Assembly (NCBI RefSeq): GCF_014705615.1
Contig: NZ_JACXJA010000008.1
Coordinates: 1-64,000 of the forward strand
Length of the DNA: 64,000 bases
Reading direction: 5' to 3'
Origin: Paenibacillus oceani
GTDB lineage: Bacteria; Bacillota; Bacilli; Paenibacillales; NBRC-103111
A program made the translations under genes and the position numbers. How positions within the stretch are numbered: position 1 is the first letter of the stretch; each line of letters begins with the position of its first letter. Below the pieces are notes generated by a model that was not told the DNA's origin, made no database searches, and saw nothing but the letters and a program-made list of their open reading frames with translations. Shown in pieces: positions 1 through 64,000 of the stretch.

Positions 1-78
1 AAGGGCGTAGATTGGCAATTTACTACTGATGATGCAAGGATCAAATTAAAACGCCTTTACCCACAATTTAAGGATTGA
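1..78 (+). CDS. C-terminal fragment of a probable IS630-family transposase
   Basis: An open frame enters from the left edge and ends at TGA 76-78, giving 25 residues. They contain the stretch FTTDDARIKLKRLYP, which I associate with the extreme C-terminus of IS630-type DDE transposases. Only the tail is visible, so neither catalytic residues nor terminal inverted repeats can be checked. It is followed at once by a 13-bp hairpin, as expected for the end of a transcription unit. An insertion sequence just upstream of ymfF would be a local rearrangement of an otherwise conserved block. The family call rests on memory of the motif and is moderate. Confidence 0.45.
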   Translation, partial: KGVDWQFTTDDARIKLKRLYPQFKD

Positions 79-108
79 TGGGGTACTAGTCCGAAACGAG
101 GAAGCTGG

Positions 109-146
109 AGAAGAAGTAACCGGTCAGGTTGCTTCTTCTGTTTCTA
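109..146 (+). terminator. Hairpin after the transposase fragment
   Basis: Positions 109-121 pair with 127-139 (13 bp with one G-T wobble, 5-nt loop), followed by a short T stretch. The T tract is weak. The right arm also contains the -35 box proposed for ymfF. Confidence 0.5.
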
Positions 147-158
147 GAAGAATATAAT
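129..158 (+). promoter_or_regulatory. Sigma-A promoter for ymfF
   Basis: TTGCTT (129-134), an 18-bp spacer and a perfect TATAAT (153-158) lie just ahead of the SD GAGGT (165-169) and the ATG at 177. This gives a very short leader. Confidence 0.55.
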
Positions 159-176
159 GGAAAAGAGGTCGATACA

Positions 177-1508
177 ATGGCAGTAGATACACGGCATCCA
201 TCACAAGCGGAAGGGAGCAAGTTGCCTTTGAATAAGTCTGCATTCGAAAGGGATACCGTGGGAAACGTGAGATTGCACGTTCTGCCGACGGATCAGTTTA
301 AGACGTACGCTATCTCGGTATACATAGGACGCCCGTTGAATGAGTCGTCCGTAACGCCGGTAGCGCTCACGCCGTTCGTTCTTCGCAGGGGCACGTCCAG
401 CTTGCCCGAAACCAAGCAGTTCCGGGAACGCCAGGACGACCTGTACGGAGCCGGCTTCGGCTTCGACATTTACAAAAGAGGCGACTACCAGATCGTCCAG
501 TTCCGCATGGATATGATTCATGACGACTTTGTCTCGGACTCCGGCTCGATGCTGGAGCAGGCTCTGCAATTCGTCGGCGAAGCGATTACCGATCCGGTAT
601 TGGAGAACGGCGCTTTCAGAACCAAATATGTGGAAGCGGAGAAAGATACGCTTCGTAAACGAATCGAAGCCATCATTAACGATAAAATCCGTTATGCCGC
701 AGAGCGCTGCATGGAGGAGATGTGCAAAAACGAGCCGTACCGGCTCCACCCGCTCGGCAAAGTAGCCGATATGGCGGCCATTACGCCCGAATCTTTGTAC
801 GCTTCCTACAAACAGTGGCTTGCGGAATCGCCGATCGACGTATACGTGGTGGGCAATACGACGCTGGCCGAGGTTAAACCGCTTGTCGAAGCGGCTTTTA
901 AGTGGAATCGTCCGCAATCCGTCGCATATAACCAAAAGCCCGAGCATCGGCAGGTGGAGCAGGTCAACACGGTAGTCGAGCGTCTAGATGTAACGCAAGG
1001 CAAGCTGAATATGGGGCTTCGTACTTATGTAACTTATTCGGACGACGATTATCCGGCGATGCTGATGTATAACGGAATTTTAGGCGGTTATCCGCATTCC
1101 AAGCTGTTCTTAAACGTTAGGGAAAAGGAGAGTCTCGCTTATTACGCTTCTTCCCGTCTGGACGGCCACAAAGGCATTTTAACGATTCAGTCCGGGATCG
1201 AATTCGCCAACTATGAAAAAGCGGTAGACATTATTCAAAAGCAGATCGCCCAAATGAACGAAGGCCAATACAGCGACCTGGAGCTGTCGCAGACGCGCGC
1301 CATGATCTCGAACCAGCTGCGCGAAAGCCAGGATTCGGCGTATGAGACCATCTCGCTGGACTTCAATAATCAGCTCTCCGGCAAAGTGCGCTCGGCAGCC
1401 GAGCTAATCGAACAGATCGGGCGGGTGGACGTCGAAGCGATTCGCCGCGTAGCCCAAGGCGTTAAGCTCGACACCGTATACTTTTTGAGAGACCGGAAGG
1501 GGGAGTGA
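177..1508 (+). CDS. ymfF: M16-like peptidase homologue YmfF (EF-P modification-associated)
   Basis: 443 residues. It belongs to the M16 (pitrilysin-like) fold family and lines up with Bacillus YmfF, the first of a paired peptidase set encoded next to the EF-P 5-aminopentanone reductase YmfI. No HxxEH zinc motif is visible in the N-terminal half, so this is the non-catalytic partner type; the zinc motif is in the next gene. The frame is open further upstream to 129. I chose ATG 177 because GAGGT lies 7 nt before it and the upstream part would overlap the promoter. It is followed 3 nt later by ymfH, so the two are surely co-expressed. The exact biochemical role of the YmfF/YmfH pair is not settled in the family. 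Confidence 0.9.
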   Translation: MAVDTRHPSQAEGSKLPLNKSAFERDTVGNVRLHVLPTDQFKTYAISVYIGRPLNESSVTPVALTPFVLRRGTSSLPETKQFRERQDDLYGAGFGFDIYKRGDYQIVQFRMDMIHDDFVSDSGSMLEQALQFVGEAITDPVLENGAFRTKYVEAEKDTLRKRIEAIINDKIRYAAERCMEEMCKNEPYRLHPLGKVADMAAITPESLYASYKQWLAESPIDVYVVGNTTLAEVKPLVEAAFKWNRPQSVAYNQKPEHRQVEQVNTVVERLDVTQGKLNMGLRTYVTYSDDDYPAMLMYNGILGGYPHSKLFLNVREKESLAYYASSRLDGHKGILTIQSGIEFANYEKAVDIIQKQIAQMNEGQYSDLELSQTRAMISNQLRESQDSAYETISLDFNNQLSGKVRSAAELIEQIGRVDVEAIRRVAQGVKLDTVYFLRDRKGE

Positions 1509-1511
1509 CGC

Positions 1512-2798
1512 ATGCAAACGATACCGTTTACCCGACTGAAAGAGACGCTTTATTACGAGCAGCTGCCGAACGGACTCAAAGTATACGTCCTGCCGAAGCC
1601 CGGATTTCATAAAATTTACGCGACGTTTTCGACCAAGTACGGTTCGATCGACAACCATTTTCAAGTCGAGGGCAAGCAGGAAGTATCCGTTCCGGACGGA
1701 ATCGCTCATTTTCTGGAGCATAAGATGTTCGAAGAGCCGACCGGCGACATTTTCGCCACGTTCGCTTCCCAAGGCGCTTCGGCCAACGCGTTCACCAGCT
1801 TCGACCGAACGGTTTATTTGTTCTCGGCAACCGAGCAGGTAACCGAAAACCTGACGACATTGATTAATTTTGTGCAAAACCCGTATTTTACCGAGCAAAA
1901 CGTCGAGAAAGAAAAAGGAATCATCGGCCAAGAGATCAACATGTACCGGGACAATCCCGATTGGCGCGTTTATTTCGGCCTGATCGAGGCGCTGTACAGC
2001 AAGCATCCAGTGCGGATCGACATTGCCGGGACGATCGATTCGATTGCCCAGATTACTAAGGATACGTTGTACGAGTGTTACCATACGTTTTATCATCCGA
2101 GCAACATGAGCCTGTTCGTTGTCGGAGGCGTCGAAGTCGAGCCGATTATGCAGCTAGTCCGCGACAACCAGGCAGCCAAAACGTTCCCGTCTCAGGGCGA
2201 CATCCGCCGCTTCTTCGAGGAAGAGCCGGGTCAGGTAAGCGAGCGCGAGAAAGTGATCGAGCTCCCCGTATCGCTCCCGAAATGCCTGTTCGGCTTTAAG
2301 GAGCTGAGCACTGAAGGGAAGAAAGGCGGGCCGCTGAAGCGGGAAATGACGACGAAGCTCGTGCTGGACGCCCTGCTTAGTCCGAGCTCCCAGCTATACC
2401 GCGATTTGTACGATGACGGGCTGATCTCCGATACGTTCGGTCACGAATACAACTGCAATTCCAACTATGCGTTCTCCATTATCGGAGGCGATACGAAAAA
2501 TCCCGACGAGCTTGTACAGCGGGTAAAGGCGGCTCTGGAACGCGCCAAGTCCGAAGGAATCAGTGCAGAGTCGTTTGAACGAAGCAGAAAAAAGAAAATC
2601 GGCGGATTTTTGCGCATGATGAATTCTCCAGAAGCGATGGCCAACGAGTTTACCAAGTATGAATTTAAAAATACGAACCTGTTCGACGTGCTTGGCGTAT
2701 ACGAGTCGGTTACGCTGGAAGAGGCCAATGAGAGATTGCGCGAGCATGCCGATTTCGACCGGTTTGCCATATCGATCGTGCGGAGCCCGCAAGGATGA
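1512..2798 (+). CDS. ymfH: M16 zinc peptidase YmfH (EF-P modification-associated)
   Basis: 428 residues, typical for the family. The inverted zinc motif HFLEH is present, with H66, E69 and H70, so this member keeps the metal-binding site that YmfF lacks. The two together resemble the two-chain organisation known for M16 peptidases such as mitochondrial processing peptidase (family knowledge). It starts 3 nt after ymfF and its stop overlaps the start of ymfI by 4 nt (ATGA), which indicates translational coupling of all three. No signal peptide is visible, so it should act in the cytoplasm. The substrate is unknown. Confidence 0.92.
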   Translation: MQTIPFTRLKETLYYEQLPNGLKVYVLPKPGFHKIYATFSTKYGSIDNHFQVEGKQEVSVPDGIAHFLEHKMFEEPTGDIFATFASQGASANAFTSFDRTVYLFSATEQVTENLTTLINFVQNPYFTEQNVEKEKGIIGQEINMYRDNPDWRVYFGLIEALYSKHPVRIDIAGTIDSIAQITKDTLYECYHTFYHPSNMSLFVVGGVEVEPIMQLVRDNQAAKTFPSQGDIRRFFEEEPGQVSEREKVIELPVSLPKCLFGFKELSTEGKKGGPLKREMTTKLVLDALLSPSSQLYRDLYDDGLISDTFGHEYNCNSNYAFSIIGGDTKNPDELVQRVKAALERAKSEGISAESFERSRKKKIGGFLRMMNSPEAMANEFTKYEFKNTNLFDVLGVYESVTLEEANERLREHADFDRFAISIVRSPQG

Positions 2799-3544
2799 TT
2801 AAGCCGTTCTCCGAGACGACCGTGCTTATTACCGGCGCGAGCCGGGGCATTGGGGCAGCCATCGCCCAACGCTTCGCCTCCGTCGGTATGAAGGTCGTCA
2901 TCCATTACTTGCATTCTCACGAAGCGGCCAACGAAACGGCGCGGGCCTGTCTGAATCTCGGTGCGAACGTATTGACGGTAACGGCGGACGTACGCTCGAA
3001 GGAACAGCTGCAGCGGATGAAGGAGAAGATGGAGAAGCACGGAATGGTGCCGGATATACTGGTCAACAATGCGGGAGTCGCCCACTACGGACTGCTGCAG
3101 GACGTTTCCGAAGAGGAATGGGCGCATGTGATGGACGTTAATTTGAAAGGAATGTTCATGTGCACCCAGCTGTTTATGGATTCGATGATCAAGCAAAAGT
3201 ACGGCCGAATCATTAATGTTTCGTCCGTCTGGGGCATATCCGGCGCTTCCTGCGAGGTCGTCTATTCCACCACCAAAGGCGGGGTGAACGCATTTACGAA
3301 AGCGCTGGCCAAAGAGCTGGCGCCTTCGGGCGTCACCGTCAACGCCGTCGCCCCGGGAGTCGTAGAGACGTCAATGAACGACAAATGGAATACGGCCGAG
3401 AAGGAAGCGCTGCAAAACGACATTCCCGCCGGCAGATTTGCGCATCCCGATGAAATCGCTTCGCTGGTCTATTTTATCGCTCTTCCCGAATCGGGGTATA
3501 TCACCGGGCAAATCATCAGTCCAAACGGCGGCTGGCTAACCTGA
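2795..3544 (+). CDS. ymfI: SDR oxidoreductase YmfI, EF-P 5-aminopentanone reductase type
   Basis: 249 residues of a classical short-chain dehydrogenase/reductase. The cofactor motif TGASRGIG is at 13-20, NNAG at 91-94, the catalytic serine around 143 and YSTTK with Y157 and K161. In Bacillus subtilis the gene at this position, YmfI, reduces the 5-aminopentanone group on lysine of elongation factor P to 5-aminopentanol. The identical neighbourhood (ymfF-ymfH-ymfI) supports the same role here. By sequence alone it could be mistaken for FabG, so the call depends on context. The start codon lies inside the end of ymfH (4-nt overlap). Confidence 0.88.
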   Translation: MIKPFSETTVLITGASRGIGAAIAQRFASVGMKVVIHYLHSHEAANETARACLNLGANVLTVTADVRSKEQLQRMKEKMEKHGMVPDILVNNAGVAHYGLLQDVSEEEWAHVMDVNLKGMFMCTQLFMDSMIKQKYGRIINVSSVWGISGASCEVVYSTTKGGVNAFTKALAKELAPSGVTVNAVAPGVVETSMNDKWNTAEKEALQNDIPAGRFAHPDEIASLVYFIALPESGYITGQIISPNGGWLT

Positions 3545-3658
3545 GCCGGACGTTCGTTTTCCTGAAGTTGGACAAGCAGCGTTCGTATACGGACGCCGCA
3601 ATCGGCACATCCTACAATTGTTGCATCGTAACTTACAGCGACAAGGAGGAAACCGATC

Positions 3659-3907
3659 ATGGCAACTGTATTGAAAAACTTCGAGCGCTGGAAAGAGTTT
3701 TTGTCCGAGCGGGTCGAGCAGGCGCACAGCGCAGGCATGAGCGACGAAACGATTGCCAAGCTCGCCGCCCAGCTTGGAGAATTTCTGGCCGACAAGATCG
3801 ATCCGGAAAATAAAGAAGAACGCATGTTGAAGGAACTGTGGGACGTAGCGGACGATCAAGAGAAAACGACGCTTGCCCGCCTGATGGTAAAACTGGTTCG
3901 CGCCTAA
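3659..3907 (+). CDS. ymfJ: DUF3243 family protein YmfJ
   Basis: 82 residues, small, helical and charged, with no signal peptide or membrane segment. Length and position between ymfI and ymfK match the DUF3243 protein YmfJ. The start ATG 3659 follows the SD AAGGAGG at 3644-3650. The function of the family is unknown to me. It is separated from ymfI by 114 nt, so it may have its own promoter. It is closed off by a hairpin terminator at 3933. Confidence 0.85.
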   Translation: MATVLKNFERWKEFLSERVEQAHSAGMSDETIAKLAAQLGEFLADKIDPENKEERMLKELWDVADDQEKTTLARLMVKLVRA

Positions 3908-3932
3908 CAACCGAACAGCGGTTGGAAGTCCG

Positions 3933-3957
3933 AAGCCTCCTCTAGCAGGGGGCTTTT
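3933..3957 (+). terminator. Rho-independent terminator after ymfJ
   Basis: Nine base pairs (3933-3941 with 3947-3955, one wobble), loop CTAGC, then TTTT. Confidence 0.8.
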
Positions 3958-4059
3958 ACCGCGTAACGGAACTTTTTTAGACACAGGCTAGGAGGATAAT
4001 GACGAATATTGTAGAATAGGTTTGATAAGGGTCGACAACTGGCGGAAAGGTGAGAGCAG

Positions 4060-4827
4060 ATGGAAACGAAACAGTGGTACATGGAATATAAAATACATAA
4101 AAACCGTCCGGGTTTGCTTGGCGATATCGCATCTCTGATGGGGATGCTGGAGATCAATATATTAACCATCAACGGCGTCGAAGACCGGACCCGCGGCATG
4201 CTGCTGCAGACGAACGACGACGAAAAAATCGAATTGATGGGTAAGATGTTGAAAAAAGTGGATAATATTACTGTATCGGCACTTCGCGCACCGAAGCTGG
4301 TCGATATATTGGCCGTTCGTCACGGCCGATACATCGAACGCGACTCCGACGACCGCAAGACGTTCCGGTTCACCCGCGACGAATTGGGACTATTGGTCGA
4401 TTTTCTGGGCGAGCTGTGCAAGCAGGAGGGCAATCAGGTCATAGGGCTGCGGGGAATGCCGCGCGTCGGCAAAACCGAATCGATCATCGCCGGAAGCGTA
4501 TGCGCCAAGAAGCGATGGACGTTCGTATCCTCGACGCTGCTCAGACAGACGGTACGCAGTCAAATGTCAGACGACGAAATGAATCCTTCTAACGTGTTCA
4601 TCATCGACGGAATCGTATCTACGATGCGCTCAAACGAGAAGCATCATATGCTGCTCCGCGAGATTATGGCGATGCCTTCGACCAAAGTGATTGAACATCC
4701 GGATATATTCATTCGCGAATCGGAGTATACTTATGATACGTTTAATGTTATTGTAGAACTTCGGAATACGCCGGAAGAGGAAATATCGTACGAGTCGTTC
4801 ACGAACTTCGACAACGACGGGTTTTAA
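4060..4827 (+). CDS. ymfK: DUF3388 family protein YmfK with ACT-like and P-loop regions
   Basis: 255 residues. The N-terminal part (about 5-75) has the beta-alpha-beta pattern of a small ACT-like sensory domain. The C-terminal part has a Walker A sequence GMPRVGKT at 132-139 and a Walker B-like VFIIDG at 179-184, so nucleotide binding is likely. The gene sits between ymfJ and the RodZ-like gene as in Bacillus, where it is annotated as DUF3388/YmfK of unknown function. The start ATG 4060 follows AAAGGTGAG. The link of a ligand-sensing domain to an ATPase suggests a regulatory role, but that is inference. Confidence 0.85.
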   Translation: METKQWYMEYKIHKNRPGLLGDIASLMGMLEINILTINGVEDRTRGMLLQTNDDEKIELMGKMLKKVDNITVSALRAPKLVDILAVRHGRYIERDSDDRKTFRFTRDELGLLVDFLGELCKQEGNQVIGLRGMPRVGKTESIIAGSVCAKKRWTFVSSTLLRQTVRSQMSDDEMNPSNVFIIDGIVSTMRSNEKHHMLLREIMAMPSTKVIEHPDIFIRESEYTYDTFNVIVELRNTPEEEISYESFTNFDNDGF

Positions 4828-4879
4828 CACCCGCCCACTCTTTCCCGCACCATGACAAACCCCAGGAGGTGATTGAACA

Positions 4880-5779
4880 GTGTCGGATTTGGGACAGCTG
4901 CTGAAAAAAGCGCGTCTGGATAAAGGAATATCGCTCGACCAGCTTGAGGAAACGACGAAAATCCGAAAGCGGTATTTGGAAGCGATCGAGGAAGGCGATT
5001 ACAAAGTATTGCCGGGCAATTTTTATGTTCGCGCCTTCATCAAAAGCTATGCCGAGACGGTCGGGTTGGACCCGAATGAAGTTCTCGAGCATTACGGGAA
5101 AGCGGTGCCGGCGACGGAGGTCGAACCGGCCGTAGAGCCGATCCGCCGGAAGCGGAGCAGTACGCGCAATACGGAGAAACTCAGCAAATGGGCGTCCAAT
5201 ATTTTGATGCTGTCGTTCATCCTGCTTATATTGGGCATCATTTACTACTTTATCGGGACGTCTTACAGTGGGAACGATCCTAAAAAACAAGTGGACCCGA
5301 GCGATAAAATTACGGACAAGCTTCCGGATAAGAATGCCCCGTCCGTACAAAATACGGGAGACGCTGCAGCCGGCGGCCAAACGGACACCGGCAAGCCTCC
5401 CGAAGGTTCGGTCACCCCGCCGCCTGTCAATCTCCCCGAGCCTGTCGTTACGTTTGCCCGCTCTGTAGGCAATATCGACTACTATACGGTGACGAATGCC
5501 GATAAACTGAATGTGAAGCTGGTTATTAACGGAGAAGAGTGCTGGCTTAGCATCAGCAAGATTATCCCGGCCACCGCCGATCGTAAGCAGGAGCATCAAT
5601 CGATCGAGTCGAAACTTTACAAAAAAGGCGATACCCGCGATTGGACGTCCGATCAAAGTGTCTACTTGAATATCGGATTTCCTCCTGCTGCCGAGATTAC
5701 CGTCAACGGAGTCCCGATCCAGCTTGGAACGGTCAAAGCCTCCAAAAAAGTGCAGATCGATTTGGAAAAACCGATGTAA
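4880..5779 (+). CDS. ymfM: RodZ-like HTH membrane protein (YmfM type)
   Basis: 299 residues. A Cro/C1-type helix-turn-helix domain (about 1-70) is followed by a basic linker, one transmembrane segment (about 105-126), a long Pro/Thr-rich extracellular spacer (about 130-185) and a C-terminal DUF4115-like beta domain (about 190-299). This is the RodZ architecture: in the family the cytoplasmic HTH binds MreB and the protein supports rod shape. Start GTG 4880 follows a strong AGGAGGTGA. The spacer is low in complexity and carries most of the length variation of the family. It is 52 nt downstream of ymfK. Confidence 0.9.
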   Translation: MSDLGQLLKKARLDKGISLDQLEETTKIRKRYLEAIEEGDYKVLPGNFYVRAFIKSYAETVGLDPNEVLEHYGKAVPATEVEPAVEPIRRKRSSTRNTEKLSKWASNILMLSFILLILGIIYYFIGTSYSGNDPKKQVDPSDKITDKLPDKNAPSVQNTGDAAAGGQTDTGKPPEGSVTPPPVNLPEPVVTFARSVGNIDYYTVTNADKLNVKLVINGEECWLSISKIIPATADRKQEHQSIESKLYKKGDTRDWTSDQSVYLNIGFPPAAEITVNGVPIQLGTVKASKKVQIDLEKPM

Positions 5780-5868
5780 CGGGCAGCGCCCGGGGAAGAA
5801 TAAACCGCTCGTATTCCGGCAACCCTACGATTACGTATCGACTTTATCGCGAAGCGAGGGAATCGACA

Positions 5869-6030
5869 ATGGGAACAAGCTGGGTAGTCACCATCTTGGG
5901 CGTGATCGTAAGCCTAGTTGGCTGGTACTTAACCCCGAACGTATGGGGCTACGGAATATTGGGCTTTGGCGTGGCTCATATCATTCTCGGCGTATTGGAT
6001 ATGTTTCGAACGCCGGATCGAGCGCGTTAA
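5869..6030 (+). CDS. Small two-helix membrane protein, 53 aa
   Basis: 53 residues with two hydrophobic stretches (about 4-20 and 25-46) and a short basic tail, so a small hairpin membrane protein. ATG 5869 is preceded by GCGAGGG at 5854-5860, well spaced. The frame is open further upstream but that part is a shadow of the end of the RodZ-like gene. It lies 89 nt after that gene and ends before a terminator, so it is probably the last gene of that unit. I do not recognise a named family. Similar short membrane proteins sit at this position in Paenibacillus genomes to my knowledge, which is why I accept it. Confidence 0.65.
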   Translation: MGTSWVVTILGVIVSLVGWYLTPNVWGYGILGFGVAHIILGVLDMFRTPDRAR

Positions 6031-6058
6031 CGATCTTCATGCCGATCGGCATCCCCGG

Positions 6059-6083
6059 GGCACCTGCGAAGGTGTCTTTTTTT
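6059..6083 (+). terminator. Terminator after the small membrane protein gene
   Basis: 6059-6065 pairs with 6070-6076 (7 bp, GCGA tetraloop), followed by seven T. Confidence 0.8.
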
Positions 6084-6115
6084 CGTAAGCGCCGATTGTT
6101 ATAATGGAGGAAACG

Positions 6116-6142
6116 ATGGGAAGGCGGGATTGGATTAGATGA
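6116..6142 (+). CDS. Possible 8-codon leader ORF overlapping the yajQ start
   Basis: ATG 6116 follows GGAGG (6106-6110) by 5 nt and encodes MGRRDWIR before TGA 6140-6142, which overlaps the yajQ ATG 6139 as ATGA. It could couple translation into yajQ, whose own SD is weak. A TATAAT at 6100-6105 overlaps the SD, so either that box is not used or the SD is not transcribed from it. Confidence 0.3.
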
Positions 6143-6630
6143 GCTCCGAGAATTCGTTCGACGTCGTCTCGGCGATCGACATGCAGGAATTAAACAATGC
6201 CATACAACAAGCCGAAAAGGAAATCGACAACCGCTTCGATTTTAAAGGCTCCAAAAGCAGCATCCAGCTTGACAAAAACGAACTGGTCGTCATCTCCGAC
6301 GATGAGTACAAGCTGAACAGCGTGCTGGACGTTCTTCATTCGAAGATGGTCAAAAGAGGGATATCTCTTAAAAACTTGCAATACGGCAAACTGGAGCCGG
6401 CCGCTTCCTCCACCGTCCGTCAGCGGATCGGGTTGAAGCAGGGGATCGGCCAGGAACATGCCAAAAAAATAAATGTGCTGCTGCGGGATTCCAAGCTGAA
6501 AGTCAAAAGCCAGATCCAGGGCGACCAAATCCGCGTTACTGGCAAAAACAAGGACGATCTGCAAAAAGCGATTCAACTGCTGAGGCAATCCGATATCGAT
6601 CTCGACCTGCAGTTCGTCAACTTCAGATAA
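6139..6630 (+). CDS. yajQ: YajQ/UPF0234 family nucleotide-binding protein
   Basis: 163 residues, the full length of the YajQ (UPF0234) family. The N-terminal FDVVS and the FDFKGS segment are characteristic. The protein is two tandem ferredoxin-like folds; in some bacteria YajQ proteins bind cyclic di-GMP and act with transcription factors (family knowledge), but that has not been shown for Firmicutes members to my knowledge. The start ATG 6139 has only a weak purine-rich SD and overlaps the stop of a possible 8-codon ORF. It is followed by a hairpin at 6647. Confidence 0.9.
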
Positions 6631-6646
6631 GCTTTGTGCATATGGC

Positions 6647-6678
6647 AGCCGGCCTTACTGTTACAAGTACGGCTTTTT
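6647..6678 (+). terminator. Probable terminator after yajQ
   Basis: AGCCG (6647-6651) pairs with CGGCT (6670-6674), with a further CTT/AAG pairing inside the loop, then five T. The loop is long, so it is moderate. Confidence 0.55.
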
Positions 6679-6724
6679 GCCGTATATGCGATTTTTCGGG
6701 CTAAAACCGGCGTATCTTCTATTT

Positions 6725-6754
6725 TTGACACTTTCAAGCGGAGTGTATTATACT
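6725..6754 (+). promoter_or_regulatory. Sigma-A promoter for rimO-pgsA
   Basis: Perfect TTGACA (6725-6730), 18-bp spacer, TATACT (6749-6754). The leader to the rimO start is about 130 nt with no obvious gene in it. Confidence 0.75.
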
Positions 6755-6890
6755 TGTGTGTATGTTATGCAGGGCACGTTACTGCTGCGCTCCGTAAAAG
6801 CACTGTCCGCTATAGCAGGCTTTCGATACGAGCGCGCGCACCGCCAAATGAAAGATTACGCTTTCGAATAGAGCTTGGGGGAACTAGTTC

Positions 6891-8219
6891 ATGACAGAAA
6901 AAGTAAAAGTCGTTACGCTTGGCTGCGAAAAAAACTTGGTGGACTCGGAGATCATGTCCGGCCTCATTCATGAACGCGGCTACTCGCTGGTCGACGATAA
7001 GGAAGACGCAACCGTCATTATCGTCAATACGTGCGGATTTATCGACGCCGCCAAAGAAGAGTCCGTCAATACAATCCTTGACTTGGCCGAATTGAAAGAT
7101 ACGGCCAGTCTGAAGGCGCTGATCGTCTCCGGATGCCTGACCCAGCGTTACAAAAAAGAGCTGATGAACGAAATGCCGGAGATCGACGGGATTGTCGGAA
7201 CCGGCGATTTCGATAAAATTAACGATATTATCGATGAAGCGCTTGCAGGTAGAAAACCGATTCTGATCGGCAATCCGGCATTTAATTACGAGAAGGCGCT
7301 GCCGCGAAGAGTGACCACTCCGCGTTATACGGCGTATGTCAAAATTGCCGAGGGCTGCGATAACGCCTGTACGTTCTGCAGCATTCCGATCATGCGCGGC
7401 AAGTTCCGCAGCCGCTCGATCGAATCGGTTGTCGCCGAAGCGCAATCGCTGGCGTCGCAGGGCGTTCGGGAGATCAGTCTGATCGCGCAGGATTCTACCA
7501 ACTACGGAACCGACCTGTACGACAAGTTCATGCTCCCGGCCCTGCTGGACCGCGTCAGCGAAGTGCCCGGCATCGAGTGGGTACGGCTTCATTATGCGTA
7601 TCCGGGCTTCTTTACAGACGAGTTGATCGAAACGATCGCATCCAATCCTAAAGTTTGCAAATATATCGACATGCCGCTTCAGCACAGCGAGGACACGATC
7701 CTGAAACGGATGCGCCGTCCGGGCCGTCAGCGCGACGCTAGGGAACTGGTCGCCAAAATCCGTGCCCGCATGCCCGACGTGGCGATCCGCACATCGGTAA
7801 TCGTCGGATTCCCGGGCGAGACGGAAGAGGACTTCGCCAACTTGTGCGAGTTTGTCAAAGAGATGAAGTTTGACCGGCTCGGCGTATTCTCTTACTCGCA
7901 GGAGGAGGACACTCCGGCGTCCAGGCTGCCGGATCAGCTTCCGGAGGACGTCAAGGAATTCCGGGCGACGACGCTGATGGAAATCCAGCGTGAAATATCC
8001 CGCGAAGAGAACGGCAAGCGGATCGGGCAAGAACTGAATGTGCTGATTGAACGGTACGACGGGCGCAACGACGTATACATCGGACGCTCGGAATACGATG
8101 CTCCGGACGTGGACGGCGAAGTGTTTGTTTCAAAATGCTCTGCCGGGATCGGCGAGATGCAAAAGGTGCGGATTACGCACTCCTTCGAATTCGATTTATC
8201 CGGGGAGGGGATCGCGTGA
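6891..8219 (+). CDS. rimO: Ribosomal protein S12 methylthiotransferase RimO
   Basis: 442 residues. It is a methylthiotransferase with an N-terminal UPF0004 domain whose three cluster cysteines are C12, C48 and C82, a radical SAM domain with CxxxCxxC at C156, C160 and C163, and a C-terminal TRAM domain (about 375-440). RimO methylthiolates an aspartate of ribosomal protein S12. I prefer RimO over MiaB because the first motif is LGCEKNLVDSE and a separate MiaB is encoded at 24117. Start ATG 6891 follows a G-rich SD. It overlaps pgsA by 4 nt (GTGA), so the two are translationally coupled. Confidence 0.93.
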   Translation: MTEKVKVVTLGCEKNLVDSEIMSGLIHERGYSLVDDKEDATVIIVNTCGFIDAAKEESVNTILDLAELKDTASLKALIVSGCLTQRYKKELMNEMPEIDGIVGTGDFDKINDIIDEALAGRKPILIGNPAFNYEKALPRRVTTPRYTAYVKIAEGCDNACTFCSIPIMRGKFRSRSIESVVAEAQSLASQGVREISLIAQDSTNYGTDLYDKFMLPALLDRVSEVPGIEWVRLHYAYPGFFTDELIETIASNPKVCKYIDMPLQHSEDTILKRMRRPGRQRDARELVAKIRARMPDVAIRTSVIVGFPGETEEDFANLCEFVKEMKFDRLGVFSYSQEEDTPASRLPDQLPEDVKEFRATTLMEIQREISREENGKRIGQELNVLIERYDGRNDVYIGRSEYDAPDVDGEVFVSKCSAGIGEMQKVRITHSFEFDLSGEGIA

Positions 8220-8794
8220 ATCTGGCGAACCGCATAACAGTGGCGAGAATATTTCTCGTCCCTGTCATTATGTTTTTCCTGCTTGTGAATCTCGATCTGC
8301 CTCCTATCCGGATTGAACAGTTCAGCATTACGTACAACCAGATTATCGCGGTTCTTATCTTTATTATCGCGGCCAGCACGGACAGTCTCGACGGCTATAT
8401 CGCGCGCAAGCACAAGCTGATTACGAACCTCGGCAAGCTGCTCGATCCGCTGGCGGACAAGCTGCTCGTCAGCGCCGTGCTCGTATCGCTGGTCGATATG
8501 GGCAAGCTGGATGCATGGATCGCGATCGTCATTATCAGCCGGGAGTTTGCCGTAACCGGGCTCCGTTCGATTTGCGCGGCGGAAGGTATCGTGCTGGCGG
8601 CCAGCAAACTTGGGAAATGGAAGACGGCTGCCCAAATTACCGCCATTATCGCCTTGCTCATTAACAATTTTCCGTTCGCGTTCCTCAATATTCCGTTCGA
8701 CTTGATTGCGAGCTGGATCGCGGCGATCATTACGATTTATTCCGGAATCGATTATTTCGCCAAAAACTGGCACGTAATCCAATTCGACCATTAA
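8216..8794 (+). CDS. pgsA: CDP-diacylglycerol-glycerol-3-phosphate 3-phosphatidyltransferase
   Basis: 192 residues, an integral membrane enzyme of phosphatidylglycerol synthesis. The CDP-alcohol phosphotransferase signature is complete: D56, D59-G60, A63-R64, G73, D77 and D81. Several hydrophobic segments surround it (about 8-26, 42-56, 90-110, 140-185). The frame is open upstream to 8135, but the GTG at 8216, overlapping the rimO stop, gives the normal N-terminus NLANRITVAR. The gene order rimO-pgsA-cinA-recA is the usual one in this group. A strong hairpin lies directly after it. Confidence 0.95.
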   Translation: MNLANRITVARIFLVPVIMFFLLVNLDLPPIRIEQFSITYNQIIAVLIFIIAASTDSLDGYIARKHKLITNLGKLLDPLADKLLVSAVLVSLVDMGKLDAWIAIVIISREFAVTGLRSICAAEGIVLAASKLGKWKTAAQITAIIALLINNFPFAFLNIPFDLIASWIAAIITIYSGIDYFAKNWHVIQFDH

Positions 8795-8804
8795 ACGGCT
8801 AGCA

Positions 8805-8840
8805 AACAACCGGTCGGTTTACCGCACCGGGTTGTTTTTT
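8805..8840 (+). terminator. Rho-independent terminator after pgsA
   Basis: A long hairpin starting AACAACC (8805-8811) and ending with the complementary arm before 8835, followed by a run of six T. The cinA gene begins 60 nt further on without a clear promoter, so some read-through is likely. Confidence 0.8.
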
Positions 8841-8900
8841 GGGGAGATGACCGGAGCCGGCCGGCCGGGAAGGCTTGGCGGCAGGAGAGGGAGAACGGAT

Positions 8901-10151
8901 ATGAGAGCGGAGATTATCGCGGTAGGCACGGAGCTGCTGCTCGGCCAGATTGTCAACACGAACGCCCAATACATAGCGCAAGGCTGCGCAGGCATAGGAC
9001 TGAATGTGTATTACCAGACGGTCGTCGGGGATAACCGGGAGCGGCTGCGGCAGACGTTCGAGCTGGCGGCCTCGCGGGCGGACTTCGTCATCGTGACCGG
9101 AGGGCTGGGCCCGACGCAGGACGATCTGACGAAGGATGCGCTTGCGGAGCTTCTCGGATTGTCGATATCGATTCATCAACCGTCAATGGACAAAATCGTC
9201 TCGCTGTTCCGCGCTCGAGGAACGGAAATGGTGGAGAGCAACGCGAGACAAGCTAATCTGATCGAAGGCTGCGAGCCACTCTCCAACGACAACGGGCTTG
9301 CGGTAGGCGTCGCTTTGAAGCATGAGGGGACGCATTATGTGTTGCTTCCCGGCCCGCCGAAGGAAATGAAGCCGATGTTCGACCGGTACGCGATCCCGTG
9401 GATCAGCTCGGTGATGGGTGAGGAAGCGGCTCCCCTGCACTCGAAAATGCTCAAGTTCGCCGGGATCGGCGAGTCCAACCTGGAGCACCGGCTGATCGAC
9501 CTGATCGAAGGCCAGCAGGACCCTACGATCGCTCCTTATGCGAAGGAAGGCGAAGTGAGCATCCGGCTGACGACGCGGGCCGTGACGGCCGAGGAAGCGC
9601 AGCGGAAGCTGGCGGCAACCGAACGGGAAGTCCGGAGCCGGGTGGGAGATCACATCTACGCCGATTCGGATGTGCCAATCGAACGTGTGATCGTATTGCA
9701 GCTTGCCGAAGCAGGCAAAACGCTGGCGCTTGCCGAAAGCTGTACGGGAGGGCTGGTCAGCGAGATGATCACCGAAGTAGCCGGCAGTTCTGCCGCTTAC
9801 AAGGGCGGGATTGTCTGTTATACGAACGAAATCAAGCGGAACCTGTTAGGTGTACCGGCGGAACTGCTCGAAGGCACCGGCGCGCCCGGCGCAGTCAGTG
9901 CCGAGACAGCTGTGCTGCTCGCCGAGCAGGTGATGGAGAGAATCGGCTCGGATTACGCGATCTCGGTTACGGGAGTAGCGGGGCCTGCTGAATCGGAAGG
10001 CAAGCCGGTAGGGCTCGTCTACATCGGTTTAGCCGAGCGCGGACGCGGCGCCGAAGCGGAGAAGCTTCAATTGTCGGGCAATCGCGAATCGATCCGGCTG
10101 AAGGCGGCTAAGCATGCTTTGTACCGGCTGTGGCAGCGTCTTAAAAAGTAA
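8901..10151 (+). CDS. cinA: CinA, competence/damage-inducible protein (NMN deamidase type)
   Basis: 416 residues, the standard length. The N-terminal MoCF/MogA-like domain (about 1-170) begins MRAEIIAVGTELLLGQ and contains the GGLGPTQDD loop. The C-terminal PncC-like amidohydrolase domain (about 255-416) contains the SCTGG motif. Family members combine ADP-ribose pyrophosphatase and nicotinamide-mononucleotide deamidase activities, and in naturally competent bacteria CinA travels with RecA. ATG 8901 is chosen because a GGAGAGGGAG SD precedes it; the open frame extends to 8832 but lacks conserved sequence. It is followed by a terminator at 10239 and then recA. Confidence 0.93.
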   Translation: MRAEIIAVGTELLLGQIVNTNAQYIAQGCAGIGLNVYYQTVVGDNRERLRQTFELAASRADFVIVTGGLGPTQDDLTKDALAELLGLSISIHQPSMDKIVSLFRARGTEMVESNARQANLIEGCEPLSNDNGLAVGVALKHEGTHYVLLPGPPKEMKPMFDRYAIPWISSVMGEEAAPLHSKMLKFAGIGESNLEHRLIDLIEGQQDPTIAPYAKEGEVSIRLTTRAVTAEEAQRKLAATEREVRSRVGDHIYADSDVPIERVIVLQLAEAGKTLALAESCTGGLVSEMITEVAGSSAAYKGGIVCYTNEIKRNLLGVPAELLEGTGAPGAVSAETAVLLAEQVMERIGSDYAISVTGVAGPAESEGKPVGLVYIGLAERGRGAEAEKLQLSGNRESIRLKAAKHALYRLWQRLKK

Positions 10152-10191
10152 GCCGCGAGCGTCGTCTGTTCGGCGCCCTGCAAAGTTTTTG

Positions 10192-10220
10192 TTGCCCGGG
10201 ACGAGATCATGCGATATACT
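10192..10220 (+). promoter_or_regulatory. Possible promoter between cinA and recA, reading into a terminator
   Basis: TTGCCC (10192-10197), 17-bp spacer, TATACT (10215-10220). A transcript from here would meet the hairpin at 10240 after only about 55 nt. This is the first part of the 313-nt gap between cinA and recA. Confidence 0.4.
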
Positions 10221-10238
10221 TGCAGTATTGTAGCGGAA

Positions 10239-10281
10239 GCACCGTAACATGGCCCTGGTAGCCTTGTTGCGGTGTTTTTTT
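10239..10281 (+). terminator. Strong terminator between cinA and recA
   Basis: 10240-10249 pairs with 10265-10274 (10 bp with one wobble), an inner GGC/GCC extends the stem, and seven T follow. It ends the cinA transcript and isolates recA. Confidence 0.85.
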
Positions 10282-10378
10282 GTCCGTTCGAAGGTCATGC
10301 GCTTATCGGGCGGATACGTGCGAATACGGCTATTTGGCGGGGCTGAAGATAGCCGCAGCGACTGTTCGCAAGAAAATG

Positions 10379-10392
10379 CGAATGTATGTTCG
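10379..10392 (+). promoter_or_regulatory. LexA (SOS) operator upstream of recA
   Basis: The sequence CGAATGTATGTTCG matches the Gram-positive LexA/DinR box CGAAC-N4-GTTCG with one mismatch. It ends 9 bp before the -35 box of the recA promoter, so repression of recA by LexA is expected. Confidence 0.8.
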
Positions 10393-10401
10393 AAAAAATA
10401 C

Positions 10402-10430
10402 TTGGCAAATGGGCGAAAAGAAGGTATCAT
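10402..10430 (+). promoter_or_regulatory. Sigma-A promoter of recA
   Basis: TTGGCA (10402-10407), 17-bp spacer, TATCAT (10425-10430), about 28 nt before the recA start and its SD. Confidence 0.8.
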
Positions 10431-10464
10431 AAGCTATAGAAACGATAAAAAGGAAGTGAGTAGG

Positions 10465-11517
10465 TTGTCAGATCGCCGCGCTGCGTTGGAAAATGCCCTG
10501 CGTCAAATTGAGAAGCAATTTGGCAAAGGATCGATTATGAAACTTGGTGAATCCACCCACATGCAGGTGGAGACCATTCCTACCGGAGCGCTTGCGCTCG
10601 ATATCGCTATTGGGGTTGGCGGATTTCCGAGAGGAAGAATTATCGAAGTTTACGGACCAGAATCGTCAGGTAAAACGACAGTGGCGCTGCATGCGATCGC
10701 CGAAGTGCAGCGGGCCGGAGGCCAAGCCGCCTTTATCGATGCCGAGCACGCTTTGGACCCGTTGTATGCAAGCAAGCTGGGTATTAACATCGACGAATTG
10801 CTGTTGTCACAGCCGGATACCGGCGAGCAGGCGCTCGAGATCGCGGAAGCGCTCGTTCGCAGCGGTGCGGTCGACATCATTGTTATAGACTCCGTAGCCG
10901 CTCTCGTACCGAAAGCGGAAATCGAAGGCGAGATGGGCGACTCCCACGTCGGCCTGCAAGCCCGGCTTATGTCCCAGGCGCTCCGGAAGCTGTCTGGTGC
11001 GATCAACAAGTCGAAGGTTATTGCCATCTTCATTAACCAGCTCCGTGAGAAGGTCGGCGTTATGTTTGGTAATCCGGAAACGACTCCGGGCGGACGCGCG
11101 CTGAAGTTCTATTCTTCCGTCCGGCTGGAAGTGCGCCGTGTCGAGACGATCAAGCAAGGCAATGACATGGTCGGCAACCGGACGCGGATCAAGGTAGTTA
11201 AAAATAAAGTTGCTCCGCCATTTAAGCAAGCCGAGGTGGACATCATGTACGGGGAAGGTATCTCCCGCGAAGGCAGCATTGTGGATATTGGAACGGAGAT
11301 GGATATCGTTAACAAAAGCGGTGCTTGGTATTCCTATGACGGCGAACGTCTTGGCCAAGGCCGCGAAAACGCAAAGCAGTTCCTTAAAGATAACCCGCAG
11401 ATCGCTGCCGTTATCGAACAGAAGATCCGCGAGGAAAGCAATATGAACCAGGTCGGCGGCCAGATGGTTTCGCAGGATGACGACGAGGACGAAGAAGAGC
11501 TGATGGCGCTCGAATAA
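10465..11517 (+). CDS. recA: Recombinase RecA
   Basis: 350 residues, the usual RecA size. Walker A GPESSGKT is at 64-71, the Walker B region VDIIVIDS follows around 140, and the acidic C-terminal tail is typical. RecA forms ATP-dependent filaments on single-stranded DNA for recombination and triggers LexA self-cleavage. The open frame begins far upstream (10249), but the conserved protein begins at [20 protein letters not shown] therefore chose TTG 10465, just after AGGAAGTGAG and downstream of the promoter and LexA box. No intein or insertion is visible. A terminator follows at 11546, then recX. Confidence 0.97.
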
Positions 11518-11545
11518 CATCATGTGACCGCAGCATAACCGGATG

Positions 11546-11576
11546 CGCACCTTTGAATTTTGATAAGGTGCGTTTT
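11546..11576 (+). terminator. Terminator between recA and recX
   Basis: CGCACCTT (11546-11553) pairs with AAGGTGCG (11565-11572), followed by TTTT. Partial read-through could still supply recX. Confidence 0.75.
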
Positions 11577-11613
11577 CGGTTTTTGCGCTGTTTGGCTATC
11601 GGAAGGAGGCAGC

Positions 11614-12306
11614 ATGGACAACACGGAATCCCTCATTACCGCTGTCGAAAGGCATCCGAGGAGGAACGGCCGGTATCTCATCTATCTGGACGGACAACAT
11701 GCGCTAACGGTCTACGAGGAAGTGCTGATCAAGCACCGGCTGCTGAAAGGGGAGCGGGTCGAGGCGGACAAGCTGCGCCGCGTGCTGGAGGACGAGGAGC
11801 AGCAGAGGGCATGGTCTGACGCCTTGAAGCATGTCGGCCGCCGGCCGAGGTCGGAGAAGGAGGTCCGGCAGTTTCTAAAGCGCAAGGAATATACTGAACC
11901 GCTGATTGACCGGATTATACAGCGGCTGAAGGAGCAGAGGTATCTCGACGACGCCGATTTTGCGGCATTATGGACGGAGCAGCGGATCTACTCGCAGAAA
12001 AAGGGCAGCAGATGGGTAAAGCAGGAGCTGCAGCAAAAAGGTGTCGCCCCTGCAACGATTCAGGAGGCGCTTGATCAAGTTCGTCCGGACGAAGAAGAGC
12101 GGATCTGCTTCGAGCTCGGTTTGAAAAAGTGGAAGCTGACGAGCGGAACCTCCCAGGACAAAAGGCGGAAGACCGCTGGTTTTCTGATGCGGCGCGGGTA
12201 TTCGGCATCTATTGTGGGCAAGGCCATCCGGCGAATTATAGAGGAGGCTGCGGACGAAGACGAGCGCAGTGAAGACTCGGAGCTGTGGGAATGGCCGGAA
12301 GAATAA
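11614..12306 (+). CDS. recX: Regulatory protein RecX
   Basis: 230 residues of the RecX family, a string of short three-helix repeats rich in Arg, Lys and Glu; the RYLDDADFA segment is typical. RecX binds RecA filaments and limits their activity. The start ATG 11614 follows GGAAGGAGG; the upstream part of the open frame is not conserved. The acidic C-terminal tail (about 214-230) is longer than average. It lies 96 nt after recA behind a terminator, a common arrangement for RecA and its modulator. Confidence 0.9.
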   Translation: MDNTESLITAVERHPRRNGRYLIYLDGQHALTVYEEVLIKHRLLKGERVEADKLRRVLEDEEQQRAWSDALKHVGRRPRSEKEVRQFLKRKEYTEPLIDRIIQRLKEQRYLDDADFAALWTEQRIYSQKKGSRWVKQELQQKGVAPATIQEALDQVRPDEEERICFELGLKKWKLTSGTSQDKRRKTAGFLMRRGYSASIVGKAIRRIIEEAADEDERSEDSELWEWPEE

Positions 12307-12384
12307 GTACGGTTAAGCGGCGGCTTTACAGGCAGGGAAGCATCAACGTTAAGCGAAGGCGGATAACGAAGCGGAGGAAGAAAA

Positions 12385-13356
12385 ATGGAGAATACGATCC
12401 GGTGGGGAATTGTCGGCTGCGGGAACGTAACGGAAGTCAAAAGCGGGCCGGGCTTTCAGCAGGCGGCGGGGTCGGAACTGGTCGCCGTGATGAGGCGCAA
12501 CGGAGAGCTGGCGGAGGATTACGCCCGGCGGCACCGCGTAGCCAGATGGTATGACGATGCGGATAGACTGATCGGAGACCCGCAGGTGGACGCCGTATAC
12601 GTGGCGACTCCGCCTGCGTCGCACAAAGAGTACGTCCTCGCCGCAGCAGGGGCGGGGAAGCCGGTATACGTAGAAAAACCGATGGCGATGAACGCGGGCG
12701 AATGCGAGGAGATGATCGAAGCATGCCGGAAGGCGGGGGTACCGCTGTTCGTCGCTTACTACCGGAGAGCGCTTCCGCGGTTTCTCAAAGTGAAGCAGCT
12801 GCTGAGCATGGGCGCGATCGGGGAAGCACGGTTTGTTACGACCGTACATACCAAAAAGCTGACCGAAGATCCCGGCAGCTTGCCGTGGAGAGTTAGGCCG
12901 GAAATATCCGGGGGCGGCCATTTTTTTGATCTGGCGAGCCATACGCTGGATCTGTTCGACTTTTTGCTGGGACCGATCCGGGATGCGGCCGGAAGAGCCG
13001 GCAATCAAGGGAAAGCGTATGAAGCGGAAGATGTCGTAAGCGGGACGTATGTGTTCGAATCAGGCGTGCAGGGAACGGGAGTATGGTGCTTTACCGCTTA
13101 TCAGGGGGGGGAAATGAATGAAATCGTCGGCTCGCGAGGCAAGCTGACGTTCTCCACCTTCGGCAGCGAACCGATCCGGCTTACGACTGCGGACGGAATC
13201 GGAGACTATTCGCTGGAGCATCCGGAGCATATCCAGCAGCCGCTCATTCAGACGATCGTAGACGAGCTGCTGGGCAAGGGACGTTGTCCAAGCACCGGCG
13301 AATCCGCGCTGCGGACCGCCAAAGTGATGGATGAGCTTGTTAAGATCCACAGCTGA
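12385..13356 (+). CDS. Gfo/Idh/MocA family oxidoreductase
   Basis: 323 residues. The N-terminal Rossmann fold starts WGIVGCGNVTEVKSG (dinucleotide binding) and contains the VEKPMAMN segment, the EKP motif typical of Gfo/Idh/MocA sugar and inositol dehydrogenases. The C-terminal part is the alpha/beta substrate domain. The substrate cannot be read from sequence. The start ATG 12385 follows AGCGGAGGAAGAAAA. It stands alone between recX and a terminator, in what looks like a small insertion into the conserved block. It is not closely similar to the second Gfo/Idh protein at 62425. Confidence 0.88.
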   Translation: MENTIRWGIVGCGNVTEVKSGPGFQQAAGSELVAVMRRNGELAEDYARRHRVARWYDDADRLIGDPQVDAVYVATPPASHKEYVLAAAGAGKPVYVEKPMAMNAGECEEMIEACRKAGVPLFVAYYRRALPRFLKVKQLLSMGAIGEARFVTTVHTKKLTEDPGSLPWRVRPEISGGGHFFDLASHTLDLFDFLLGPIRDAAGRAGNQGKAYEAEDVVSGTYVFESGVQGTGVWCFTAYQGGEMNEIVGSRGKLTFSTFGSEPIRLTTADGIGDYSLEHPEHIQQPLIQTIVDELLGKGRCPSTGESALRTAKVMDELVKIHS

Positions 13357-13412
13357 ACGGGGGCGGCTGCCGGCTCGATTTCGTCTCGTTGTTCAACTTT
13401 ATTTTCATTTCC

Positions 13413-13454
13413 GAGAAAGCTGTCGGGGAAGCGATTCCTCGGATGGCTTTTTTT
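13413..13454 (+). terminator. Terminator after the Gfo/Idh oxidoreductase gene
   Basis: 13416-13430 pairs with 13435-13450 (GCGA tetraloop, one bulge, some wobbles), ending in seven T. It lies in a 333-nt gap that also holds the direct repeat and promoter of the transporter pair. Confidence 0.75.
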
Positions 13455-13537
13455 GTTGTATGCGGAACTGCGATTTCTGTCCGGCATGTACAACCTTGGA
13501 CCGGCCGGGCTCAAGCTCAGATAATCGCATTTTTATT

Positions 13538-13651
13538 ATTTCAATATGGTGTAAAGTTATTCGATACGTTCTAAGAATCCTGGGCGGATGTCCAGTGTCC
13601 GAGCGACTTTTTCAAAAAGGCCAATATCTTTATTCCAAAATGGTATAAAGT
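13538..13651 (+). repeat. Imperfect 20-bp direct repeat upstream of the chromate transporter genes
   Basis: ATTTCAATATGGTGTAAAGT (13538-13557) and ATTCCAAAATGGTATAAAGT (13632-13651) agree at 17 of 20 positions and are 94 bp apart. The second copy overlaps the proposed -35 and spacer of the downstream promoter. They may be two regulator sites or a duplicated promoter. Confidence 0.55.
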
Positions 13652-13661
13652 GAGGTATAAT
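13633..13661 (+). promoter_or_regulatory. Promoter for the chromate transporter pair
   Basis: TTCCAA (13633-13638), 17-bp spacer, perfect TATAAT (13656-13661), followed by AGGGGAGG and the ATG at 13690. Confidence 0.5.
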
Positions 13662-13689
13662 GAAATTGTCTAGGGGAGGACGGATTACA

Positions 13690-14316
13690 ATGGGGAACTT
13701 ACGGAGTACTACGAAGCAGCTCGGGCCCATATTATGGACATTTCTTAAAATCGCTCCGGTTACGTTCGGGGGCGGCTATGCGATGATCCCGGTTTTGGAG
13801 AAGGAAGCCGTTCATAAACAGGGCTGGATCAAGCAGGAGGAAATCAGCGACGTGCTGGCCGTATCGCAGACGATACCCGGCGCCGTCGCATTAAACGCCG
13901 CCTCGTTCATCGGTTACCGGGTCGCGGGCATAAGCGGCGCCGTTATGGCCGTAATCGGCATGATGCTGCCGACCTTTCTGATCGTGACGGGACTTGCGAC
14001 GCTACTCCTGTCGCTGCAGGATAACGTGAAAGTGGCAGCCGCGCTGCAAGGCATGAAGCCTGCAGTGGTGGCGATGATCGTATACGCCGGATACCGCGTG
14101 TCGAAGACCGCTCTAACCGATAAATGGACCACTCTGATCGCGATTGCGGCCGCCGCTGTGCTGCTGCTCAAGTTCGTTTCGCCGATACTCGTTATTTTGC
14201 TCGGCGCTTTGGCGGGAATCGGGATCGGATTGTGGAAGAATCGCCACGGAGGGGGCCGCAGGCCGGCCCAAGGCCCGTATAGAGAGCCCGACTACTTTAT
14301 TGGAGAGGGCATATAA
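13690..14316 (+). CDS. Chromate transporter, half-size subunit 1 (CHR family)
   Basis: 208 residues with about six hydrophobic segments. The N-terminal part contains FGGGYAMIPVLEKEAV and the SQTIPGAVALN loop characteristic of the CHR (ChrA) superfamily. Short CHR proteins occur as adjacent pairs that work together as a two-chain chromate exporter, as with Bacillus YwrA/YwrB. ATG 13690 is preceded by AGGGGAGG, whereas ATG 13660 would lie inside the -10 region. It is followed 28 nt later by its partner. The true substrate could differ from chromate. Confidence 0.88.
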   Translation: MGNLRSTTKQLGPILWTFLKIAPVTFGGGYAMIPVLEKEAVHKQGWIKQEEISDVLAVSQTIPGAVALNAASFIGYRVAGISGAVMAVIGMMLPTFLIVTGLATLLLSLQDNVKVAAALQGMKPAVVAMIVYAGYRVSKTALTDKWTTLIAIAAAAVLLLKFVSPILVILLGALAGIGIGLWKNRHGGGRRPAQGPYREPDYFIGEGI

Positions 14317-14344
14317 GGGCGGCGGAGAGGGGAGGAATAGCGCG

Positions 14345-14881
14345 ATGCTGGCGGAGCTGTTCGTCACATTTTTATTAATCGGATTCGTATCGGTCGGCGG
14401 CGGCTATTCGATGGTTTCGGTAATCGAGCACGAAGCGGTTACGCAGGGATGGATGAATGCGGACACATTTTCTGGTATGATTGCAGTAGCGGGAGCATCG
14501 CCCGGGCCGATAGCGACCAATATAGCCATTATGGTAGGCTATTACACGCAAGGCTGGGCAGGTGCAGCCGTTTCCGCGATCGGGATGACGCTGCCGTCGC
14601 TGCTGCTCGTTATTGCGGCGGGTATGCTGTTCGCCAAATTTCACCGTCACGGGATAGTGGAATCGGCGTTTTACGGACTGCGGCCGATTGTCGCAGCGCT
14701 GATTTTTTATGCGGCCTACAGGCTGCTTCTGAACGGCGGCGCCATCTTTGCATTCGATTGGAATACGGTTTGGTTTCTCGCCATATTCGCCGGCGCTTTT
14801 ATCGCCCTTATGCGCTTTCGGGTGCATCCCCTCGCGGTAATTGCCGTATCCGGCCTGGTGGGTGTAACGGTGTATGCCTAA
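14345..14881 (+). CDS. Chromate transporter, half-size subunit 2 (CHR family)
   Basis: 178 residues, membrane-embedded. It repeats the family pattern: VGGGYSMVSVIEHEAV and the ASPGPIATN loop. It is the second half of the transporter pair and probably sits in the membrane with opposite topology. ATG 14345 follows GAGAGGGGAGGAA; the longer open frame to 14144 overlaps the first subunit and is a shadow. Its last 8 nt overlap the start of the ROK regulator gene, so the three are translated from one message. Confidence 0.88.
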   Translation: MLAELFVTFLLIGFVSVGGGYSMVSVIEHEAVTQGWMNADTFSGMIAVAGASPGPIATNIAIMVGYYTQGWAGAAVSAIGMTLPSLLLVIAAGMLFAKFHRHGIVESAFYGLRPIVAALIFYAAYRLLLNGGAIFAFDWNTVWFLAIFAGAFIALMRFRVHPLAVIAVSGLVGVTVYA

Positions 14882-16079
14882 TTTGGAGGATTGGATTCCG
14901 AACCGGAAGGCAAAACAGATCTTCGCGGAAATCCGGAGAAAAGGAATCGTTTCAAAATTTGATTTGCTGGAGCTGGACGGACTGACGTCGAGCACATTGA
15001 CGAGGATGTTGGAGGAGCTCGCCTCATCGGGATGGATCGAGGAAAGCGGACTCGGCGAGTCGTCCGGCGGGAGACGGCCGCTGCTGTACAGGCTGAACCC
15101 GCATCGCGGATACGTATTCGGGCTGGACGTCTCCAGAGCTTCGACCCGGCTCGTCCTGTGCGATTTGCAGCTCGAGAAGCTGGATTCCGTCTCCTGGCAG
15201 ATGACGGACCGGTTGACCCCTGATTTGCTGCTCGGCGAAATTGCCGGCGCTGCCAAACGGATGATTGAGAAGCATGCGCTCGATCGGGAGCGCTTTTTGG
15301 GTTTGGGCATCGCCGCAGTCGGCCCGGTTGACCGGACCAAGGGGATGATGCTGAACCCGCATTCCTTTCCGGCGGAAGGCTGGAGCCAGGTGCCGATCGG
15401 CCCGAGGCTCGAGCAGGAGCTGGGCGTTCCCGTGCTGCTCGATAATGGAGCCAATACCGCATTACTGGCCGAATATTGGGCCGGATCTCCGCAGCAGTAC
15501 CGTCATCTGCTGTACGTCCGAGCCGGGGTCGGTATTCGCTCGGCGATGATGTCGAACGGTCAGCTCGTATACGGGGCGGTAGATATGGAAGGATCGGTCG
15601 GGCATATGATTATCCAGACGGACGGCCCGCCACATCCGGAACGGTCGCACGTATACGGCTGCCTCGAATCGTTCGTTTCCATTCCGGTGTTGGAGAAGCA
15701 GGCGGCTGTCCGCTTGAAGCAAGGCCGCAGAAGCGTGTTGGGCGACTGGGTCCAGCACCCCGACGAGGTTGAATTTCAGCATTTGCTGAAAGCTTTATCG
15801 GCCGACGACAGGCTGGTCACCGAGCTGTTTACGCAAGCCGCCACTTTTTTCGGGATCGGACTATCCAATCTTTTGAACATTTTGCACCCGGAGAAAGTGA
15901 TTTTAGGCGGCCCGCTCATTACGACCAACGAGCTGTTTTACCAGATCAGTACCCAGGTGGCGTTAAAAAATACGTTGTATTATCCGACCTACCCGGTTAC
16001 GTTCACAAGAGGCAAGCTGTCGGACGACGCGCTGGCGGTCGGAGCGGCGGCGATGGTGATCGATCGGCTGACGCTTTGA
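14874..16079 (+). CDS. ROK family transcriptional regulator
   Basis: 401 residues. An N-terminal winged helix-turn-helix (about 15-80, with TSSTLTRMLEELASSGWIEE) is joined to a two-lobed ROK domain (about 85-400). This is the NagC/XylR-type layout that senses a sugar. The kinase-like glycine motif is replaced and the usual zinc-binding CxCGxxGCLE is reduced to HVYGCLE, with only one cysteine left. Both changes fit a regulator without kinase activity. Its start overlaps the end of the second chromate transporter gene by 8 nt. A sugar-type regulator co-translated with a metal-oxyanion transporter is an odd pairing. No operator could be assigned. Confidence 0.85.
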   Translation: MPNLEDWIPNRKAKQIFAEIRRKGIVSKFDLLELDGLTSSTLTRMLEELASSGWIEESGLGESSGGRRPLLYRLNPHRGYVFGLDVSRASTRLVLCDLQLEKLDSVSWQMTDRLTPDLLLGEIAGAAKRMIEKHALDRERFLGLGIAAVGPVDRTKGMMLNPHSFPAEGWSQVPIGPRLEQELGVPVLLDNGANTALLAEYWAGSPQQYRHLLYVRAGVGIRSAMMSNGQLVYGAVDMEGSVGHMIIQTDGPPHPERSHVYGCLESFVSIPVLEKQAAVRLKQGRRSVLGDWVQHPDEVEFQHLLKALSADDRLVTELFTQAATFFGIGLSNLLNILHPEKVILGGPLITTNELFYQISTQVALKNTLYYPTYPVTFTRGKLSDDALAVGAAAMVIDRLTL

Positions 16080-16109
16080 AAACGTTTCATCGGAGCGCTC
16101 CCGAGTTGC

Positions 16110-16139
16110 TTGACAAGCTTCTTTCGCAAAAGCTAAAAT
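16110..16139 (+). promoter_or_regulatory. Promoter upstream of rny, directly followed by a hairpin
   Basis: Perfect TTGACA (16110-16115), 18-bp spacer, TAAAAT (16134-16139). The likely start point lies at the base of the hairpin beginning at 16141. Confidence 0.55.
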
Positions 16140-16140
16140 G

Positions 16141-16180
16141 AGGGTGTACACGCCGTTTTCGCCGGATTACGCCCTTTTTT
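16141..16180 (+). terminator. Terminator or attenuator in the rny leader
   Basis: AGGGTGTA (16141-16148) pairs with TACGCCCT (16168-16175), followed by six T. It may end the ROK transcript, or it may attenuate transcription from the promoter just before it. A second GC-rich hairpin lies near 16198-16224. Confidence 0.65.
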
Positions 16181-16351
16181 CCTTTTATGCAGGTTTTCGC
16201 CGCCCCTTACGGCGGAAATCCGCGGAAAGCGTGTCGTTTTGACCGGTCTTGCAACCGGAGGTCATGGATTGAATGAAGTGGAAAGCAACCGGAATAAAAA
16301 ACCGAATATCCCAAGCTAACCCTTGGAGGCTTCAACGAGGAGGTGAACAAG

Positions 16352-17893
16352 ATGGACATTGTCATCACAATCGTGATCGCTCTCGTTGTTGGCGCTATAT
16401 GCTTTGGGATTGGTTATTTTATCCGCAAGTCCCTCGCTGAGGCGAAAATCTCCAGTGCGGAAGAAGCTGCCCGTCAGCTGATCGAAGCGGCTAAGAAAGA
16501 AGCCGAAGCTCAGAAGAAGGAAGCTGTACTGGAAGCGAAGGACGAAATTCATAAACTTCGCGCCGAAGCTGAAAAAGACATTCGTGAACGTCGGAATGAA
16601 ACTCAACGGCAAGAAAGACGATTGTTGCAAAAAGAGGAAACGCTGGATAAAAAAATGGAATCCCTCGAGCGTAAAGAGGAGCAAGTCGCCAACAAAGAGA
16701 AGCGGATTGACGAGACGCAATCTCAAATTGACCAGCTGTACCGTTCTCAAGTAGCCGAGCTGGAGCGCATATCCGCGCTGACGATGGAAGAGGCGAAGCA
16801 ACTCATTTTGTCCTCCGTCGAGCAAGAGGTGCGGCATGAGACGGCACAATTGATCAAAGACATCGAGAACCAGGCGAAGGAAGAAGCCGAGAAACGTGCG
16901 CGCGAGATCATTACACTGGCGATTCAGCGCTGTGCCGCAGACCATGTAGCGGAAACGACAGTGTCTGTAGTGGCGCTTCCGAACGAAGAGATGAAGGGCC
17001 GCATTATCGGACGCGAAGGCCGCAACATTCGTGCGCTGGAGACGTTGACGGGGATCGACCTCATCATCGACGATACGCCGGAGGCGGTCATCTTGTCCGG
17101 CTTCGATCCGATCCGGAGAGAAATTGCCCGGACTTCGCTTGAAAAGTTAGTAGCGGACGGACGAATCCATCCGGCGCGAATCGAAGAGATGGTAGAGAAA
17201 TCGCGCAAGGAAGTGGACGAACGGATCCGCGAGTATGGCGAACAGGCAACGTTCGAGACAGGCGTTCATGGACTGCATCCGGATCTGATCAAAATACTCG
17301 GCCGGTTGAAGTTCCGTACGAGCTACGGGCAGAACGTCCTGAAGCATTCGATGGAAGTCGCTTATTTGGCCGGTCTGATGGCAGGCGAGTTGGGAGAAGA
17401 CGTCACGTTGGCGAAACGGGCCGGGCTTCTTCACGACATCGGCAAAGCGCTTGACCATGAAGTCGAAGGCTCTCATGTCGAGATTGGCGTCGAGATCGGC
17501 AAAAAGTACAAGGAACACCCGGTCGTCGTAAACAGCATCGCTTCCCACCATGGGGACTGCGAGGCAACCTCCGTAATCGCCATGCTGGTCGGCGCAGCGG
17601 ACGCCTTGTCGGCTGCCAGACCGGGCGCGCGCAGAGAGACGCTGGAGACGTACATCAAGCGGCTCGAGAAGCTGGAGGAGATTACCGAATCGTTCGACGG
17701 CGTCGAGAAGTCGTACGCCATCCAGGCGGGCCGCGAAGTTCGCGTTATGGTACAGCCGGAGAAGATCGACGATACGGAAGCGTTCCGGTTGGCACGCGAT
17801 ATTACGAAGAAGATCGAAAGCGAGCTCGATTATCCGGGTCATATCAAAGTGACGGTAATTCGTGAGACGCGGGCCGTCGAGTACGCGAAGTAA
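16352..17893 (+). CDS. rny: Ribonuclease Y
   Basis: 513 residues. An N-terminal membrane anchor (about 1-24), a long charged coiled coil (about 30-190), a KH domain with [15 protein letters not shown] (about 210-270) and an HD domain with [12 protein letters not shown] (metal ligands) give the complete RNase Y architecture. RNase Y starts the decay of many mRNAs at the membrane and works with the Y-complex, one member of which (RicA) is encoded at 25664. ATG 16352 follows GAGGAGG by 8 nt; the GTG at 16343 overlaps that SD. It is preceded by an unusually long structured leader and followed by a perfect terminator. Confidence 0.96.
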
Positions 17894-17924
17894 TAGTCGA
17901 ACAACCAGCATCCGAAACGAAAGC

Positions 17925-17960
17925 GAGAAGTGGCTATCCGGCCACTTCTCCTTTGCTTTT
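17925..17960 (+). terminator. Terminator after rny
   Basis: A perfect 10-bp stem (17925-17934 with 17941-17950, 6-nt loop) followed by CTTTGCTTTT. Confidence 0.85.
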
Positions 17961-17992
17961 GCCGGGGGGCCGTATAAGGCCGGCTGACGGTT

Positions 17993-18826
17993 ATGGCCCG
18001 CCCGGTACCGATGAAGGAGGAGAGTTCCATACGCATCTTGTTTATAGGGGATATTGTCGGAGGCTCCGGCCGCAGAGCGGTGAAGACGCAGCTGCCCGAG
18101 TTGAAGCGCAAATACGATCCCGCCTTTATCGTAGTGAACGGTGAGAATGCGGCCGGCGGCCGCGGCATCACGGCGCAAATCGCCAAAGAGCTGTTCGAGC
18201 TCGGCGTCCATGGCATTACGATGGGGAACCATACTTGGGACAACAAAGACATCTTCAATTTTATCGAGGAGGAGGCCCGGATCGTCCGTCCGGCCAATTA
18301 TCCGCCCGGCACACCGGGCGAAGGAATGACGATTCTGAAAAACAAGGCGGGCAAAGAGCTGGCGATCGTCAATTTGATGGGCCGCACCTTTTTGCCTCCG
18401 CTGGACTGCCCGTTTCAGACGATCGATTCGATCCTCGATAAGCTCAAAAAGAAGCAGAAACATATATTCGTCGACTTCCACGCGGAGGCGACTTCCGAAA
18501 AAATCGCCATGGGCTGGCATCTCGACGGGAAAGTGTCGGCCGTTGTCGGGACGCATACCCATGTGCAGACCCACGACGAGCGAATCCTGCCGCAGGGGAC
18601 CGGGTACGTGACCGATGTCGGCATGACCGGAGCCAGGGACGGCGTGCTCGGCATGGAGCGGGAAGCGGTGCTGCAGAAGTTCAAAACCCAACTGCCCATC
18701 CGGTTTACGGCTGACGAAGGCAAATGGCAGCTTCACGCCGTTGTGATCGACCTGGACGCAGGGAGCGGAATGGCCAAAAAAATCGAGCTGGTCCGCCGGT
18801 TCGAGACGGAGATGATTTTCGAGTAG
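17993..18826 (+). CDS. ymdB: Metallophosphoesterase YmdB (cyclic-nucleotide phosphodiesterase)
   Basis: The YmdB/TIGR00282 phosphoesterase family. Metal-binding segments are seen in order: FIGDIVG, VVNGENAAGG, MGNHTWDN, DFHAEATSEK and GTHTHVQT. In Bacillus subtilis YmdB hydrolyses 2',3'- and 3',5'-cyclic nucleotides and affects biofilm and motility choice. The coordinates start at the first canonical ATG (17993), which has no SD, as does ATG 18011. The only strong SD, AAGGAGG (18014-18020), lies 8 nt before an ATA codon at 18029. Starting there gives IRILFIGDIVG and 265 residues, almost exactly the usual length. The true start may therefore be a rare AUA codon. Confidence 0.92.
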   Translation: MARPVPMKEESSIRILFIGDIVGGSGRRAVKTQLPELKRKYDPAFIVVNGENAAGGRGITAQIAKELFELGVHGITMGNHTWDNKDIFNFIEEEARIVRPANYPPGTPGEGMTILKNKAGKELAIVNLMGRTFLPPLDCPFQTIDSILDKLKKKQKHIFVDFHAEATSEKIAMGWHLDGKVSAVVGTHTHVQTHDERILPQGTGYVTDVGMTGARDGVLGMEREAVLQKFKTQLPIRFTADEGKWQLHAVVIDLDAGSGMAKKIELVRRFETEMIFE

Positions 18827-19034
18827 ATGGAAGCAGCGGGGAAGAGGACGCGGGGCGAATAGTCATTACCGGCAGCAGCCGGCGCCCCTCCTTCCCGGTC
18901 TCCGCCTCCGTAGCTTGACGCAACACAGCTAGTGAATGCGGCGGCGGTCTGAGGTGCGGGAGCGCCATGTATCCAACAATTGCGTGAATTGACAGAAACT
19001 TTTGAAATTTAATGTGGTTTACTACTTGTCGGAA

Positions 19035-19062
19035 GAAGGAATTATTCCAGAACTGCACGAAT
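19035..19062 (+). promoter_or_regulatory. Sigma-H type promoter of spoVS
   Basis: GAAGGAATT (19035-19043) matches the sigma-H -35 consensus RnAGGAwWW, and GAAT (19059-19062) matches its -10 with the expected spacing. Bacillus spoVS is a known sigma-H gene, which supports the call. Confidence 0.7.
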
Positions 19063-19107
19063 AGTGTAGTAGTGGAATTCATCCAACATTCCCGAGGAGG
19101 TCTAGCC

Positions 19108-19368
19108 ATGGAAGTATTAAAAGTTTCAGCAAAGTCCAATCCCAACTCCGTTGCGGGTGCATTGGCCGGCGTATTGCGCGAGCGAGGCGGGGCGGAACTT
19201 CAAGCCATTGGCGCTGGAGCGTTGAATCAGGCTATCAAGGCTGTAGCGATTGCACGAGGATTCGTAGCACCGAGCGGCGTAGATTTGATTTGCATCCCGG
19301 CCTTCACGGATATAGTTATTGACGGCGAAGATCGCACCGCGATCAAGCTGATTGTCGAACCGCGTTAG
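19108..19368 (+). CDS. spoVS: Stage V sporulation protein S
   Basis: 86 residues, the exact size of SpoVS, beginning MEVLKVSAKSNPNSVAGALA. The family is extremely conserved and has an Alba-like fold; loss of SpoVS in Bacillus subtilis affects spore coat and septation. The frame is open upstream to 19012, but ATG 19108, behind GAGGAGG at 19094-19100, is the family start. A sigma-H type promoter precedes it and a terminator follows, so it is monocistronic. It is a strong marker of a spore-forming Firmicute. Confidence 0.97.
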   Translation: MEVLKVSAKSNPNSVAGALAGVLRERGGAELQAIGAGALNQAIKAVAIARGFVAPSGVDLICIPAFTDIVIDGEDRTAIKLIVEPR

Positions 19369-19413
19369 AACGCGATGCTTGCAAGCAAGCCTATAGTAAA
19401 ACGATTGATATAA

Positions 19414-19436
19414 AGCTCCTGTAAGGGGCTTTTTTT
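19414..19436 (+). terminator. Terminator after spoVS
   Basis: 19414-19419 pairs with 19425-19430 (one wobble), loop TGTAA, then a run of seven T. Confidence 0.8.
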
Positions 19437-19507
19437 GCGGCCCGCGAAAAGGTTACGTTCGCATACATACGGAAAGTCGATTATCCGAAATCGGGAAGGG
19501 GACGGAC

Positions 19508-20458
19508 ATGATGACGGTTATTGATGCGCATTGCGACGTTTTAAGCAAGCTTCTGCTTGATCCGACGATCTGTTTTGCAGGAAACGACTCGCGGCTGGAC
19601 GTGACAAAGGATAAGCTGCAGCAGGCAGGTTCGGCGATGCAATGTTTTGCGATATGGATATCGGAAAGCTTGCCGGAATCGAATATGGAGCAGATAAGGA
19701 CTTGTGCCGAGCTGTTTCACAGTCGGATTATCGAGCAAGCCGGAATGGTAGCCGTCCGCTCATCCGAAGATTTGCAGGCGGCGGTGCGAGCAGGGCGCCC
19801 GGGAGCGCTGCTGACACTGGAAGGCGCGGATGCGCTGAACGGCCGTGTCGACCACGTCCGGGAGCTGTACCGGCTCGGCGTCCGGATGCTCGGGTTGACC
19901 TGGAATTTTGCGAACTGGGCTGCAGACGGCGTATCCGAGCCGCGAAACGGCGGATTAACGATAAAAGGGCGGCGCCTTGTTAAAGAATGCGATTCCTTGG
20001 GAATAATAATAGATGTGTCTCATTTGGCCGAACGCAGCTTCTGGGAAGTTGCAGAGTTAAGCGGGAAGGCTTTCGTCGCCTCGCATTCCAACGTTTTCGA
20101 GCTATGCGTGCATGCGCGCAACCTGAACAAGCGGCAAATCACGTGTATCGCCGAACGCGGAGGCGTGATCGGCATCAACTTTTTTCCACCGTTTGTAAGC
20201 GCAAACGAATCGGCGACGATCGATGAGGTGGTCCGGCATATCGAGACGGTTTGCGAATGGGGAGGCGAGCGGGCGGCTGCGCTGGGAGCTGATTTCGACG
20301 GAATCGGCAAAAAGGTGCCGGGCTTGGAAGACCCGTCCGGCTACGCCCGGCTCGAGGAAGCGCTATCGAAACGGATGTCCGCGGAGCTTGTGGAGCGGGT
20401 CATGTTTCGCAATTGGTATGAATATTTTGTGACGGCCCTGCCAAAATCAGAATGCTAG
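19508..20458 (+). CDS. Membrane-dipeptidase family (M19) peptidase
   Basis: 316 residues of the renal-dipeptidase (M19) amidohydrolase family. The metal ligands are recognisable: HCD near the N-terminus (HxD), the glutamate of TLEGADAL, the histidines of VSHLAE and ASHSN, and the aspartate of GADFDGI. Such enzymes cleave dipeptides, including D-amino acid forms. No signal peptide is visible, so it is cytoplasmic. Two adjacent ATG codons (19508, 19511) are possible starts behind GGGAAGGGG. In Bacillus this slot holds tdh-kbl; in Paenibacillaceae the dipeptidase-korAB arrangement is common to my knowledge. Confidence 0.9.
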   Translation: MMTVIDAHCDVLSKLLLDPTICFAGNDSRLDVTKDKLQQAGSAMQCFAIWISESLPESNMEQIRTCAELFHSRIIEQAGMVAVRSSEDLQAAVRAGRPGALLTLEGADALNGRVDHVRELYRLGVRMLGLTWNFANWAADGVSEPRNGGLTIKGRRLVKECDSLGIIIDVSHLAERSFWEVAELSGKAFVASHSNVFELCVHARNLNKRQITCIAERGGVIGINFFPPFVSANESATIDEVVRHIETVCEWGGERAAALGADFDGIGKKVPGLEDPSGYARLEEALSKRMSAELVERVMFRNWYEYFVTALPKSEC

Positions 20459-20528
20459 TCGGCAGATCAATCTAATCCCGAGATGGATTCGATCTAATAT
20501 AGCTATGTTTCAAATATGTACAAATCGC

Positions 20529-20557
20529 TTGCATTTTCCTGTCCGAAAGCATAAAAT
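20529..20557 (+). promoter_or_regulatory. Sigma-A promoter for korAB
   Basis: TTGCAT (20529-20534), 17-bp spacer, TAAAAT (20552-20557), leaving a leader of about 110 nt before korA. Confidence 0.6.
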
Positions 20558-20673
20558 CTTTTAAGAATGCCGAGGTCTCATTAACGGTGTAGCGCTTTCA
20601 AAATGTTAGGTTTTGCGATGATTCGAATCTATCATCCCATCACCGAAGGACACAGTTTAAAGGAGTGGACGTT

Positions 20674-22404
20674 GTGATCGAGCAGTTGTCATGGAAAGTC
20701 GGAGGGCAGCAAGGGGAAGGCGTTGAAAGTACGGACCGCATCTTCTCCACCGCCTTAAATCGTCTTGGCTACTATCTGTACGGCTACAGACATTTCTCTT
20801 CCCGGATTAAGGGCGGACATACGAACAACAAAATCCGGATCAGTACGAAGCCGATTCGGGCGATTTCCGACGATCTGGACATATTGGTCGCGTTCGACCA
20901 AGAAACCATCGATTTGAATGCGCACGAGCTTCGCGCGGGCGGCGTTGTCGTCGCTGACGCCAAGTTTAATCCCACATTGCCGGAAGGTATAGACGCACGT
21001 CTGTTCCCAGTTCCGATTACCGCGATTGCGGAAGATTTGGGAACGGCGCTGTTTAAAAATATGGCGGCATCCGGTGCCTCTTGGGCATTGCTCGGATTGC
21101 CTCTCGAAGTGTTCAACAAAGCCGTCGAAGAAGAATTCGGCCGTAAAGGTCCTGCAGTTGTCGAGAAAAACGTCGAAGCGGTCAAACGTGCGGCGGACTT
21201 CGTAATCGAGCTGGCCGGCGGTCCTTTGGAAGAGTTCAAACTGGCGGAAGCGGACGGATCGCAGAAGCTGTTCATTATCGGAAACGACGCGATCGGACTT
21301 GGCGCGGTAGCCGCCGGCTGCCGTTTCATGCCGGCATATCCCATCACACCGGCTTCCGAGATTATGGAATATTTGATCAAGCGCCTGCCTAAGTTCGGCG
21401 GCACTGTCATCCAAACCGAAGACGAGATCGCAGCCGTCACGATGGCGATCGGCGCCAACTACGGCGGCGTGCGCGCGCTGACCGCTTCCGCGGGTCCCGG
21501 ACTATCGCTGATGATGGAAGCGATCGGTCTTGCCGGCATGACCGAGACGCCTGTCGTTATCGTCAACACGCAGCGCGGCGGTCCGAGCACGGGTCTTCCG
21601 ACCAAGCAGGAGCAGAGCGACTTGAACGCGATGGTATACGGAACTCACGGCGAGATTCCAAAAATCGTCATCGCCCCTGCTACAGTTGAAGATTGCTTCT
21701 ACGACACGATTGAAGCGTTCAACCTGGCGGAGAAATACCAATGCCCGGTAATTATTATGACCGACCTGCAGCTCTCTCTCGGCAAGCAATCTTCCGAACT
21801 GCTGGATTACAACAAAATCGTCATCGATCGCGGCAACCTGGTGACCGACGTTCCGAAGCAGGAGGACGGCAAGCTGTTCAAACGGTACGAATTTACCGAA
21901 GACGGCGTTTCCCCTCGCGTACTGCCTGGCGAACCCGGCGGCTTGCACCACGTTACCGGCGTAGAGCATGACGAGACCGGCCGTCCGTCGGAAAGCCCGA
22001 TCAACCGTCAGAAGATGATGGACAAACGTCTCGCCAAGCTCAAAAGTTTGAAGCTTGCGAACGCAGTCGTATCCGACGCTCCGCACGACAATGCGGACCT
22101 GCTGATCATCGGTATGGGATCAACAGGCGGTACGATCGACGAGGCGAGAGCAAGATTGGCTAAGGAAGGAATGAAGACGAACCATTCGACCGTCCGTCTG
22201 ATCCATCCGTTCCCTGTGGACGAAGTGGCCGCTCAGATCGCCAAAGCGAAAAAAGTCGTCGTTATTGAAAACAACGCCACAGGTCAGCTGGCTGAGCAAA
22301 TCAAGCTGCATGTGGGACACGATAAAATTACGAGTATGCTGAAATACGACGGAACGCCGTTCCTGCCTTCGGAAGTTTACAAACATTGCAAGGAGCTGAA
22401 CTAA
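20674..22404 (+). CDS. korA: 2-oxoacid:ferredoxin oxidoreductase, fused gamma-alpha subunit
   Basis: 576 residues. The N-terminal third (about 5-185) is the gamma domain (GGQQGEGVES, then SSRIKGGHTNN); the rest is the alpha domain with AYPITPASEIMEYL and the pyrimidine-binding region. With KorB it oxidises 2-oxoglutarate or a related 2-oxoacid to the acyl-CoA and reduces ferredoxin. GTG 20674 is chosen because AAAGGAG (20659-20665) is 8 nt ahead; the other GTG at 20665 lies within that SD. The korB gene starts 1 nt after the stop. The exact 2-oxoacid cannot be decided from sequence. Confidence 0.93.
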   Translation: MIEQLSWKVGGQQGEGVESTDRIFSTALNRLGYYLYGYRHFSSRIKGGHTNNKIRISTKPIRAISDDLDILVAFDQETIDLNAHELRAGGVVVADAKFNPTLPEGIDARLFPVPITAIAEDLGTALFKNMAASGASWALLGLPLEVFNKAVEEEFGRKGPAVVEKNVEAVKRAADFVIELAGGPLEEFKLAEADGSQKLFIIGNDAIGLGAVAAGCRFMPAYPITPASEIMEYLIKRLPKFGGTVIQTEDEIAAVTMAIGANYGGVRALTASAGPGLSLMMEAIGLAGMTETPVVIVNTQRGGPSTGLPTKQEQSDLNAMVYGTHGEIPKIVIAPATVEDCFYDTIEAFNLAEKYQCPVIIMTDLQLSLGKQSSELLDYNKIVIDRGNLVTDVPKQEDGKLFKRYEFTEDGVSPRVLPGEPGGLHHVTGVEHDETGRPSESPINRQKMMDKRLAKLKSLKLANAVVSDAPHDNADLLIIGMGSTGGTIDEARARLAKEGMKTNHSTVRLIHPFPVDEVAAQIAKAKKVVVIENNATGQLAEQIKLHVGHDKITSMLKYDGTPFLPSEVYKHCKELN

Positions 22405-22405
22405 G

Positions 22406-23275
22406 ATGGCGACATTAAAAGATTTCAGAAATAACGTAAAGCCGAACTGGTGCCCGGGCTGCGGCGACTTCGCCGTACAAGCTGCGATCCAGAGAGCGGC
22501 TGCAAACGTCGGTCTGGAGCCTGAAAACTTGGCTGTCGTATCCGGTATCGGCTGTTCCGGCCGTATCTCGGGCTACATTAACTGTTACGGCTTCCACGGC
22601 ATTCACGGCCGTTCGCTGCCGATCGCACAAGGGCTCAAGATGGCTAACCGCGAGCTGACGGTTATCGCTTCCGGCGGTGACGGAGACGGCTTCGCCATCG
22701 GTCTTGGCCATACGGTTCACGCGATCCGCCGCAATATCGATATGACCTATATCGTTATGGACAACCAGATTTACGGGCTGACCAAAGGGCAAAACTCCCC
22801 GCGCAGCGCGAAAGGGTTCGTCAATGCGAAATATACGCCGCAAGGCTCGATCGAGTCCGAGCTCGCTCCGCTCGAGATGGCTCTTGCAGCAGGCGCTACT
22901 TATGTCGCCCAGTCGTTCTCCAGCAACCTGAAGCAGTTGACGGCCGTCATCGAAGCGGGCATTCAGCATAAAGGCTTCTCGTTCATCAATATTTTCAGCC
23001 CATGCGTAACGTTCAACAAGTTCAACACGTATGAGTGGTTCAAGGAAAACATCGTCGACCTCGACGAAATTCCGGACTACAACCCGAACGACCGCGTTAT
23101 GGCGATGACGAAAATTATGGAAACGAACGGTATGCTGACCGGGATTATCTATCAGAACAAAGAAAAGCAAAGCTACGAGGAGATGGTTCCGGGCTTCAAG
23201 CCGGAAGCGCTCGCCAAGCAAAATATGAAAATTACGGAAGCCGAGTTCGACAAGCTTGTCGCCGAATTCCGTTAA
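22406..23275 (+). CDS. korB: 2-oxoacid:ferredoxin oxidoreductase, beta subunit
   Basis: 289 residues. The beta subunit carries thiamine diphosphate and an iron-sulfur cluster: the N-terminal CPGCGDF cysteines, the later IGCSG cysteine, and the TPP/Mg motif GDGDGFAIG followed by MDNQIYGLTKGQ are all present. It pairs with KorA, whose gene ends 1 nt before it. The enzyme lets an aerobic sporulator run a ferredoxin-dependent step beside the TCA dehydrogenases. It ends in a perfect 12-bp terminator. Confidence 0.94.
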   Translation: MATLKDFRNNVKPNWCPGCGDFAVQAAIQRAAANVGLEPENLAVVSGIGCSGRISGYINCYGFHGIHGRSLPIAQGLKMANRELTVIASGGDGDGFAIGLGHTVHAIRRNIDMTYIVMDNQIYGLTKGQNSPRSAKGFVNAKYTPQGSIESELAPLEMALAAGATYVAQSFSSNLKQLTAVIEAGIQHKGFSFINIFSPCVTFNKFNTYEWFKENIVDLDEIPDYNPNDRVMAMTKIMETNGMLTGIIYQNKEKQSYEEMVPGFKPEALAKQNMKITEAEFDKLVAEFR

Positions 23276-23287
23276 GAAGCGTGAACG

Positions 23288-23320
23288 AAAGACATGTGAT
23301 CACGGTCACATGTCTTTTTT
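23288..23320 (+). terminator. Terminator after korB
   Basis: A perfect 12-bp stem (23288-23299 with 23306-23317), loop TCACGG, ending in a run of six T. Confidence 0.9.
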
Positions 23321-23350
23321 CTACATTAGCTTATAATGGAAAGCGAGAAG

Positions 23351-23370
23351 TGCGATACTAGAGTATCGCA
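23351..23370 (+). promoter_or_regulatory. Perfect 9-bp dyad in the pduL leader
   Basis: TGCGATACT (23351-23359) and AGTATCGCA (23362-23370) are exact inverted repeats separated by AG. It lies 14 nt after a TATAAT-like -10 (23332-23337) and 23 nt before the pduL SD. It looks like an operator for a dimeric repressor; no T-run follows, so it is not a terminator. Confidence 0.5.
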
Positions 23371-23407
23371 TACAGATCAGAGCCGCATCTCAGAGAGGAG
23401 CTTTACG

Positions 23408-23986
23408 ATGAGCATGGAGAAAATCGTTCCGGTCGGGGTATCCGCCCGTCATATTCATTTATCGCAGGAGCATGTTGATACTTTATTTGGTGCGGGCTAC
23501 GAGCTGAAGCCGATGAAGCCGCTGTCCCAGCCGGGCCAGTTTGCAGCAGAAGAGACGGTAGCCGTATTTGGACCGAAAGGGAAATTCGACAAAGTGCGGA
23601 TTTTGGGTCCCGCGCGCAAAGCGTCGCAAATCGAAATTTCCAAGACGGATTCGTTCCAGCTTGGCATCGATGCTCCCGTCCGGGAGTCGGGCAATATCGA
23701 AGGGACACCGGGCATTACAGTGAAAGGCCCTGCGGGTGAGGTCGTGCTCGATCGTGGCGTCATCATCGCAGCCAGACATATTCATTTTCATACGAAGGAA
23801 GCCGCCGAATGGGGCATCCGGGACAAGCAGCTGCTGCGGGTAAGAGTCGGGGGCACCCGTCCTCTAGTCTTCGAAGATGTGATCGCCAGAATTTCCGACC
23901 AGTTTGCGCTTGATATGCATATCGATACGGATGAAGCGAACGCGGCCGGCATCAAAAATGGCGAGACCGCTGTTATATTGGATTGA
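23408..23986 (+). CDS. pduL: Phosphate propanoyltransferase PduL-like (phosphotransacylase)
   Basis: 192 residues. Two zinc-binding segments SARHIHLS and AARHIHFH mark the PduL fold, in which histidines hold the metal ions. The enzyme exchanges phosphate and CoA on propionyl or acetyl groups. Most PduL proteins belong to bacterial microcompartments and carry an N-terminal encapsulation peptide; this one has none obvious and no shell genes are near, so it should be a free cytosolic phosphotransacetylase. ATG 23408 follows GAGAGGAG. It lies next to korAB, which makes acyl-CoA, so a shared acyl-CoA to acyl-phosphate route is plausible. Confidence 0.9.
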   Translation: MSMEKIVPVGVSARHIHLSQEHVDTLFGAGYELKPMKPLSQPGQFAAEETVAVFGPKGKFDKVRILGPARKASQIEISKTDSFQLGIDAPVRESGNIEGTPGITVKGPAGEVVLDRGVIIAARHIHFHTKEAAEWGIRDKQLLRVRVGGTRPLVFEDVIARISDQFALDMHIDTDEANAAGIKNGETAVILD

Positions 23987-23988
23987 TT

Positions 23989-24027
23989 AGCCGAAGGGGA
24001 TTTCCCCGCTCGGCTTTTTGTTTTTTT
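23989..24027 (+). terminator. Terminator after pduL
   Basis: An interrupted stem: AGCCGA with TCGGCT outside and GGGGA with TCCCC inside, followed by TTTTTG and seven T. Confidence 0.85.
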
Positions 24028-24050
24028 GACTAGCTCCCCCAGCATTTATT

Positions 24051-24080
24051 TTGTCAGATAGGGAGGAATAATGGTATAAT
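24051..24080 (+). promoter_or_regulatory. Sigma-A promoter for miaB-ricA
   Basis: TTGTCA (24051-24056), 18-bp spacer, perfect TATAAT (24075-24080). The predicted start point near 24087 puts the miaB start at the later TTG. Confidence 0.7.
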
Positions 24081-24116
24081 GGAATAATGACTGGATGCGG
24101 AAAGGAAGTGGAATTG

Positions 24117-25622
24117 TTGAAAAAGGAATTGACCCTCTTGGACGAGAAACAAACGAAGTCCGACAAGGACTATTCGATATATTTCCAACCGCCTTCATTA
24201 AAAGATGCAAAAAAGCGGGGCAAAGAGGATATCGCCGTTCACTACGAGTCGGCTATTCCGGAAGACATGAAGACGGTCGGCACCGGCAAGAAATATTTGA
24301 TCCGTACGTACGGCTGCCAAATGAATGAACACGATACCGAGGTTATGAAGGGCATGCTGGAGGAGATGGGCTACGAGTCGACGGAAGAGAAGCTCGATGC
24401 CGATATCATCCTGCTGAATACGTGTGCGATCCGGGAGAACGCCGAAGATAAAGTGTTCGGCGAGCTCGGCCATCTGAAGACGCTGAAGCAGCAGAAGCCT
24501 GGGCTTATTTTGGGCGTATGCGGCTGTATGTCGCAGGAAGAATCGGTGGTCAACCGGATCATGCAAAAGCATGCGTTCGTTGATATCATCTTCGGCACGC
24601 ACAATATCCACCGGCTGCCGGTGCTTCTGAAGGAAGCGTATTACGGCAAAGAGATGGTCGTCGAAGTATGGTCCAAAGAAGGCGACATCATCGAGAACTT
24701 GCCCAAAAAACGCGAAGGCATGAAAGCATGGGTTAACATCATGTACGGCTGCGACAAGTTCTGTACGTACTGCATCGTGCCGTATACGCGCGGCAAGGAA
24801 CGGAGCCGTCGTCCGCATGACGTGCTGGCGGAGATCCGCGATCTGGCGCGGCAAGGGTTTAAAGAAATTACGCTGCTCGGCCAAAACGTGAACGCATACG
24901 GCAAAGACTTTGACGATATCTCGTATTCGTTCGGCGATTTGATGGACGACGTGCGCAAGATCGATATCCCGCGTATCCGCTTTACGACGTCCCACCCGAG
25001 AGATTTCGACGATCGGCTGATCGAGGTGCTGGCGAAGCGGGGCAATCTGGTGGAGCATATTCATTTGCCGGTCCAATCCGGCAATACCGAAGTGCTCAAG
25101 CTCATGAGCCGTAAATATTCGCGCGAGCATTACTTGGACCTCGTCCGTAAAATACGCGTTGCCATTCCGGACGCGATGCTGACCACGGACATTATCGTCG
25201 GATTCCCGGGCGAGACGGAGGAGCAGTTCCAGGACACGCTCTCGCTCGTTCGCGAGGTTCGGTACGATTCGGCTTTCACCTTCATCTACTCTCCGCGTGA
25301 CGGCACGCCTGCGGCGGCGATGGAGGATAACGTGCCTGAAGAAGTCAAGAAAGACCGCTTGAAGCGTCTTAACGATCTATTGAATGTGATCAGCCGCGAG
25401 CAGAATGAGCAGCTCCGGGGGCAGACGCTGGAAGTGCTCGTCGAAGGCGAGAGCAGGACGAACCCGGATGTGCTGGCCGGACGGACGAGAACGAACAAGC
25501 TGGTCCATTTCCGCGGCTCGAAAGAGTTAGCCGGTCAATTCGTCCAAGTGACGATTACGGAGCCGCAGACATGGGTTCTCAAGGGCGAGCTGGTCACTTC
25601 ACAGCCTGCCAAAGTCGTTTAA
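24117..25622 (+). CDS. miaB: tRNA-2-methylthio-N6-dimethylallyladenosine synthase MiaB
   Basis: 501 residues from TTG 24117. It has the same domain plan as RimO: UPF0004 (cysteines in [21 protein letters not shown]), radical SAM with CxxxCxxC in [10 protein letters not shown], and a C-terminal TRAM domain. The N-terminal extension of about 60 residues before the first domain is normal for Firmicute MiaB. MiaB adds a methylthio group to i6A37 of tRNAs. ATG 24087 is in frame but coincides with the predicted transcription start. AAAGGAAGTG (24101-24110) is correctly placed for TTG 24117, so I prefer that start. Confidence 0.94.
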
Positions 25623-25663
25623 TCCAAATTCGATATACGAATAGAAACGTAGGAGTGAATAGA

Positions 25664-26170
25664 ATGGCAGGACAGCACGGGGCACATACCCACGATCACG
25701 ATCACGACCATAATCACGAGCATGGTCATTCTTGCGCCAATCCGCCTCACGATATGGAGAGCTACAGCAAGACGGATTTAATCGTACGCGACGATATTAT
25801 GGCCAAAGCGAAAGAGCTCGCTCACCTGATTTCTACGACGGATGAAGTCCTTATGTTCCAAAAGGCAGAGAAACAGGTTCAGTCCAACACCGAAATTCAG
25901 GATTTGATCAAGCTGATCAAAAAACGGCAAAAAGAAGCGGTTGCATTCGAGCGATTCCAAAACCAGAAGATGGTCGACAAGATCAACGGAGAGCTGGAAG
26001 AGCTGCAGGACAAGCTGGACGATTATCCGATCGTCACGCAGTTCAAGCAGACCCAGGAAGATATCAATTATTTGCTGCAACTCGTCGTTGGCGTTATCCG
26101 CGATACGGTATCCGAGAAAATACAGGTCGAGGAAGGTTCAGTCGAACCCGCCAGCAACTGCAGCGATTGA
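25664..26170 (+). CDS. ricA: RicA (YmcA), Y-complex subunit, with His-rich N-terminus
   Basis: 168 residues of the YlbF/YmcA (Com_YlbF) helical family. RicA forms the Y-complex with RicT and RicF, binds iron-sulfur clusters and steers RNase Y cleavage, competence and biofilm development. Its place directly after miaB matches Bacillus ymcA. The N-terminus holds a run of alternating His and Asp (about residues 6-23) followed by a cysteine; another cysteine is near the C-terminus (SNCSD). The His-rich run is not part of the Bacillus subtilis protein as I know it and may bind metal. ATG 25664 is set by the SD AGGAGTG. rny, its functional partner, is 8 kb upstream. Confidence 0.9.
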   Translation: MAGQHGAHTHDHDHDHNHEHGHSCANPPHDMESYSKTDLIVRDDIMAKAKELAHLISTTDEVLMFQKAEKQVQSNTEIQDLIKLIKKRQKEAVAFERFQNQKMVDKINGELEELQDKLDDYPIVTQFKQTQEDINYLLQLVVGVIRDTVSEKIQVEEGSVEPASNCSD

Positions 26171-26214
26171 TCGGATCGCCTTTCCGTCCCCGTCCACTTG
26201 CTAATCGAAGTGAC

Positions 26215-26277
26215 GGGTCAAACGTCGCCGTGTACAAGGGGGTACGTCGGATCATTGCCGTCGTGACCCTTTTTTTA
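26215..26277 (+). terminator. Probable terminator after ricA
   Basis: GGGTCA (26215-26220) pairs with TGACCC (26264-26269) around an inner GTAC hairpin, followed by eight T. The rest of the 289-nt gap up to 26459 shows nothing clear. Confidence 0.6.
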
Positions 26278-26459
26278 TGAGCTGAGTATACATTTTCAGC
26301 TAAAGTGAATCCTTGCTGCCCGCAAGAAAAGCTACCCTTACAAAAGGTCATTCCAAGTGGAAAAGCTTGTTTATCGTTCAGGAGCGTTTCTTGCGGTCGC
26401 AGCATTGATCTGTACGAAGCTGGTTCGGATTCTGAAAGCGATGGGAGGCAGCCGGACCC

Positions 26460-27359
26460 GTGATATGGTTCGTCATTAACCGGCTATCCGGAAACGGTAA
26501 AGGCAAGAAAGTATGGCAGGAAGTCGAACGGGCGCTGGACAGGCTCGGCATTGAATACGGCCGTACGTTTACGCAAAAACAGGGACATGCGGAGGAGATC
26601 GCCCGGGAACTGGCTAATAAGCCGGGTATCTCCGCGATCGTCGCTATAGGCGGTGACGGAACCGTCCATGAGGTTGCGAACGGAGTCGCGGGGACGAGCG
26701 TGCCGGTCGGCTGCATTCCCGCCGGGTCCGGAGACGATTTCGCACGCAGCCTTGGATACCCGCTGTTATGGGAAGGCGCGCTGGAGCGCGTATTGAAGCT
26801 TAACAGCCGCCGGATCGATGCCGGCCTGATCAATGGCAGACTGTTTGCCATATCGGCGGGAATCGGTTTTGACGGCGAAGTGGCCAAGCTGACGAACCGG
26901 TCCTGGTACAAACGTTGGTTCAATCGGATCCGTGCGGGGCGAATCTCTTACGTTGTCACTGTTCTACGTTTGTTGATTACGTACAAGCCTTGCCGTGTGC
27001 GGCTGGATGTCGATGGCATCACCTCCGAGCACGACGACGTCTGGCTGATGGCGATCGCCAATATGCCGGGTTACGGCGGGGGCATGAAGATTTGTCCGGA
27101 TGCCAAGGATGACGACGGATGGCTCCATCTGTGTCTGGTGGAAGGGATATCGCGTATGGAACTGCTGCGTTTTTTCCCGCGGGTATACGACGGAACGCAT
27201 GTGACGCATCCGGCTGTACGGATGTTGGCTGGAAGGAAGATCCGGATGGAGAGCGGCACGCCGATGACGATTCATATGGACGGAGAATTCGGAGGGGAGA
27301 CGCCGGTCGGAACGCCGGTTGCGATCGAAGTGCTTCCGGATCGTTTGCTTGTCATTTGA
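26460..27359 (+). CDS. Diacylglycerol/lipid kinase family protein (YegS/DgkB-like)
   Basis: 299 residues of the lipid-kinase fold shared by DgkB, YegS and sphingosine kinases. The nucleotide-binding loop GGDGT is at 64-68 and the second motif GIGFDGEV near 142. These enzymes phosphorylate diacylglycerol or a similar lipid with ATP. It is probably not the main DgkB, but which lipid it uses cannot be told. GTG 26460 follows GGGAGG (26444-26449). It is the first gene after the conserved ricA boundary and is followed 37 nt later by a phosphatase gene. Confidence 0.87.
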   Translation: MIWFVINRLSGNGKGKKVWQEVERALDRLGIEYGRTFTQKQGHAEEIARELANKPGISAIVAIGGDGTVHEVANGVAGTSVPVGCIPAGSGDDFARSLGYPLLWEGALERVLKLNSRRIDAGLINGRLFAISAGIGFDGEVAKLTNRSWYKRWFNRIRAGRISYVVTVLRLLITYKPCRVRLDVDGITSEHDDVWLMAIANMPGYGGGMKICPDAKDDDGWLHLCLVEGISRMELLRFFPRVYDGTHVTHPAVRMLAGRKIRMESGTPMTIHMDGEFGGETPVGTPVAIEVLPDRLLVI

Positions 27360-27396
27360 AAATATTGCAATGTCGATAGACGGGAAGGAGTATGAT

Positions 27397-27909
27397 ATGA
27401 TTCACGTATTGTTCGTATGTCTGGGCAACATCTGCCGTTCTCCGATGGCGGAAGCGGTACTTCGGCACCAAGTAAAGGAAGCCGGGCTGGAGCAGCAGAT
27501 TCAGATAGACTCTGCAGGAACGGGCGATTGGCATATCGGTCATCCTCCGCATGAAGGAACCCGCAAGCTGCTGGACAGCAAGCGCATCTCATGGAACGGG
27601 ATGACGGCGAGGCAGGTTAAGCCGGAAGATTTTGCCCAGTTCGATTATGTAATCGCCATGGATAATAGCAATTTGAGCAATCTGCACGAGATGTTGGCAC
27701 AGCATACCCGCGAAGGTTCCGGAACTCCAGAACAGCCGGACGGCGGAGTAAAGTCCAAAATGTTTCGTCTCCTCGATTTACTGCCGGAGCGCAAGCTGGA
27801 GAACGTGCCGGACCCTTATTACACCGGCAATTTTGACGAGGTGTATGAGATGGTGGAGGCAGGCTGCCGCGTCCTGTTGAAGCAGATCCAAGACGAGTTG
27901 AAGCCGTAA
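27397..27909 (+). CDS. Low-molecular-weight protein tyrosine phosphatase
   Basis: 170 residues. The catalytic P-loop CLGNICRS (C8, R14; CX5R) is at the N-terminus and the general acid loop VPDPYY lies towards the C-terminus, as in all LMW-PTPs. It removes phosphate from phosphotyrosine or phosphoarginine proteins. It differs from the 155-residue norm by an insert around 105-120 rich in Gly, Pro and Ser. ATG 27397 follows GGGAAGGAG. It ends before a hairpin shared with the convergent permease gene. Confidence 0.92.
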   Translation: MIHVLFVCLGNICRSPMAEAVLRHQVKEAGLEQQIQIDSAGTGDWHIGHPPHEGTRKLLDSKRISWNGMTARQVKPEDFAQFDYVIAMDNSNLSNLHEMLAQHTREGSGTPEQPDGGVKSKMFRLLDLLPERKLENVPDPYYTGNFDEVYEMVEAGCRVLLKQIQDELKP

Positions 27910-27940
27910 TCCGCCACACTTGTACGTTGTATGCACCAAA

Positions 27941-27967
27941 GCTCCGGTATATAACCGGAGCCTTTTT
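27941..27967 (+). terminator. Terminator between convergent phosphatase and permease genes
   Basis: A perfect 8-bp stem (27941-27948 with 27954-27961), loop ATATA, then CTTTTT. It serves the + strand mainly; the reverse side has only TTT. Confidence 0.8.
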
Positions 27968-27976
27968 CGCAGTAAC

Positions 27977-29380
27977 TCAAATCAGGAACATGGCGGCGAT
28001 CGTCGTAACGACGAGTCCGATAACGACCGGCTTCAGATTGCGTCTGGCCAGCTCAAACGGGTCTACGCCGCAGATAGCCGCTGCCGGAATAAGCGCCCAA
28101 GGTACGATCGTTCCGCCGCCAACCCAGATCGCAGCGATCTGACCTAACGCCGTTAACGTAGCGATACCGGAGCCGATCGCGGCGGCGAACAGGTTGGCGA
28201 TCGAGCCGGCCAGCGAGATGCCGGAGAAGCCGGAGCCGTCGAGGCCCGTTATCGCTCCGACGACCGTCAGCGTGGCGGCGCTGACGCCGGTATTGATCGG
28301 CACCGTCTGGGCGAGCGCAAGACCGAGATCGTTGACGATGCCGTGGGAGCCGTCGGGCAGCGTATTGCCGAAAATGTCGGCAAAGGCGGAGTCGCCCAAA
28401 TAAAAAAACGCGGCGATCGGAATAACCGGACCAAACACTTTAAACCCGAACAAAAAGCCGTCGATCAATTGCGTCGTCGTACGCTCCAGACCTGCCTTGC
28501 GGCTTGATAACAAGGAGAGCACGATCATGACGAGCAGCGCGGTGCCGCCGATCAGGGCGGTGGCGTCTCCGCCTTGCAGGTCGAGCTTGAACATGGCGAA
28601 GATATCGAGGGCGAACAGAAGCGGGATCACGACTGCGGCAATTTTTCTGACGGCGGGGGACAAGGGGCTGTCAATTTTGGCCGCCTCGGATTCAGGGACA
28701 GTTGTCGCTTTAAGGCCCGTATCCATCGTCAAGCTGCCGTTCCGCATGTCGCGGCGCATATACCAGAAGGCTACGGCGGTCGTAACCGCACCCATGATGA
28801 TCACGAGTGGAATGCTGGCTTGAATGACGTCCGCTACCGGGATGCCTGCCGCATCCGCGGTCAGCTTGGGCGCTCCCTGTATGACGAAGTCGCCGGACAG
28901 GGCGATGCCGTGGCCGAACAAGTTCATTGCCACCGCGACTCCCAGCGCGGGCAATCCTACGCGAATCGCAACGGGCAGAAGCACGGCGCCGATCAGCGCC
29001 ACGGCCGGGGAAGGCCAGAAAAACCACGAAATGATCATCATCACGATGCCGATAACCCAGAAAGCGAGCGCCGGCGAACGAATCAGCCGGGTTACGGGCG
29101 AAATCATCACTTCATTAATGCCCGTACGGATCAGCACTTTGCTCAAGGCGACAATGAGCGAGATGACCAGAATCGTGCCGATTAATTCTTTAATAGCATA
29201 AATAAATCCGGAAAAAACACCGCCGACCGATTGGCTGACAGACTGGGTGGCAATCAGGCCGAGCGCTAAAATGCCGACGACGCACACGGCCGTCGTATCG
29301 CGCCGCATCACCATAAAGCCGATAATGAGCAAGACGAAGGCGAGGTAAACCCAGTGCAGCGATATAAGTGTGACGTCCAT
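27977..29380 (-). CDS. Membrane permease, GntP/CitMHS-like superfamily
   Basis: 467 residues with about 12 hydrophobic segments. The stretches SPAVALIGAVLLP and NLFGHGIALSGDFVIQ resemble the conserved loops of the ion-transporter superfamily that includes GntP and C4-dicarboxylate carriers. No named member can be assigned, nor a substrate. The start is ATG 29380 (reverse strand), which gives MDVTLISLHW and lies 10 nt behind GGAGGT. It stands alone between a terminator and the divergent flavoprotein gene, so it may share a regulatory region with it. Confidence 0.75.
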   Translation of the reverse strand: MDVTLISLHWVYLAFVLLIIGFMVMRRDTTAVCVVGILALGLIATQSVSQSVGGVFSGFIYAIKELIGTILVISLIVALSKVLIRTGINEVMISPVTRLIRSPALAFWVIGIVMMIISWFFWPSPAVALIGAVLLPVAIRVGLPALGVAVAMNLFGHGIALSGDFVIQGAPKLTADAAGIPVADVIQASIPLVIIMGAVTTAVAFWYMRRDMRNGSLTMDTGLKATTVPESEAAKIDSPLSPAVRKIAAVVIPLLFALDIFAMFKLDLQGGDATALIGGTALLVMIVLSLLSSRKAGLERTTTQLIDGFLFGFKVFGPVIPIAAFFYLGDSAFADIFGNTLPDGSHGIVNDLGLALAQTVPINTGVSAATLTVVGAITGLDGSGFSGISLAGSIANLFAAAIGSGIATLTALGQIAAIWVGGGTIVPWALIPAAAICGVDPFELARRNLKPVVIGLVVTTIAAMFLI

Positions 29381-29590
29381 TTGGCGGTACACCTCCACGT
29401 AAGGGGTTACAACTGTACTTCAGTGTATGCGCCGCCGCAAAATGTGTGTTTGCGGAGCTGGAAGCCTGCACCCGTCTACGCCCGTCTTCCCGTGCCGGAA
29501 TAAACCGGGCTCTTTTGGCCGAAAACGGAAACCAATCGGCCTTCCATTCGTCTATATATCTGGTAGCGTATATGAATAGAGGGGGATATT

Positions 29591-31093
29591 ATGAAGCGGT
29601 TATCTTTGGCCAGGTTCGGCCTGTTGCTGGCAGCTTTGTGGGTATTTGCGGCTTGCGAGCGGGATACGGAACCCAAGCGTGCAGCGTCCGATCCGTCGAA
29701 GCCCGATGTCGTCGTTTTCGGTTCGGAGATGGAAGGGATGTATTTGGCGAGAGCGGCCAAGGACGAAGGGCTGTCCGTGATCGTCATCGATCCCCGGGAG
29801 AAGCCCGGCGGCCAGCTGATCCAAGGCGAGATGCATTATTTGGACGAAGCGTTCGAAGGCAGCGGCAAATCGCTTCTGCAGGGAAGAGTTAAGCTGCTTT
29901 TCGATGCGTACAAAAAGGGAGACATCCGGAAAAAAGAAGAATTCGTCGCCTACTTCAATCAATTGTCCGACGGCATACCGATCGAATCCGGGATATCCAT
30001 TACGAACGTAGAGATCAAGGAAGATCCGGCGACGAACAAGCGGCGCGTGGAGTCGGTCTCCTACCGGACAAAGGACGGTACGACCAAAACGGTTTCAGCC
30101 CGCTACTGGGTGGAAAACACCGACTTTTCCGCCTTGACGAGCAAGCTGGGGTTACAGCGGATTCCGGGCATCGAGACGGTGTTCGGCGGCACGAAGGATT
30201 ACATGGCGTCGTCGCTCATGATGAAGTTCCGCAACGTCGACTGGGCCAAGTTCCAGCAAGAAGTGAACAAGCTCGGCAAAAAAGGGATCGAGGAAAAGTA
30301 CGGCGCGGAAACGACCGTAACCGATACGTTCACATGGGGATTCGGCAATGTGGGAGGGCGGTTTAAGCCAAGCAGCAGCGATGTTTTTCTGCGCGGTCTG
30401 AATACGGTAAATCAGCGTGACGGCGACGTGCTGATTAACGCGCTGCTGTTATATGACGTTGACCCCTCCAGCGAAGAGAGCGTGCGCCAAGCGATCGAAC
30501 TCGGCAGACGCGAGACGGAGCGGGTGCTCCCGCATTTGCGCCAGGAGCTTCCGGGCTGGGAGAAGGCGGAGATTAACGGTTACCCCGAATATTTATATGT
30601 CCGGGATTACGACCGGTACGAGACTGAATACGTGCTGCAGGCGACCGATCTGATGAGCGGTACGATGTATGACGATAACGTCAGCATTGCCGGGTATGCG
30701 CTCGATCTGCAAGGGACGAAAAATCACGTGTGGGGCAGCCGCAAGGGGGTCCCCGACAAATACGGCATGCCACTAAGATCGTTTATCCCGAAAGGATATT
30801 CGAACGTCATAACAGCTGGCAAAAACGTAGGCGCGTCGGCAGTCGCTTACGGAAGCGCCAGAATTCAGCCGAATACGGCGCTGGCCGGCGAAGTGATCGG
30901 CATCCTGCTCGCAAGGCTTGACGATAAGCGCGTCCTGTCGGAGCTTTCTGCCAAGGAGATGAAGGAGCTGCACAGCTATGTGCAGAAAAAACACGGTATC
31001 CGGCTGAGCGGAGTGACCGGTGCAGACAAAATCAAACATCTGACCGATGAGCAGCGGCGCCAGCTGAACGAAGGCAAGCTTGTCATCGAATAA
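29591..31093 (+). CDS. Secreted FAD-dependent oxidoreductase, putative lipoprotein
   Basis: 500 residues. The N-terminus is a signal peptide (basic start, hydrophobic core, then FAAC at 18-21), so it is probably a lipoprotein, although the lipobox is imperfect. A Rossmann-type dinucleotide fold follows (about 38-75, with GSEMEG where GxGxxG is usual and KPGGQL after the second strand). The C-terminal part (about 395-430, AGKNVGASAVAYGSARIQP) is the second half of the FAD site in FAD-dependent oxidoreductases of the Pfam FAD_oxidored type. Start ATG 29591 follows AGAGGGGG. Electron acceptor and substrate are unknown. A flavoprotein exported through Sec must gain its cofactor outside, which is unusual. 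Confidence 0.8.
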   Translation: MKRLSLARFGLLLAALWVFAACERDTEPKRAASDPSKPDVVVFGSEMEGMYLARAAKDEGLSVIVIDPREKPGGQLIQGEMHYLDEAFEGSGKSLLQGRVKLLFDAYKKGDIRKKEEFVAYFNQLSDGIPIESGISITNVEIKEDPATNKRRVESVSYRTKDGTTKTVSARYWVENTDFSALTSKLGLQRIPGIETVFGGTKDYMASSLMMKFRNVDWAKFQQEVNKLGKKGIEEKYGAETTVTDTFTWGFGNVGGRFKPSSSDVFLRGLNTVNQRDGDVLINALLLYDVDPSSEESVRQAIELGRRETERVLPHLRQELPGWEKAEINGYPEYLYVRDYDRYETEYVLQATDLMSGTMYDDNVSIAGYALDLQGTKNHVWGSRKGVPDKYGMPLRSFIPKGYSNVITAGKNVGASAVAYGSARIQPNTALAGEVIGILLARLDDKRVLSELSAKEMKELHSYVQKKHGIRLSGVTGADKIKHLTDEQRRQLNEGKLVIE

Positions 31094-31108
31094 CATCAAT
31101 TAGCTTCC

Positions 31109-31141
31109 AGCTGTCTGCGATCCGATCGCAGGCAGCTTTTT
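31109..31141 (+). terminator. Strong terminator after the flavoprotein gene
   Basis: 31109-31120 pairs with 31126-31137 (12 bp with one wobble), then a run of five T. Confidence 0.88.
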
Positions 31142-31163
31142 GGCGTTCCTATCCATCATAAAA

Positions 31164-32027
31164 TCATTTGCGGCCCGACATGCGGCGGTATTGGGAAGGA
31201 GATAAGGAAACCGTCTGTTTGAATACCCGGTTGAAGTGGGCCAAATTTTCGAATCCGACCTGTTCCGCGATATGAAGCACCTTCGTATCGGTTTCGCGCA
31301 GAAGCCGTTTCGCTTCGCCGATTCGGATATAGGTCAAATATTTGATAAACGAAAATCCGGTTTTTTCTTTGAAAATCCGACTGATGTAATGCGGGCTCAT
31401 ATAAAACGTTTCGGACAATTGCTTCAGCGTTACCGGGCTCATGTAATGGGTATTGATGTACGCGGCGATTTCCGTAATTTTTTGGTGAATCGGCGTATCG
31501 AACGGCGAAATTTCCAGATCGTACCGTTCCATGCATCGCGATATGAACAGCAGCATCTCTGTAACAAGCAGCTTCACCTGCAGCGAATGGGCGGTCGGCT
31601 GCTCCTTCAGATCCTGGATGATGCGGAAAACGAAGCCGTCCAGTGTCAGCAAATCTTCGGACTTCAGCCGCAGCGTCCGAACGCCGGACAAGTAAGGACG
31701 AAGCAGCACTTCTCTATACGATCCGCCAAGCATACCGTCGAACAGGTCGTCCGAAAATTGAATGAGGAACCGGTCGTGATGCGGGGTTCCTGCCGCCATC
31801 GTCCGGTGCAGATCATATTTCGGTACGAAGACGAGGTCTCCTTTTTGAATGGGATACAGACGGTCTTTGATGAAAAAGTGACGCTTTCCGGACATCAAGT
31901 AATACAGCTCCAACGTTTCGTGCATATGGTTGTCCGGCATGTCGAACGTTGCATAATATTGCGAATAACCAACAAGCAAGTTGTCCTCGAGTAAAACGTG
32001 ATGTTTCTGCGGGGGGGTAACGATCAT
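31164..32027 (-). CDS. AraC family transcriptional regulator 1 (cupin type)
   Basis: 287 residues. The N-terminal half is a cupin sensor domain (HMHETLELYYLMSG, GDLVFVPKYDLH). The C-terminal 100 residues contain two helix-turn-helix motifs, the second with VGFENLAHFNRVFKQ and the AraC signature end SPSQYRRM. Such regulators usually activate sugar-uptake genes when the cupin binds a sugar. It is divergent from the solute-binding protein gene at 32329. It is closely similar over its whole length to the regulator at 36280, so the two arose by duplication. ATG 32027 (reverse) has an AAAGGAGG rather far upstream (12 nt). Confidence 0.9.
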   Translation of the reverse strand: MIVTPPQKHHVLLEDNLLVGYSQYYATFDMPDNHMHETLELYYLMSGKRHFFIKDRLYPIQKGDLVFVPKYDLHRTMAAGTPHHDRFLIQFSDDLFDGMLGGSYREVLLRPYLSGVRTLRLKSEDLLTLDGFVFRIIQDLKEQPTAHSLQVKLLVTEMLLFISRCMERYDLEISPFDTPIHQKITEIAAYINTHYMSPVTLKQLSETFYMSPHYISRIFKEKTGFSFIKYLTYIRIGEAKRLLRETDTKVLHIAEQVGFENLAHFNRVFKQTVSLSPSQYRRMSGRK

Positions 32028-32088
32028 GCGGGTCCGATTCCTCCTTTACGATTACTGTAGCAGAATGGAATGGAATCAACAACAAAAA

Positions 32089-32137
32089 TTGCATAGGTAG
32101 ATGCAATAATTGCCGTTTTTGACGCAGAACCATGCAT
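32089..32137 (+). promoter_or_regulatory. Operator pair for AraC regulator 1
   Basis: Box 1: TTGCAT-N6-ATGCAA (32089-32106). Box 2: GCAGAACCATGCAT (32124-32137), near-palindromic with its flank. The start of box 2 is 35 bp from the start of box 1, exactly as in the second AraC cassette (37204/37239). They lie in the 301-nt gap between the divergent genes. Confidence 0.65.
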
Positions 32138-32154
32138 CATTGATACGATATGAT
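32126..32154 (+). promoter_or_regulatory. Activator-dependent promoter of solute-binding protein 1
   Basis: TATGAT (32149-32154) stands 17 bp after AGAACC (32126-32131), a very poor -35 that lies inside operator box 2. The same AGAACC-17-(-10) layout recurs at 37241-37269. Confidence 0.5.
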
Positions 32155-32169
32155 CGATTCAGAAACTAG

Positions 32170-32183
32170 TGAATGCGCTTTCG
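32170..32183 (+). promoter_or_regulatory. cre-like (CcpA) site
   Basis: TGAATGCGCTTTCG agrees with the cre consensus TGNAARCGNWWWCA at 12 of 14 positions. It lies just after the -10, where CcpA would repress. Confidence 0.4.
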
Positions 32184-32328
32184 CAGAGAGGAGGAAATAA
32201 ACAGTTGCGGAGGGACCGCAGAGGACGAATATGATTATTCCTCCTCCAAGAAAATCCAATGTAACCCGATAAAACCAAAGTGATGAATATGAAAATCTAC
32301 AGATCCGACAAGGAGGTACACCAACCAG

Positions 32329-33666
32329 ATGAGATATCCAAAAGCGATAACACCGGCCGTTTCCTTGATGATGCTGTCGGCGCTTGTGTTGGCAGGATGC
32401 GGGGGCAATGAAGAACCGGGTTCGAGTCCGGGCACGACAACACCCGTACAGCAAAAAAGCGAACCGGCCGAGCTCGTATTTTATACGAACAACGGCGACT
32501 CCGAGGAAAGCTTCAACCTCCGGTTCGGCGATTCGATCCGCAAAAAGTTTCCCGAGCATACGATCAAGTTCATCAGCAGCGCTAACAAAGGACCTACCTT
32601 AGCCGATCTTATTGCAAGCGGCCAGCAGATCGATATTTTTTTCCAGTCGATCGGCAATTTCGAGAGCTGGGTGCTCGACACGGGAATCCAGTACGACATG
32701 AGCGGGCTGATCCAAAAACACCAGATCGATATGAACCGTTTCGAGCCGACGATTGTGGATGCGCTTCGTCAAGTGGCTGGAGGCAAAATTTACGGGTTAC
32801 CCGTGTTTAACAACAACATGGTGCTTTATTACAACAAAGACATCTTCGACAAATTCGGAGTCGCCTACCCGAAGGACGGCATGACGTGGGACGAAACGCT
32901 GGAAATCGCCAAAAAGCTGACGCGAAGCGAGGGAGGCAAGCAGTATCAGGGATTTACGACTTCGCCGATTCACCTCATCCGCATGAATCCGTATTCGCTC
33001 GGCACGGCGGATATGAAAACCGATACGCCGCTGATCAACAAAGACGAGAAATGGAAGCGGCTGTATCAGACGCTGTTCATTGATCCGGCAAACGACGAAG
33101 GGTACCGCGCCGGACTGGCCCAGCTGACTTGGCCTTCAAACGTGAACGAGTTTATGAAAACCCAAACGTCCGCGATGTTCGCTTATTTGTCCAGTTATTA
33201 CATGATTTCCCCCACGGAGCTGAGGGCGATGAACTGGGATATGGTCTCTCTGCCGACTTTTAAGGATGCACCTAATATAGGCTCGCAAGCGTATCCGAGC
33301 TACTTCGGCGTAACGGCGATGAGCAAATACAAAGATCAGGCGATGGAAGTGCTGAAATATATGACGTCCGATGAAGCGCAGACGGAACTGGCTAAGAAAG
33401 GGATCATCCCGGTCGTCACCAATGACGCCGTCCGCAAATCGCTTGGCCAGGATTCCGAGTTCAAAAGCAAAAACTTGCAGGCGATATTCCGCAACAAATT
33501 CGCGCCGATTCCGCCGAAAGCGCCTTACGACTCGAACCTTGTTACGCTGTATGGCAAATACGTACTCGATATGGAGCGGGGAACGATCGATATTAACACT
33601 GCATTTCGGAAAGTCGAGGAAGAGTCGGTGAAAGCGATCGCCGAGTATAAAGCGAGGACGAAATAG
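32329..33666 (+). CDS. Extracellular solute-binding lipoprotein 1 (sugar ABC type)
   Basis: 445 residues. A signal peptide ends in the lipobox LAGC (about 20-24), followed by a low-complexity linker and a family 1 sugar solute-binding fold. The segment GLPVFNNNMVLYYNKDIFDKFGVAYPKD, here split by me into two known pieces (VLYYNKDIFDKFG and VAYPKDG), is typical. The protein is anchored outside the membrane and should capture an oligosaccharide. No permease gene follows; the next gene encodes a Tat-exported beta-helix protein, 119 nt on. The SD AAGGAGGT is 11 nt before ATG 32329. It is a paralogue of the protein at 37372. Confidence 0.9.
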   Translation: MRYPKAITPAVSLMMLSALVLAGCGGNEEPGSSPGTTTPVQQKSEPAELVFYTNNGDSEESFNLRFGDSIRKKFPEHTIKFISSANKGPTLADLIASGQQIDIFFQSIGNFESWVLDTGIQYDMSGLIQKHQIDMNRFEPTIVDALRQVAGGKIYGLPVFNNNMVLYYNKDIFDKFGVAYPKDGMTWDETLEIAKKLTRSEGGKQYQGFTTSPIHLIRMNPYSLGTADMKTDTPLINKDEKWKRLYQTLFIDPANDEGYRAGLAQLTWPSNVNEFMKTQTSAMFAYLSSYYMISPTELRAMNWDMVSLPTFKDAPNIGSQAYPSYFGVTAMSKYKDQAMEVLKYMTSDEAQTELAKKGIIPVVTNDAVRKSLGQDSEFKSKNLQAIFRNKFAPIPPKAPYDSNLVTLYGKYVLDMERGTIDINTAFRKVEEESVKAIAEYKARTK

Positions 33667-33785
33667 GAACAGACCGAGCCAAAACCGAACAAATGCGAAT
33701 CGGGTAAGAGGAGGCTGCTGCGGGAGACGACAGGCTGGACGGTTCTCTCTCAGCGGTTCCTACCTAATTATAGGAGGTTGAGATG

Positions 33786-36209
33786 ATGTCAAAGCAAGCT
33801 GTCAAAATAAGCAGGCGCAAAATGCTGTCCGCACTTGGGATGGCCGGGGTTGCGGGAGTAGCCGGGGTGAGCTTAAGAGCTGCCGAATCGCATGGACAAT
33901 CGGTGACATCGCTCGTGTACGGCAATCCGGGCGGAGGCGAACCGAATCCCGGACATGTCGTAACGTTAACGCTCGAACAGTTGCGAAGCCGCACGAACGT
34001 ATCGCCCGAACTCGTTTATCTGGTCCGGTACAACGGACACGAAGGAATATTTGTGTGCGATCCGGCCGATACAGTATCTGTAGACAATACGGCGACTGTT
34101 ATTGTAACCGCTTCCGGGATGAGGCTGAAACGGTTGTACGAGGGAGCGTTAAACGCCGCCTGGTTCGGAGCGGAAGGAAACGGAACAACCGACGATACGG
34201 CCGCGATTCGCAGCGCGCTTTTTACGATTCGGGACAACGGCGGCGGCAAGCTTGTAATACCGCAAGGAACGTACATCATAAGCGGGACGCTGAACGTATA
34301 CTCGAACACGATTTTGGAAGGGGACGGCGAGGCAACGGTCCTACTGGCCAAAGTGGGACAAGAAGGCTTTTCTTTCATGCTGTTAGGGTATACGGGGCTG
34401 TTTACGTGCAAACATGCGCAGATCCGGAACCTGGTGCTGGACGGCAACATTCAGAACCGGCCGGATATTCGGAGAGGAAACGGCTGCCTGTTTTTAGGCA
34501 ACGAAGCGCAGTATAATCTGGTGGAGAATGTAACGATAAGAAATTTCGGAAACAACGATAGGAGCGGCAATTTTTATACGATCGAAGCAACCGAACAAGA
34601 TACCGGAGACTGTCACTCCAACGTCATCCGCAAATGCCGGTTTGACGACCCGTCCCGGATGTCGGGCTTTGCAGTCCGCTATTTTACGAATTATACGAAC
34701 GTAAACTTGGCCGATCATCAATTTACGAAGTTTGTCCGGAATAACCTGGTCGAAGATTGCGTTTTTGAAGGGTTTACGTTTAATGTGATCGAGCTGGCCG
34801 GTCCGGCCACCTTATACAATACGATCCGGCAATGCACGATCCATGATACGAACGCGGTCACCTGCATCGAATCGGACAAAGGAGGCTCCTACAACCGGTT
34901 TGAAAATAACGATATTATGAAGATGTCGGGGCCGTTGGAAGGCGTTAAGGTAGACTCGGAGACGCCGCAAACGATAGCGATGCGTGCCCAAGGGGTCATT
35001 TATACCGGAATGAACCATGCAGGCGTGCAAGTTACAATCGAGCGGTATGCGCGCGGCAATCTATTCATCGGAAACAAAATAAGGAACGTGCCGAAAGGAA
35101 AAAGCTCCTCGGGAGGACTGCTTCTGAGCAGAGCGATCGATACGACTGCGGTAGGAAACGACTTTCAGTCGATTGTCAGCGAGAACCTGACGGACATTCA
35201 TTCCTGCATTATGCTTGATGCTTACGTGGAACGGGCAACGATTACAGGCGGGACGATCTCGGACTGCAACGCCGGGATTATTACGACAGCCGGGACGAAC
35301 TACTTGTACAAGGACATAACGATTAGCAATCTATCGTCCAAAACAAAAGGCACGTTTTACCGCTCTTATACCGGCGGCAACAAAAAAGGATTTACGTTAA
35401 TCGGAAATCAGGTGGAGATCGAGACGACGAACGTATCCGCCATCGATTTGACGGAAGAGGACATGCTCATTACAGGCAACCGGCTCAGCGGGGCGGGCGG
35501 ATGGGGATTCGGTGTGATGGTCCGTCCCAACTCGAAACCGACTATCGCGGGAAACCGGATATCCGGCTTCACATCAACCGTCCGGCCGCTTCCGGGCAGC
35601 GCGTTCTCGCGTTCGGTCGTTGCGGACAATACGGCGTTGAATTTGACCGGTTCACCGGTCGATCCGATTCAGACGACCAAATCGGCCATGCCCACAACGG
35701 GAAGCTGGGTACGAAACGATATCGTGTACAATCAAAATCCCGTTCTTCTCGGAACGGCGCCGGACGAATATTTTGTAAGCTGCTGGGTGCGCCTGACAAC
35801 CGGGGCTGAGCATACAGACGGAACCGATTGGGCGGAGCAACGCGTGTACGTACAGACGTTGCCGAACTCCGAATCCCGGGGGCAAGTGCTGCCGGTTAAG
35901 CAAATAACAGGTTCGGCCTACACCGCTTCCCTTAATGACTATCAGATGGAAGTCGACGCAACGGCCGGACCGTCGGTGATCCAGCTGCCGAAAGCATCCG
36001 AGCATCCGGGACGCACCTTCCTGATCATCAAGGCAAGCCCGGGACGGAACAAAGTAACGGTTGAGGCCGTTGAGAACGATACCGTAGGCGGGACCCGGTC
36101 GATGAAGCTGCAGTCGAGAAACGAATCGGTCACCTTGACGTCGAACGGAGTTAACCGCTGGCACGTCCAGTCCCGCTATTCGCCGGACGACGACGAAGAC
36201 GACGATTGA
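33786..36209 (+). CDS. Tat-exported right-handed beta-helix protein 1 (pectate-lyase-like)
   Basis: 807 residues. The N-terminus has a twin-arginine signal (SRRKML then a hydrophobic core ending in Ala). A short lead domain (about 50-120) is followed by the pectate_lyase_3 entry motif WFGAEGNGTTDDTAAI and many beta-helix turns (about 125-620, repeats such as NxI-GN). The C-terminal 110 residues resemble a phage-fibre-like beta domain, and the chain ends in an acidic tail DDDEDDD. This fold occurs in polysaccharide lyases and GH28 hydrolases; the catalytic residues are not recognisable. ATG 33786 rather than 33783 gives the better 8-nt spacing to AGGAGG. It is co-oriented with solute-binding protein 1. 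Confidence 0.82.
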   Translation: MSKQAVKISRRKMLSALGMAGVAGVAGVSLRAAESHGQSVTSLVYGNPGGGEPNPGHVVTLTLEQLRSRTNVSPELVYLVRYNGHEGIFVCDPADTVSVDNTATVIVTASGMRLKRLYEGALNAAWFGAEGNGTTDDTAAIRSALFTIRDNGGGKLVIPQGTYIISGTLNVYSNTILEGDGEATVLLAKVGQEGFSFMLLGYTGLFTCKHAQIRNLVLDGNIQNRPDIRRGNGCLFLGNEAQYNLVENVTIRNFGNNDRSGNFYTIEATEQDTGDCHSNVIRKCRFDDPSRMSGFAVRYFTNYTNVNLADHQFTKFVRNNLVEDCVFEGFTFNVIELAGPATLYNTIRQCTIHDTNAVTCIESDKGGSYNRFENNDIMKMSGPLEGVKVDSETPQTIAMRAQGVIYTGMNHAGVQVTIERYARGNLFIGNKIRNVPKGKSSSGGLLLSRAIDTTAVGNDFQSIVSENLTDIHSCIMLDAYVERATITGGTISDCNAGIITTAGTNYLYKDITISNLSSKTKGTFYRSYTGGNKKGFTLIGNQVEIETTNVSAIDLTEEDMLITGNRLSGAGGWGFGVMVRPNSKPTIAGNRISGFTSTVRPLPGSAFSRSVVADNTALNLTGSPVDPIQTTKSAMPTTGSWVRNDIVYNQNPVLLGTAPDEYFVSCWVRLTTGAEHTDGTDWAEQRVYVQTLPNSESRGQVLPVKQITGSAYTASLNDYQMEVDATAGPSVIQLPKASEHPGRTFLIIKASPGRNKVTVEAVENDTVGGTRSMKLQSRNESVTLTSNGVNRWHVQSRYSPDDDEDDD

Positions 36210-36234
36210 TCCCGATAAGGCGTCAAGCAACCTG

Positions 36235-36266
36235 GCTGTCCATAGTCCTTATGGGCAGCTTTTTTC
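36235..36266 (+). terminator. Terminator after beta-helix protein 1
   Basis: GCTGTCCATA (36235-36244) pairs with TATGGGCAGC (36250-36259), then six T. Confidence 0.85.
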
Positions 36267-36279
36267 GTTTACTTGCCTT

Positions 36280-37146
36280 TCAAGGGGACAACGGACTGCC
36301 CGACATGCGGCGATATTGGGAAGGGGACAGCTGAACCGTTTGTTTGAACACCCGGTTGAAGTGGGCCAGGTTCTCGAAGCCGACCTGATCGGCGATTTCG
36401 AGCACTTTCCGGTCCGACTCCCTCAGCAGCCGCTTCGCTTCTCCGATCCGCACGTAGGTCAAATATTGGATGAACGAAAAACCGGTTTTTTCTTTGAAAA
36501 TCCGGCTGATATAATGCGGACTGAGTGAAAACGTCTCCGACAACTGAGCTAAAGTAAGAGGGCACATGTAGTGCGTGTTGATATAAGCGGCAATGTCCGA
36601 TATTTTCCGATGGATGGGCGGATCGGATTCGGAGTCGTCCTCGGCGTAACGTTCCAGACAACGGGCCAGAAACAGCATCACGTCGATCGCAAGCAGCTTT
36701 ACCTGCAGAGCATGCGCGGTTTGCGGGTGCTTCAAGTCCCGGATGATCCGGTATACGATCCCGTCCAAGACGAGCTGTTCCTCCGGCTTCGGACGAAATG
36801 TCCGTATCCCGCGCAAATAGGGACGGAGTAAGATCTCGTCGTAGGACTCGCCGATCGTTTCCCAGAACAGCCGCTCGCTGAATTCAATCAGAAACCGGTC
36901 GTGATGCGGAGTGCCCGCGGCTAACGTCCGATGCAGCTCGTATTTCGGAATAAAGACGATATCGCCTTTCCGGAGCTGGTACAGACGGTCTTTAATGAAA
37001 TAGTTCCGCTCCCCGGACATGAGGTAATACAGCTCGAACGTGTCGTGCATATGGTTGTCCGGCATATCGAATGCTCCGAAATATTGCGAGTAGGCGATAA
37101 GCAGTTCGTCATCCTGCAGCTTGTAATGTTTGGCCTGTATGTTCAA
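36280..37146 (-). CDS. AraC family transcriptional regulator 2 (cupin type)
   Basis: 288 residues from TTG 37146 (reverse), which has a well placed AAAGGAGGAG; the open frame extends further but is not conserved. It has the same plan as the regulator at 31164: cupin N-terminus (FELYYLMSGERNYFIKDRL) and an AraC DNA-binding C-terminus (VGFENLAHFNRVFKQ, SPSQYRRM). The two proteins differ mainly in the middle third. It diverges from solute-binding protein 2. The intergenic region repeats the two operator boxes of the first cassette with the same spacing, so the two regulators may cross-talk. Confidence 0.9.
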   Translation of the reverse strand: MNIQAKHYKLQDDELLIAYSQYFGAFDMPDNHMHDTFELYYLMSGERNYFIKDRLYQLRKGDIVFIPKYELHRTLAAGTPHHDRFLIEFSERLFWETIGESYDEILLRPYLRGIRTFRPKPEEQLVLDGIVYRIIRDLKHPQTAHALQVKLLAIDVMLFLARCLERYAEDDSESDPPIHRKISDIAAYINTHYMCPLTLAQLSETFSLSPHYISRIFKEKTGFSFIQYLTYVRIGEAKRLLRESDRKVLEIADQVGFENLAHFNRVFKQTVQLSPSQYRRMSGSPLSP

Positions 37147-37203
37147 TACCGCTCCTCCTTTCCTCTTACTGTAGCATCCCTCCCATAGAAACGACAACAA
37201 GAA

Positions 37204-37252
37204 TTGCAAAGTTTATTGCAATTTAAACAATAATTCATGCAGAACCCTGCAT
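37204..37252 (+). promoter_or_regulatory. Operator pair for AraC regulator 2
   Basis: Box 1: TTGCAA-N6-TTGCAA (37204-37221). Box 2: GCAGAACCCTGCAT (37239-37252), a palindrome ATGCA-N6-TGCAT with the base before it. Starts are 35 bp apart, as at 32089/32124; the flank ACAACAA is shared as well. Confidence 0.65.
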
Positions 37253-37269
37253 TCTTTATCAGGTAAAAT
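37241..37269 (+). promoter_or_regulatory. Activator-dependent promoter of solute-binding protein 2
   Basis: TAAAAT (37264-37269) lies 17 bp after AGAACC (37241-37246) inside operator box 2, copying the layout of the first cassette. Confidence 0.5.
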
Positions 37270-37371
37270 CGGTATAGATTCAAAATGAATCCACTTCGCA
37301 ATAGCGGCGAGAGGAACGGTCATAAGGGGTATCGGTTCATCCATTACTTAAACAAAAGGGGAATCCGCAAA

Positions 37372-38739
37372 ATGAACGATCGAGGAAATCGTACAGGGAA
37401 AGCGGCTGTCGGAGGGATGACGGCTATCGCGATCGCTTCCATGCTGGTTTTGTCAGGGTGCGGCGGAGGCGCCGGCACGCCGGCCGATCCGGCCAAAGAT
37501 CAGCCAAACGCGGGGGAGCAAACGACGAAGCCCGGCGCGCCGGCGGTTGATACGAGCCCGGTTACGCTGAAAGTATTTTTCGGCACAGGGTTCGAGGACA
37601 AGGATATTCAAAACCTTATTGCGGACCCGGTCAAAAAGAAATATCCGTACATCTCGATCAAGACGTACAGGCCGGGGCAAGGCACCAGCATCCAAGAGCT
37701 GATAGCCGCAGGGGACACGCCGGACATCGTCTTTACCTGGAACGGAGATCTGGGCTTGTTCAAGGAGCTTGGTCTGCTGGAGGATATGAGCGGGCTCGCT
37801 TTGAAGCATGGAGTTGATATTAACCGGTTCGAGCCGGTCGTCCTCGATGCGATCCGCTCCATGTCGAACAACAAGGAGCTGGCGGCGCTGCCTTTCGCGG
37901 TTAACTTTAACGCGCTGTATTATAACAAAGATATTTTCGACAAATTCGGCGTTGCCTATCCGAAAGACGGCCTGACCTGGGAAGAGCTGATTCCAATGGC
38001 GGAAAAGCTGTCCCGGATCGAGGACGGAACGACTTACCGCGGGCTGGACCCGGAAAATATTAATCGGATGTCCATGCCGCTCTCGCTTACGATGGTGGAT
38101 GCCAAGACGAATAAAGCGTCCGTTAATAACGAAGGCTGGAAGTCGGTGTTCGAGCTGGCCAAGCGGATCTGGTCGATTCCGAACAACAAGCCGGGAACGT
38201 TAAACGCTACAGGCCGGACGCAGTTTATGAATGACAAAAACGTCGCCATGCTGCCGGTGCAAAATATTTTGAATCTGGGACTCGAAGCGGCGGCGGCCAA
38301 AGGCTTGAACTGGGATATGGCGCAATACCCGAGCTACAAAAACAGCCCGAACGTATACGGTCATGTGGATACGCATATTTTCTCCGTAACGAAGCCGAGC
38401 AAATACAAGGATCAGGCGATGCAAGTAATAAGCGTAATTACGTCCGATGAAGTGCAGCTGTTAAGCACCCGCACGACGGCCCGGCTGTCGCCGCTGAAAA
38501 ATACCGAGCTGAAGAAGCAGCTTGGCGCGGACATGGCTTTCCTGAAGGGCAAACATTTGGAGGCGATCTTCAAAAGCACCCCGGCCCCGGCGCCGACCTT
38601 TTCGTTGTACGAGTTCCAGGCGCGCGCGATCGTCCAGAAAACGTTTCAGATGTACTTTGACGGTACGGATCTGAATACGACGCTGCGCGATGCGGAGATG
38701 CAAGTGAATCAGATGCTCGAAACCAGCGTAAGAAAATAA
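37372..38739 (+). CDS. Extracellular solute-binding lipoprotein 2 (sugar ABC type)
   Basis: 455 residues. The signal peptide ends in LSGC (about 26-29), followed by a Gly/Pro-rich linker and a family 1 sugar-binding fold. The central segment ALYYNKDIFDKFG is nearly the same as in solute-binding protein 1, so they are paralogues. ATG 37372 follows AAAAGGGGA by 9 nt; the upstream part of the open frame (from 37285) has no signal features. It stands alone, with no permease or ATPase gene, and is closed by a strong terminator. It probably feeds a permease encoded elsewhere, for example the pairs at 54252 or 60569. Confidence 0.9.
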   Translation: MNDRGNRTGKAAVGGMTAIAIASMLVLSGCGGGAGTPADPAKDQPNAGEQTTKPGAPAVDTSPVTLKVFFGTGFEDKDIQNLIADPVKKKYPYISIKTYRPGQGTSIQELIAAGDTPDIVFTWNGDLGLFKELGLLEDMSGLALKHGVDINRFEPVVLDAIRSMSNNKELAALPFAVNFNALYYNKDIFDKFGVAYPKDGLTWEELIPMAEKLSRIEDGTTYRGLDPENINRMSMPLSLTMVDAKTNKASVNNEGWKSVFELAKRIWSIPNNKPGTLNATGRTQFMNDKNVAMLPVQNILNLGLEAAAAKGLNWDMAQYPSYKNSPNVYGHVDTHIFSVTKPSKYKDQAMQVISVITSDEVQLLSTRTTARLSPLKNTELKKQLGADMAFLKGKHLEAIFKSTPAPAPTFSLYEFQARAIVQKTFQMYFDGTDLNTTLRDAEMQVNQMLETSVRK

Positions 38740-38750
38740 CCGTCCGCTTT

Positions 38751-38796
38751 AAAAAGTCCGGAAACTGCCGATTGTCGCGGCAGCTCCGGACTTTTT
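38751..38796 (+). terminator. Bidirectional terminator between solute-binding protein 2 and the SMR genes
   Basis: AAAAAGTCCGGA (38751-38762) and its complement ending in TTTTT enclose an inner CTGCCG/CGGCAG stem. A- and T-runs on both sides let it work on both strands. Confidence 0.92.
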
Positions 38797-38814
38797 ATGT
38801 CCCGGAACGCTTCG

Positions 38815-39129
38815 TTACGACACCAGCTTCAGTCCGACAGCCGCACCCAGCACCATTGTAATAAATAAGATCCGTTTGAAGTTTTTCGGCTCCCCGTACA
38901 GCATCATTCCGAGAATCGCCCCTCCCGAAGCTCCGATTCCGGTCCAGATCGCATACGCCGTCCCCATCGGCAGCGTAGTCATGGCGATCGCGAGAAAGAT
39001 GAAGCTGGCTCCAAAACCGGCGGTCATGAGCAGAAAAGCGGGCGCATTGCGATCTTTGTGCAGTTTGTTGATCATCGCAACGCCGAACATCTCAAAAATT
39101 CCGGCAAGAATCAGAAATACCCAGTTCAT
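38815..39129 (-). CDS. ykkD: SMR-family guanidinium exporter subunit YkkD-like
   Basis: 104 residues with four hydrophobic helices, the small multidrug resistance (SMR) fold. The essential glutamate of helix 1 is E13 ([13 protein letters not shown]), and [15 protein letters not shown] is the conserved second motif. Sequence and length match Bacillus YkkD, the second half of a two-chain guanidinium exporter. It overlaps the upstream ykkC-like gene by 4 nt, and both are under a guanidine-I riboswitch. It ends at a bidirectional terminator. Confidence 0.9.
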
Positions 39130-39470
39130 GCGGCATCCGCTCCTTTCTCTTTACTGTCGCCCGTTACCAGCTTCAATCCGATGACTCCCGCCAATAACAC
39201 GACGATCAAGATCATTTTGGCCGCTTTAAACGGCTCGCCGAAAAAAAGGATTTCGGAAAGCACGGTGCCTGCGGTTCCCATCCCGACAAAAACGGCGTAC
39301 ACGGTGCCGACCGGAAGATGACGCCCGGCCATGATCATCATATAAAAGCTGACGATAATCGCGACGATCGTCCCGGCCCATTCCGGCGCGCTGTCCGCAT
39401 GCTTCAATCCGATCACCCAAAATACTTCAAAAAAAGCGGCTACAAATACTTTGACCCAGTTCATGTTCAT
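39126..39470 (-). CDS. ykkC: SMR-family guanidinium exporter subunit YkkC-like
   Basis: 114 residues with four transmembrane helices. The conserved glutamate lies in [15 protein letters not shown], and [19 protein letters not shown] is the second SMR motif; both are close to Bacillus YkkC. ATG 39470 (reverse) follows AAGGAGGCG; the longer open frame would enter the riboswitch terminator. It is the first gene of the pair and lies directly after the riboswitch, which fixes the substrate as guanidinium with good confidence. The two chains form an antiparallel dimer in the membrane (family knowledge). Confidence 0.92.
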
Positions 39471-39509
39471 GTTGGTTCGCCTCCTTGTGGTTGTATGGAC
39501 CAGAAAAAC

Positions 39510-39562
39510 AAAAAACCCGGGAGATAACCGCATTCGAAATTCGAATGCAGTTATTCTCCCAG
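39510..39562 (-). terminator. Riboswitch-controlled terminator
   Basis: On the reverse strand a very long hairpin (about 20 bp, loop near 39538-39541) ends in six T (39515-39510). Its 5' arm includes the end of the aptamer, so ligand binding can prevent it from forming. Confidence 0.85.
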
Positions 39563-39647
39563 GATTTTATCCTTCCGTGACACAGCGGTGAAGCTGCGAG
39601 TTTTCCCTCGGACCAGACCAGACGAAGCTGCGGAACCCTAGAAAACT
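39555..39647 (-). promoter_or_regulatory. Guanidine-I (ykkC) riboswitch aptamer
   Basis: On the reverse strand the conserved blocks of the ykkC motif appear in order: CTAGGGTTCCGCAG, CTGGTCCGAGGGAAAAC, GTGTCACGGAAGGATAAAATCC (cut here to GTCACGG and GGATAAAA) and GGGAGA. Guanidine binding would stop the terminator and switch on the exporter genes. It occupies most of the 391-nt gap 39471-39861. Confidence 0.92.
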
Positions 39648-39666
39648 TAATATGAACTTGCTTCTC

Positions 39667-39694
39667 ATTATACACACTTCCGGGGGAAGTTCAA
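39667..39694 (-). promoter_or_regulatory. Sigma-A promoter of the riboswitch-ykkCD unit
   Basis: On the reverse strand: TTGAAC (39694-39689), 16-bp spacer, perfect TATAAT (39672-39667), about 20 nt before the aptamer. Confidence 0.75.
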
Positions 39695-39805
39695 TAGAAC
39701 AATGGAAGGAATATCGTCCTTTCCTGTTCATGCCAAACGGACTTGCCTTTAGACATTCTTTCAGTGAAGCTTCTTGCTTTTATTTCAATCAACCGTGGTT
39801 CATTG

Positions 39806-39814
39806 TGGTATAAT
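39806..39814 (+). promoter_or_regulatory. Extended -10 promoter for the glycosylase gene
   Basis: TGG followed by TATAAT (39809-39814) is an extended -10 element; no good -35 is seen. It lies 47 nt before the GTG start at 39862. Confidence 0.5.
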
Positions 39815-39861
39815 AGAATGAATTTATCCGGCCTAAGACGGCAGAGGAGGCGGCAGCGAAC

Positions 39862-40377
39862 GTGAAACCGATTCCCGATCATTTGGACTATGGCTTATCG
39901 ATCCTGTTCATCGGTTACAATCCGAGCGTACGTTCCTCCGAAACCGGTCATCATTACGCGAATCCGAGCAACCGGTTCTGGAAACTGATCCATGAAGCCG
40001 GACTCACCCCGCGCAAGTATAAGCCGGAGGAAGACGGTGACCTGCTGAAGCTCGGTTACGGGTTCACGAATATCGTCGCGCGTCCGACGAAGACGGCGGC
40101 CGAGATTACGAAGGAAGAATACAAGGCCGGACGCTTGAGGCTGATGGAGACGATCCAGCGTTACCGGCCCAAGGTTGCATGTTTCGTCGGCAAAGGTGTA
40201 TACGAGCAGTATAGCGGAAGGACCGGAATCGAATGGGGACCGCAACCGGAATCGGTCGTTCCGAACGTCGTGGAGTTTGTCGCCCCGTCGTCCAGCGGCC
40301 TGGTTCGCATGAGATCCGAAGAGATTACGGCCATTTTTCGCCAACTGACGGTTTATTTGAAGGATAGCACGGGGTAA
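39862..40377 (+). CDS. Mismatch-specific uracil/thymine-DNA glycosylase (Mug-like)
   Basis: 171 residues, the size of the Mug/TDG branch of uracil-DNA glycosylases. The active-site motif is FIGYNPS (GINPG in Escherichia coli Mug) and the second motif is PSSSGLVRM. The enzyme removes uracil or thymine from G mismatches and starts base-excision repair. The first motif has Y for I and S for G, while the catalytic Asn is kept. GTG 39862 follows GAGGAGG. A phosphodiesterase gene begins 18 nt later, so they may be co-transcribed. Confidence 0.88.
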   Translation: MKPIPDHLDYGLSILFIGYNPSVRSSETGHHYANPSNRFWKLIHEAGLTPRKYKPEEDGDLLKLGYGFTNIVARPTKTAAEITKEEYKAGRLRLMETIQRYRPKVACFVGKGVYEQYSGRTGIEWGPQPESVVPNVVEFVAPSSSGLVRMRSEEITAIFRQLTVYLKDSTG

Positions 40378-40395
40378 GGAAAGGCGGGACGCGTT

Positions 40396-40890
40396 TTGAT
40401 CATCGGGATTGTATCCGACACGCACTTGACCGGGCGCAGCCGCAAGCTGCCTCCCGATCTGATCGAAGGGTTGCGCCGGGCAGACGCGATCCTGCATGCG
40501 GGCGACTGGATGACGCTGGACGTATATGAGGAGCTGTCCAGAATCGCTCCGGTGCAAGGGGTAGCCGGCAACGGCGACGGCGAAGAGATCATCCGGCATT
40601 TCGGCATGAAGCGCGTCGCGGTCTACGAGGGCATCCGGATCGGCATCGTGCACGGCCACGAAGGGCCGGGGCGAACGACGCCCGAGCGGGCGAGACGGGC
40701 GTTTCTCGAAGATCCGCCGGATATCGTCGTATTTGGTCATTCCCATATTCCGCTGAAGGAGCAAGCGGGTTGCGTGCTGCTGTTTAATCCCGGTTCACCG
40801 ACGGACAAGCGGCGTCAGCCGTTGTACTCGTACGGCCTGATCCATATTCGTGACGGGGAGTTTACCGCAGAGCACCATTTTTTTTCGTAA
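40396..40890 (+). CDS. YfcE-like metallophosphoesterase
   Basis: 164 residues. The five metal-binding segments of small phosphodiesterases are all seen: SDTH, HAGDW, GNGD, HGH and GHSH. YfcE-type enzymes hydrolyse phosphodiesters; the natural substrate is unknown. TTG 40396 gives MIIGIVSDTH, the normal start, 18 nt after the glycosylase gene. The family and length are clear although the SD is only moderate (AAAGGCGGG). Confidence 0.88.
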   Translation: MIIGIVSDTHLTGRSRKLPPDLIEGLRRADAILHAGDWMTLDVYEELSRIAPVQGVAGNGDGEEIIRHFGMKRVAVYEGIRIGIVHGHEGPGRTTPERARRAFLEDPPDIVVFGHSHIPLKEQAGCVLLFNPGSPTDKRRQPLYSYGLIHIRDGEFTAEHHFFS

Positions 40891-40928
40891 GCGAAGCTGA
40901 CATCACATTCTAGAGAAGAGGCGCTATC

Positions 40929-41732
40929 ATGGAAATTGTTCACTATTCGAAGCCGAGTCCGCAAAAACGTGAGGGAGAAGACGCACTGATTCTCAATCCG
41001 TCCTGCGGCATCTATGGAGTGCTTGACGGAGTTACGCCGATGGCATCTTTTACCGACGAGAACGGTCATAACGGAGCTTATCTCGCCGCCAATTTATTCA
41101 AAGCCGCGCTGGAGAGAGAACATATCGAAGGAAGCTTGACGGAAGCGATCGCCGAAGCGAACCGCGAGCTGAACCGCAAGATGGTATCGTACGGAGTCGA
41201 CATCCGGATTAAGCATGAATTGTGGTCGACCTGTTTGTCCGTCGCTCAGGTTATGGGAGAAGGGATTCGATACGCCCAGCTCGGCGACAGTATGGCGGTT
41301 GCCCGTTATGCGGACGGCAGCGTCAAGGTGCTGACGGAAAACCGGGTAAATGGAATTAGCGCAAGAGCGAAAGCGAAGCGCGAGAGAGACCGCCAGAACG
41401 GGCTTCACGTTGAAGAGGAAAGCTTTTTCGCCGAATTGAACAACCGGATGGCGTATCATCGGGGCATGGCCAACACGCCGGAAGGATATGGCGTCGCCAA
41501 CGGGATGACGGAAGCGGCCGATTACATCCAAACCGGTCTCGTACCGGCAGAAGGGCTGACGCATCTGCTACTCATCTCCGACGGCATGTTCCATCCGGAC
41601 TATTCGCTGGACAAAACGATGGAGCTGCTGCTGGAACTGGGCTTTGACCGTTACGTCGAACAGGTGGAAGCGGCCGAGCAGGCGAAGCAAATGCGCCCCG
41701 ACGACCGTTCCGCGGTTCTGTTTCGTTTCTGA
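40929..41732 (+). CDS. PP2C-type protein serine phosphatase
   Basis: 267 residues. PP2C metal-binding motifs appear in order: GVLDG near 35, QLGDS near 119, LLISDGMF near 219 and DDRSAVL at the end. The N-terminal REGEDALIL resembles the first motif (R.. .ED). It is a soluble, single-domain enzyme of the PPM family, which dephosphorylates serine or threonine, but no kinase gene lies nearby. ATG 40929 follows AGAAGAGG. The next gene, 38 nt later, is of unknown function. Confidence 0.8.
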   Translation: MEIVHYSKPSPQKREGEDALILNPSCGIYGVLDGVTPMASFTDENGHNGAYLAANLFKAALEREHIEGSLTEAIAEANRELNRKMVSYGVDIRIKHELWSTCLSVAQVMGEGIRYAQLGDSMAVARYADGSVKVLTENRVNGISARAKAKRERDRQNGLHVEEESFFAELNNRMAYHRGMANTPEGYGVANGMTEAADYIQTGLVPAEGLTHLLLISDGMFHPDYSLDKTMELLLELGFDRYVEQVEAAEQAKQMRPDDRSAVLFRF

Positions 41733-41770
41733 TAGTGGTTCCGAAGAAAACAGCGGAGGAGGAGACGCGG

Positions 41771-42169
41771 ATGAACCCGGACTTCATTAAGCTGAAGCCG
41801 CTGGAGGGCGAATTAAAGCTGTCGCACAAAAAGAGGCTGTTCGGCATCACGGTCTCGACGAAAGAAGTGGTGCTTCACAAGCCTCATGCGAATTATTATT
41901 TGCATTTAAGCGATATTGTCAGCATTACGCCCTTCGAATCGAAGCAATCGTCGAATCTGCGGTTCGTAAACAAGCAGGCTTCCCAGCAAGAAATCGTTCA
42001 AGAGTCAGACGGCCCCCCGCATTACAACGTATATGTGAAGCAGGCGACGCTCCATAACCGGAGCGGGTTGTTCCCGCTGGGCAAGATGCGGTTTATTATT
42101 CCGATCCATCACGATCTGATGCAGGTGATCGCGTTATTCGGCAAATGGGACGTGGCGCTGGATATGTAA
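41771..42169 (+). CDS. Conserved hypothetical protein, 132 aa
   Basis: 132 residues, no signal peptide and no membrane segment. The sequence is rich in alternating hydrophobic residues (VVLHKPHANYYLHLSDI, VYVKQATLHNRS, MRFIIPIHHDLMQVI) that suggest an all-beta fold, possibly PH-like. ATG 41771 has the strong SD GGAGGAGGAG; the upstream open frame to 41735 lacks one. I do not recognise the family. It lies 38 nt after the PP2C gene in the same direction and may act with it. Confidence 0.7.
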   Translation: MNPDFIKLKPLEGELKLSHKKRLFGITVSTKEVVLHKPHANYYLHLSDIVSITPFESKQSSNLRFVNKQASQQEIVQESDGPPHYNVYVKQATLHNRSGLFPLGKMRFIIPIHHDLMQVIALFGKWDVALDM

Positions 42170-42220
42170 CGATTCGCGGCAAGGGTTTAAAAGCCGCTGT
42201 CCGGCTCCGCGGTCCGAAGA

Positions 42221-43225
42221 TTAGGCGTCCAGCTCCAATACGCACTGCCACATCGCTTCGTCGACCGGAATACCGTCTCTCTCATTTCGCTCGCGGACCC
42301 GCAGCGTCTCTTCGCCAGGGTAGCGGGCTTTGCCGCCGCCTTCGTCAGGAGTCGCCTGATGCAAATCTTCGATCATCTCGTTGATTTTATCGCGAAGCGC
42401 GCTTTGATCCGGCAGCTTGCGCGTATCGATCGCGAGAAACAGCTGGGAGAGGTTGCGTTCCGCACCGAGCTTGCCCATATCCATTGAGGAGTTTCCTCCG
42501 GACAACATCGTAACGACCAGATCGAGTACGAACGACAAGGCCGAGCCTTTCCAGAAACCGATCGGCATCGCTCTGCGGGTCTCCATAATAGCGGCCGCAT
42601 CTCTCGTCGCATTGCCGTTGCGGTCGAAGCCGCCGTCTACGGGAAGAGGCTCGCCGCTTTTGGCGTGGATACTCATCTTGCCGTAGGAAAATTGGGACAT
42701 GGCAATATCCAGCACGACCGGTCCTTCTTCGCGGGGCACGGCGATGACGACGGGATTGTTGCCTAGCTTATTATCCTTGCTGCCCCACGGAGGCATGTTC
42801 GGGATTGTATTCGTCCAGCATATGCCGACGCAACCGGCCTCCGCCGCTTGCCAGCCGTAGCTGCCCGCACGCATCCAATGGTTCGTGTTGCGGATCGCCA
42901 CGCAGCCGATCCCGTGTTCCTGCGCGAGCTCGACCGCCCTTCCCATCGAGAAGTGGGCGTTCAGGTTGCCGGGACCGGATCGGCCGTCCCATCTTTCTAC
43001 GATACCGATCCGCTCCAGCAGCTCCGGTTCCGCTCCTGGCTGAACATAGCCCTTCCGGATATAATCGATGAATAGCGGAAAACGGTTCAAGCCGTGGGAA
43101 TAAACGCCGTCCCGGCTCGCCTCGGCGAACAGGCGCGCGCAGAGCCCGGCCCGCTCGGGGGTAAAGCCGTTTTTGATCAGCACAGAACGAAATCGTTCGG
43201 TCATTTGTTCGAACGGAATACGCAT
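42221..43225 (-). CDS. Ldh_2 family dehydrogenase (YiaK/malate-lactate type)
   Basis: 334 residues of the malate/L-lactate dehydrogenase superfamily (Ldh_2), close in length to 2,3-diketo-L-gulonate reductase YiaK. Typical segments are SRDGVYSHGLNRFP near 40, NTNHWMRAGSYGW near 125 and the FSYGKM loop. These enzymes reduce 2-oxo-acids with NAD(P)H through an unusual fold. The start is ATG 43225 (reverse), 9 nt after AAGGAG, giving MRIPFEQMTE; the longer frame to 43357 is not conserved. The substrate is unknown, but a diketo-sugar acid would suit the glycan theme of the window. Confidence 0.87.
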   Translation of the reverse strand: MRIPFEQMTERFRSVLIKNGFTPERAGLCARLFAEASRDGVYSHGLNRFPLFIDYIRKGYVQPGAEPELLERIGIVERWDGRSGPGNLNAHFSMGRAVELAQEHGIGCVAIRNTNHWMRAGSYGWQAAEAGCVGICWTNTIPNMPPWGSKDNKLGNNPVVIAVPREEGPVVLDIAMSQFSYGKMSIHAKSGEPLPVDGGFDRNGNATRDAAAIMETRRAMPIGFWKGSALSFVLDLVVTMLSGGNSSMDMGKLGAERNLSQLFLAIDTRKLPDQSALRDKINEMIEDLHQATPDEGGGKARYPGEETLRVRERNERDGIPVDEAMWQCVLELDA

Positions 43226-43457
43226 GAGGACCAGCTCCTTAGTCACGTTGATAGTTTCCGATGCACGATAAGTATACCAGACTATCGGGGCGGAGTAGAG
43301 AGGAAGGAACCATTTCGTATGAAGCGACGGGGCGAGGGAAGAGGCAGTGACCCGCAAGATGAGCTGCGAGGAGTAATCCGAACGGATAAGATTTCCGCAA
43401 CCAAACTATACGACAATATATCGTAGAAGCTAATCAGAGAACGGAGTGTGCTAGAAG

Positions 43458-44039
43458 ATGAACCAAGAACGACCTGAAGCGATTCCGTATATTCCGCTTA
43501 CAATGCAGCGTCCGAATTTAGCAGAGCTTCCGGACGCGCCGCTGCCTGCCGGTTACGGGATGCGCACATTCAGACGTGGGGACGAGACGGCTTGGGCGCG
43601 GATCGAATGGGCCGCCGGGGAATTCAAAACCGAAGAGGAAGCGCTTCAACATTTCCGCAAAGAATTTGGCGAACATCTTGCCGGGATGGAGGAGCGCTGC
43701 CTGTTCATTACAGATGAACACGGCGACCCGATCGGGACGACTACGGCTTGGTACGGAGAGTTTCAAGGGGCGGTCATCGGCCGGATTCATTGGGTAGCGG
43801 TCGTCCCCGAGCATCAGGGCAAGAAGCTGTCGAAGCCGCTGCTGTCGCAGGCGCTGAGAACGATGGCGAGGTTTCACGAGCAGGCGTATCTAACGACGCA
43901 AACGACAAGTTATAAAGCGGTAGGCATGTACTTGAACTACGGATTTATCCCGGTATTTGAGAACGAGAAATGCGAAGAAGGCTGGCGGATGATCGGACAG
44001 CTGCTGAACAGAACGATCGATACCGGCCGCGCAACATAA
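43458..44039 (+). CDS. GNAT family N-acetyltransferase
   Basis: 193 residues. The acetyl-CoA loop of GNAT enzymes is visible in VAVVPEHQGKKLSKPLL (the Q-x-x-G-x-G/A pattern with QGKKLS), preceded by the RIHWV strand and followed by MYLNYGFIPVF. The substrate is unknown. ATG 43458 has a GGAG 12-15 nt upstream. The gap before it (43226-43457) has a TACGA-N7-TCGTA inverted repeat at 43409-43425 and nothing else clear. It precedes an MFS gene by 33 nt. Confidence 0.87.
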   Translation: MNQERPEAIPYIPLTMQRPNLAELPDAPLPAGYGMRTFRRGDETAWARIEWAAGEFKTEEEALQHFRKEFGEHLAGMEERCLFITDEHGDPIGTTTAWYGEFQGAVIGRIHWVAVVPEHQGKKLSKPLLSQALRTMARFHEQAYLTTQTTSYKAVGMYLNYGFIPVFENEKCEEGWRMIGQLLNRTIDTGRAT

Positions 44040-44072
44040 GCTGGAATTGGCGTTATTGGAATGAGGTCTAAC

Positions 44073-45410
44073 ATGAAAAGCAAATGGTTTGTTATGGCCA
44101 GCATCGTCTTGGCTGTGCTGGTTTCTTCGATCGATTCGACGATTACGAACACGACCGTTCCCCATATCGTTAAGGAACTGGGCGGATTCGAGCTGTACGC
44201 GTGGAGCTTCGTCGCTTATATGATTACTTCTACGGTGCTGACCCCGATTGCAGGTCGGCTCTCGGATATATTCGGACGGAAAAAAGTGTTCGCCACCGGC
44301 ATTGCCGTCTTCCTGATCGGCTCGACGTTGTGCGGCAGTGCGGATACGATGCTGCAGCTGGTGCTGTTCCGCGCCGTTCAGGGGATCGGAGCCGGCATTA
44401 TGAACCCGTTTCCGGCGATCATTGCAGGCGATCTGCTGACCGTAGAGAAGCGGGGGACGGTACAGGCGCTGTTCTCCGGCATGTGGGGCATTTCCGCCGT
44501 CATTGCGCCGCTTCTCGGTGCCGTATTCGTGGAATATGCGAGCTGGAGATGGATTTTCTACGTGAACATCCCGGTTTGTCTATTGGCGTTGCTGCTGCTT
44601 ATCCCGTATAAGGAAAAATATGAGCCGAAGCGCGCTCAGATCGATTATTGGGGGGCGGCGTTATTTACAGGGAGCATCAGCCTGCTGCTGCTTCTGACGG
44701 TTGTCGAAACGAACCTGGTCATCTATGCTGCGGGCGGGATAATCCTGTTGATCGGATTTGTCGCTTGGGAGAGGAAGCATCCGTCGCCGCTTATCCCGAT
44801 GACGTTATTCCGCAACCGCAACGTGGCGTGGATGATCGCGAATTCGTTTCTCGCCTGCGCTTCGTTATTCGGCACCTCCAGCTACGTCCCGCTGTTTATG
44901 CAGGAAGTGGGCGGGTACAGCTTGTTCGAAAGCGGGCTTCCGCTGCTTGGCGAAGCGATCGGCTGGATGCTCGTCTCGGTGCCGGCCGGACGCTGGGTCA
45001 TCAAGTACGGGTACCGCAAGCTGCTGATCTACGGCAACGCGCTGTTGGTCGGATGTGGAATCCTGGCTGTTTTCCTGAACGAGAACAGCGGATTTTGGTA
45101 CGTTTTTTCATTCATGTTCGTAGAAGGTTTGGCATTCGGCCTTATTTTTACCGTAACGACGATCGGCGCTCAGGAGCTTGTCGGTCCTCATCAGAAAGGC
45201 ATATCGACCTCGATGCAGTTTTTCTCACGCAACATCGGTGCGGCTGTCGGCACTACACTGATGGGGGCGTTTCTAACCAAGGCGCCCGAAACGATGACCG
45301 GCATTCATCAATTGCTGATGTACGGGTTCTGGATGACGCTTATCGCATTCGTCAGCTGTTTGTTCATTCAGTCGGTGCGGGCGGTTCGGACGGAAGAGCG
45401 GGCGATGTGA
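44073..45410 (+). CDS. MFS transporter, DHA2 (multidrug efflux) type
   Basis: 445 residues with 12 or more membrane segments. Motif C-like SSIDSTITNTTVPHI in helix 1 and GRLSDIFGRKK in the first cytoplasmic loop (motif A) mark a drug:proton antiporter of the DHA2 group. DHA2 proteins usually have 14 helices and about 470-510 residues, so this one is at the short end. ATG 44073 is preceded by TGAGGT; ATG 44061 is possible. It may export a compound acetylated by the upstream GNAT enzyme, but this is only a neighbour argument. Confidence 0.88.
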   Translation: MKSKWFVMASIVLAVLVSSIDSTITNTTVPHIVKELGGFELYAWSFVAYMITSTVLTPIAGRLSDIFGRKKVFATGIAVFLIGSTLCGSADTMLQLVLFRAVQGIGAGIMNPFPAIIAGDLLTVEKRGTVQALFSGMWGISAVIAPLLGAVFVEYASWRWIFYVNIPVCLLALLLLIPYKEKYEPKRAQIDYWGAALFTGSISLLLLLTVVETNLVIYAAGGIILLIGFVAWERKHPSPLIPMTLFRNRNVAWMIANSFLACASLFGTSSYVPLFMQEVGGYSLFESGLPLLGEAIGWMLVSVPAGRWVIKYGYRKLLIYGNALLVGCGILAVFLNENSGFWYVFSFMFVEGLAFGLIFTVTTIGAQELVGPHQKGISTSMQFFSRNIGAAVGTTLMGAFLTKAPETMTGIHQLLMYGFWMTLIAFVSCLFIQSVRAVRTEERAM

Positions 45411-45484
45411 AAAAAATAAAACCATTCTCCAAGTGTTACGTATACAACAGTGAGAACCGTGTAACGTAGACAGGAGGGTGAGAA

Positions 45485-45919
45485 ATGTTCAAAAGACTGC
45501 TGTTATTTTCACTTATACTAGGCGTCCTCTCCGGCTGCTCCTTGCTGGACAGCGTGAATCAGTCGTTGGATTATACGAAAGAAGCCGGCACCTTTATCCA
45601 GGAAGCCTCGCAGTTCGGCGGCTCGGTCCAGGAGCTTGCGCAGCAGGCGGCCGCCAGCACGGAGGCGAAGGAGAAGCTGACACAGGAACTGGAAGCGATG
45701 AAGGCGCGGATCACGGAGTTTAAAGGAATCGAGGCTCCGGCTTTTGCGAAGACGATTCATGAGAAGCTTGTCGGACTGAACGATACGCTGCTGACCGATA
45801 TTAACGGTTATTTGGCGCAAATCCAAAATGGCGTTACCAGTCTGCAAAATTCCAATATCGTCCAGACCATCAATAAAATTAACGAAACGATGGACATGAT
45901 CCAAAATTTGCAGCCGTAG
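45485..45919 (+). CDS. Lipoprotein, DUF6376 family
   Basis: 144 residues. The signal peptide ends with the lipobox LSGC (C18). The mature part is a helical, coiled-coil-like protein (about 25-140, heptads of Leu/Ile with many Gln and Asn). Such short lipoproteins are classified as DUF6376 in Bacillaceae. ATG 45485 follows AGGAGGGTGAG. It stands alone and ends with a terminator. The function is unknown; a surface-stress role is a guess and is not made here. Confidence 0.85.
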   Translation: MFKRLLLFSLILGVLSGCSLLDSVNQSLDYTKEAGTFIQEASQFGGSVQELAQQAAASTEAKEKLTQELEAMKARITEFKGIEAPAFAKTIHEKLVGLNDTLLTDINGYLAQIQNGVTSLQNSNIVQTINKINETMDMIQNLQP

Positions 45920-45967
45920 CGATTGCTGCGCACCTGCTGCCGGAAGCTTATCCCATCTAACCTGAGC

Positions 45968-45999
45968 GAACCCTGACCTGTATAGGCAGGGTTCTTTTC
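45968..45999 (+). terminator. Terminator after the lipoprotein gene
   Basis: GAACCCTG (45968-45975) pairs with CAGGGTTC (45987-45994), with further pairing inside, then TTTT. Confidence 0.85.
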
Positions 46000-46022
46000 T
46001 ATGTTTCCCGGCCGAGTGCCGG

Positions 46023-46078
46023 AGTGCAAAAAAAATGAACGATTATCCAACACGAAGTGCAAAAAGAACGATTTATCC
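46023..46078 (+). promoter_or_regulatory. 33-bp-spaced direct repeat upstream of solute-binding protein 3
   Basis: AGTGCAAA...GAACGATTATCC (46023-46048) and AGTGCAAAAAGAACGATTTATCC (46056-46078; given here only by ends) start 33 bp apart, three helical turns. The second copy ends just before the -35 position of TAAAAT (46107-46112). This layout is typical of AraC-type activator sites. Confidence 0.6.
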
Positions 46079-46130
46079 TCCAAAGCTTTTCGCCCGGCTC
46101 CCGCGATAAAATTACGGTAACAACGCGAGT

Positions 46131-46144
46131 TGTAAGCGTTTGCG
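46131..46144 (+). promoter_or_regulatory. cre (CcpA) site upstream of solute-binding protein 3
   Basis: TGTAAGCGTTTGCG matches TGNAARCGNWWWCA at 12 of 14 positions, with the central CG intact. It lies downstream of the -10, 14 nt before the ATG, where CcpA would block transcription when preferred sugars are present. Confidence 0.65.
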
Positions 46145-46158
46145 AAAAGAGGGAGAGC

Positions 46159-47547
46159 ATGAACCTTATCACAAAGGAGTCTGAGAAAAAGATGAACAAC
46201 GCAGCACGAAGAAGCTTTTCCATGATCGGTCTGATCGCGGTAATGCTGGTAACCCTCCTCATGTCGGCCTGCGGCGGAGCGGGCAAGGAAGCGGCACCGC
46301 CGGCGGGAACGACGCCGGAGACGGTTAAGCCGAAAGCCGAAGATCCGGCATCGCTCAAGGGCGAGGTTATCTGGCAATACCCGAACACGACTTGGCCCGA
46401 AGCTGACATCAAAAACATGATCGCCGACTTCAACAAAAAGTATCCGAACATTTCGGTGAAACCGGTGCTCGGTCCGCTGGAGCCGATGATTGCCGCCGGC
46501 AACCCGCCGAACGTGGCGACGAACAACCGTCTGGAAGCGAACTGGATTATGGACGGGCTGTTTGAGGAATTGACGCCTTATATCAAGAAAGATCCCGATT
46601 ACAAGCCGGAAAGCTTGTTCCATCAAGTTCTTTACGAGATCCCGCAATTCGAGAAAGGCCAATACGGTCTCCCGATGTACTCGAATCCGACGTACGCCCT
46701 GATCGTCAACAACAAAATTATGAGCCAATACGGGGAAAAAGCAATTCCGAAGCTGCAAGGACTTAAGGATACCGACGAATTTTTCAAAAAGTTCTGGATC
46801 ATGAAAAACGGCGAATACGAAATGACAGGTGAAAATCCGCTGTTTTATTACGGCATCCTGTCCGGGCTGTTCTTCGTCGCTTACTTGAACGGAGCCGACC
46901 CGTCCACGTTCTGGAATCCGGAGACGAAAAAAGTCAATTTCAACGATCCGAAAATCGTCGACGCGCTCGACTGGCTGTACAAATTCAACCGGGACACGAT
47001 CAACCAGCAGGCGTACACCCAGCTCAAAGCCCAGCTGCCGAAAAACACGCATCCGTTCGTGGCGGAGAAACAGGCGATGATGGTCGTCACGTCCAATCAG
47101 GTGAAAGATTTCCGCAAGGCGAAGCCCGATCTGGATATTACAGTGCTTCCGGCTCCTCAGGCGAGCATGTGGAACGGCGGCTCCAACCTTGCGATCGTGA
47201 AGGCCGGCAAGAACAAGGACGCCGCGTGGACGTTCATCAAATGGATGACCTCTTCGGAGGAGGGGGCGGAATCGTTGTATAACCGGCTTGGCTTACTGAC
47301 GCCAATGAAAACGAGCAAATTTTTGACGGAGCAAAGCAAAAACGATCCGGATCTGAAAGTGTTCCTTGAGATTAACGCTCAAGCGAAAAAATGGATTCCG
47401 CAGTTCCCGGTAGCTTACGACACCGAATACAGGAAGCTGTTCCCGGACTTCCAGGCCGGCAAAATTACGGCCAAAGAAATGATGGACCATGTCAACAAAG
47501 AAGTGCAGAAGCGGATCGACGATTTCTACGCAAGCAAGAAGAAGTAA
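46159..47547 (+). CDS. Extracellular solute-binding lipoprotein 3 (sugar ABC type)
   Basis: 462 residues from ATG 46159, which has GAGGG 5-9 nt ahead; ATG 46192 (451 residues) behind a more distant AAAGGAG is equally possible and gives a more usual signal peptide. The signal ends in MSAC, a lipobox. A Gly/Pro-rich linker and a family 1 sugar-binding fold follow. It begins the long glycan locus and is followed 76 nt later by a second Tat-exported beta-helix protein, repeating the order of the first cassette. It is less similar to solute-binding proteins 1 and 2 than they are to each other. Confidence 0.88.
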   Translation: MNLITKESEKKMNNAARRSFSMIGLIAVMLVTLLMSACGGAGKEAAPPAGTTPETVKPKAEDPASLKGEVIWQYPNTTWPEADIKNMIADFNKKYPNISVKPVLGPLEPMIAAGNPPNVATNNRLEANWIMDGLFEELTPYIKKDPDYKPESLFHQVLYEIPQFEKGQYGLPMYSNPTYALIVNNKIMSQYGEKAIPKLQGLKDTDEFFKKFWIMKNGEYEMTGENPLFYYGILSGLFFVAYLNGADPSTFWNPETKKVNFNDPKIVDALDWLYKFNRDTINQQAYTQLKAQLPKNTHPFVAEKQAMMVVTSNQVKDFRKAKPDLDITVLPAPQASMWNGGSNLAIVKAGKNKDAAWTFIKWMTSSEEGAESLYNRLGLLTPMKTSKFLTEQSKNDPDLKVFLEINAQAKKWIPQFPVAYDTEYRKLFPDFQAGKITAKEMMDHVNKEVQKRIDDFYASKKK

Positions 47548-47623
47548 AGCGGTACGAGCGGACGGTTCCCATGAAACGGAGCCGTTCGCCGATCTTTCAA
47601 CCGATTCTGGAGGAGGAACGATC

Positions 47624-50059
47624 ATGAGCCAAGCCGATCGCCACAGTAAGGATCAACCGGAGAAGCTGCAGCAGGAGGCGTTCACGAAGGAGAACGCCGA
47701 TTGGACGGACCCCGGCCATATCGCGGCGCAGAAGCTGAGCCGGCGCAGGCTGCTCGCCTCGATCGGGGCGGCGGGCGCCGCCGCCGTCGTATACGGCACG
47801 ACATATGGAATGGCTAGTGCCGGCAGAGGCGGGAAGGACGACCCGGATGTAATCGATGCCGTATACGGGGATAGCCGGATCAACCCGAGGCCGCCGAAAC
47901 CTCCGAAACCCCCGGTTCCCCCGCAGGAGCTGGCCTGCTGCGATTTTGTAAAAACGACGCTTGCTGAGCTGCGCGCCTTAAGCGCTCCCAGCTCCGACGT
48001 GGTTTATTATATGACCGATTCCGGGATGGAAGGCTCGTTGCTGTACGATCCGTCCGACACCACGTCGGCGGACAATACGGGGCTTGTGGTCGTCTCCTCC
48101 TCCGGAGCCCGCTTCAAGCGGATTGTCGAGGACGGCCGTTATAATGTCAGATGGTTCGGAGCGAAGGGCGACGGAGTTACCGACGATCTGGACGTGATTC
48201 AGGCGGCGATCGACGTCGTTTATGCGCTGGGCGGCGGGACGGTTTATTTTCCGAAAGGCACGTACATCGTCTCCCCGCTGCTGCAGACGCGGCGGATCGT
48301 CCCGAAAAGCAACGTGCATCTGCTCGGCGAAGGGACGAACTCGGTCATTAAGGTGAAGGACGACGCCGGCGACTATTGGACGATTTTCGGCAATTTCCAG
48401 ACTTGGCCGAAGGTGAGCAACGTATCGATCCGCGGTCTGAAGTTCGATCAAAATCCGGGCGGCAATACGACGTGCAATATTGATCATCGCCGGACGGATT
48501 ACTATTGGACGCAATTTTGCATCAGCCTGTTCAATTACGAAAACATCGCGATCGAGGATTGCACCTTCGATCCGATCTGCGGCTGGAATACGGTCGTGCT
48601 TAACAATGCCGCTTCGCGCAACGCGATCGTCAACAACTGCACGTTCCGCTTCATCCACGCGAGAGGCTATGACGGTTACGATAATTCGGCCGTTTATATG
48701 AACGGCTGGTCGCATGTCGTCACGAATTGCCGCTTCTATGCCGCTCCCGGAGAGAAAGCGATGGGCGCCATCGAGACGCACAGCGGCAAAAGCGTCGTCT
48801 CGGGCAACGTCTCGGACGGTTACGTTACCGGCGTCCATATCCAGTCGAGCGAGACGAGCGGCGACGGGGCGGACATTACCGTCTCGGGCAACACGTTTAC
48901 GAACGCCGTGCATGCGATCCAGTTTTGGCCGTATAAGCAGTATTCGCTCAAAAATGTGACGGTAACGGGCAATACGGTCAGTCTGGCCAACGCGAGACAG
49001 CAGCGCAGCATGATGGTCGGGATCGGGGCGTTCCCCGGCGCGTTGCCCCCGGATCACACGGGAACGTTCGAGAACATTGCGATAACCGGCAATACGATCA
49101 TCTGCGAGGAGGAGTTCGTCAAGCGGGATAACGTGCTGGAGGGATTCTGCTACGGCATCGGCTTCGTCCGCGAAACCGACGTCAAACATATCGTCATCGC
49201 GGGCAATATCATTAAAAACGCGCCAATCGCGGCGATCCATATCGGCAATACGCCGAAGTTCGGCACGATGTCGAACATTCAGATTACGGACAATATGATC
49301 GTCAACGCGGGTCATTATCCGGCGGGCAACGAAGCGTACAAAGCGGCGATTCTGCTTCGTTCGACCGTGGCCGGAGCGAAAATATCCGGCAATACGATCC
49401 GCGAAACGTATGCGACGTCGCGCGGTCTGTACTCGATCCGGCTGAACGCCGCAGACGGATCCTTTGCGGACGTGGAAGTGACCGACAATGTCATTACGTC
49501 GGTTCAAGGCGGCTTATGGCTCGATCTGCACGCCTCGGTTCGTACGAACAGCGCCGAGAAACATCTGAAATTTACGGATCGCGCTTTCGACGACCCGCTG
49601 CTGCCGGCAGGCACGACGTATCAGCCGGGGACCGTCGTGCTGGCGACAGGCAGTACTATCGTTCCGGGTCTGACACCGGCGGGCTACCGCATCTTGAACG
49701 GGGGCACGTTCGGTACTCTAACCGGCGTAACGGCGACCGGGACGGCGGGCTCGTACAAAGTAACGGTGAACGATTCGTCCCAGCTTCGGGTCGGGCAATG
49801 GATCAAGATTGCCACAGGAGACCAGACGCGCCGGATTAACCGGATCGCCGGCAACGAGCTCCGGATCAACGCGCCGCTCTCCGTCGCCGTGGCGTCTCCC
49901 AGCGCCGTACTGTACGTTCCGCCGGTATACGAGCCGTTCGGCCATACCGGTAAGCTGCCCGCTATCGCCGATACGTCGGGGCTGTCCGTCGGCCAGCTCG
50001 AAACGGAGCTGAACGCGCTGAAGCAGGCGATGCGGGATTTCGGCATCATCAACGTGTAA
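47624..50059 (+). CDS. Tat-exported right-handed beta-helix protein 2 (pectate-lyase-like)
   Basis: 811 residues. A cytoplasmic lead (about 1-36) is followed by a twin-arginine signal SRRRLLASIG with an Ala-rich core, a proline-rich linker (PKPPKPPVPP), a short beta domain, and the WFGAKGDGVTDDLDVIQ motif that opens a pectate_lyase_3 beta-helix (about 190-660). The last 120 residues are a separate beta domain. It is built like the protein at 33786 and again follows a solute-binding gene. ATG 47624 follows GGAGGAGG. The substrate is unknown; no lyase-type catalytic Lys/Arg or GH28 Asp triad could be placed with confidence. Confidence 0.83.
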   Translation: MSQADRHSKDQPEKLQQEAFTKENADWTDPGHIAAQKLSRRRLLASIGAAGAAAVVYGTTYGMASAGRGGKDDPDVIDAVYGDSRINPRPPKPPKPPVPPQELACCDFVKTTLAELRALSAPSSDVVYYMTDSGMEGSLLYDPSDTTSADNTGLVVVSSSGARFKRIVEDGRYNVRWFGAKGDGVTDDLDVIQAAIDVVYALGGGTVYFPKGTYIVSPLLQTRRIVPKSNVHLLGEGTNSVIKVKDDAGDYWTIFGNFQTWPKVSNVSIRGLKFDQNPGGNTTCNIDHRRTDYYWTQFCISLFNYENIAIEDCTFDPICGWNTVVLNNAASRNAIVNNCTFRFIHARGYDGYDNSAVYMNGWSHVVTNCRFYAAPGEKAMGAIETHSGKSVVSGNVSDGYVTGVHIQSSETSGDGADITVSGNTFTNAVHAIQFWPYKQYSLKNVTVTGNTVSLANARQQRSMMVGIGAFPGALPPDHTGTFENIAITGNTIICEEEFVKRDNVLEGFCYGIGFVRETDVKHIVIAGNIIKNAPIAAIHIGNTPKFGTMSNIQITDNMIVNAGHYPAGNEAYKAAILLRSTVAGAKISGNTIRETYATSRGLYSIRLNAADGSFADVEVTDNVITSVQGGLWLDLHASVRTNSAEKHLKFTDRAFDDPLLPAGTTYQPGTVVLATGSTIVPGLTPAGYRILNGGTFGTLTGVTATGTAGSYKVTVNDSSQLRVGQWIKIATGDQTRRINRIAGNELRINAPLSVAVASPSAVLYVPPVYEPFGHTGKLPAIADTSGLSVGQLETELNALKQAMRDFGIINV

Positions 50060-50076
50060 GGAAGGAGTCGCTCCCT

Positions 50077-51198
50077 ATGGCAGGAGTATCCCTGCGCAAT
50101 CTGTATAAAACGTATGGCAAAAACAGCCCGTATGTCGTAAAGGACGTTTGTCTGGATATCGAGGACGGGGAATTTATGGTATTCGTCGGACCGTCCGGCT
50201 GCGGGAAATCAACGACGCTGCGCATGGTGGCCGGTCTGGAGCGGGTAAGCCAAGGCGAAATCTATATCGGCGACGAGCTGATGAATCATGTGCCTCCGAA
50301 GCGGAGAGATATCGCGATGGTGTTTCAAAACTATGCGCTGTATCCGAATATGAGCGTCTTAGAAAATATGGCGTTCGGCTTGCGGCTCCGCAAAACGGAG
50401 AAGCATCTGATCGATTCGTCGGTGAAGCAAAACGCACGGACGCTAGAAATCGAGCATCTGCTGGAGCGGAAGCCCCGGCAGCTGTCCGGCGGCCAGCGTC
50501 AGCGCGTCGCACTGGGGAGGGCGATCGTCCGGCACCCGCAAGTATTCCTTATGGACGAGCCGCTGTCCAACCTCGACGCCCGTCTGCGCGTGCAGATGAG
50601 GACGGAGATCGTCGAGCTGCACCGGAGACTGGGGACGACGATGATCTACGTCACCCACGATCAGACGGAAGCGATGACGATGGGAAGCCGGATCTGCATT
50701 ATGAAGGACGGCGTCATCCAGCAGGTGGGTGTGCCGGAAGAAGTATATATGCGTCCGGCCAATATGTTCGTGGCGAACTTTATCGGTTCGCCGCCGATCA
50801 ATTTTATGGACGGACGGCTGAAGCCGGGCAAGAGCGGCGGTCTCATCTTCGATACGCCCCGCTTCGCGCTGCCGGTGTCTCTGGAGAAGAGCAGGCGGCT
50901 GCTGGAGATGGGGTATCTGGATAAAGCGGTCGTGCTCGGCATCCGGGCCGAATATGTGCAATGGCAGGAAGCGGATGCCGGCGAGAGCCAGCCCGGGGAG
51001 GCGCCGATCCGCGGAGAAGCTTATTTCAGCGAGCTGGTCGGGGCGGACCGGTTTATCCGCGTGAAGGCCGGCGACGACAAAATCGTGGCCAGAGCAGCCG
51101 CTTACGATCGGGTCGCAGAAGGGACGAAGCTCCTTTTAACGTTTAATCCGAACTACACGCTGTTTTTCAATCGGGACACACAGCAGTTGATCGTTTAA
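50077..51198 (+). CDS. Sugar ABC transporter ATP-binding protein (MsmX/UgpC-like)
   Basis: 373 residues. Walker A GPSGCGKST, Q-loop FQNYALYP, signature LSGGQRQRVALGRAI, Walker B VFLMDEPLSNLD and the switch histidine VTHDQ are all present. The C-terminal TOBE-type regulatory domain (about 240-373) is that of CUT1 sugar importers. It begins 17 nt after the beta-helix gene. It is the only ABC ATPase in the window and so the likely energiser of both permease pairs at 54252 and 60569. In Bacillus MsmX serves several importers, a precedent for sharing. Confidence 0.93.
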   Translation: MAGVSLRNLYKTYGKNSPYVVKDVCLDIEDGEFMVFVGPSGCGKSTTLRMVAGLERVSQGEIYIGDELMNHVPPKRRDIAMVFQNYALYPNMSVLENMAFGLRLRKTEKHLIDSSVKQNARTLEIEHLLERKPRQLSGGQRQRVALGRAIVRHPQVFLMDEPLSNLDARLRVQMRTEIVELHRRLGTTMIYVTHDQTEAMTMGSRICIMKDGVIQQVGVPEEVYMRPANMFVANFIGSPPINFMDGRLKPGKSGGLIFDTPRFALPVSLEKSRRLLEMGYLDKAVVLGIRAEYVQWQEADAGESQPGEAPIRGEAYFSELVGADRFIRVKAGDDKIVARAAAYDRVAEGTKLLLTFNPNYTLFFNRDTQQLIV

Positions 51199-51291
51199 GA
51201 GGTTCCCCTGACAAGAAAGCGGAGAATGCCGTAAATCGGCCCCGCTATAGGGGAGCTGCTTCATAAGGCACAAGGGTGGAGAGGATTGTCG

Positions 51292-54255
51292 ATGGGAACG
51301 AAATCTGGAAGTGCCGTGAAGCTCGCGCTGGCGGGAGCGCTGCTCCTGGTGCCGTGCGGCAGCCTGTTCGCCGGCGGCACCGCAGCCGATTCCCGGCAAG
51401 ACGGCCGTACGGTCAGACCGCCGGTCGAACGGTTGTCCGAAGCGTATGCGTCGTTATACTCGCAGACGCTTCTCGAGTGGATCGAGAAAGGGTGGAAGGA
51501 TGCGCTAGCCGACGCCCCCCGTGCAGCGGCTAACCGCTTCTCGGCGGCGTCTTCCGGCGTCTCGGTCCGGTCGGACCGCTTGCTGGGCAAAACGGGCGTG
51601 CTCCAATTTATGCAATCCAAGGATTGGGCCGAATTCGAGATCGACGTGCCGCAGGACGGCTTATATACGATCGATTTGACGGTTTTGCCGCTGGAAGGGA
51701 CGCTTGGCCCCGTTCAGATCGGGGTGAAAATCGACGGTGCATTTCCTTTTGCGGAGGCGAGAAACATCCAATTGCCGCGCACGTGGACGGAATCGGTGTA
51801 TCCGCCTGCCGTCAATGAGCACGGGGATCAGATCCGTCCGTCGCAGCAGGAAACGTCCGAATGGAGCGTGCGGCCGCTGACGGACTCCAAATTATCTAGC
51901 CCGGGTCCGCTTCGCTGGAAGCTGTCCAAGGGCAAGCATACGATCCGGCTGGAATCGGTGCTGGAGCCGTTCGCGTTGGCGGAGTTGGCCGTCAGGGCTC
52001 CCCGCCAATTGCCGGCCTACGAGCAAGTCGCGGCAAGCTGGCAGTCGCTGCCGGATAACGTCCAGCCCGGCTGGACATCCGTACTGGAAGCGGAACAGAT
52101 GAGCGCCAAATCGGACCCGTCCGTACAGGTGCAGGCAAGCAACGACAACCTTGCCGCTCCCGCTTCAAACGGCAAGATGATCTACAATACGATGGGCGGC
52201 TACCGATGGAGCAGGGGCGGGCAATCGGCGGAATGGACGTTCGACGTTCCCAGCGACGGTCTGTACTATATCCATTTCAAATATTTGCAAAACTTTACGA
52301 AGGACGCGATCAGTTTCCGGGAAATCCGCATCGACGGCGAAGTGCCGTTCCTCGAACTGCAATCGTATCCGTTTCCGTATTCGCGCAACTGGAACGTGGA
52401 CCACCTGAAGGATGATCAAGGGAAGCCATACGCGATCTATCTGACCAAAGGAAGCCACACGCTGGGACTGACAGCCGATTCGTCCCCGACTACCCCGATC
52501 CGCGAATCGATCCAGGCGATTGTCGATGCGTATCAGGAGTTGAACCGTCAAGTGGCGATGGTGACCGGCGTCAAAAACCGCAGCATGGTGGATCAGAACC
52601 GGGATTGGAACTTGTCGGAATCGATGCCGGGCATCGAGGCGCAGGTGGGCTCGCTCGCCGACCGTCTGCAGCAGCAGGTCGACAAGCTCCAGCAGCTGTA
52701 CGGCAATTCGCTGCAGGGGGCGGAAGGGCTGCGCTCGGTCATCTTCGATCTGCGTAAGATGGCTGCACAGCCGGATCTGCTGTCGAAGCGGCCGCCCGAG
52801 CTGCATGCGCAAAACCTGGAGAAAATGACGATGTTTATCGACGCATTGGCCCGGCAGCCGCTGACGCTCGACCGGATCTACGTTACCTCGTCCCCGGAAC
52901 AGCCTGCCAAGCCGCCGGGTACGCTGGCCGTTCTGGGCGATCTGGTGCAAAACTTTTTCCGTACGTTCTCGCCGGACTACCATTATTACGGCCGCCGCGA
53001 TCCGGACGGAATCGACGTATGGGTCAACCGGGGGCGTGATTACGTAGCGCTGATGCAGCAGCTGGCGGACGAATCATTCACAGCGAAGACGGGAATCAAG
53101 GTCAACATTAATCTGATGCCGAACCCCGGACAGCTCATCCTGAGCAACTCCGCGGGACGCGAGCCGGATGTGGCGCTCGGGATCGCCGAAGGCACTCCGG
53201 TCGATTTCGCGATGCGCGGCTCTTTGACGAAGCTGAGCGACTTTCCGGACTATGCGGCCATGGCTCCGCGGTTCGTACCGGGTACGCTGATCCCGTTCAC
53301 GTATGACGGCAGCGTTTATGCGCTGCCCGAGACGGTTGCGCTGAACGTGCTGTTTTACCGCACCGATATTTTGCAGCGGATCGGCTTAAAGCCGCCGGAC
53401 ACGTGGGACGACATGTACAAAATGCTGCCGACGCTGCAGCAGAAAGGGTACGATTTCTTTTTCGCCAGGCAAAATTATGTGCCGCTCTTCTTGCAGAACG
53501 GTGCGTCCTTTTATACAAATGATGGGTTAAGCTCCGCCTTGAACTCGAGGGAGGCGTTCAACTCGTTCAAGATGTGGACGGAGCTGTTTACGGTATACGG
53601 ATTTCCGACCGAGGTTCCGAGCTTTTATATGCATTTCCGCCGCGGCGATATGCCTGTCGGGATCGCCGATTACAACGCCTACATGCAGCTGCTTGTGGCC
53701 GCGCCGGAGCTGGCGGGCTCCTGGGAGATCGCGCCGATTCCCGGCATGAAGCAGCAGGACGGGACCGTAGCCCGCTGGTCGGGCGGCAACATGACGTCCG
53801 GGATGATCTTCAAGTCGTCGAAGCGGCAGAACGATTCCTGGGAGTTTCTGAAATGGTGGACGTCGACGGAGACGCAGTCCCGGTTCGGCAACGAGATCGA
53901 GCTGCAGAACGGCGTCGAGTTTCGCTGGAATACGGCGAATGTGGCGGCCTTTCAGACGCTGCCTTGGCCGGAGAAAGACCGAGATACGATTCTTAGCCAG
54001 TGGAAGTGGTACAAGGAAGTGCCGAACGTGCCGGGCGGGTACTTCACTTCACGCGAGCTGACGTTTGCCTGGACGCGGACGGTGCTGCAAAACGGCAACT
54101 ACCGGGAAATGCTCGAAAAAGCGGTGTTCCAGATCGACAGCGAGCTGAAACGCAAGCAGCGGGAATTCGGCTTCGTAAACGATCAGGGGAATACGGTGCG
54201 AAAACTGCGAGTGCCCGATGTGACGATACCATGGGAGGAGGCGGGCAAACGATGA
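51292..54255 (+). CDS. Large multi-domain solute-binding protein, 987 aa
   Basis: 987 residues, about twice the usual size of a sugar solute-binding protein. After a signal peptide (about 1-30) come two beta-sandwich-like modules (about 95-240 and 275-405, with AEFEIDVPQDGLYTIDL and AEWTFDVPSDGLYYIHF as matching strands). A helical coiled-coil linker (about 420-520) follows, then a complete family 1 sugar-binding domain (about 590-985, with LNVLFYRTDIL). The paired modules resemble carbohydrate-binding domains. ATG 51292 lies 7 nt after GTGGAGAGG; the TTG at 51286 is too close to that SD. Its end overlaps the first permease gene by 4 nt. The lipobox is doubtful (LVPC), so it may be released or anchored otherwise. 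Confidence 0.85.
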   Translation: MGTKSGSAVKLALAGALLLVPCGSLFAGGTAADSRQDGRTVRPPVERLSEAYASLYSQTLLEWIEKGWKDALADAPRAAANRFSAASSGVSVRSDRLLGKTGVLQFMQSKDWAEFEIDVPQDGLYTIDLTVLPLEGTLGPVQIGVKIDGAFPFAEARNIQLPRTWTESVYPPAVNEHGDQIRPSQQETSEWSVRPLTDSKLSSPGPLRWKLSKGKHTIRLESVLEPFALAELAVRAPRQLPAYEQVAASWQSLPDNVQPGWTSVLEAEQMSAKSDPSVQVQASNDNLAAPASNGKMIYNTMGGYRWSRGGQSAEWTFDVPSDGLYYIHFKYLQNFTKDAISFREIRIDGEVPFLELQSYPFPYSRNWNVDHLKDDQGKPYAIYLTKGSHTLGLTADSSPTTPIRESIQAIVDAYQELNRQVAMVTGVKNRSMVDQNRDWNLSESMPGIEAQVGSLADRLQQQVDKLQQLYGNSLQGAEGLRSVIFDLRKMAAQPDLLSKRPPELHAQNLEKMTMFIDALARQPLTLDRIYVTSSPEQPAKPPGTLAVLGDLVQNFFRTFSPDYHYYGRRDPDGIDVWVNRGRDYVALMQQLADESFTAKTGIKVNINLMPNPGQLILSNSAGREPDVALGIAEGTPVDFAMRGSLTKLSDFPDYAAMAPRFVPGTLIPFTYDGSVYALPETVALNVLFYRTDILQRIGLKPPDTWDDMYKMLPTLQQKGYDFFFARQNYVPLFLQNGASFYTNDGLSSALNSREAFNSFKMWTELFTVYGFPTEVPSFYMHFRRGDMPVGIADYNAYMQLLVAAPELAGSWEIAPIPGMKQQDGTVARWSGGNMTSGMIFKSSKRQNDSWEFLKWWTSTETQSRFGNEIELQNGVEFRWNTANVAAFQTLPWPEKDRDTILSQWKWYKEVPNVPGGYFTSRELTFAWTRTVLQNGNYREMLEKAVFQIDSELKRKQREFGFVNDQGNTVRKLRVPDVTIPWEEAGKR

Positions 54256-55253
54256 CGATTCGTTCACAACAAGGCGGTCCGCAGGTGGTTCCGTCAATGA
54301 CAGGCACAGGGTTGGGCGGACGCCGGGCCGTTTTCATTCAGGAGAAATGGCGCAGTCTGCTTTCCGAATTGAGGAAGAGCTGGGTATCCTATTTGTTCGT
54401 AAGCCCCTTCTTCCTGCTGTTCGTGCTGTTTATCGCGCTGCCGACGGTGGCGGCGATTGTGCTCTCCTTTACGAGCTTTAACGCCATCGAGCCGCCAACC
54501 TTTGTCGGACTGTTTAATTACCAGGTGTTGTTTACACAGGATCTTGTCTTCTGGCAGTATGCGCTGCCGAATACGTTTTTGTTCGCCCTGATCGTAGGCC
54601 CGGTCGGCTACGTGCTTTCGTTTATGCTCGCTTGGCTGATCGCCCAGCTGCCGGACAAAATCCGGGCGTTTTATACGCTGGCTATGTACGCGCCGTCGAT
54701 GACCGCCGGAATCGCCATGTCGGTCGTATGGCTCATCTTGTTCAGCGGCGACCGGATCGGTTATCTGAACAACTTTCTGCTGTCGATCGGTTACATCAAC
54801 GAGCCGAAGCTGTGGACCACGTCGCCGGAGTACATTATGAAGATTATGATCGTCGTCTCGTTATGGGCCAGCATGGGCGTCGGTTTTCTGGCGATGCTGG
54901 CCGGCATCCAGAACGTCGACAAGCTGCTCTACGAGGCGGGGCGGATCGACGGAATCCGTTCCAGGCTGCAGGAGATCTGGTACATTACGATACCTGCGAT
55001 GAAGCCGCAGATGCTGTTCGGGGCGGTTATGGCGGTGGTAGGCACGCTGAAAGCGGGCTCGATCAGCGTCGAGCTGACCGGCTCGAACCCGTCTCCCAAT
55101 TATGCGGGGCACTTAATGATCAACCATATCGACGATTACGGGTTTATCCGCTATGAGATGGGGTATGCATCGGCGATATCCGTCGTTCTGCTGATCATCA
55201 TCTATTTGTCCAGCAAGCTGTGCTGGAAGCTGTTCGGCTCGAAGGGGGAGTAA
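54252..55253 (+). CDS. Sugar ABC transporter permease A1 (MalF/LacF-like)
   Basis: 333 residues with about six transmembrane helices after a cytoplasmic N-terminal stretch. The EAA loop that contacts the ATPase is ADLEAAR-like, here seen as LLYEAGRIDGIRSRLQEIWYITIP. ATG 54252 overlaps the stop of the large solute-binding gene (ATGA), so it is translationally coupled. It pairs with the permease at 55257 as the two halves of a CUT1 channel. Longer open frame upstream to 54000 is a shadow. Confidence 0.92.
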   Translation: MTIRSQQGGPQVVPSMTGTGLGGRRAVFIQEKWRSLLSELRKSWVSYLFVSPFFLLFVLFIALPTVAAIVLSFTSFNAIEPPTFVGLFNYQVLFTQDLVFWQYALPNTFLFALIVGPVGYVLSFMLAWLIAQLPDKIRAFYTLAMYAPSMTAGIAMSVVWLILFSGDRIGYLNNFLLSIGYINEPKLWTTSPEYIMKIMIVVSLWASMGVGFLAMLAGIQNVDKLLYEAGRIDGIRSRLQEIWYITIPAMKPQMLFGAVMAVVGTLKAGSISVELTGSNPSPNYAGHLMINHIDDYGFIRYEMGYASAISVVLLIIIYLSSKLCWKLFGSKGE

Positions 55254-55256
55254 CAT

Positions 55257-56135
55257 ATGGCGATGATTCCGTTCCGAAGACGCCGGAGGTTGCACCGGAC
55301 TACCGCATTCCAGTGGGTGCTGACGGCGCTGCTTACGCTGCTGGCCGTCTTTATGCTGCTGCCGATGGTGTATTTGTTCAATCACGCGCTGAAGCCGTAT
55401 CACGAGCTGTTTTTGTACCCGCCGACCTTTCTGGCGAGGCAGCCGACGCTTGATAATTTTTACGACCTGCTCCTTGTCACCAAAACGGCAATCGTGCCTG
55501 TCAGCCGTTATATTTTCAACGGGGTGATCGTCTCCCTGGCTACGATTATTCTCGGAGCGCTCCTTTGCGCGATGTGCGCGTACGCTTTGTCCAAACATCA
55601 GTTTATCGGCAAAAAGTGGATGTTCTCGGTGATTATCGTCTCCCTGATGTTCGCACCGGAGACGGTGCAAATACCGCGATATTATGTGATCAGCACGCTG
55701 GGCATTATGAACACGTATTGGGCGCATATTTTGCCGGTGATTGCACTGCCGGTCATCGTGTTTCTGTTCAAGCAATTCATCGATCTGCTGCCGGATGAGC
55801 TGCTGGAGGCTGCGCGGATGGAAGGAGCGAGCGAGTTTGTTTTGTTCGGCCGGATCATCCTGCCACTGTGCATGCCGGCGGTGGCGACGGCGGGCATTTT
55901 GCTGTTCCAGTCGTCGTGGGGCAATATGGAGGCGTCGACGCTGTATATCGAGGACGAGACGATGAAAACATTGCCGTTTTATGTCAGCTCGATGACGAGC
56001 GGACTTGCCAATAACGTAGCCCGTCAAGGCGTGGCTGCAGCAGCCGGGCTGCTCATGTTCGTTCCGAGCTTCGTGCTGTTCCTCTTCCTCCAGCGCAAGG
56101 TCATCTCGACGATGGCGCACTCCGGACTGAAATGA
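55257..56135 (+). CDS. Sugar ABC transporter permease A2 (MalG/LacG-like)
   Basis: 292 residues, six helices. The EAA motif is LLEAARMEGASEFVLFGRIILP, given here by its core EAARMEGAS. It is the second membrane half beside the permease at 54252, with 3 nt between them. The end overlaps the upstream in-frame start options of the NHL gene (ATGA at 56132), which suggests continued coupling down the operon. Confidence 0.92.
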   Translation: MAMIPFRRRRRLHRTTAFQWVLTALLTLLAVFMLLPMVYLFNHALKPYHELFLYPPTFLARQPTLDNFYDLLLVTKTAIVPVSRYIFNGVIVSLATIILGALLCAMCAYALSKHQFIGKKWMFSVIIVSLMFAPETVQIPRYYVISTLGIMNTYWAHILPVIALPVIVFLFKQFIDLLPDELLEAARMEGASEFVLFGRIILPLCMPAVATAGILLFQSSWGNMEASTLYIEDETMKTLPFYVSSMTSGLANNVARQGVAAAAGLLMFVPSFVLFLFLQRKVISTMAHSGLK

Positions 56136-56179
56136 CCGGCACAGGCAGCGGGAATACAGGAAAGGGGATGGAAAGAGCG

Positions 56180-57616
56180 ATGAGTGGGAAGTTAGTCAGA
56201 CGAAGCTTGCTTGCGCTGCTCGCGCTCGTGGTCTGCGGATTGGGGAGCGGCGCAAGCGCGCGCGCCGAAGTGCCGTACGGAACGTTTATTTACGACTTGA
56301 GCGGCCGGGAAATCCCGGTTCAGCCGGCCTATGTGCCGGAGACGTTTTTTCACGGCGGATTGAAAAATCCCGAAGATTTGTTCATCGATGCCAAGGACCG
56401 GCTGTTCGTAGCCGATACGGGAAATAACCGGATCGTGCAGATGGACTTGCGGGGCGAGACCCGACGCGTCATCCAGCCGGAAGGGACCGGCAAGCTGAAC
56501 GAGCCGGGCGGCGTGTTCGTCAGTCCGGACGGGACGATTTACGTCGCGGATACGAAAAATCAGCGAATCGCCGTATTCGAAGAGACAGGCGGTTTCCTAC
56601 GTTCCATCGGCAGGCCGCAAGCTCCGATGATCCCGCCGGATTTCGTGTTCGAGCCTACCAAGCTCGTCGTCGACGAGCGGGGATATATGTACGTCGCGAC
56701 GCGCAACGGATATCAGGGACTGCTGCTGCTTGATCAGGACGGAGCGTTTGAAGGATTTTTCGGCGCGAACAAGGTCGATTTCCAAATGTCCGACGCGCTG
56801 AAACGCGTATTTTTTACGAAGGAGCAAATGCAAAAGGAGCTGCTCAAGCTGCCCGGCACCGTCTCCAACGTCACGGCAGGCTCGGACGGCCTGTTATACA
56901 CGACCTCGATGAAGGTGACGAGAGGGCAAATCAAAAAGCTGAACTACGACGGCAAAGATCTGCTCGGCGAGCAAAACTACGGCGTCAAACGGCTGCTGGC
57001 CGGCCAGCAAAAGCAATTTACCGACGTAGTGGTCGATTCTCTCGGCAATATGACCGCCGTCGACGCGTTGTTCGGTTTGCTGTTCCAATACAACTCGGCG
57101 GGAGAGCTGATGTTTGCATTCGGCAGCAAGGACGAAGGCTACGGCAAGCTCGGGCTGTTCCAATATCCGTCCGCGCTGGCGGTCGACTCGGCGGGAACGT
57201 TGTACGTGCTGGACCGGACGGCCCATATGATCCAGACGTTCAAGCGTACCGAATTCGGAGCGCTCGTCCAGAAGGCGACGGATCTGCACCTGCAGGGGCA
57301 TTATGACGAAAGCGAAGGCCCGTGGCGGGAAGTGCTGCATCTGAACAGCAAATACGTCAGGGCGCATCTCGGTCTGGCCAAATCGTATTACAAAAACGGA
57401 GAATATGCCGAGGCGATGTGGGCGTTCCGGGAAGGCGGCGATACCGGAGGATATTCCGACGCTTTCTGGCAGTTGCGGCTGCTCTGGATGCAGCGGCATT
57501 TTACGCAAATGGCGGCTATCGGGGCAGTCGTGCTGCTGATCGCATATGCCGGATGGAAGCTGAAAACGAAACGGGCCCGAAGGAAGGACGGTGAACGCAT
57601 TGAATCTGCAGCCTGA
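56180..57616 (+). CDS. Membrane-anchored NHL-repeat protein with TPR-like segment
   Basis: 478 residues from ATG 56180, where the signal peptide begins; ATG 56132, overlapping the permease stop, is also possible. A signal peptide (about 1-30) is followed by an NHL beta-propeller (about 55-310; repeats such as LFVADTGNNRIVQ and IYVADTKNQRIAV), a TPR-like helical part (about 355-425) and a C-terminal transmembrane helix (about 450-468) with a basic tail. The protein should face outward. Such NHL proteins next to YIP1 and DUF5696 genes recur in Paenibacillus carbohydrate loci to my knowledge. No enzymatic motif is seen; a scaffold role is inference. Confidence 0.8.
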   Translation: MSGKLVRRSLLALLALVVCGLGSGASARAEVPYGTFIYDLSGREIPVQPAYVPETFFHGGLKNPEDLFIDAKDRLFVADTGNNRIVQMDLRGETRRVIQPEGTGKLNEPGGVFVSPDGTIYVADTKNQRIAVFEETGGFLRSIGRPQAPMIPPDFVFEPTKLVVDERGYMYVATRNGYQGLLLLDQDGAFEGFFGANKVDFQMSDALKRVFFTKEQMQKELLKLPGTVSNVTAGSDGLLYTTSMKVTRGQIKKLNYDGKDLLGEQNYGVKRLLAGQQKQFTDVVVDSLGNMTAVDALFGLLFQYNSAGELMFAFGSKDEGYGKLGLFQYPSALAVDSAGTLYVLDRTAHMIQTFKRTEFGALVQKATDLHLQGHYDESEGPWREVLHLNSKYVRAHLGLAKSYYKNGEYAEAMWAFREGGDTGGYSDAFWQLRLLWMQRHFTQMAAIGAVVLLIAYAGWKLKTKRARRKDGERIESAA

Positions 57617-58355
57617 CCACAACGAAGCGAAGCGGAGAAGATTTCCGTTCCGTATACCGTCCGTTGCCCTGTTCCGAGCATCGGGTTACACACCGGACCT
57701 TCTATCGTCCGGCTTCTGGGCGCAGCTGGCCAGGGATGTCGGCTATCAGCTCAAGCAATCGCTTCGGGTGCTGAAGCACCCTTTCGAAGTGTTCTGGGAA
57801 ATCCGCTATCGTCCCGAAGGCAGCATGTGGGCGGCGGTGCTGCTGCTGGCGTCCGGCTACTCGGTACATGTGCTGTCGCAGCTGGCGACTTCTTATTTGT
57901 TTAACCCGTCGGGCGACGATATGGTGAACCCGCTGACTTTGCTGCTGCAATCGCTGCTGCCGTGGGTTACCTGGGTGTTCGCCAATTATTTGATCGGCTC
58001 GATTATGAAAGGCCAGGGCCGCTGGACCGAGGTGTTTGTCGGCAGCGCTTATGCGCTGATGCCGTTTCTGCTCCTCTCTTTGCCGCTCGCGATTTTGTCC
58101 AACATTTTAACGCTGAACGAGAGGGTCGTATACGATTTCGGCAATGTGGCGATGGTGTGTTGGACGCTGTTCTTATTTTTCGTCATGGCGAAAGAAATCC
58201 ATAACTACGACATCGGGGAGACGGTGCTTAATGTCGTCCTGTCCGTGCTGTTTATGATCGCCATCTGGATACTGCTGTTTATTCTGGCAGGACTTACGTT
58301 CCAGCTGTACGACTTCGTCTCCCAGATTGTGAAGGAGGTGTCGTACCGTGGTTAG
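57591..58355 (+). CDS. YIP1 family membrane protein
   Basis: 254 residues with about five transmembrane helices (about 80-105, 118-145, 155-178, 190-208, 215-240) after a basic cytoplasmic N-terminus of 70 residues. This is the YIP1/DUF1282 layout. GTG 57591 lies 26 nt inside the preceding NHL gene, and the end overlaps the DUF5696 gene by 8 nt. It is thus locked between them. YIP1 proteins have no settled function in bacteria. Confidence 0.8.
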   Translation: MNALNLQPDHNEAKRRRFPFRIPSVALFRASGYTPDLLSSGFWAQLARDVGYQLKQSLRVLKHPFEVFWEIRYRPEGSMWAAVLLLASGYSVHVLSQLATSYLFNPSGDDMVNPLTLLLQSLLPWVTWVFANYLIGSIMKGQGRWTEVFVGSAYALMPFLLLSLPLAILSNILTLNERVVYDFGNVAMVCWTLFLFFVMAKEIHNYDIGETVLNVVLSVLFMIAIWILLFILAGLTFQLYDFVSQIVKEVSYRG

Positions 58356-60567
58356 ACGTGCTGCTACGGGGATGCTTATAGCCGCGGTGTTGGCCGTCGC
58401 CGTATATATCGTAGTATTCGGCGGGCCGTTCGGCCCGGCGGCGCCGGAGAACGGGGGCGAACCGGCGGCTGCGGCGAATCCCGCTTCCTTCGCAAGGATG
58501 GAATACGAGCCTGCCAGCTACCGGGTAGTCGCGGAGAACAGCAAGCTGGAACTTCACGTAAACGATGCCGGGCATATCCGGGTGTTCGACAAGCCGGGCG
58601 GACGTTTCGTCTGGCAGAGCGACCCCGATACGTCCAAGGAGCGGGACTTGAGGGGGATCTGGAAGAGCAACGCCGATTCGCCGTTTTTGCTGGATTATGC
58701 GGACAGCTCGAAGCAAACGACCGGCGTCCTGATCCAGACCGCCAATCTGAGCGACGCCAAAACGAAAACGACGGTCGAGCCGGCGGCCGGCGGTGCGAAT
58801 ATTACGTTTGACTTGCAGACGCTGGGCATCGAATTCAAGACCGAAATCCGCTTAAAGGACGACTACGTGGAGGTAACGATTCCGGATAGCGGCATCGTCG
58901 AGAAGACGGCCAAACAGGTCGTGTCGATCTGGCCGTTCCCGTTTTTTGGCGCGGCGCAGAAAGGCGACATCGAACAGGACGGCTATATGCTCGTGCCGCT
59001 GGAGATGGGCGCCATCGTCCCGATGAAGCAGGAGCATCAGCTGCTCTCCCGCGTATCCGCCAAGTTGTATGGCAGCGACCGGGCGATCCCGGGCCAGCCG
59101 GGATCGAATTCGATCATCCCGGCGTTCGGGATGAAGCGGGATTCGCATTCGTTCGTCGCGATCGTCGAAGAGGGGGAATACACGTCGACCGTACACGCCA
59201 CTCCTGCGGGATTGTATACGTCCTACCATTGGATCGCCCCGCAGTTCGTGTACAGGAACGAGTATTTCCGCCAGACGAGCAAGCTCGGGGCAGGCTACAA
59301 GACGGTCGAGAAGACGAGGACCGCCGACAACAGGCGCATCCGGTATTATTTCCAATCGGGCGACCAGGCGGATTATGCCGGAATGGCTGCGGATTATCGC
59401 AACTATTTGATTGAATCCGAAGGGATGAACCGGATCAAGCCGGTTTCCGAAGCGTTGCCGCTGCTGCTGACCTTGTACGGAGGCGCAGAAGAGAAAGGGC
59501 TGTTCTCGCCGAGATTCGTCCCTGCCACTACGTTCAGTCAAGGCGGCGACATTTTACAAGGGCTGCACAGGGCGGGAATCGGCCCGATCCACGTACTGTA
59601 CGCCGGCTGGTCGGCGGGCGGAGACCGGAGCGTTCTTCCCGAAGTATCGCCTGCGGAGAAAGAGCTGGGCGGCAATCAAGGCTTGACCGCCTTCATCCGG
59701 GAAGCGCAGCGGCTGGGCGACCGTGTCTATTTGCAGGCGGACTATACCCGCTCGCGGCAAAACGACAGCTTCGTCGTCTCGCGCGATGCGATGAAAGACA
59801 TTAACAACAAGGCCCCGTTCAGCAAATGGCTGGGCGAGAACGAATATGTGAACCCTGCAGCCGTCGCGCTCCGGCTGTTCGGCGAACAGGTCGGGAAGTA
59901 CGAAGCGCTCGGCATCGACGGACTATCCTTTACCGGTCTGGAGAGCGTCTACTCCGACTATCGCGCGAGCCACCGCGCCTCCCGGGCTGATGCGGTGGCG
60001 GATTACCGGAAGCTGCTGGCGCTGGCCAAGGAGCGGCTCGGTTCGGCCGGCACGTCGGAAGGCAGCGGTTATTTGCTGGGCAGTACCGACTTCATCCAGA
60101 GGCTTCCGCTCGGAGCGAGCTACGATCTCGTTGCGACGAAGTCCGTCCCGTTTCTGCCGGTCGCGATCCACGGTCTGGTCGATTATTCCGGGGGCTGGGG
60201 GAATATGCGGGAGACGGGGACGTCCGAACGGCTGCGCTCGATCGAATTCGGCGCGCTTCCGCAATATTTGCTGACTTATGAAGATCCGGTAACCTTGCGC
60301 AAGACGTCGGGCGAGTTTATCCTCAGCAGCAAGTATGACGAATGGAAAGAAACGATCGCAACCGAATACAAAAGGTGGAACGAAGCGTTAGGTCCGGTTC
60401 GCAGCGTCTTTATTACAGATCACCGGGAGCTGGCGCCAGGCGTCTTCGAAACCCGTTATGAGAACGGGACTTCCATCGTCGTCAATTACAACGACACGCC
60501 GTATGCCGGCAAAGGCGTCAGCGTGCTGGCTCAAAACTTTGCCGTCTACAGCGGCTTGGGGGGATAA
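58348..60567 (+). CDS. DUF5696 protein, putative extracellular glycosidase
   Basis: 739 residues. An N-terminal signal anchor (about 7-25) holds it to the membrane. A beta-sandwich domain (about 50-330) is followed by an alpha/beta barrel-like domain (about 360-660, with strands ending in GPIHVLYAGW, VYLQADYTR and GIDGLSFTGLES) and a small C-terminal beta domain. The family is DUF5696, which resembles TIM-barrel glycoside hydrolases in layout; the candidate acids are the Asp of QADYTR and the Glu of GLES. The activity is not established. GTG 58348 overlaps the YIP1 gene by 8 nt and the next permease gene starts 1 nt after the stop. Confidence 0.78.
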   Translation: MVRRAATGMLIAAVLAVAVYIVVFGGPFGPAAPENGGEPAAAANPASFARMEYEPASYRVVAENSKLELHVNDAGHIRVFDKPGGRFVWQSDPDTSKERDLRGIWKSNADSPFLLDYADSSKQTTGVLIQTANLSDAKTKTTVEPAAGGANITFDLQTLGIEFKTEIRLKDDYVEVTIPDSGIVEKTAKQVVSIWPFPFFGAAQKGDIEQDGYMLVPLEMGAIVPMKQEHQLLSRVSAKLYGSDRAIPGQPGSNSIIPAFGMKRDSHSFVAIVEEGEYTSTVHATPAGLYTSYHWIAPQFVYRNEYFRQTSKLGAGYKTVEKTRTADNRRIRYYFQSGDQADYAGMAADYRNYLIESEGMNRIKPVSEALPLLLTLYGGAEEKGLFSPRFVPATTFSQGGDILQGLHRAGIGPIHVLYAGWSAGGDRSVLPEVSPAEKELGGNQGLTAFIREAQRLGDRVYLQADYTRSRQNDSFVVSRDAMKDINNKAPFSKWLGENEYVNPAAVALRLFGEQVGKYEALGIDGLSFTGLESVYSDYRASHRASRADAVADYRKLLALAKERLGSAGTSEGSGYLLGSTDFIQRLPLGASYDLVATKSVPFLPVAIHGLVDYSGGWGNMRETGTSERLRSIEFGALPQYLLTYEDPVTLRKTSGEFILSSKYDEWKETIATEYKRWNEALGPVRSVFITDHRELAPGVFETRYENGTSIVVNYNDTPYAGKGVSVLAQNFAVYSGLGG

Positions 60568-60568
60568 G

Positions 60569-61471
60569 ATGTTACCGGCGCAAGCAACGCGCAACAAACG
60601 TTCCCGGCTTTCGATCGAGACGCAGCAGGCGATATCCGGCTATCTGTTTCTCATCCCGTGGCTCGTCGGGCTTGGATTGTTCGTCCTGTTCCCGCTCGGA
60701 TTTTCCCTGTACATGAGCTTTCAGAAAGTCCGCTTTACGGGAGACGGGATGAAGTTCGAATACAAGGGCTGGGAGAACTACTCATACGCTTTTTTGTCGG
60801 ACAATACGTTCGTCACGGCACTGATCAATATCGTCAAAAATACGATGCTCGTCATCCCGATTATCGTCCTGTTTTCCTTGTTCGTGGCGATTTTGCTGAA
60901 TATGAAGTTTCGCGGCCGGATGTCGTTCCGCGCGATCTTTTTCCTTCCGGTCATCTTCAGCACGGGACAGGTGTTATCGGAAATATTCAACCAGAAGGCC
61001 GGAAGTCTCGACATGCTGAACAATTACGATATCGCCGGCTTCGTCTCGGCCAACGTGCCGACCTTTTGGGCCGACCCGATCTTAACCGTGCTGAATTTGT
61101 TCGTCGTCATTCTCTGGTACTCGGGCGTGCAAATTCTGATCTACCTGGCCGGCTTGCAGACGATCGGCTCCAGTGTGTACGAAGCGTCGCTGATCGACGG
61201 GGCGACGGCCTGGGAGATGTTCTGGAAAATTACGCTTCCCGCGCTGACTCCGTTCATCCTGCTTAACGTCATCTATACGGTCGTCGACATGTTCACGGTG
61301 CCTCTGCTCAATCCGGTGCTGAACATGATCGTTACGAATATGTCCGCGCCTAATCTCGGCTACGGCTACGCCAGCGCGCAAGGCTGGATTTATTTCTCCG
61401 TCGTGTTCGCCCTGCTGCTGGTGGTGCTGGGGCTGTCGCGCAGATTCGTTCATTATTCCGGGGAAAGGTAG
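60569..61471 (+). CDS. Sugar ABC transporter permease B1 (MalF/LacF-like)
   Basis: 300 residues, six transmembrane helices. The EAA core is YEASLIDGATAWEMFWKIT. The frame is open upstream to 60458, but ATG 60569, directly behind the GGGGGATAAG that includes the end of the DUF5696 gene, gives the normal N-terminus. It is the first half of a second permease pair in the same operon. Its sequence is clearly different from permease A1. Confidence 0.92.
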   Translation: MLPAQATRNKRSRLSIETQQAISGYLFLIPWLVGLGLFVLFPLGFSLYMSFQKVRFTGDGMKFEYKGWENYSYAFLSDNTFVTALINIVKNTMLVIPIIVLFSLFVAILLNMKFRGRMSFRAIFFLPVIFSTGQVLSEIFNQKAGSLDMLNNYDIAGFVSANVPTFWADPILTVLNLFVVILWYSGVQILIYLAGLQTIGSSVYEASLIDGATAWEMFWKITLPALTPFILLNVIYTVVDMFTVPLLNPVLNMIVTNMSAPNLGYGYASAQGWIYFSVVFALLLVVLGLSRRFVHYSGER

Positions 61472-61480
61472 GGGAGCGCC

Positions 61481-62407
61481 ATGATAGGGAGACATTGGGC
61501 GGACCGGGCGCGCACCTTGCTGCTCGGCGACCGGGAACGGAAAGGAATGATCGTGCTCGTCATCTTGTATCTCGTTCTGCTGGACATCGCGCTGATGTAT
61601 TTGACGCCGTTTCTGTATATGCTGTCGACGATGTTCAAGACGACGGCCGATCTGCTCGATCCGACGATCCGGTGGGTGCCGACATCGTTCGAATGGAGCA
61701 ATCTGAGACTGGCGTGGGAGGGGCTGAAATTTCCCGAAGCGCTCAAAAACTCGCTGCTTTTGTCCGGCAGCTCGGCGATCGGGCAAGTGTTATTTTGCTC
61801 GCTCGCCGGTTATGCGTTCGCCAGACTGAAGTTTCCGGGCAAAAATATTTTGTTCGCGCTGCTTATTTTCAGCTTCCTGATCCCACCGCAAACGCTGATT
61901 ATTCCGCTGTACGTCCTGTTCAAAAATTTGGGACTGCTCGGCACCCATTGGGGCATTATCTTGCCCGCCCTGCTCGGGCACGGCATCCGGGGAGCGCTGT
62001 TCGTCATTATATTCCGTCAGTTTTTCATGACGCTGCCCAAAGAGCTGGAGGATGCCGCGCTGATCGACGGCGCCGGACCGTTCCGGGTGTACTGGCGGGT
62101 GATGATCCCGCTGGCGAAGCCGGCGATCGTCGTCGTATTCCTGTTTTCCTTCGTCTGGCATTGGAACGAGACGTTCATCACCGGGATGATGCTCGGGGGC
62201 AACGATATGCCGCTGTCGCTCAGCTTGTACAGCCTGAACAAAGTATTGACGGGACTGTACCCGGATGCCGAGGGCGGCAGCTTCGATCTGAACGAAACGA
62301 TCCGGATGGCGGCCAGCTTTCTGATCATTATGCCGCCGCTGATCGTCTACATGATCGCCCAGCGATGGTTTGTCGAAGGGGTCGAGCGGACCGGTCTGGT
62401 GGAATAG
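61481..62407 (+). CDS. Sugar ABC transporter permease B2 (MalG/LacG-like)
   Basis: 308 residues with six helices. The EAA core is LEDAALIDGAGPFRVYWRV. It pairs with permease B1, which ends 9 nt earlier. ATG 61481 has a GGTAGGGGAG SD. With pair A it makes four permease genes for one ATPase in this locus. The pair has no solute-binding protein gene directly beside it; the nearest are the 987-residue protein and solute-binding protein 3. Confidence 0.92.
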   Translation: MIGRHWADRARTLLLGDRERKGMIVLVILYLVLLDIALMYLTPFLYMLSTMFKTTADLLDPTIRWVPTSFEWSNLRLAWEGLKFPEALKNSLLLSGSSAIGQVLFCSLAGYAFARLKFPGKNILFALLIFSFLIPPQTLIIPLYVLFKNLGLLGTHWGIILPALLGHGIRGALFVIIFRQFFMTLPKELEDAALIDGAGPFRVYWRVMIPLAKPAIVVVFLFSFVWHWNETFITGMMLGGNDMPLSLSLYSLNKVLTGLYPDAEGGSFDLNETIRMAASFLIIMPPLIVYMIAQRWFVEGVERTGLVE

Positions 62408-62424
62408 GGAATGAGGACATTCAA

Positions 62425-63462
62425 ATGAATCGTAGAATCGAGGGTAAAACGATGGGTATGGAGAGAGGCAAGGTGAAATTTGCCGTCGTCGGCTGCGGAG
62501 GCATTTCGTTCAGCCATTTTATCGGGATCGAGCGGGCTCCCGAAGCGGAATTGGCTGCCGTTTGCGACGCAAACGAGAGCCGGGCGGAAGAATACGGCAG
62601 CAAATACGGGGTTAAAGCGTATACCGATTACGGCAAGCTGCTCGCCGACCCGAACGTGGAGACGGTCTGCTTGTGCACGCCGAGCGGCATGCATGCCGAA
62701 CAGACGATCCAGGCGGCGGAGGCGGGCAAACATGTCATCGTCGAGAAACCGATGGCGATCTCGCTGTCGGATGCCGACCGGATGATCGAAGCTTGCGAGG
62801 TGATGGGCGTCAAGCTGGCGACGATCTTTCCCAGGCGCATGTCGCCGGCTTCGCAGTTCGTCAAGAAGCTGCTCGATGAAGGCAAGCTTGGACGGCTGAG
62901 CCTATGTACCGGCTATGTCAAGTTTTACCGGGACCAGGCCTATTACGACAGCGCCGGATGGAGGGGGACGTGGGCGATGGACGGCGGCGGGGCGATGATG
63001 AACCAGGGCATTCATACGATCGATCTGCTGCAATGGCTGGCCGGGCCGGTCGAGACGCTGCACGGTTACGCCCGGAACATTTTGCGCGATATCGAAGTGG
63101 AGGATACGGCCGTCGTCTCGATGCAGTTCAAGAACGGGGCGCTCGGTTCGATCGAAGCAACGACGACGGCCTACAAGCAGCCGGACCACCGGATCGTCAT
63201 TCACGGGGACAAAGGGACGATTGAGCTGACCGGCGACGAGATTACGGCGCTGGATGTGATCGGGGAAACGGTGCACATCCCCGCTTTCGAGCCGTTCTCC
63301 GTCGTGCCGGACGGACATGCCGCTCAAATCCGCGATATGGCGCTTGCCATACGGGAAGACCGGCCGCCCGTCGTAACGGGACACGACGGAAAACGATCGC
63401 TTGGAATTATCCTTGGATCTTACGAGTCGCAGCGAAGTCACCGGGAAATTATTTTGATGTAA
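62425..63462 (+). CDS. Gfo/Idh/MocA family oxidoreductase
   Basis: 345 residues from ATG 62425 (SD TGAGGA); ATG 62452 behind GAGGG is an equally good start. The Rossmann motif VVGCGGISFSH and the VEKPMAIS (EKP) motif are present. The middle contains GAMMNQGIHTIDLLQWLAG, with the His and Asp of the Gfo/Idh/MocA active site. It would oxidise or reduce the sugar brought in by the upstream transporters. It closes the operon 17 nt after permease B2. A much longer open frame reading back to 61495 is only chance in a GC-rich region. Confidence 0.9.
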   Translation: MNRRIEGKTMGMERGKVKFAVVGCGGISFSHFIGIERAPEAELAAVCDANESRAEEYGSKYGVKAYTDYGKLLADPNVETVCLCTPSGMHAEQTIQAAEAGKHVIVEKPMAISLSDADRMIEACEVMGVKLATIFPRRMSPASQFVKKLLDEGKLGRLSLCTGYVKFYRDQAYYDSAGWRGTWAMDGGGAMMNQGIHTIDLLQWLAGPVETLHGYARNILRDIEVEDTAVVSMQFKNGALGSIEATTTAYKQPDHRIVIHGDKGTIELTGDEITALDVIGETVHIPAFEPFSVVPDGHAAQIRDMALAIREDRPPVVTGHDGKRSLGIILGSYESQRSHREIILM

Positions 63463-63490
63463 CGGGGGCGCTGTCCCGGAGAGAGCCGGT

Positions 63491-64000
63491 TTACTTGATA
63501 ATCCGGTACCCCCCGGACAGCGTCTTGGCATATTCGGAAGGCGTCATATCGGTCGACTTCTTGAAATGCCGGGAAAAGTAGTGGACGCTGCTGTAGCCGA
63601 GCAGCTCGGAAATTTCCGTCAAATTGTAAACATCCTCGCGGATATACATTTTCGCCCGGTCGATCTTGAGCTGGTTCAAATATTCCATGACGCCGCAGCC
63701 GACCCGTTTTTTGAACATAATGCTGATTTGCGTACGTCCGATCGCAAAATGGTCGCATAGCTGGTCCAGCGTCAAATTTTCGCCGATATGCTCGTTCATG
63801 TAGGTGATGATCTTGTCGGCCATCCCGATTTCCTGCTTCTCGCGCGGAACGGGAGCGGCCGGAGGCTCCTTGTCGGCGTGACCGGAGCGGATCAGGTGGA
63901 TGAGCAGCGTCTCGAGATGCACTTTGAACAGTTGCTCGCTTCCGAAGGGCGCGTTTTCGCGGGGGGTCAGGATGCGTCCGCTGCCCGTCGGATTCGGGCC
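63491..64000 (-). CDS. AraC family transcriptional regulator 3, N-terminus beyond the edge
   Basis: The frame stays open to base 64000, giving 169 residues; the N-terminal part is outside the window. The C-terminal 100 residues hold two helix-turn-helix motifs (LTLDQLCDHFAIGRTQISIMF, named by its core FAIGRTQIS, and LGYSSVHYFSRHFKK) and the AraC ending MTPSEYAK. It faces the glycan operon tail to tail, 28 nt from the Gfo/Idh gene. It is a different AraC subgroup from regulators 1 and 2 (shorter second HTH loop, no cupin visible). It may control the operon starting at 46159, but its sensor part is not visible. Confidence 0.88.
   Translation of the reverse strand, partial: GPNPTGSGRILTPRENAPFGSEQLFKVHLETLLIHLIRSGHADKEPPAAPVPREKQEIGMADKIITYMNEHIGENLTLDQLCDHFAIGRTQISIMFKKRVGCGVMEYLNQLKIDRAKMYIREDVYNLTEISELLGYSSVHYFSRHFKKSTDMTPSEYAKTLSGGYRIIK

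Follow-up and report, generated by a model that had tools for sequence, protein, structure and literature searches.

The window, the whole stretch of 64,000 nucleotides of Paenibacillus oceani DNA analysed here, contains a head-to-tail run of genes (51292–62407) for a giant solute-binding protein (SBP), two permease pairs, an NHL/TPR protein, a YIP1 protein and a DUF5696 protein, with a single ATPase gene in front, which raises the question of whether these parts belong together and what they do. All of the genes lie on the forward strand. The giant SBP (SBPbig, 987 aa, 51292–54255) overlaps by 4 nt with PA1, the UgpA-type permease of pair 1 (54252–55253), which is followed by its UgpE-type partner PB1 (55257–56135). 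PB1 shares 4 nt with the gene for the NHL beta-propeller and TPR protein (56132–57616, with an in-frame start at 56180 as a possible alternative), this gene shares 26 nt with that of the Yip1-domain membrane protein (57591–58355), and the latter 8 nt with the gene for an N-terminally anchored, GH129-like DUF5696 protein (58348–60567). Pair 2 comprises PA2 (ATG at 60569, to 61471; scanned from 60566) and the UgpE-like PB2 (61481–62407). The ATPase is encoded at 50077–51198. The co-directional run extends upstream to a small SBP (46192–47547; PF13416/PF01547, scanned as 46147–47547), whose start was picked for its lipoprotein-like N terminus with an alternative ATG at 46159, and to a Tat-type secreted right-handed beta-helix protein resembling rhamnogalacturonases and pectate lyases (47624–50059, from the ATG at 47624; PF12708, 1.7e-15). 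Downstream it extends to a GFO/IDH/MocA oxidoreductase (62425–63462; PF22725, PF01408). The ORFs and their families bear out the preliminary description of one tightly packed, co-oriented gene set. In a consensus scan of 45400–64000, promoter-like sites were not enriched over shuffled sequences (6 versus 8.8), and terminator-like sites were somewhat enriched (29 versus 19.9, s.d. 4.8); the latter fall on either strand, and several are intragenic. Because of their spacing and conservation, the genes from 51292 to 62407 are likely to be co-transcribed.

The permeases of both pairs are of MalF/MalG type with EAA loops (PF00528 in PA1, PB1 and PA2), and the ATPase is of MalK/MsmX/UgpC type (NF008653, 451.5 bits against a cut-off of 432; PF00005). 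The extracytoplasmic SBPs expected of CUT1 importers are the small SBP that ends at 47547 and, within SBPbig, the C-terminal domain. SBPbig consists of an N-terminal anchor (hydrophobic segment 7–31), two CBM35-like sandwiches, a helical linker and the SBP domain (PF01547 at 587–862; PDB profile matches to 5ysb, E 6.8e-38, and 5x7g, E 5.9e-7), and its alignment comprises 35 of the 75 SBPbig proteins from the named loci and the window copy. An in-frame stop in SBPbig, where '1 TAG' or '1 TAA' was often listed, was rejected, as it was the natural last codon in both cases checked. The glycine of the EAA loop is kept in 118/118 rows of PA1, 116/116 of PB1, 118/119 of PA2 and 118/118 of PB2. Judged from their sequences, pairs 1 and 2 represent separate CUT1 lineages, and the EAA loops of both are intact. 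Recent duplication of one pair into two was rejected by searches of the genome, in which PA1 matched two PA2 copies at 44–46 bits, beneath dozens of other permeases and with the other two PA2 copies absent from the matches listed, and PA2 ranked the PA1 copies beneath at least 10 other permeases. The locus resembles CUT1 importers served by MsmX/MsmK-type ATPases in its UgpA/UgpE-type permeases with EAA loops, its SBP and its UgpC-type ATPase, but it differs from ordinary CUT1 importers in having two permease pairs, a giant SBP that carries CBM35-like domains, NHL~YIP1 (the NHL and YIP1 proteins, fused into one in many loci) and DUF5696.

A neighbourhood survey indicated that the NHL-YIP1-DUF5696-permease set is conserved together. 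Of 124 annotated stretches, with the window among them, 114 carry every member of the set, far more than chance would give. These stretches were chosen in four ways: the set is complete at 4/4 DUF5696 loci of the window's genome, at 72/80 named loci chosen by NHL-YIP1, at 18/20 further NHL-YIP1 loci (the other two were cut, and complete once more flank was read) and at 20/20 loci from 19 genomes chosen by DUF5696, the last taken from the best-scoring part of a scan that scored the first five candidates per genome at most. The near-universal order is SBPbig-PA1-PB1-NHL-YIP1-DUF5696-PA2-PB2. Contig ends truncate five of the eight incomplete named loci (L043, L065, L066, L073 and L103), two (L067 and L076) have no SBPbig-PA1-PB1 upstream and end after DUF5696, so that a swapped order is possible, and the last (L100) has PA1-PB1 elsewhere. 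An ATPase of its own for the second permease pair was rejected, since in none of the 124 stretches does an ATPase gene intervene between DUF5696 and PB2. For a separate promoter of this pair in the window, the consensus scan stayed at chance level. The earlier view of a single ATPase at the head holds for the window, but this ATPase belongs to the general MsmX/UgpC class, and among 111 complete modules only 30 have such a gene immediately ahead of the set.

Comparison of the loci reveals, at the level of gene order, a module built of two units, SBPbig-PA1-PB1 (unit A) and NHL~YIP1-DUF5696-PA2-PB2 (unit B), the latter usually with a small SBP, because the halves are swapped in some loci (L183 and L184) and cargo is inserted between them in others. 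In six genomes about 24–30 kb of other genes lie between PB1 and NHL~YIP1. In one split module (G068) several genes are in pieces. In Ruminococcus flavefaciens 007c, PA1-PB1 is located about 37 kb away from the remaining module genes, and linkage of the module is therefore not absolute. The second, small SBP is present in at least 83 of 116 module stretches and adjacent in 70; these counts are lower bounds, as successive scans gave 43/77, 80/116 and 83/116 and Pfam still found SBP_bac_1 in 4 of 106 cargo ORFs. It was not found in 33 of the 116 stretches, 23 of which have at least 3.4 kb on each side. Where the halves are swapped, in two loci, this SBP sits with NHL~YIP1-DUF5696-PA2-PB2, and by analogy with other loci the small SBP ending at 47547 is a possible receptor for PA2/PB2 in the window. 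This pairing is tentative, because no small SBP turned up in those 33 stretches and because 29 of the 70 adjacent copies precede SBPbig. The presence of this protein in most modules and its place in the swapped loci fit two importers with separate receptors better than the earlier suggestion that products are passed to either channel.

The preliminary description knew of no described importer with this composition, a claim now superseded by the xylan degradation locus (XDL) of Caldicellulosiruptor bescii. According to Table 3 of PMC8579813, this locus has the order xloEFG-X-GH129-axoFGE and is up on xylan; in the same source, two CUT1 transporters flank 'X-GH129', and a strain deleted for MsmK, the shared ATPase, grows less well on xylan. 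The xylan induction and the msmK deletion are the observations that bear on oligosaccharide transport by the C. bescii set. Our locus L129 has the order SBPbig-PA1-PB1-NHL~YIP1-DUF5696-PA2-PB2-small SBP, and the XDL operator of XynR, as published for Athe_0174, occurs at 4206–4225 of L129, 150 bases ahead of SBPbig. We infer from this match that L129 is the C. bescii XDL. With the genes of L129 and of that Table 3 matched by position, the sets agree, X corresponding to NHL~YIP1 and GH129 to DUF5696. The window has the same set as XloEFG/AxoFGE (Athe_0174 onward), but the XDL has a distant MsmK ATPase, xylanolytic cargo and the second SBP downstream, whereas the window has beta-helix and GFO cargo and the SBP upstream. 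In the parts of PMC8579813 consulted, the C. bescii proteins are presented as separate transporters with an unnamed 'X', and no conserved module is presented. Within the open literature searched, DUF5696 is not mentioned by name, no paper links YIP1, NHL repeat, ABC transporter and Paenibacillus, and neither a Caldicellulosiruptor NHL-repeat paper nor one on an NHL repeat and a solute-binding protein in a polysaccharide operon was found. Caldicellulosiruptor and GH129 occur together in PMC8579813 and in one Paenibacillus paper. Within the same literature, the recognition of a single recurring module that includes a Yip1 subunit appears to be new, its C. bescii member being already published.

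The gene set and its order, the NHL~YIP1 fusion, the preserved ATPase-coupling EAA loops, the co-occurrence and the C. bescii match directly support a module, which is probably a conserved uptake module for complex plant-wall oligosaccharides, with two CUT1-type importers inherited as one set. In unit A, the tethered receptor with its CBM35-like domains would catch long or decorated oligosaccharides and deliver them to channel 1. In unit B, the anchored GH129-like DUF5696 would putatively trim (or bind) side groups outside the cell, and the products would enter via channel 2, usually with the small SBP as putative receptor. A common MsmX/MsmK-type ATPase, whose gene may lie inside or outside the operon, would power both channels. 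It is possible, though rather doubtful, that a pair of ordinary CUT1 importers, independent of each other, and an exo-enzyme simply share an operon for one polysaccharide and that NHL~YIP1 has an unrelated envelope role, which is what the C. bescii papers imply. The naming of two transporters there, the second SBP with most modules, and halves that can swap or lie more than 20 kb apart, with PA1-PB1 apart in one strain, favour this reading. However, the halves were never found in different genomes, and the 45 genomes that carry SBPbig, out of 89 sampled from the order, are also the 45 that carry DUF5696 (scoring at most the first nine and eleven candidates per genome). A DUF5696 gene lies on the same strand within 8 kb for 99 of 110 SBPbig matches, one broken gene (G061) being counted twice, and six of the other 11 are long insertions and three are contig ends. 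The reciprocal count is 98/112. For 14 DUF5696 rows no SBPbig was listed within 8 kb: of these, seven fall in the six split modules, one (G006:C24) does have SBPbig, and one of the remaining six (G009:C89) is on a 6.8-kb contig. The PA1 and PA2 groups each have four members in the window's genome, the window's own included, all of them inside modules, which also argues against independence. Distance-matrix correlations (r 0.70–0.89) are confounded by species phylogeny.

NHL~YIP1 most likely has a scaffold role in this two-importer module, as an accessory membrane subunit that would hold the anchored enzyme and the permeases together. The NHL/TPR protein of the window (PF01436, 1.3e-19; weak TPR) has a signal segment and one C-terminal transmembrane segment at 457–475, and its neighbour belongs to the Yip1 family (PF04893, 2.2e-12; 47.6 bits against a curated cut-off of 28.6). 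The two are fused into one protein in 59 of 111 complete modules, and no other fusion was found in the scan of module genes. Of 398 genomes sampled in the phylum, at least 38 carry an NHL-YIP1 protein, with the first two candidates per genome at most being scored. In Bacillus subtilis the bacterial Yip1 protein YknW acts with the ABC pump YknXYZ, according to the part of PMC4338810 consulted, and is similar in working with an ABC transporter. YknW-YknXYZ differs in being an efflux system with an MFP and without SBPs. YknW is not known to carry NHL/TPR domains. In a stronger version, membrane-spanning NHL~YIP1 would bridge both permease heterodimers and the anchored GH129-like protein, so that capture, trimming and import take place in a single obligate machine, and SBPbig would serve both channels where the small SBP is absent. 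We regard both the obligate machine and this supercomplex as unlikely. Conservation of the whole set, the frequency of the fusion, the 23 well-flanked modules in which no second SBP was found and the YknW precedent (PMC4338810) speak for such a supercomplex, but a second SBP accompanies most modules and PA1-PB1 is relocated in one strain.

DUF5696 (PF18952, 522 bits) is similar in profile to the GH129 enzyme NagBb (5wzn, E 1e-15) and to the GH129-like DagB (5opq, E 6.8e-12), but it carries an N-terminal anchor and several NagBb positions are changed, so its glycoside hydrolase activity is putative. In the part of PMC5698469 consulted, the authors state that DagB itself is not GH129 and give Asp435 as the catalytic residue of NagBb. 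Conservation was read from 53 rows (52 of the 78 proteins of the named loci and the window copy). D537 is D in 48/53 rows and lies near the expected offset of Asp435, placed by offset alone as the alignment obtained reaches NagBb residue 423 and no further. E633 is E in 49/53 rows, D581, a candidate second acid, is D in 32/53, and position 218 is L in the window copy and D in 46/53. The Ca of NagBb is bound by ligands from the protein. The H and D before GW in NagBb, presumably among these Ca-binding ligands, are altered in chain 5wzq relative to 5wzn; they correspond to L417 and A419 in the window and are variable across the rows. Because these positions are not kept, the activity of DUF5696 is uncertain, and their loss, together with the patterns at D581 and 218, would also suit a protein of GH129-like fold that binds glycans without catalysis. 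We regard such a protein as unlikely; the conservation of D537 and E633 would be unusual for a relic.

The cargo of the modules, from 106 of 263 flanking ORFs scanned, includes GH26, GH10, GH43, GH2, GH3, GH32 and CBM35 and regulators of the AraC, LacI, GntR and two-component types, and one block inserted between halves carries GH95, GH2, GH42 and GH106. The most frequent family occurs in at most 6 of the 106 ORFs, and the non-glycan Bac_luciferase family in 5; because of this spread and these non-glycan families, there is no single substrate across modules. In the window, the beta-helix and GFO/IDH neighbours suggest a pectic or related heteroglycan.

Our study indicates that many plant-degrading Gram-positive bacteria carry this module, which looks like one unit for complex plant glycan uptake. 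The unnamed 'X' of a model lignocellulose degrader becomes part of a module that recurs and is amenable to genetics, a shared context emerges for DUF5696 and a Yip1 protein of bacteria, and the two importers are predicted to work as a set. If the complex exists, it would be a new glycan-uptake architecture in Gram-positive soil and gut bacteria, and an obligate machine, if true, would be a Gram-positive counterpart of SusCD-type glycan handling.

The genes from 51292 to 62407 on the plus strand of the window encode a giant solute-binding protein (SBPbig), a CUT1 permease pair (PA1–PB1), an NHL/TPR protein, a Yip1 membrane protein (YIP1), a membrane-anchored DUF5696 protein and a second CUT1 pair (PA2–PB2). 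The ORF list and family scans bore out every gene of the operon proposed in the preliminary description, and the spacing is as tight as claimed, with overlaps of 4, 4, 26 and 8 nt and other gaps of a few nucleotides. The co-oriented run extends beyond that set at both ends. Upstream of SBPbig lie genes for a second, smaller solute-binding protein (small SBP; ending at 47547), a Tat-type beta-helix protein (47624–50059) and the ATPase (50077–51198), and a GFO/IDH oxidoreductase gene (62425–63462) lies 3' of PB2. In consensus scans, promoter-like sites in the operon region occurred at chance-level frequency only, and terminator-like sites were somewhat over chance on both strands. We infer a single transcript for the operon. 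An AraC-type regulator gene on the minus strand (63491–64000, continuing past the window edge) converges with the operon end. Further upstream, solute-binding proteins at 32329–33666 and 37285–38739 flank a PF12708 beta-helix protein (33783–36209); given this stretch (32329–38739), the window may contain a second glycan cluster of this kind.

That these genes are conserved together was confirmed by a neighbourhood survey. All four DUF5696 loci of the P. oceani genome carry the full set in the order SBPbig-PA1-PB1-NHL-YIP1-DUF5696-PA2-PB2, and the full set is also present in 72 of 80 loci taken as the best of at least 512 matches in an NHL-YIP1 alignment search, from Paenibacillus, Bacillus/Lederbergia, Cohnella, Ruminiclostridium, Ruminococcus, Lachnospiraceae, Caldicoprobacter and others. 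Because these loci were chosen via NHL-YIP1, a second survey was begun from DUF5696, and 20/20 loci hand-picked down its match list had the full set. Of 89 genomes sampled from the order, the 45 with SBPbig (at E up to 1e-100) were also the 45 with DUF5696 (at E up to 1e-60). A same-strand DUF5696 lay within 8 kb of 99 of 110 SBPbig matches, and SBPbig within 8 kb of 98 of 112 DUF5696 matches. Among the remaining 11 SBPbig, six were about 24–30 kb and one 123 kb from DUF5696, and four had none on the contig, three of these at contig ends. DUF5696 exceeded its cut-off in 154/246 genomes of the order, and NHL-YIP1 (E up to 1e-30) was found in 38/398 genomes sampled across the phylum. A related genome has 11 DUF5696 matches, a large module expansion. 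A MAG labelled Alistipes (Bacteroidota) contains the full module, by transfer or mislabelling.

Within the set, median gene gaps are -4 to 15 nt. The separate NHL and YIP1 genes of the window probably encode portions of one functional protein, because the two are fused in 59 of 111 complete modules; the layout is a secreted beta-propeller with TPR, one transmembrane segment and the Yip1 membrane domain. SBPbig combines an N-terminal hydrophobic anchor with two sandwich-like repeats and a helical linker; its SBP domain is nearest Lin1841 (5ysb, E 6.8e-38). The second repeat resembles part of 5x7g (E 5.9e-7), and we read the repeats as putatively CBM35-like. PA1 and PA2 each have four members in the genome, themselves included, all in modules, after which scores drop from 328 to 122 and from 199 to 109 bits, respectively; judged by sequence, they are distinct from each other. 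Both pairs should couple to ATPases, since the EAA loops are preserved in all four permeases (in an alignment whose rows count the window twice).

The DUF5696 profile matches the GH129 protein NagBb (1e-15) and DagB (6.8e-12). The authors of the DagB study argue that DagB is not a true GH129 (PMC5698469). D537 (48/53 rows) and E633 (49/53) are near invariant, and the H and D before GW of NagBb are not preserved. The window protein (58348–60567) has L218 in a PDGSGAL-type motif where 46/53 rows have D. DUF5696 is best described as GH129-like, with putative activity. Extra parts occur in an ORF of 1921 aa (L087:11343–17105) and in ORFs of 1220–1260 aa at loci L080, L082, L083 and L084.

Two loci (L183, L184) have the order small SBP-NHL~YIP1-DUF5696-PA2-PB2-SBPbig-PA1-PB1, where NHL~YIP1 denotes separate or fused proteins. 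In six genomes, a mostly co-oriented gene block separates ATPase-SBPbig-PA1-PB1 from NHL~YIP1-DUF5696-PA2-PB2. NHL~YIP1 and DUF5696 therefore travel with PA2–PB2, as does the small SBP in L183 and L184. In the one inserted block scanned, 8/10 proteins matched Pfam, with families including GH95, GH2, GH42, GH106 and DUF5060/apiosidase-like proteins. Of 116 stretches, 70 have a small SBP next to the module (downstream in 41, upstream in 29) and 13 have one elsewhere; in 33 none was found. In Ruminococcus flavefaciens 007c, PA1–PB1 lies about 37 kb from the rest of the module with no SBPbig alongside, yet the gene complement is kept; its PA1 and the PA1 of strain YAD2003 share 85% identity. Two R. 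flavefaciens loci, in which no small SBP was found, carry a membrane glycerophosphodiester phosphodiesterase gene 3' of PB2 (L091:17009–18820; L101:16945–18753).

The xylan degradation locus (XDL) of Caldicellulosiruptor bescii is printed in PMC8579813 as xloEFG-X-GH129-axoFGE-xynF..., and by position X matches NHL~YIP1, GH129 matches DUF5696 and axoE the small SBP. The same paper reports an increase of about 10- to 100-fold in expression of the proximal XDL genes during growth on xylan. It also reports that a strain deleted for msmK, the shared CUT1 ATPase, grows less well with cellobiose, cellulose, xylan or pectin as substrate, and that its cultures on glucose or xylose still reach an undiminished final density. 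PMC12285236 gives a XynR operator sequence for the XDL (Athe_0174), and this sequence is present exactly once on L129, a locus with the module, 150 bases 5' of SBPbig (chance expectation 0.00). By gene count, axoE would be Athe_0181, and a protein of that number is reported, in a secondary source (PMC10492685), to be non-catalytic and to aid lignocellulose hydrolysis.

Our study indicates that the module is real and widespread, and brings a pair of CUT1 importers together with an anchored GH129-like protein and a membrane protein of the Yip1 family. It is without a name in the open literature searched, and one member, the C. bescii XDL, is already published in parts.
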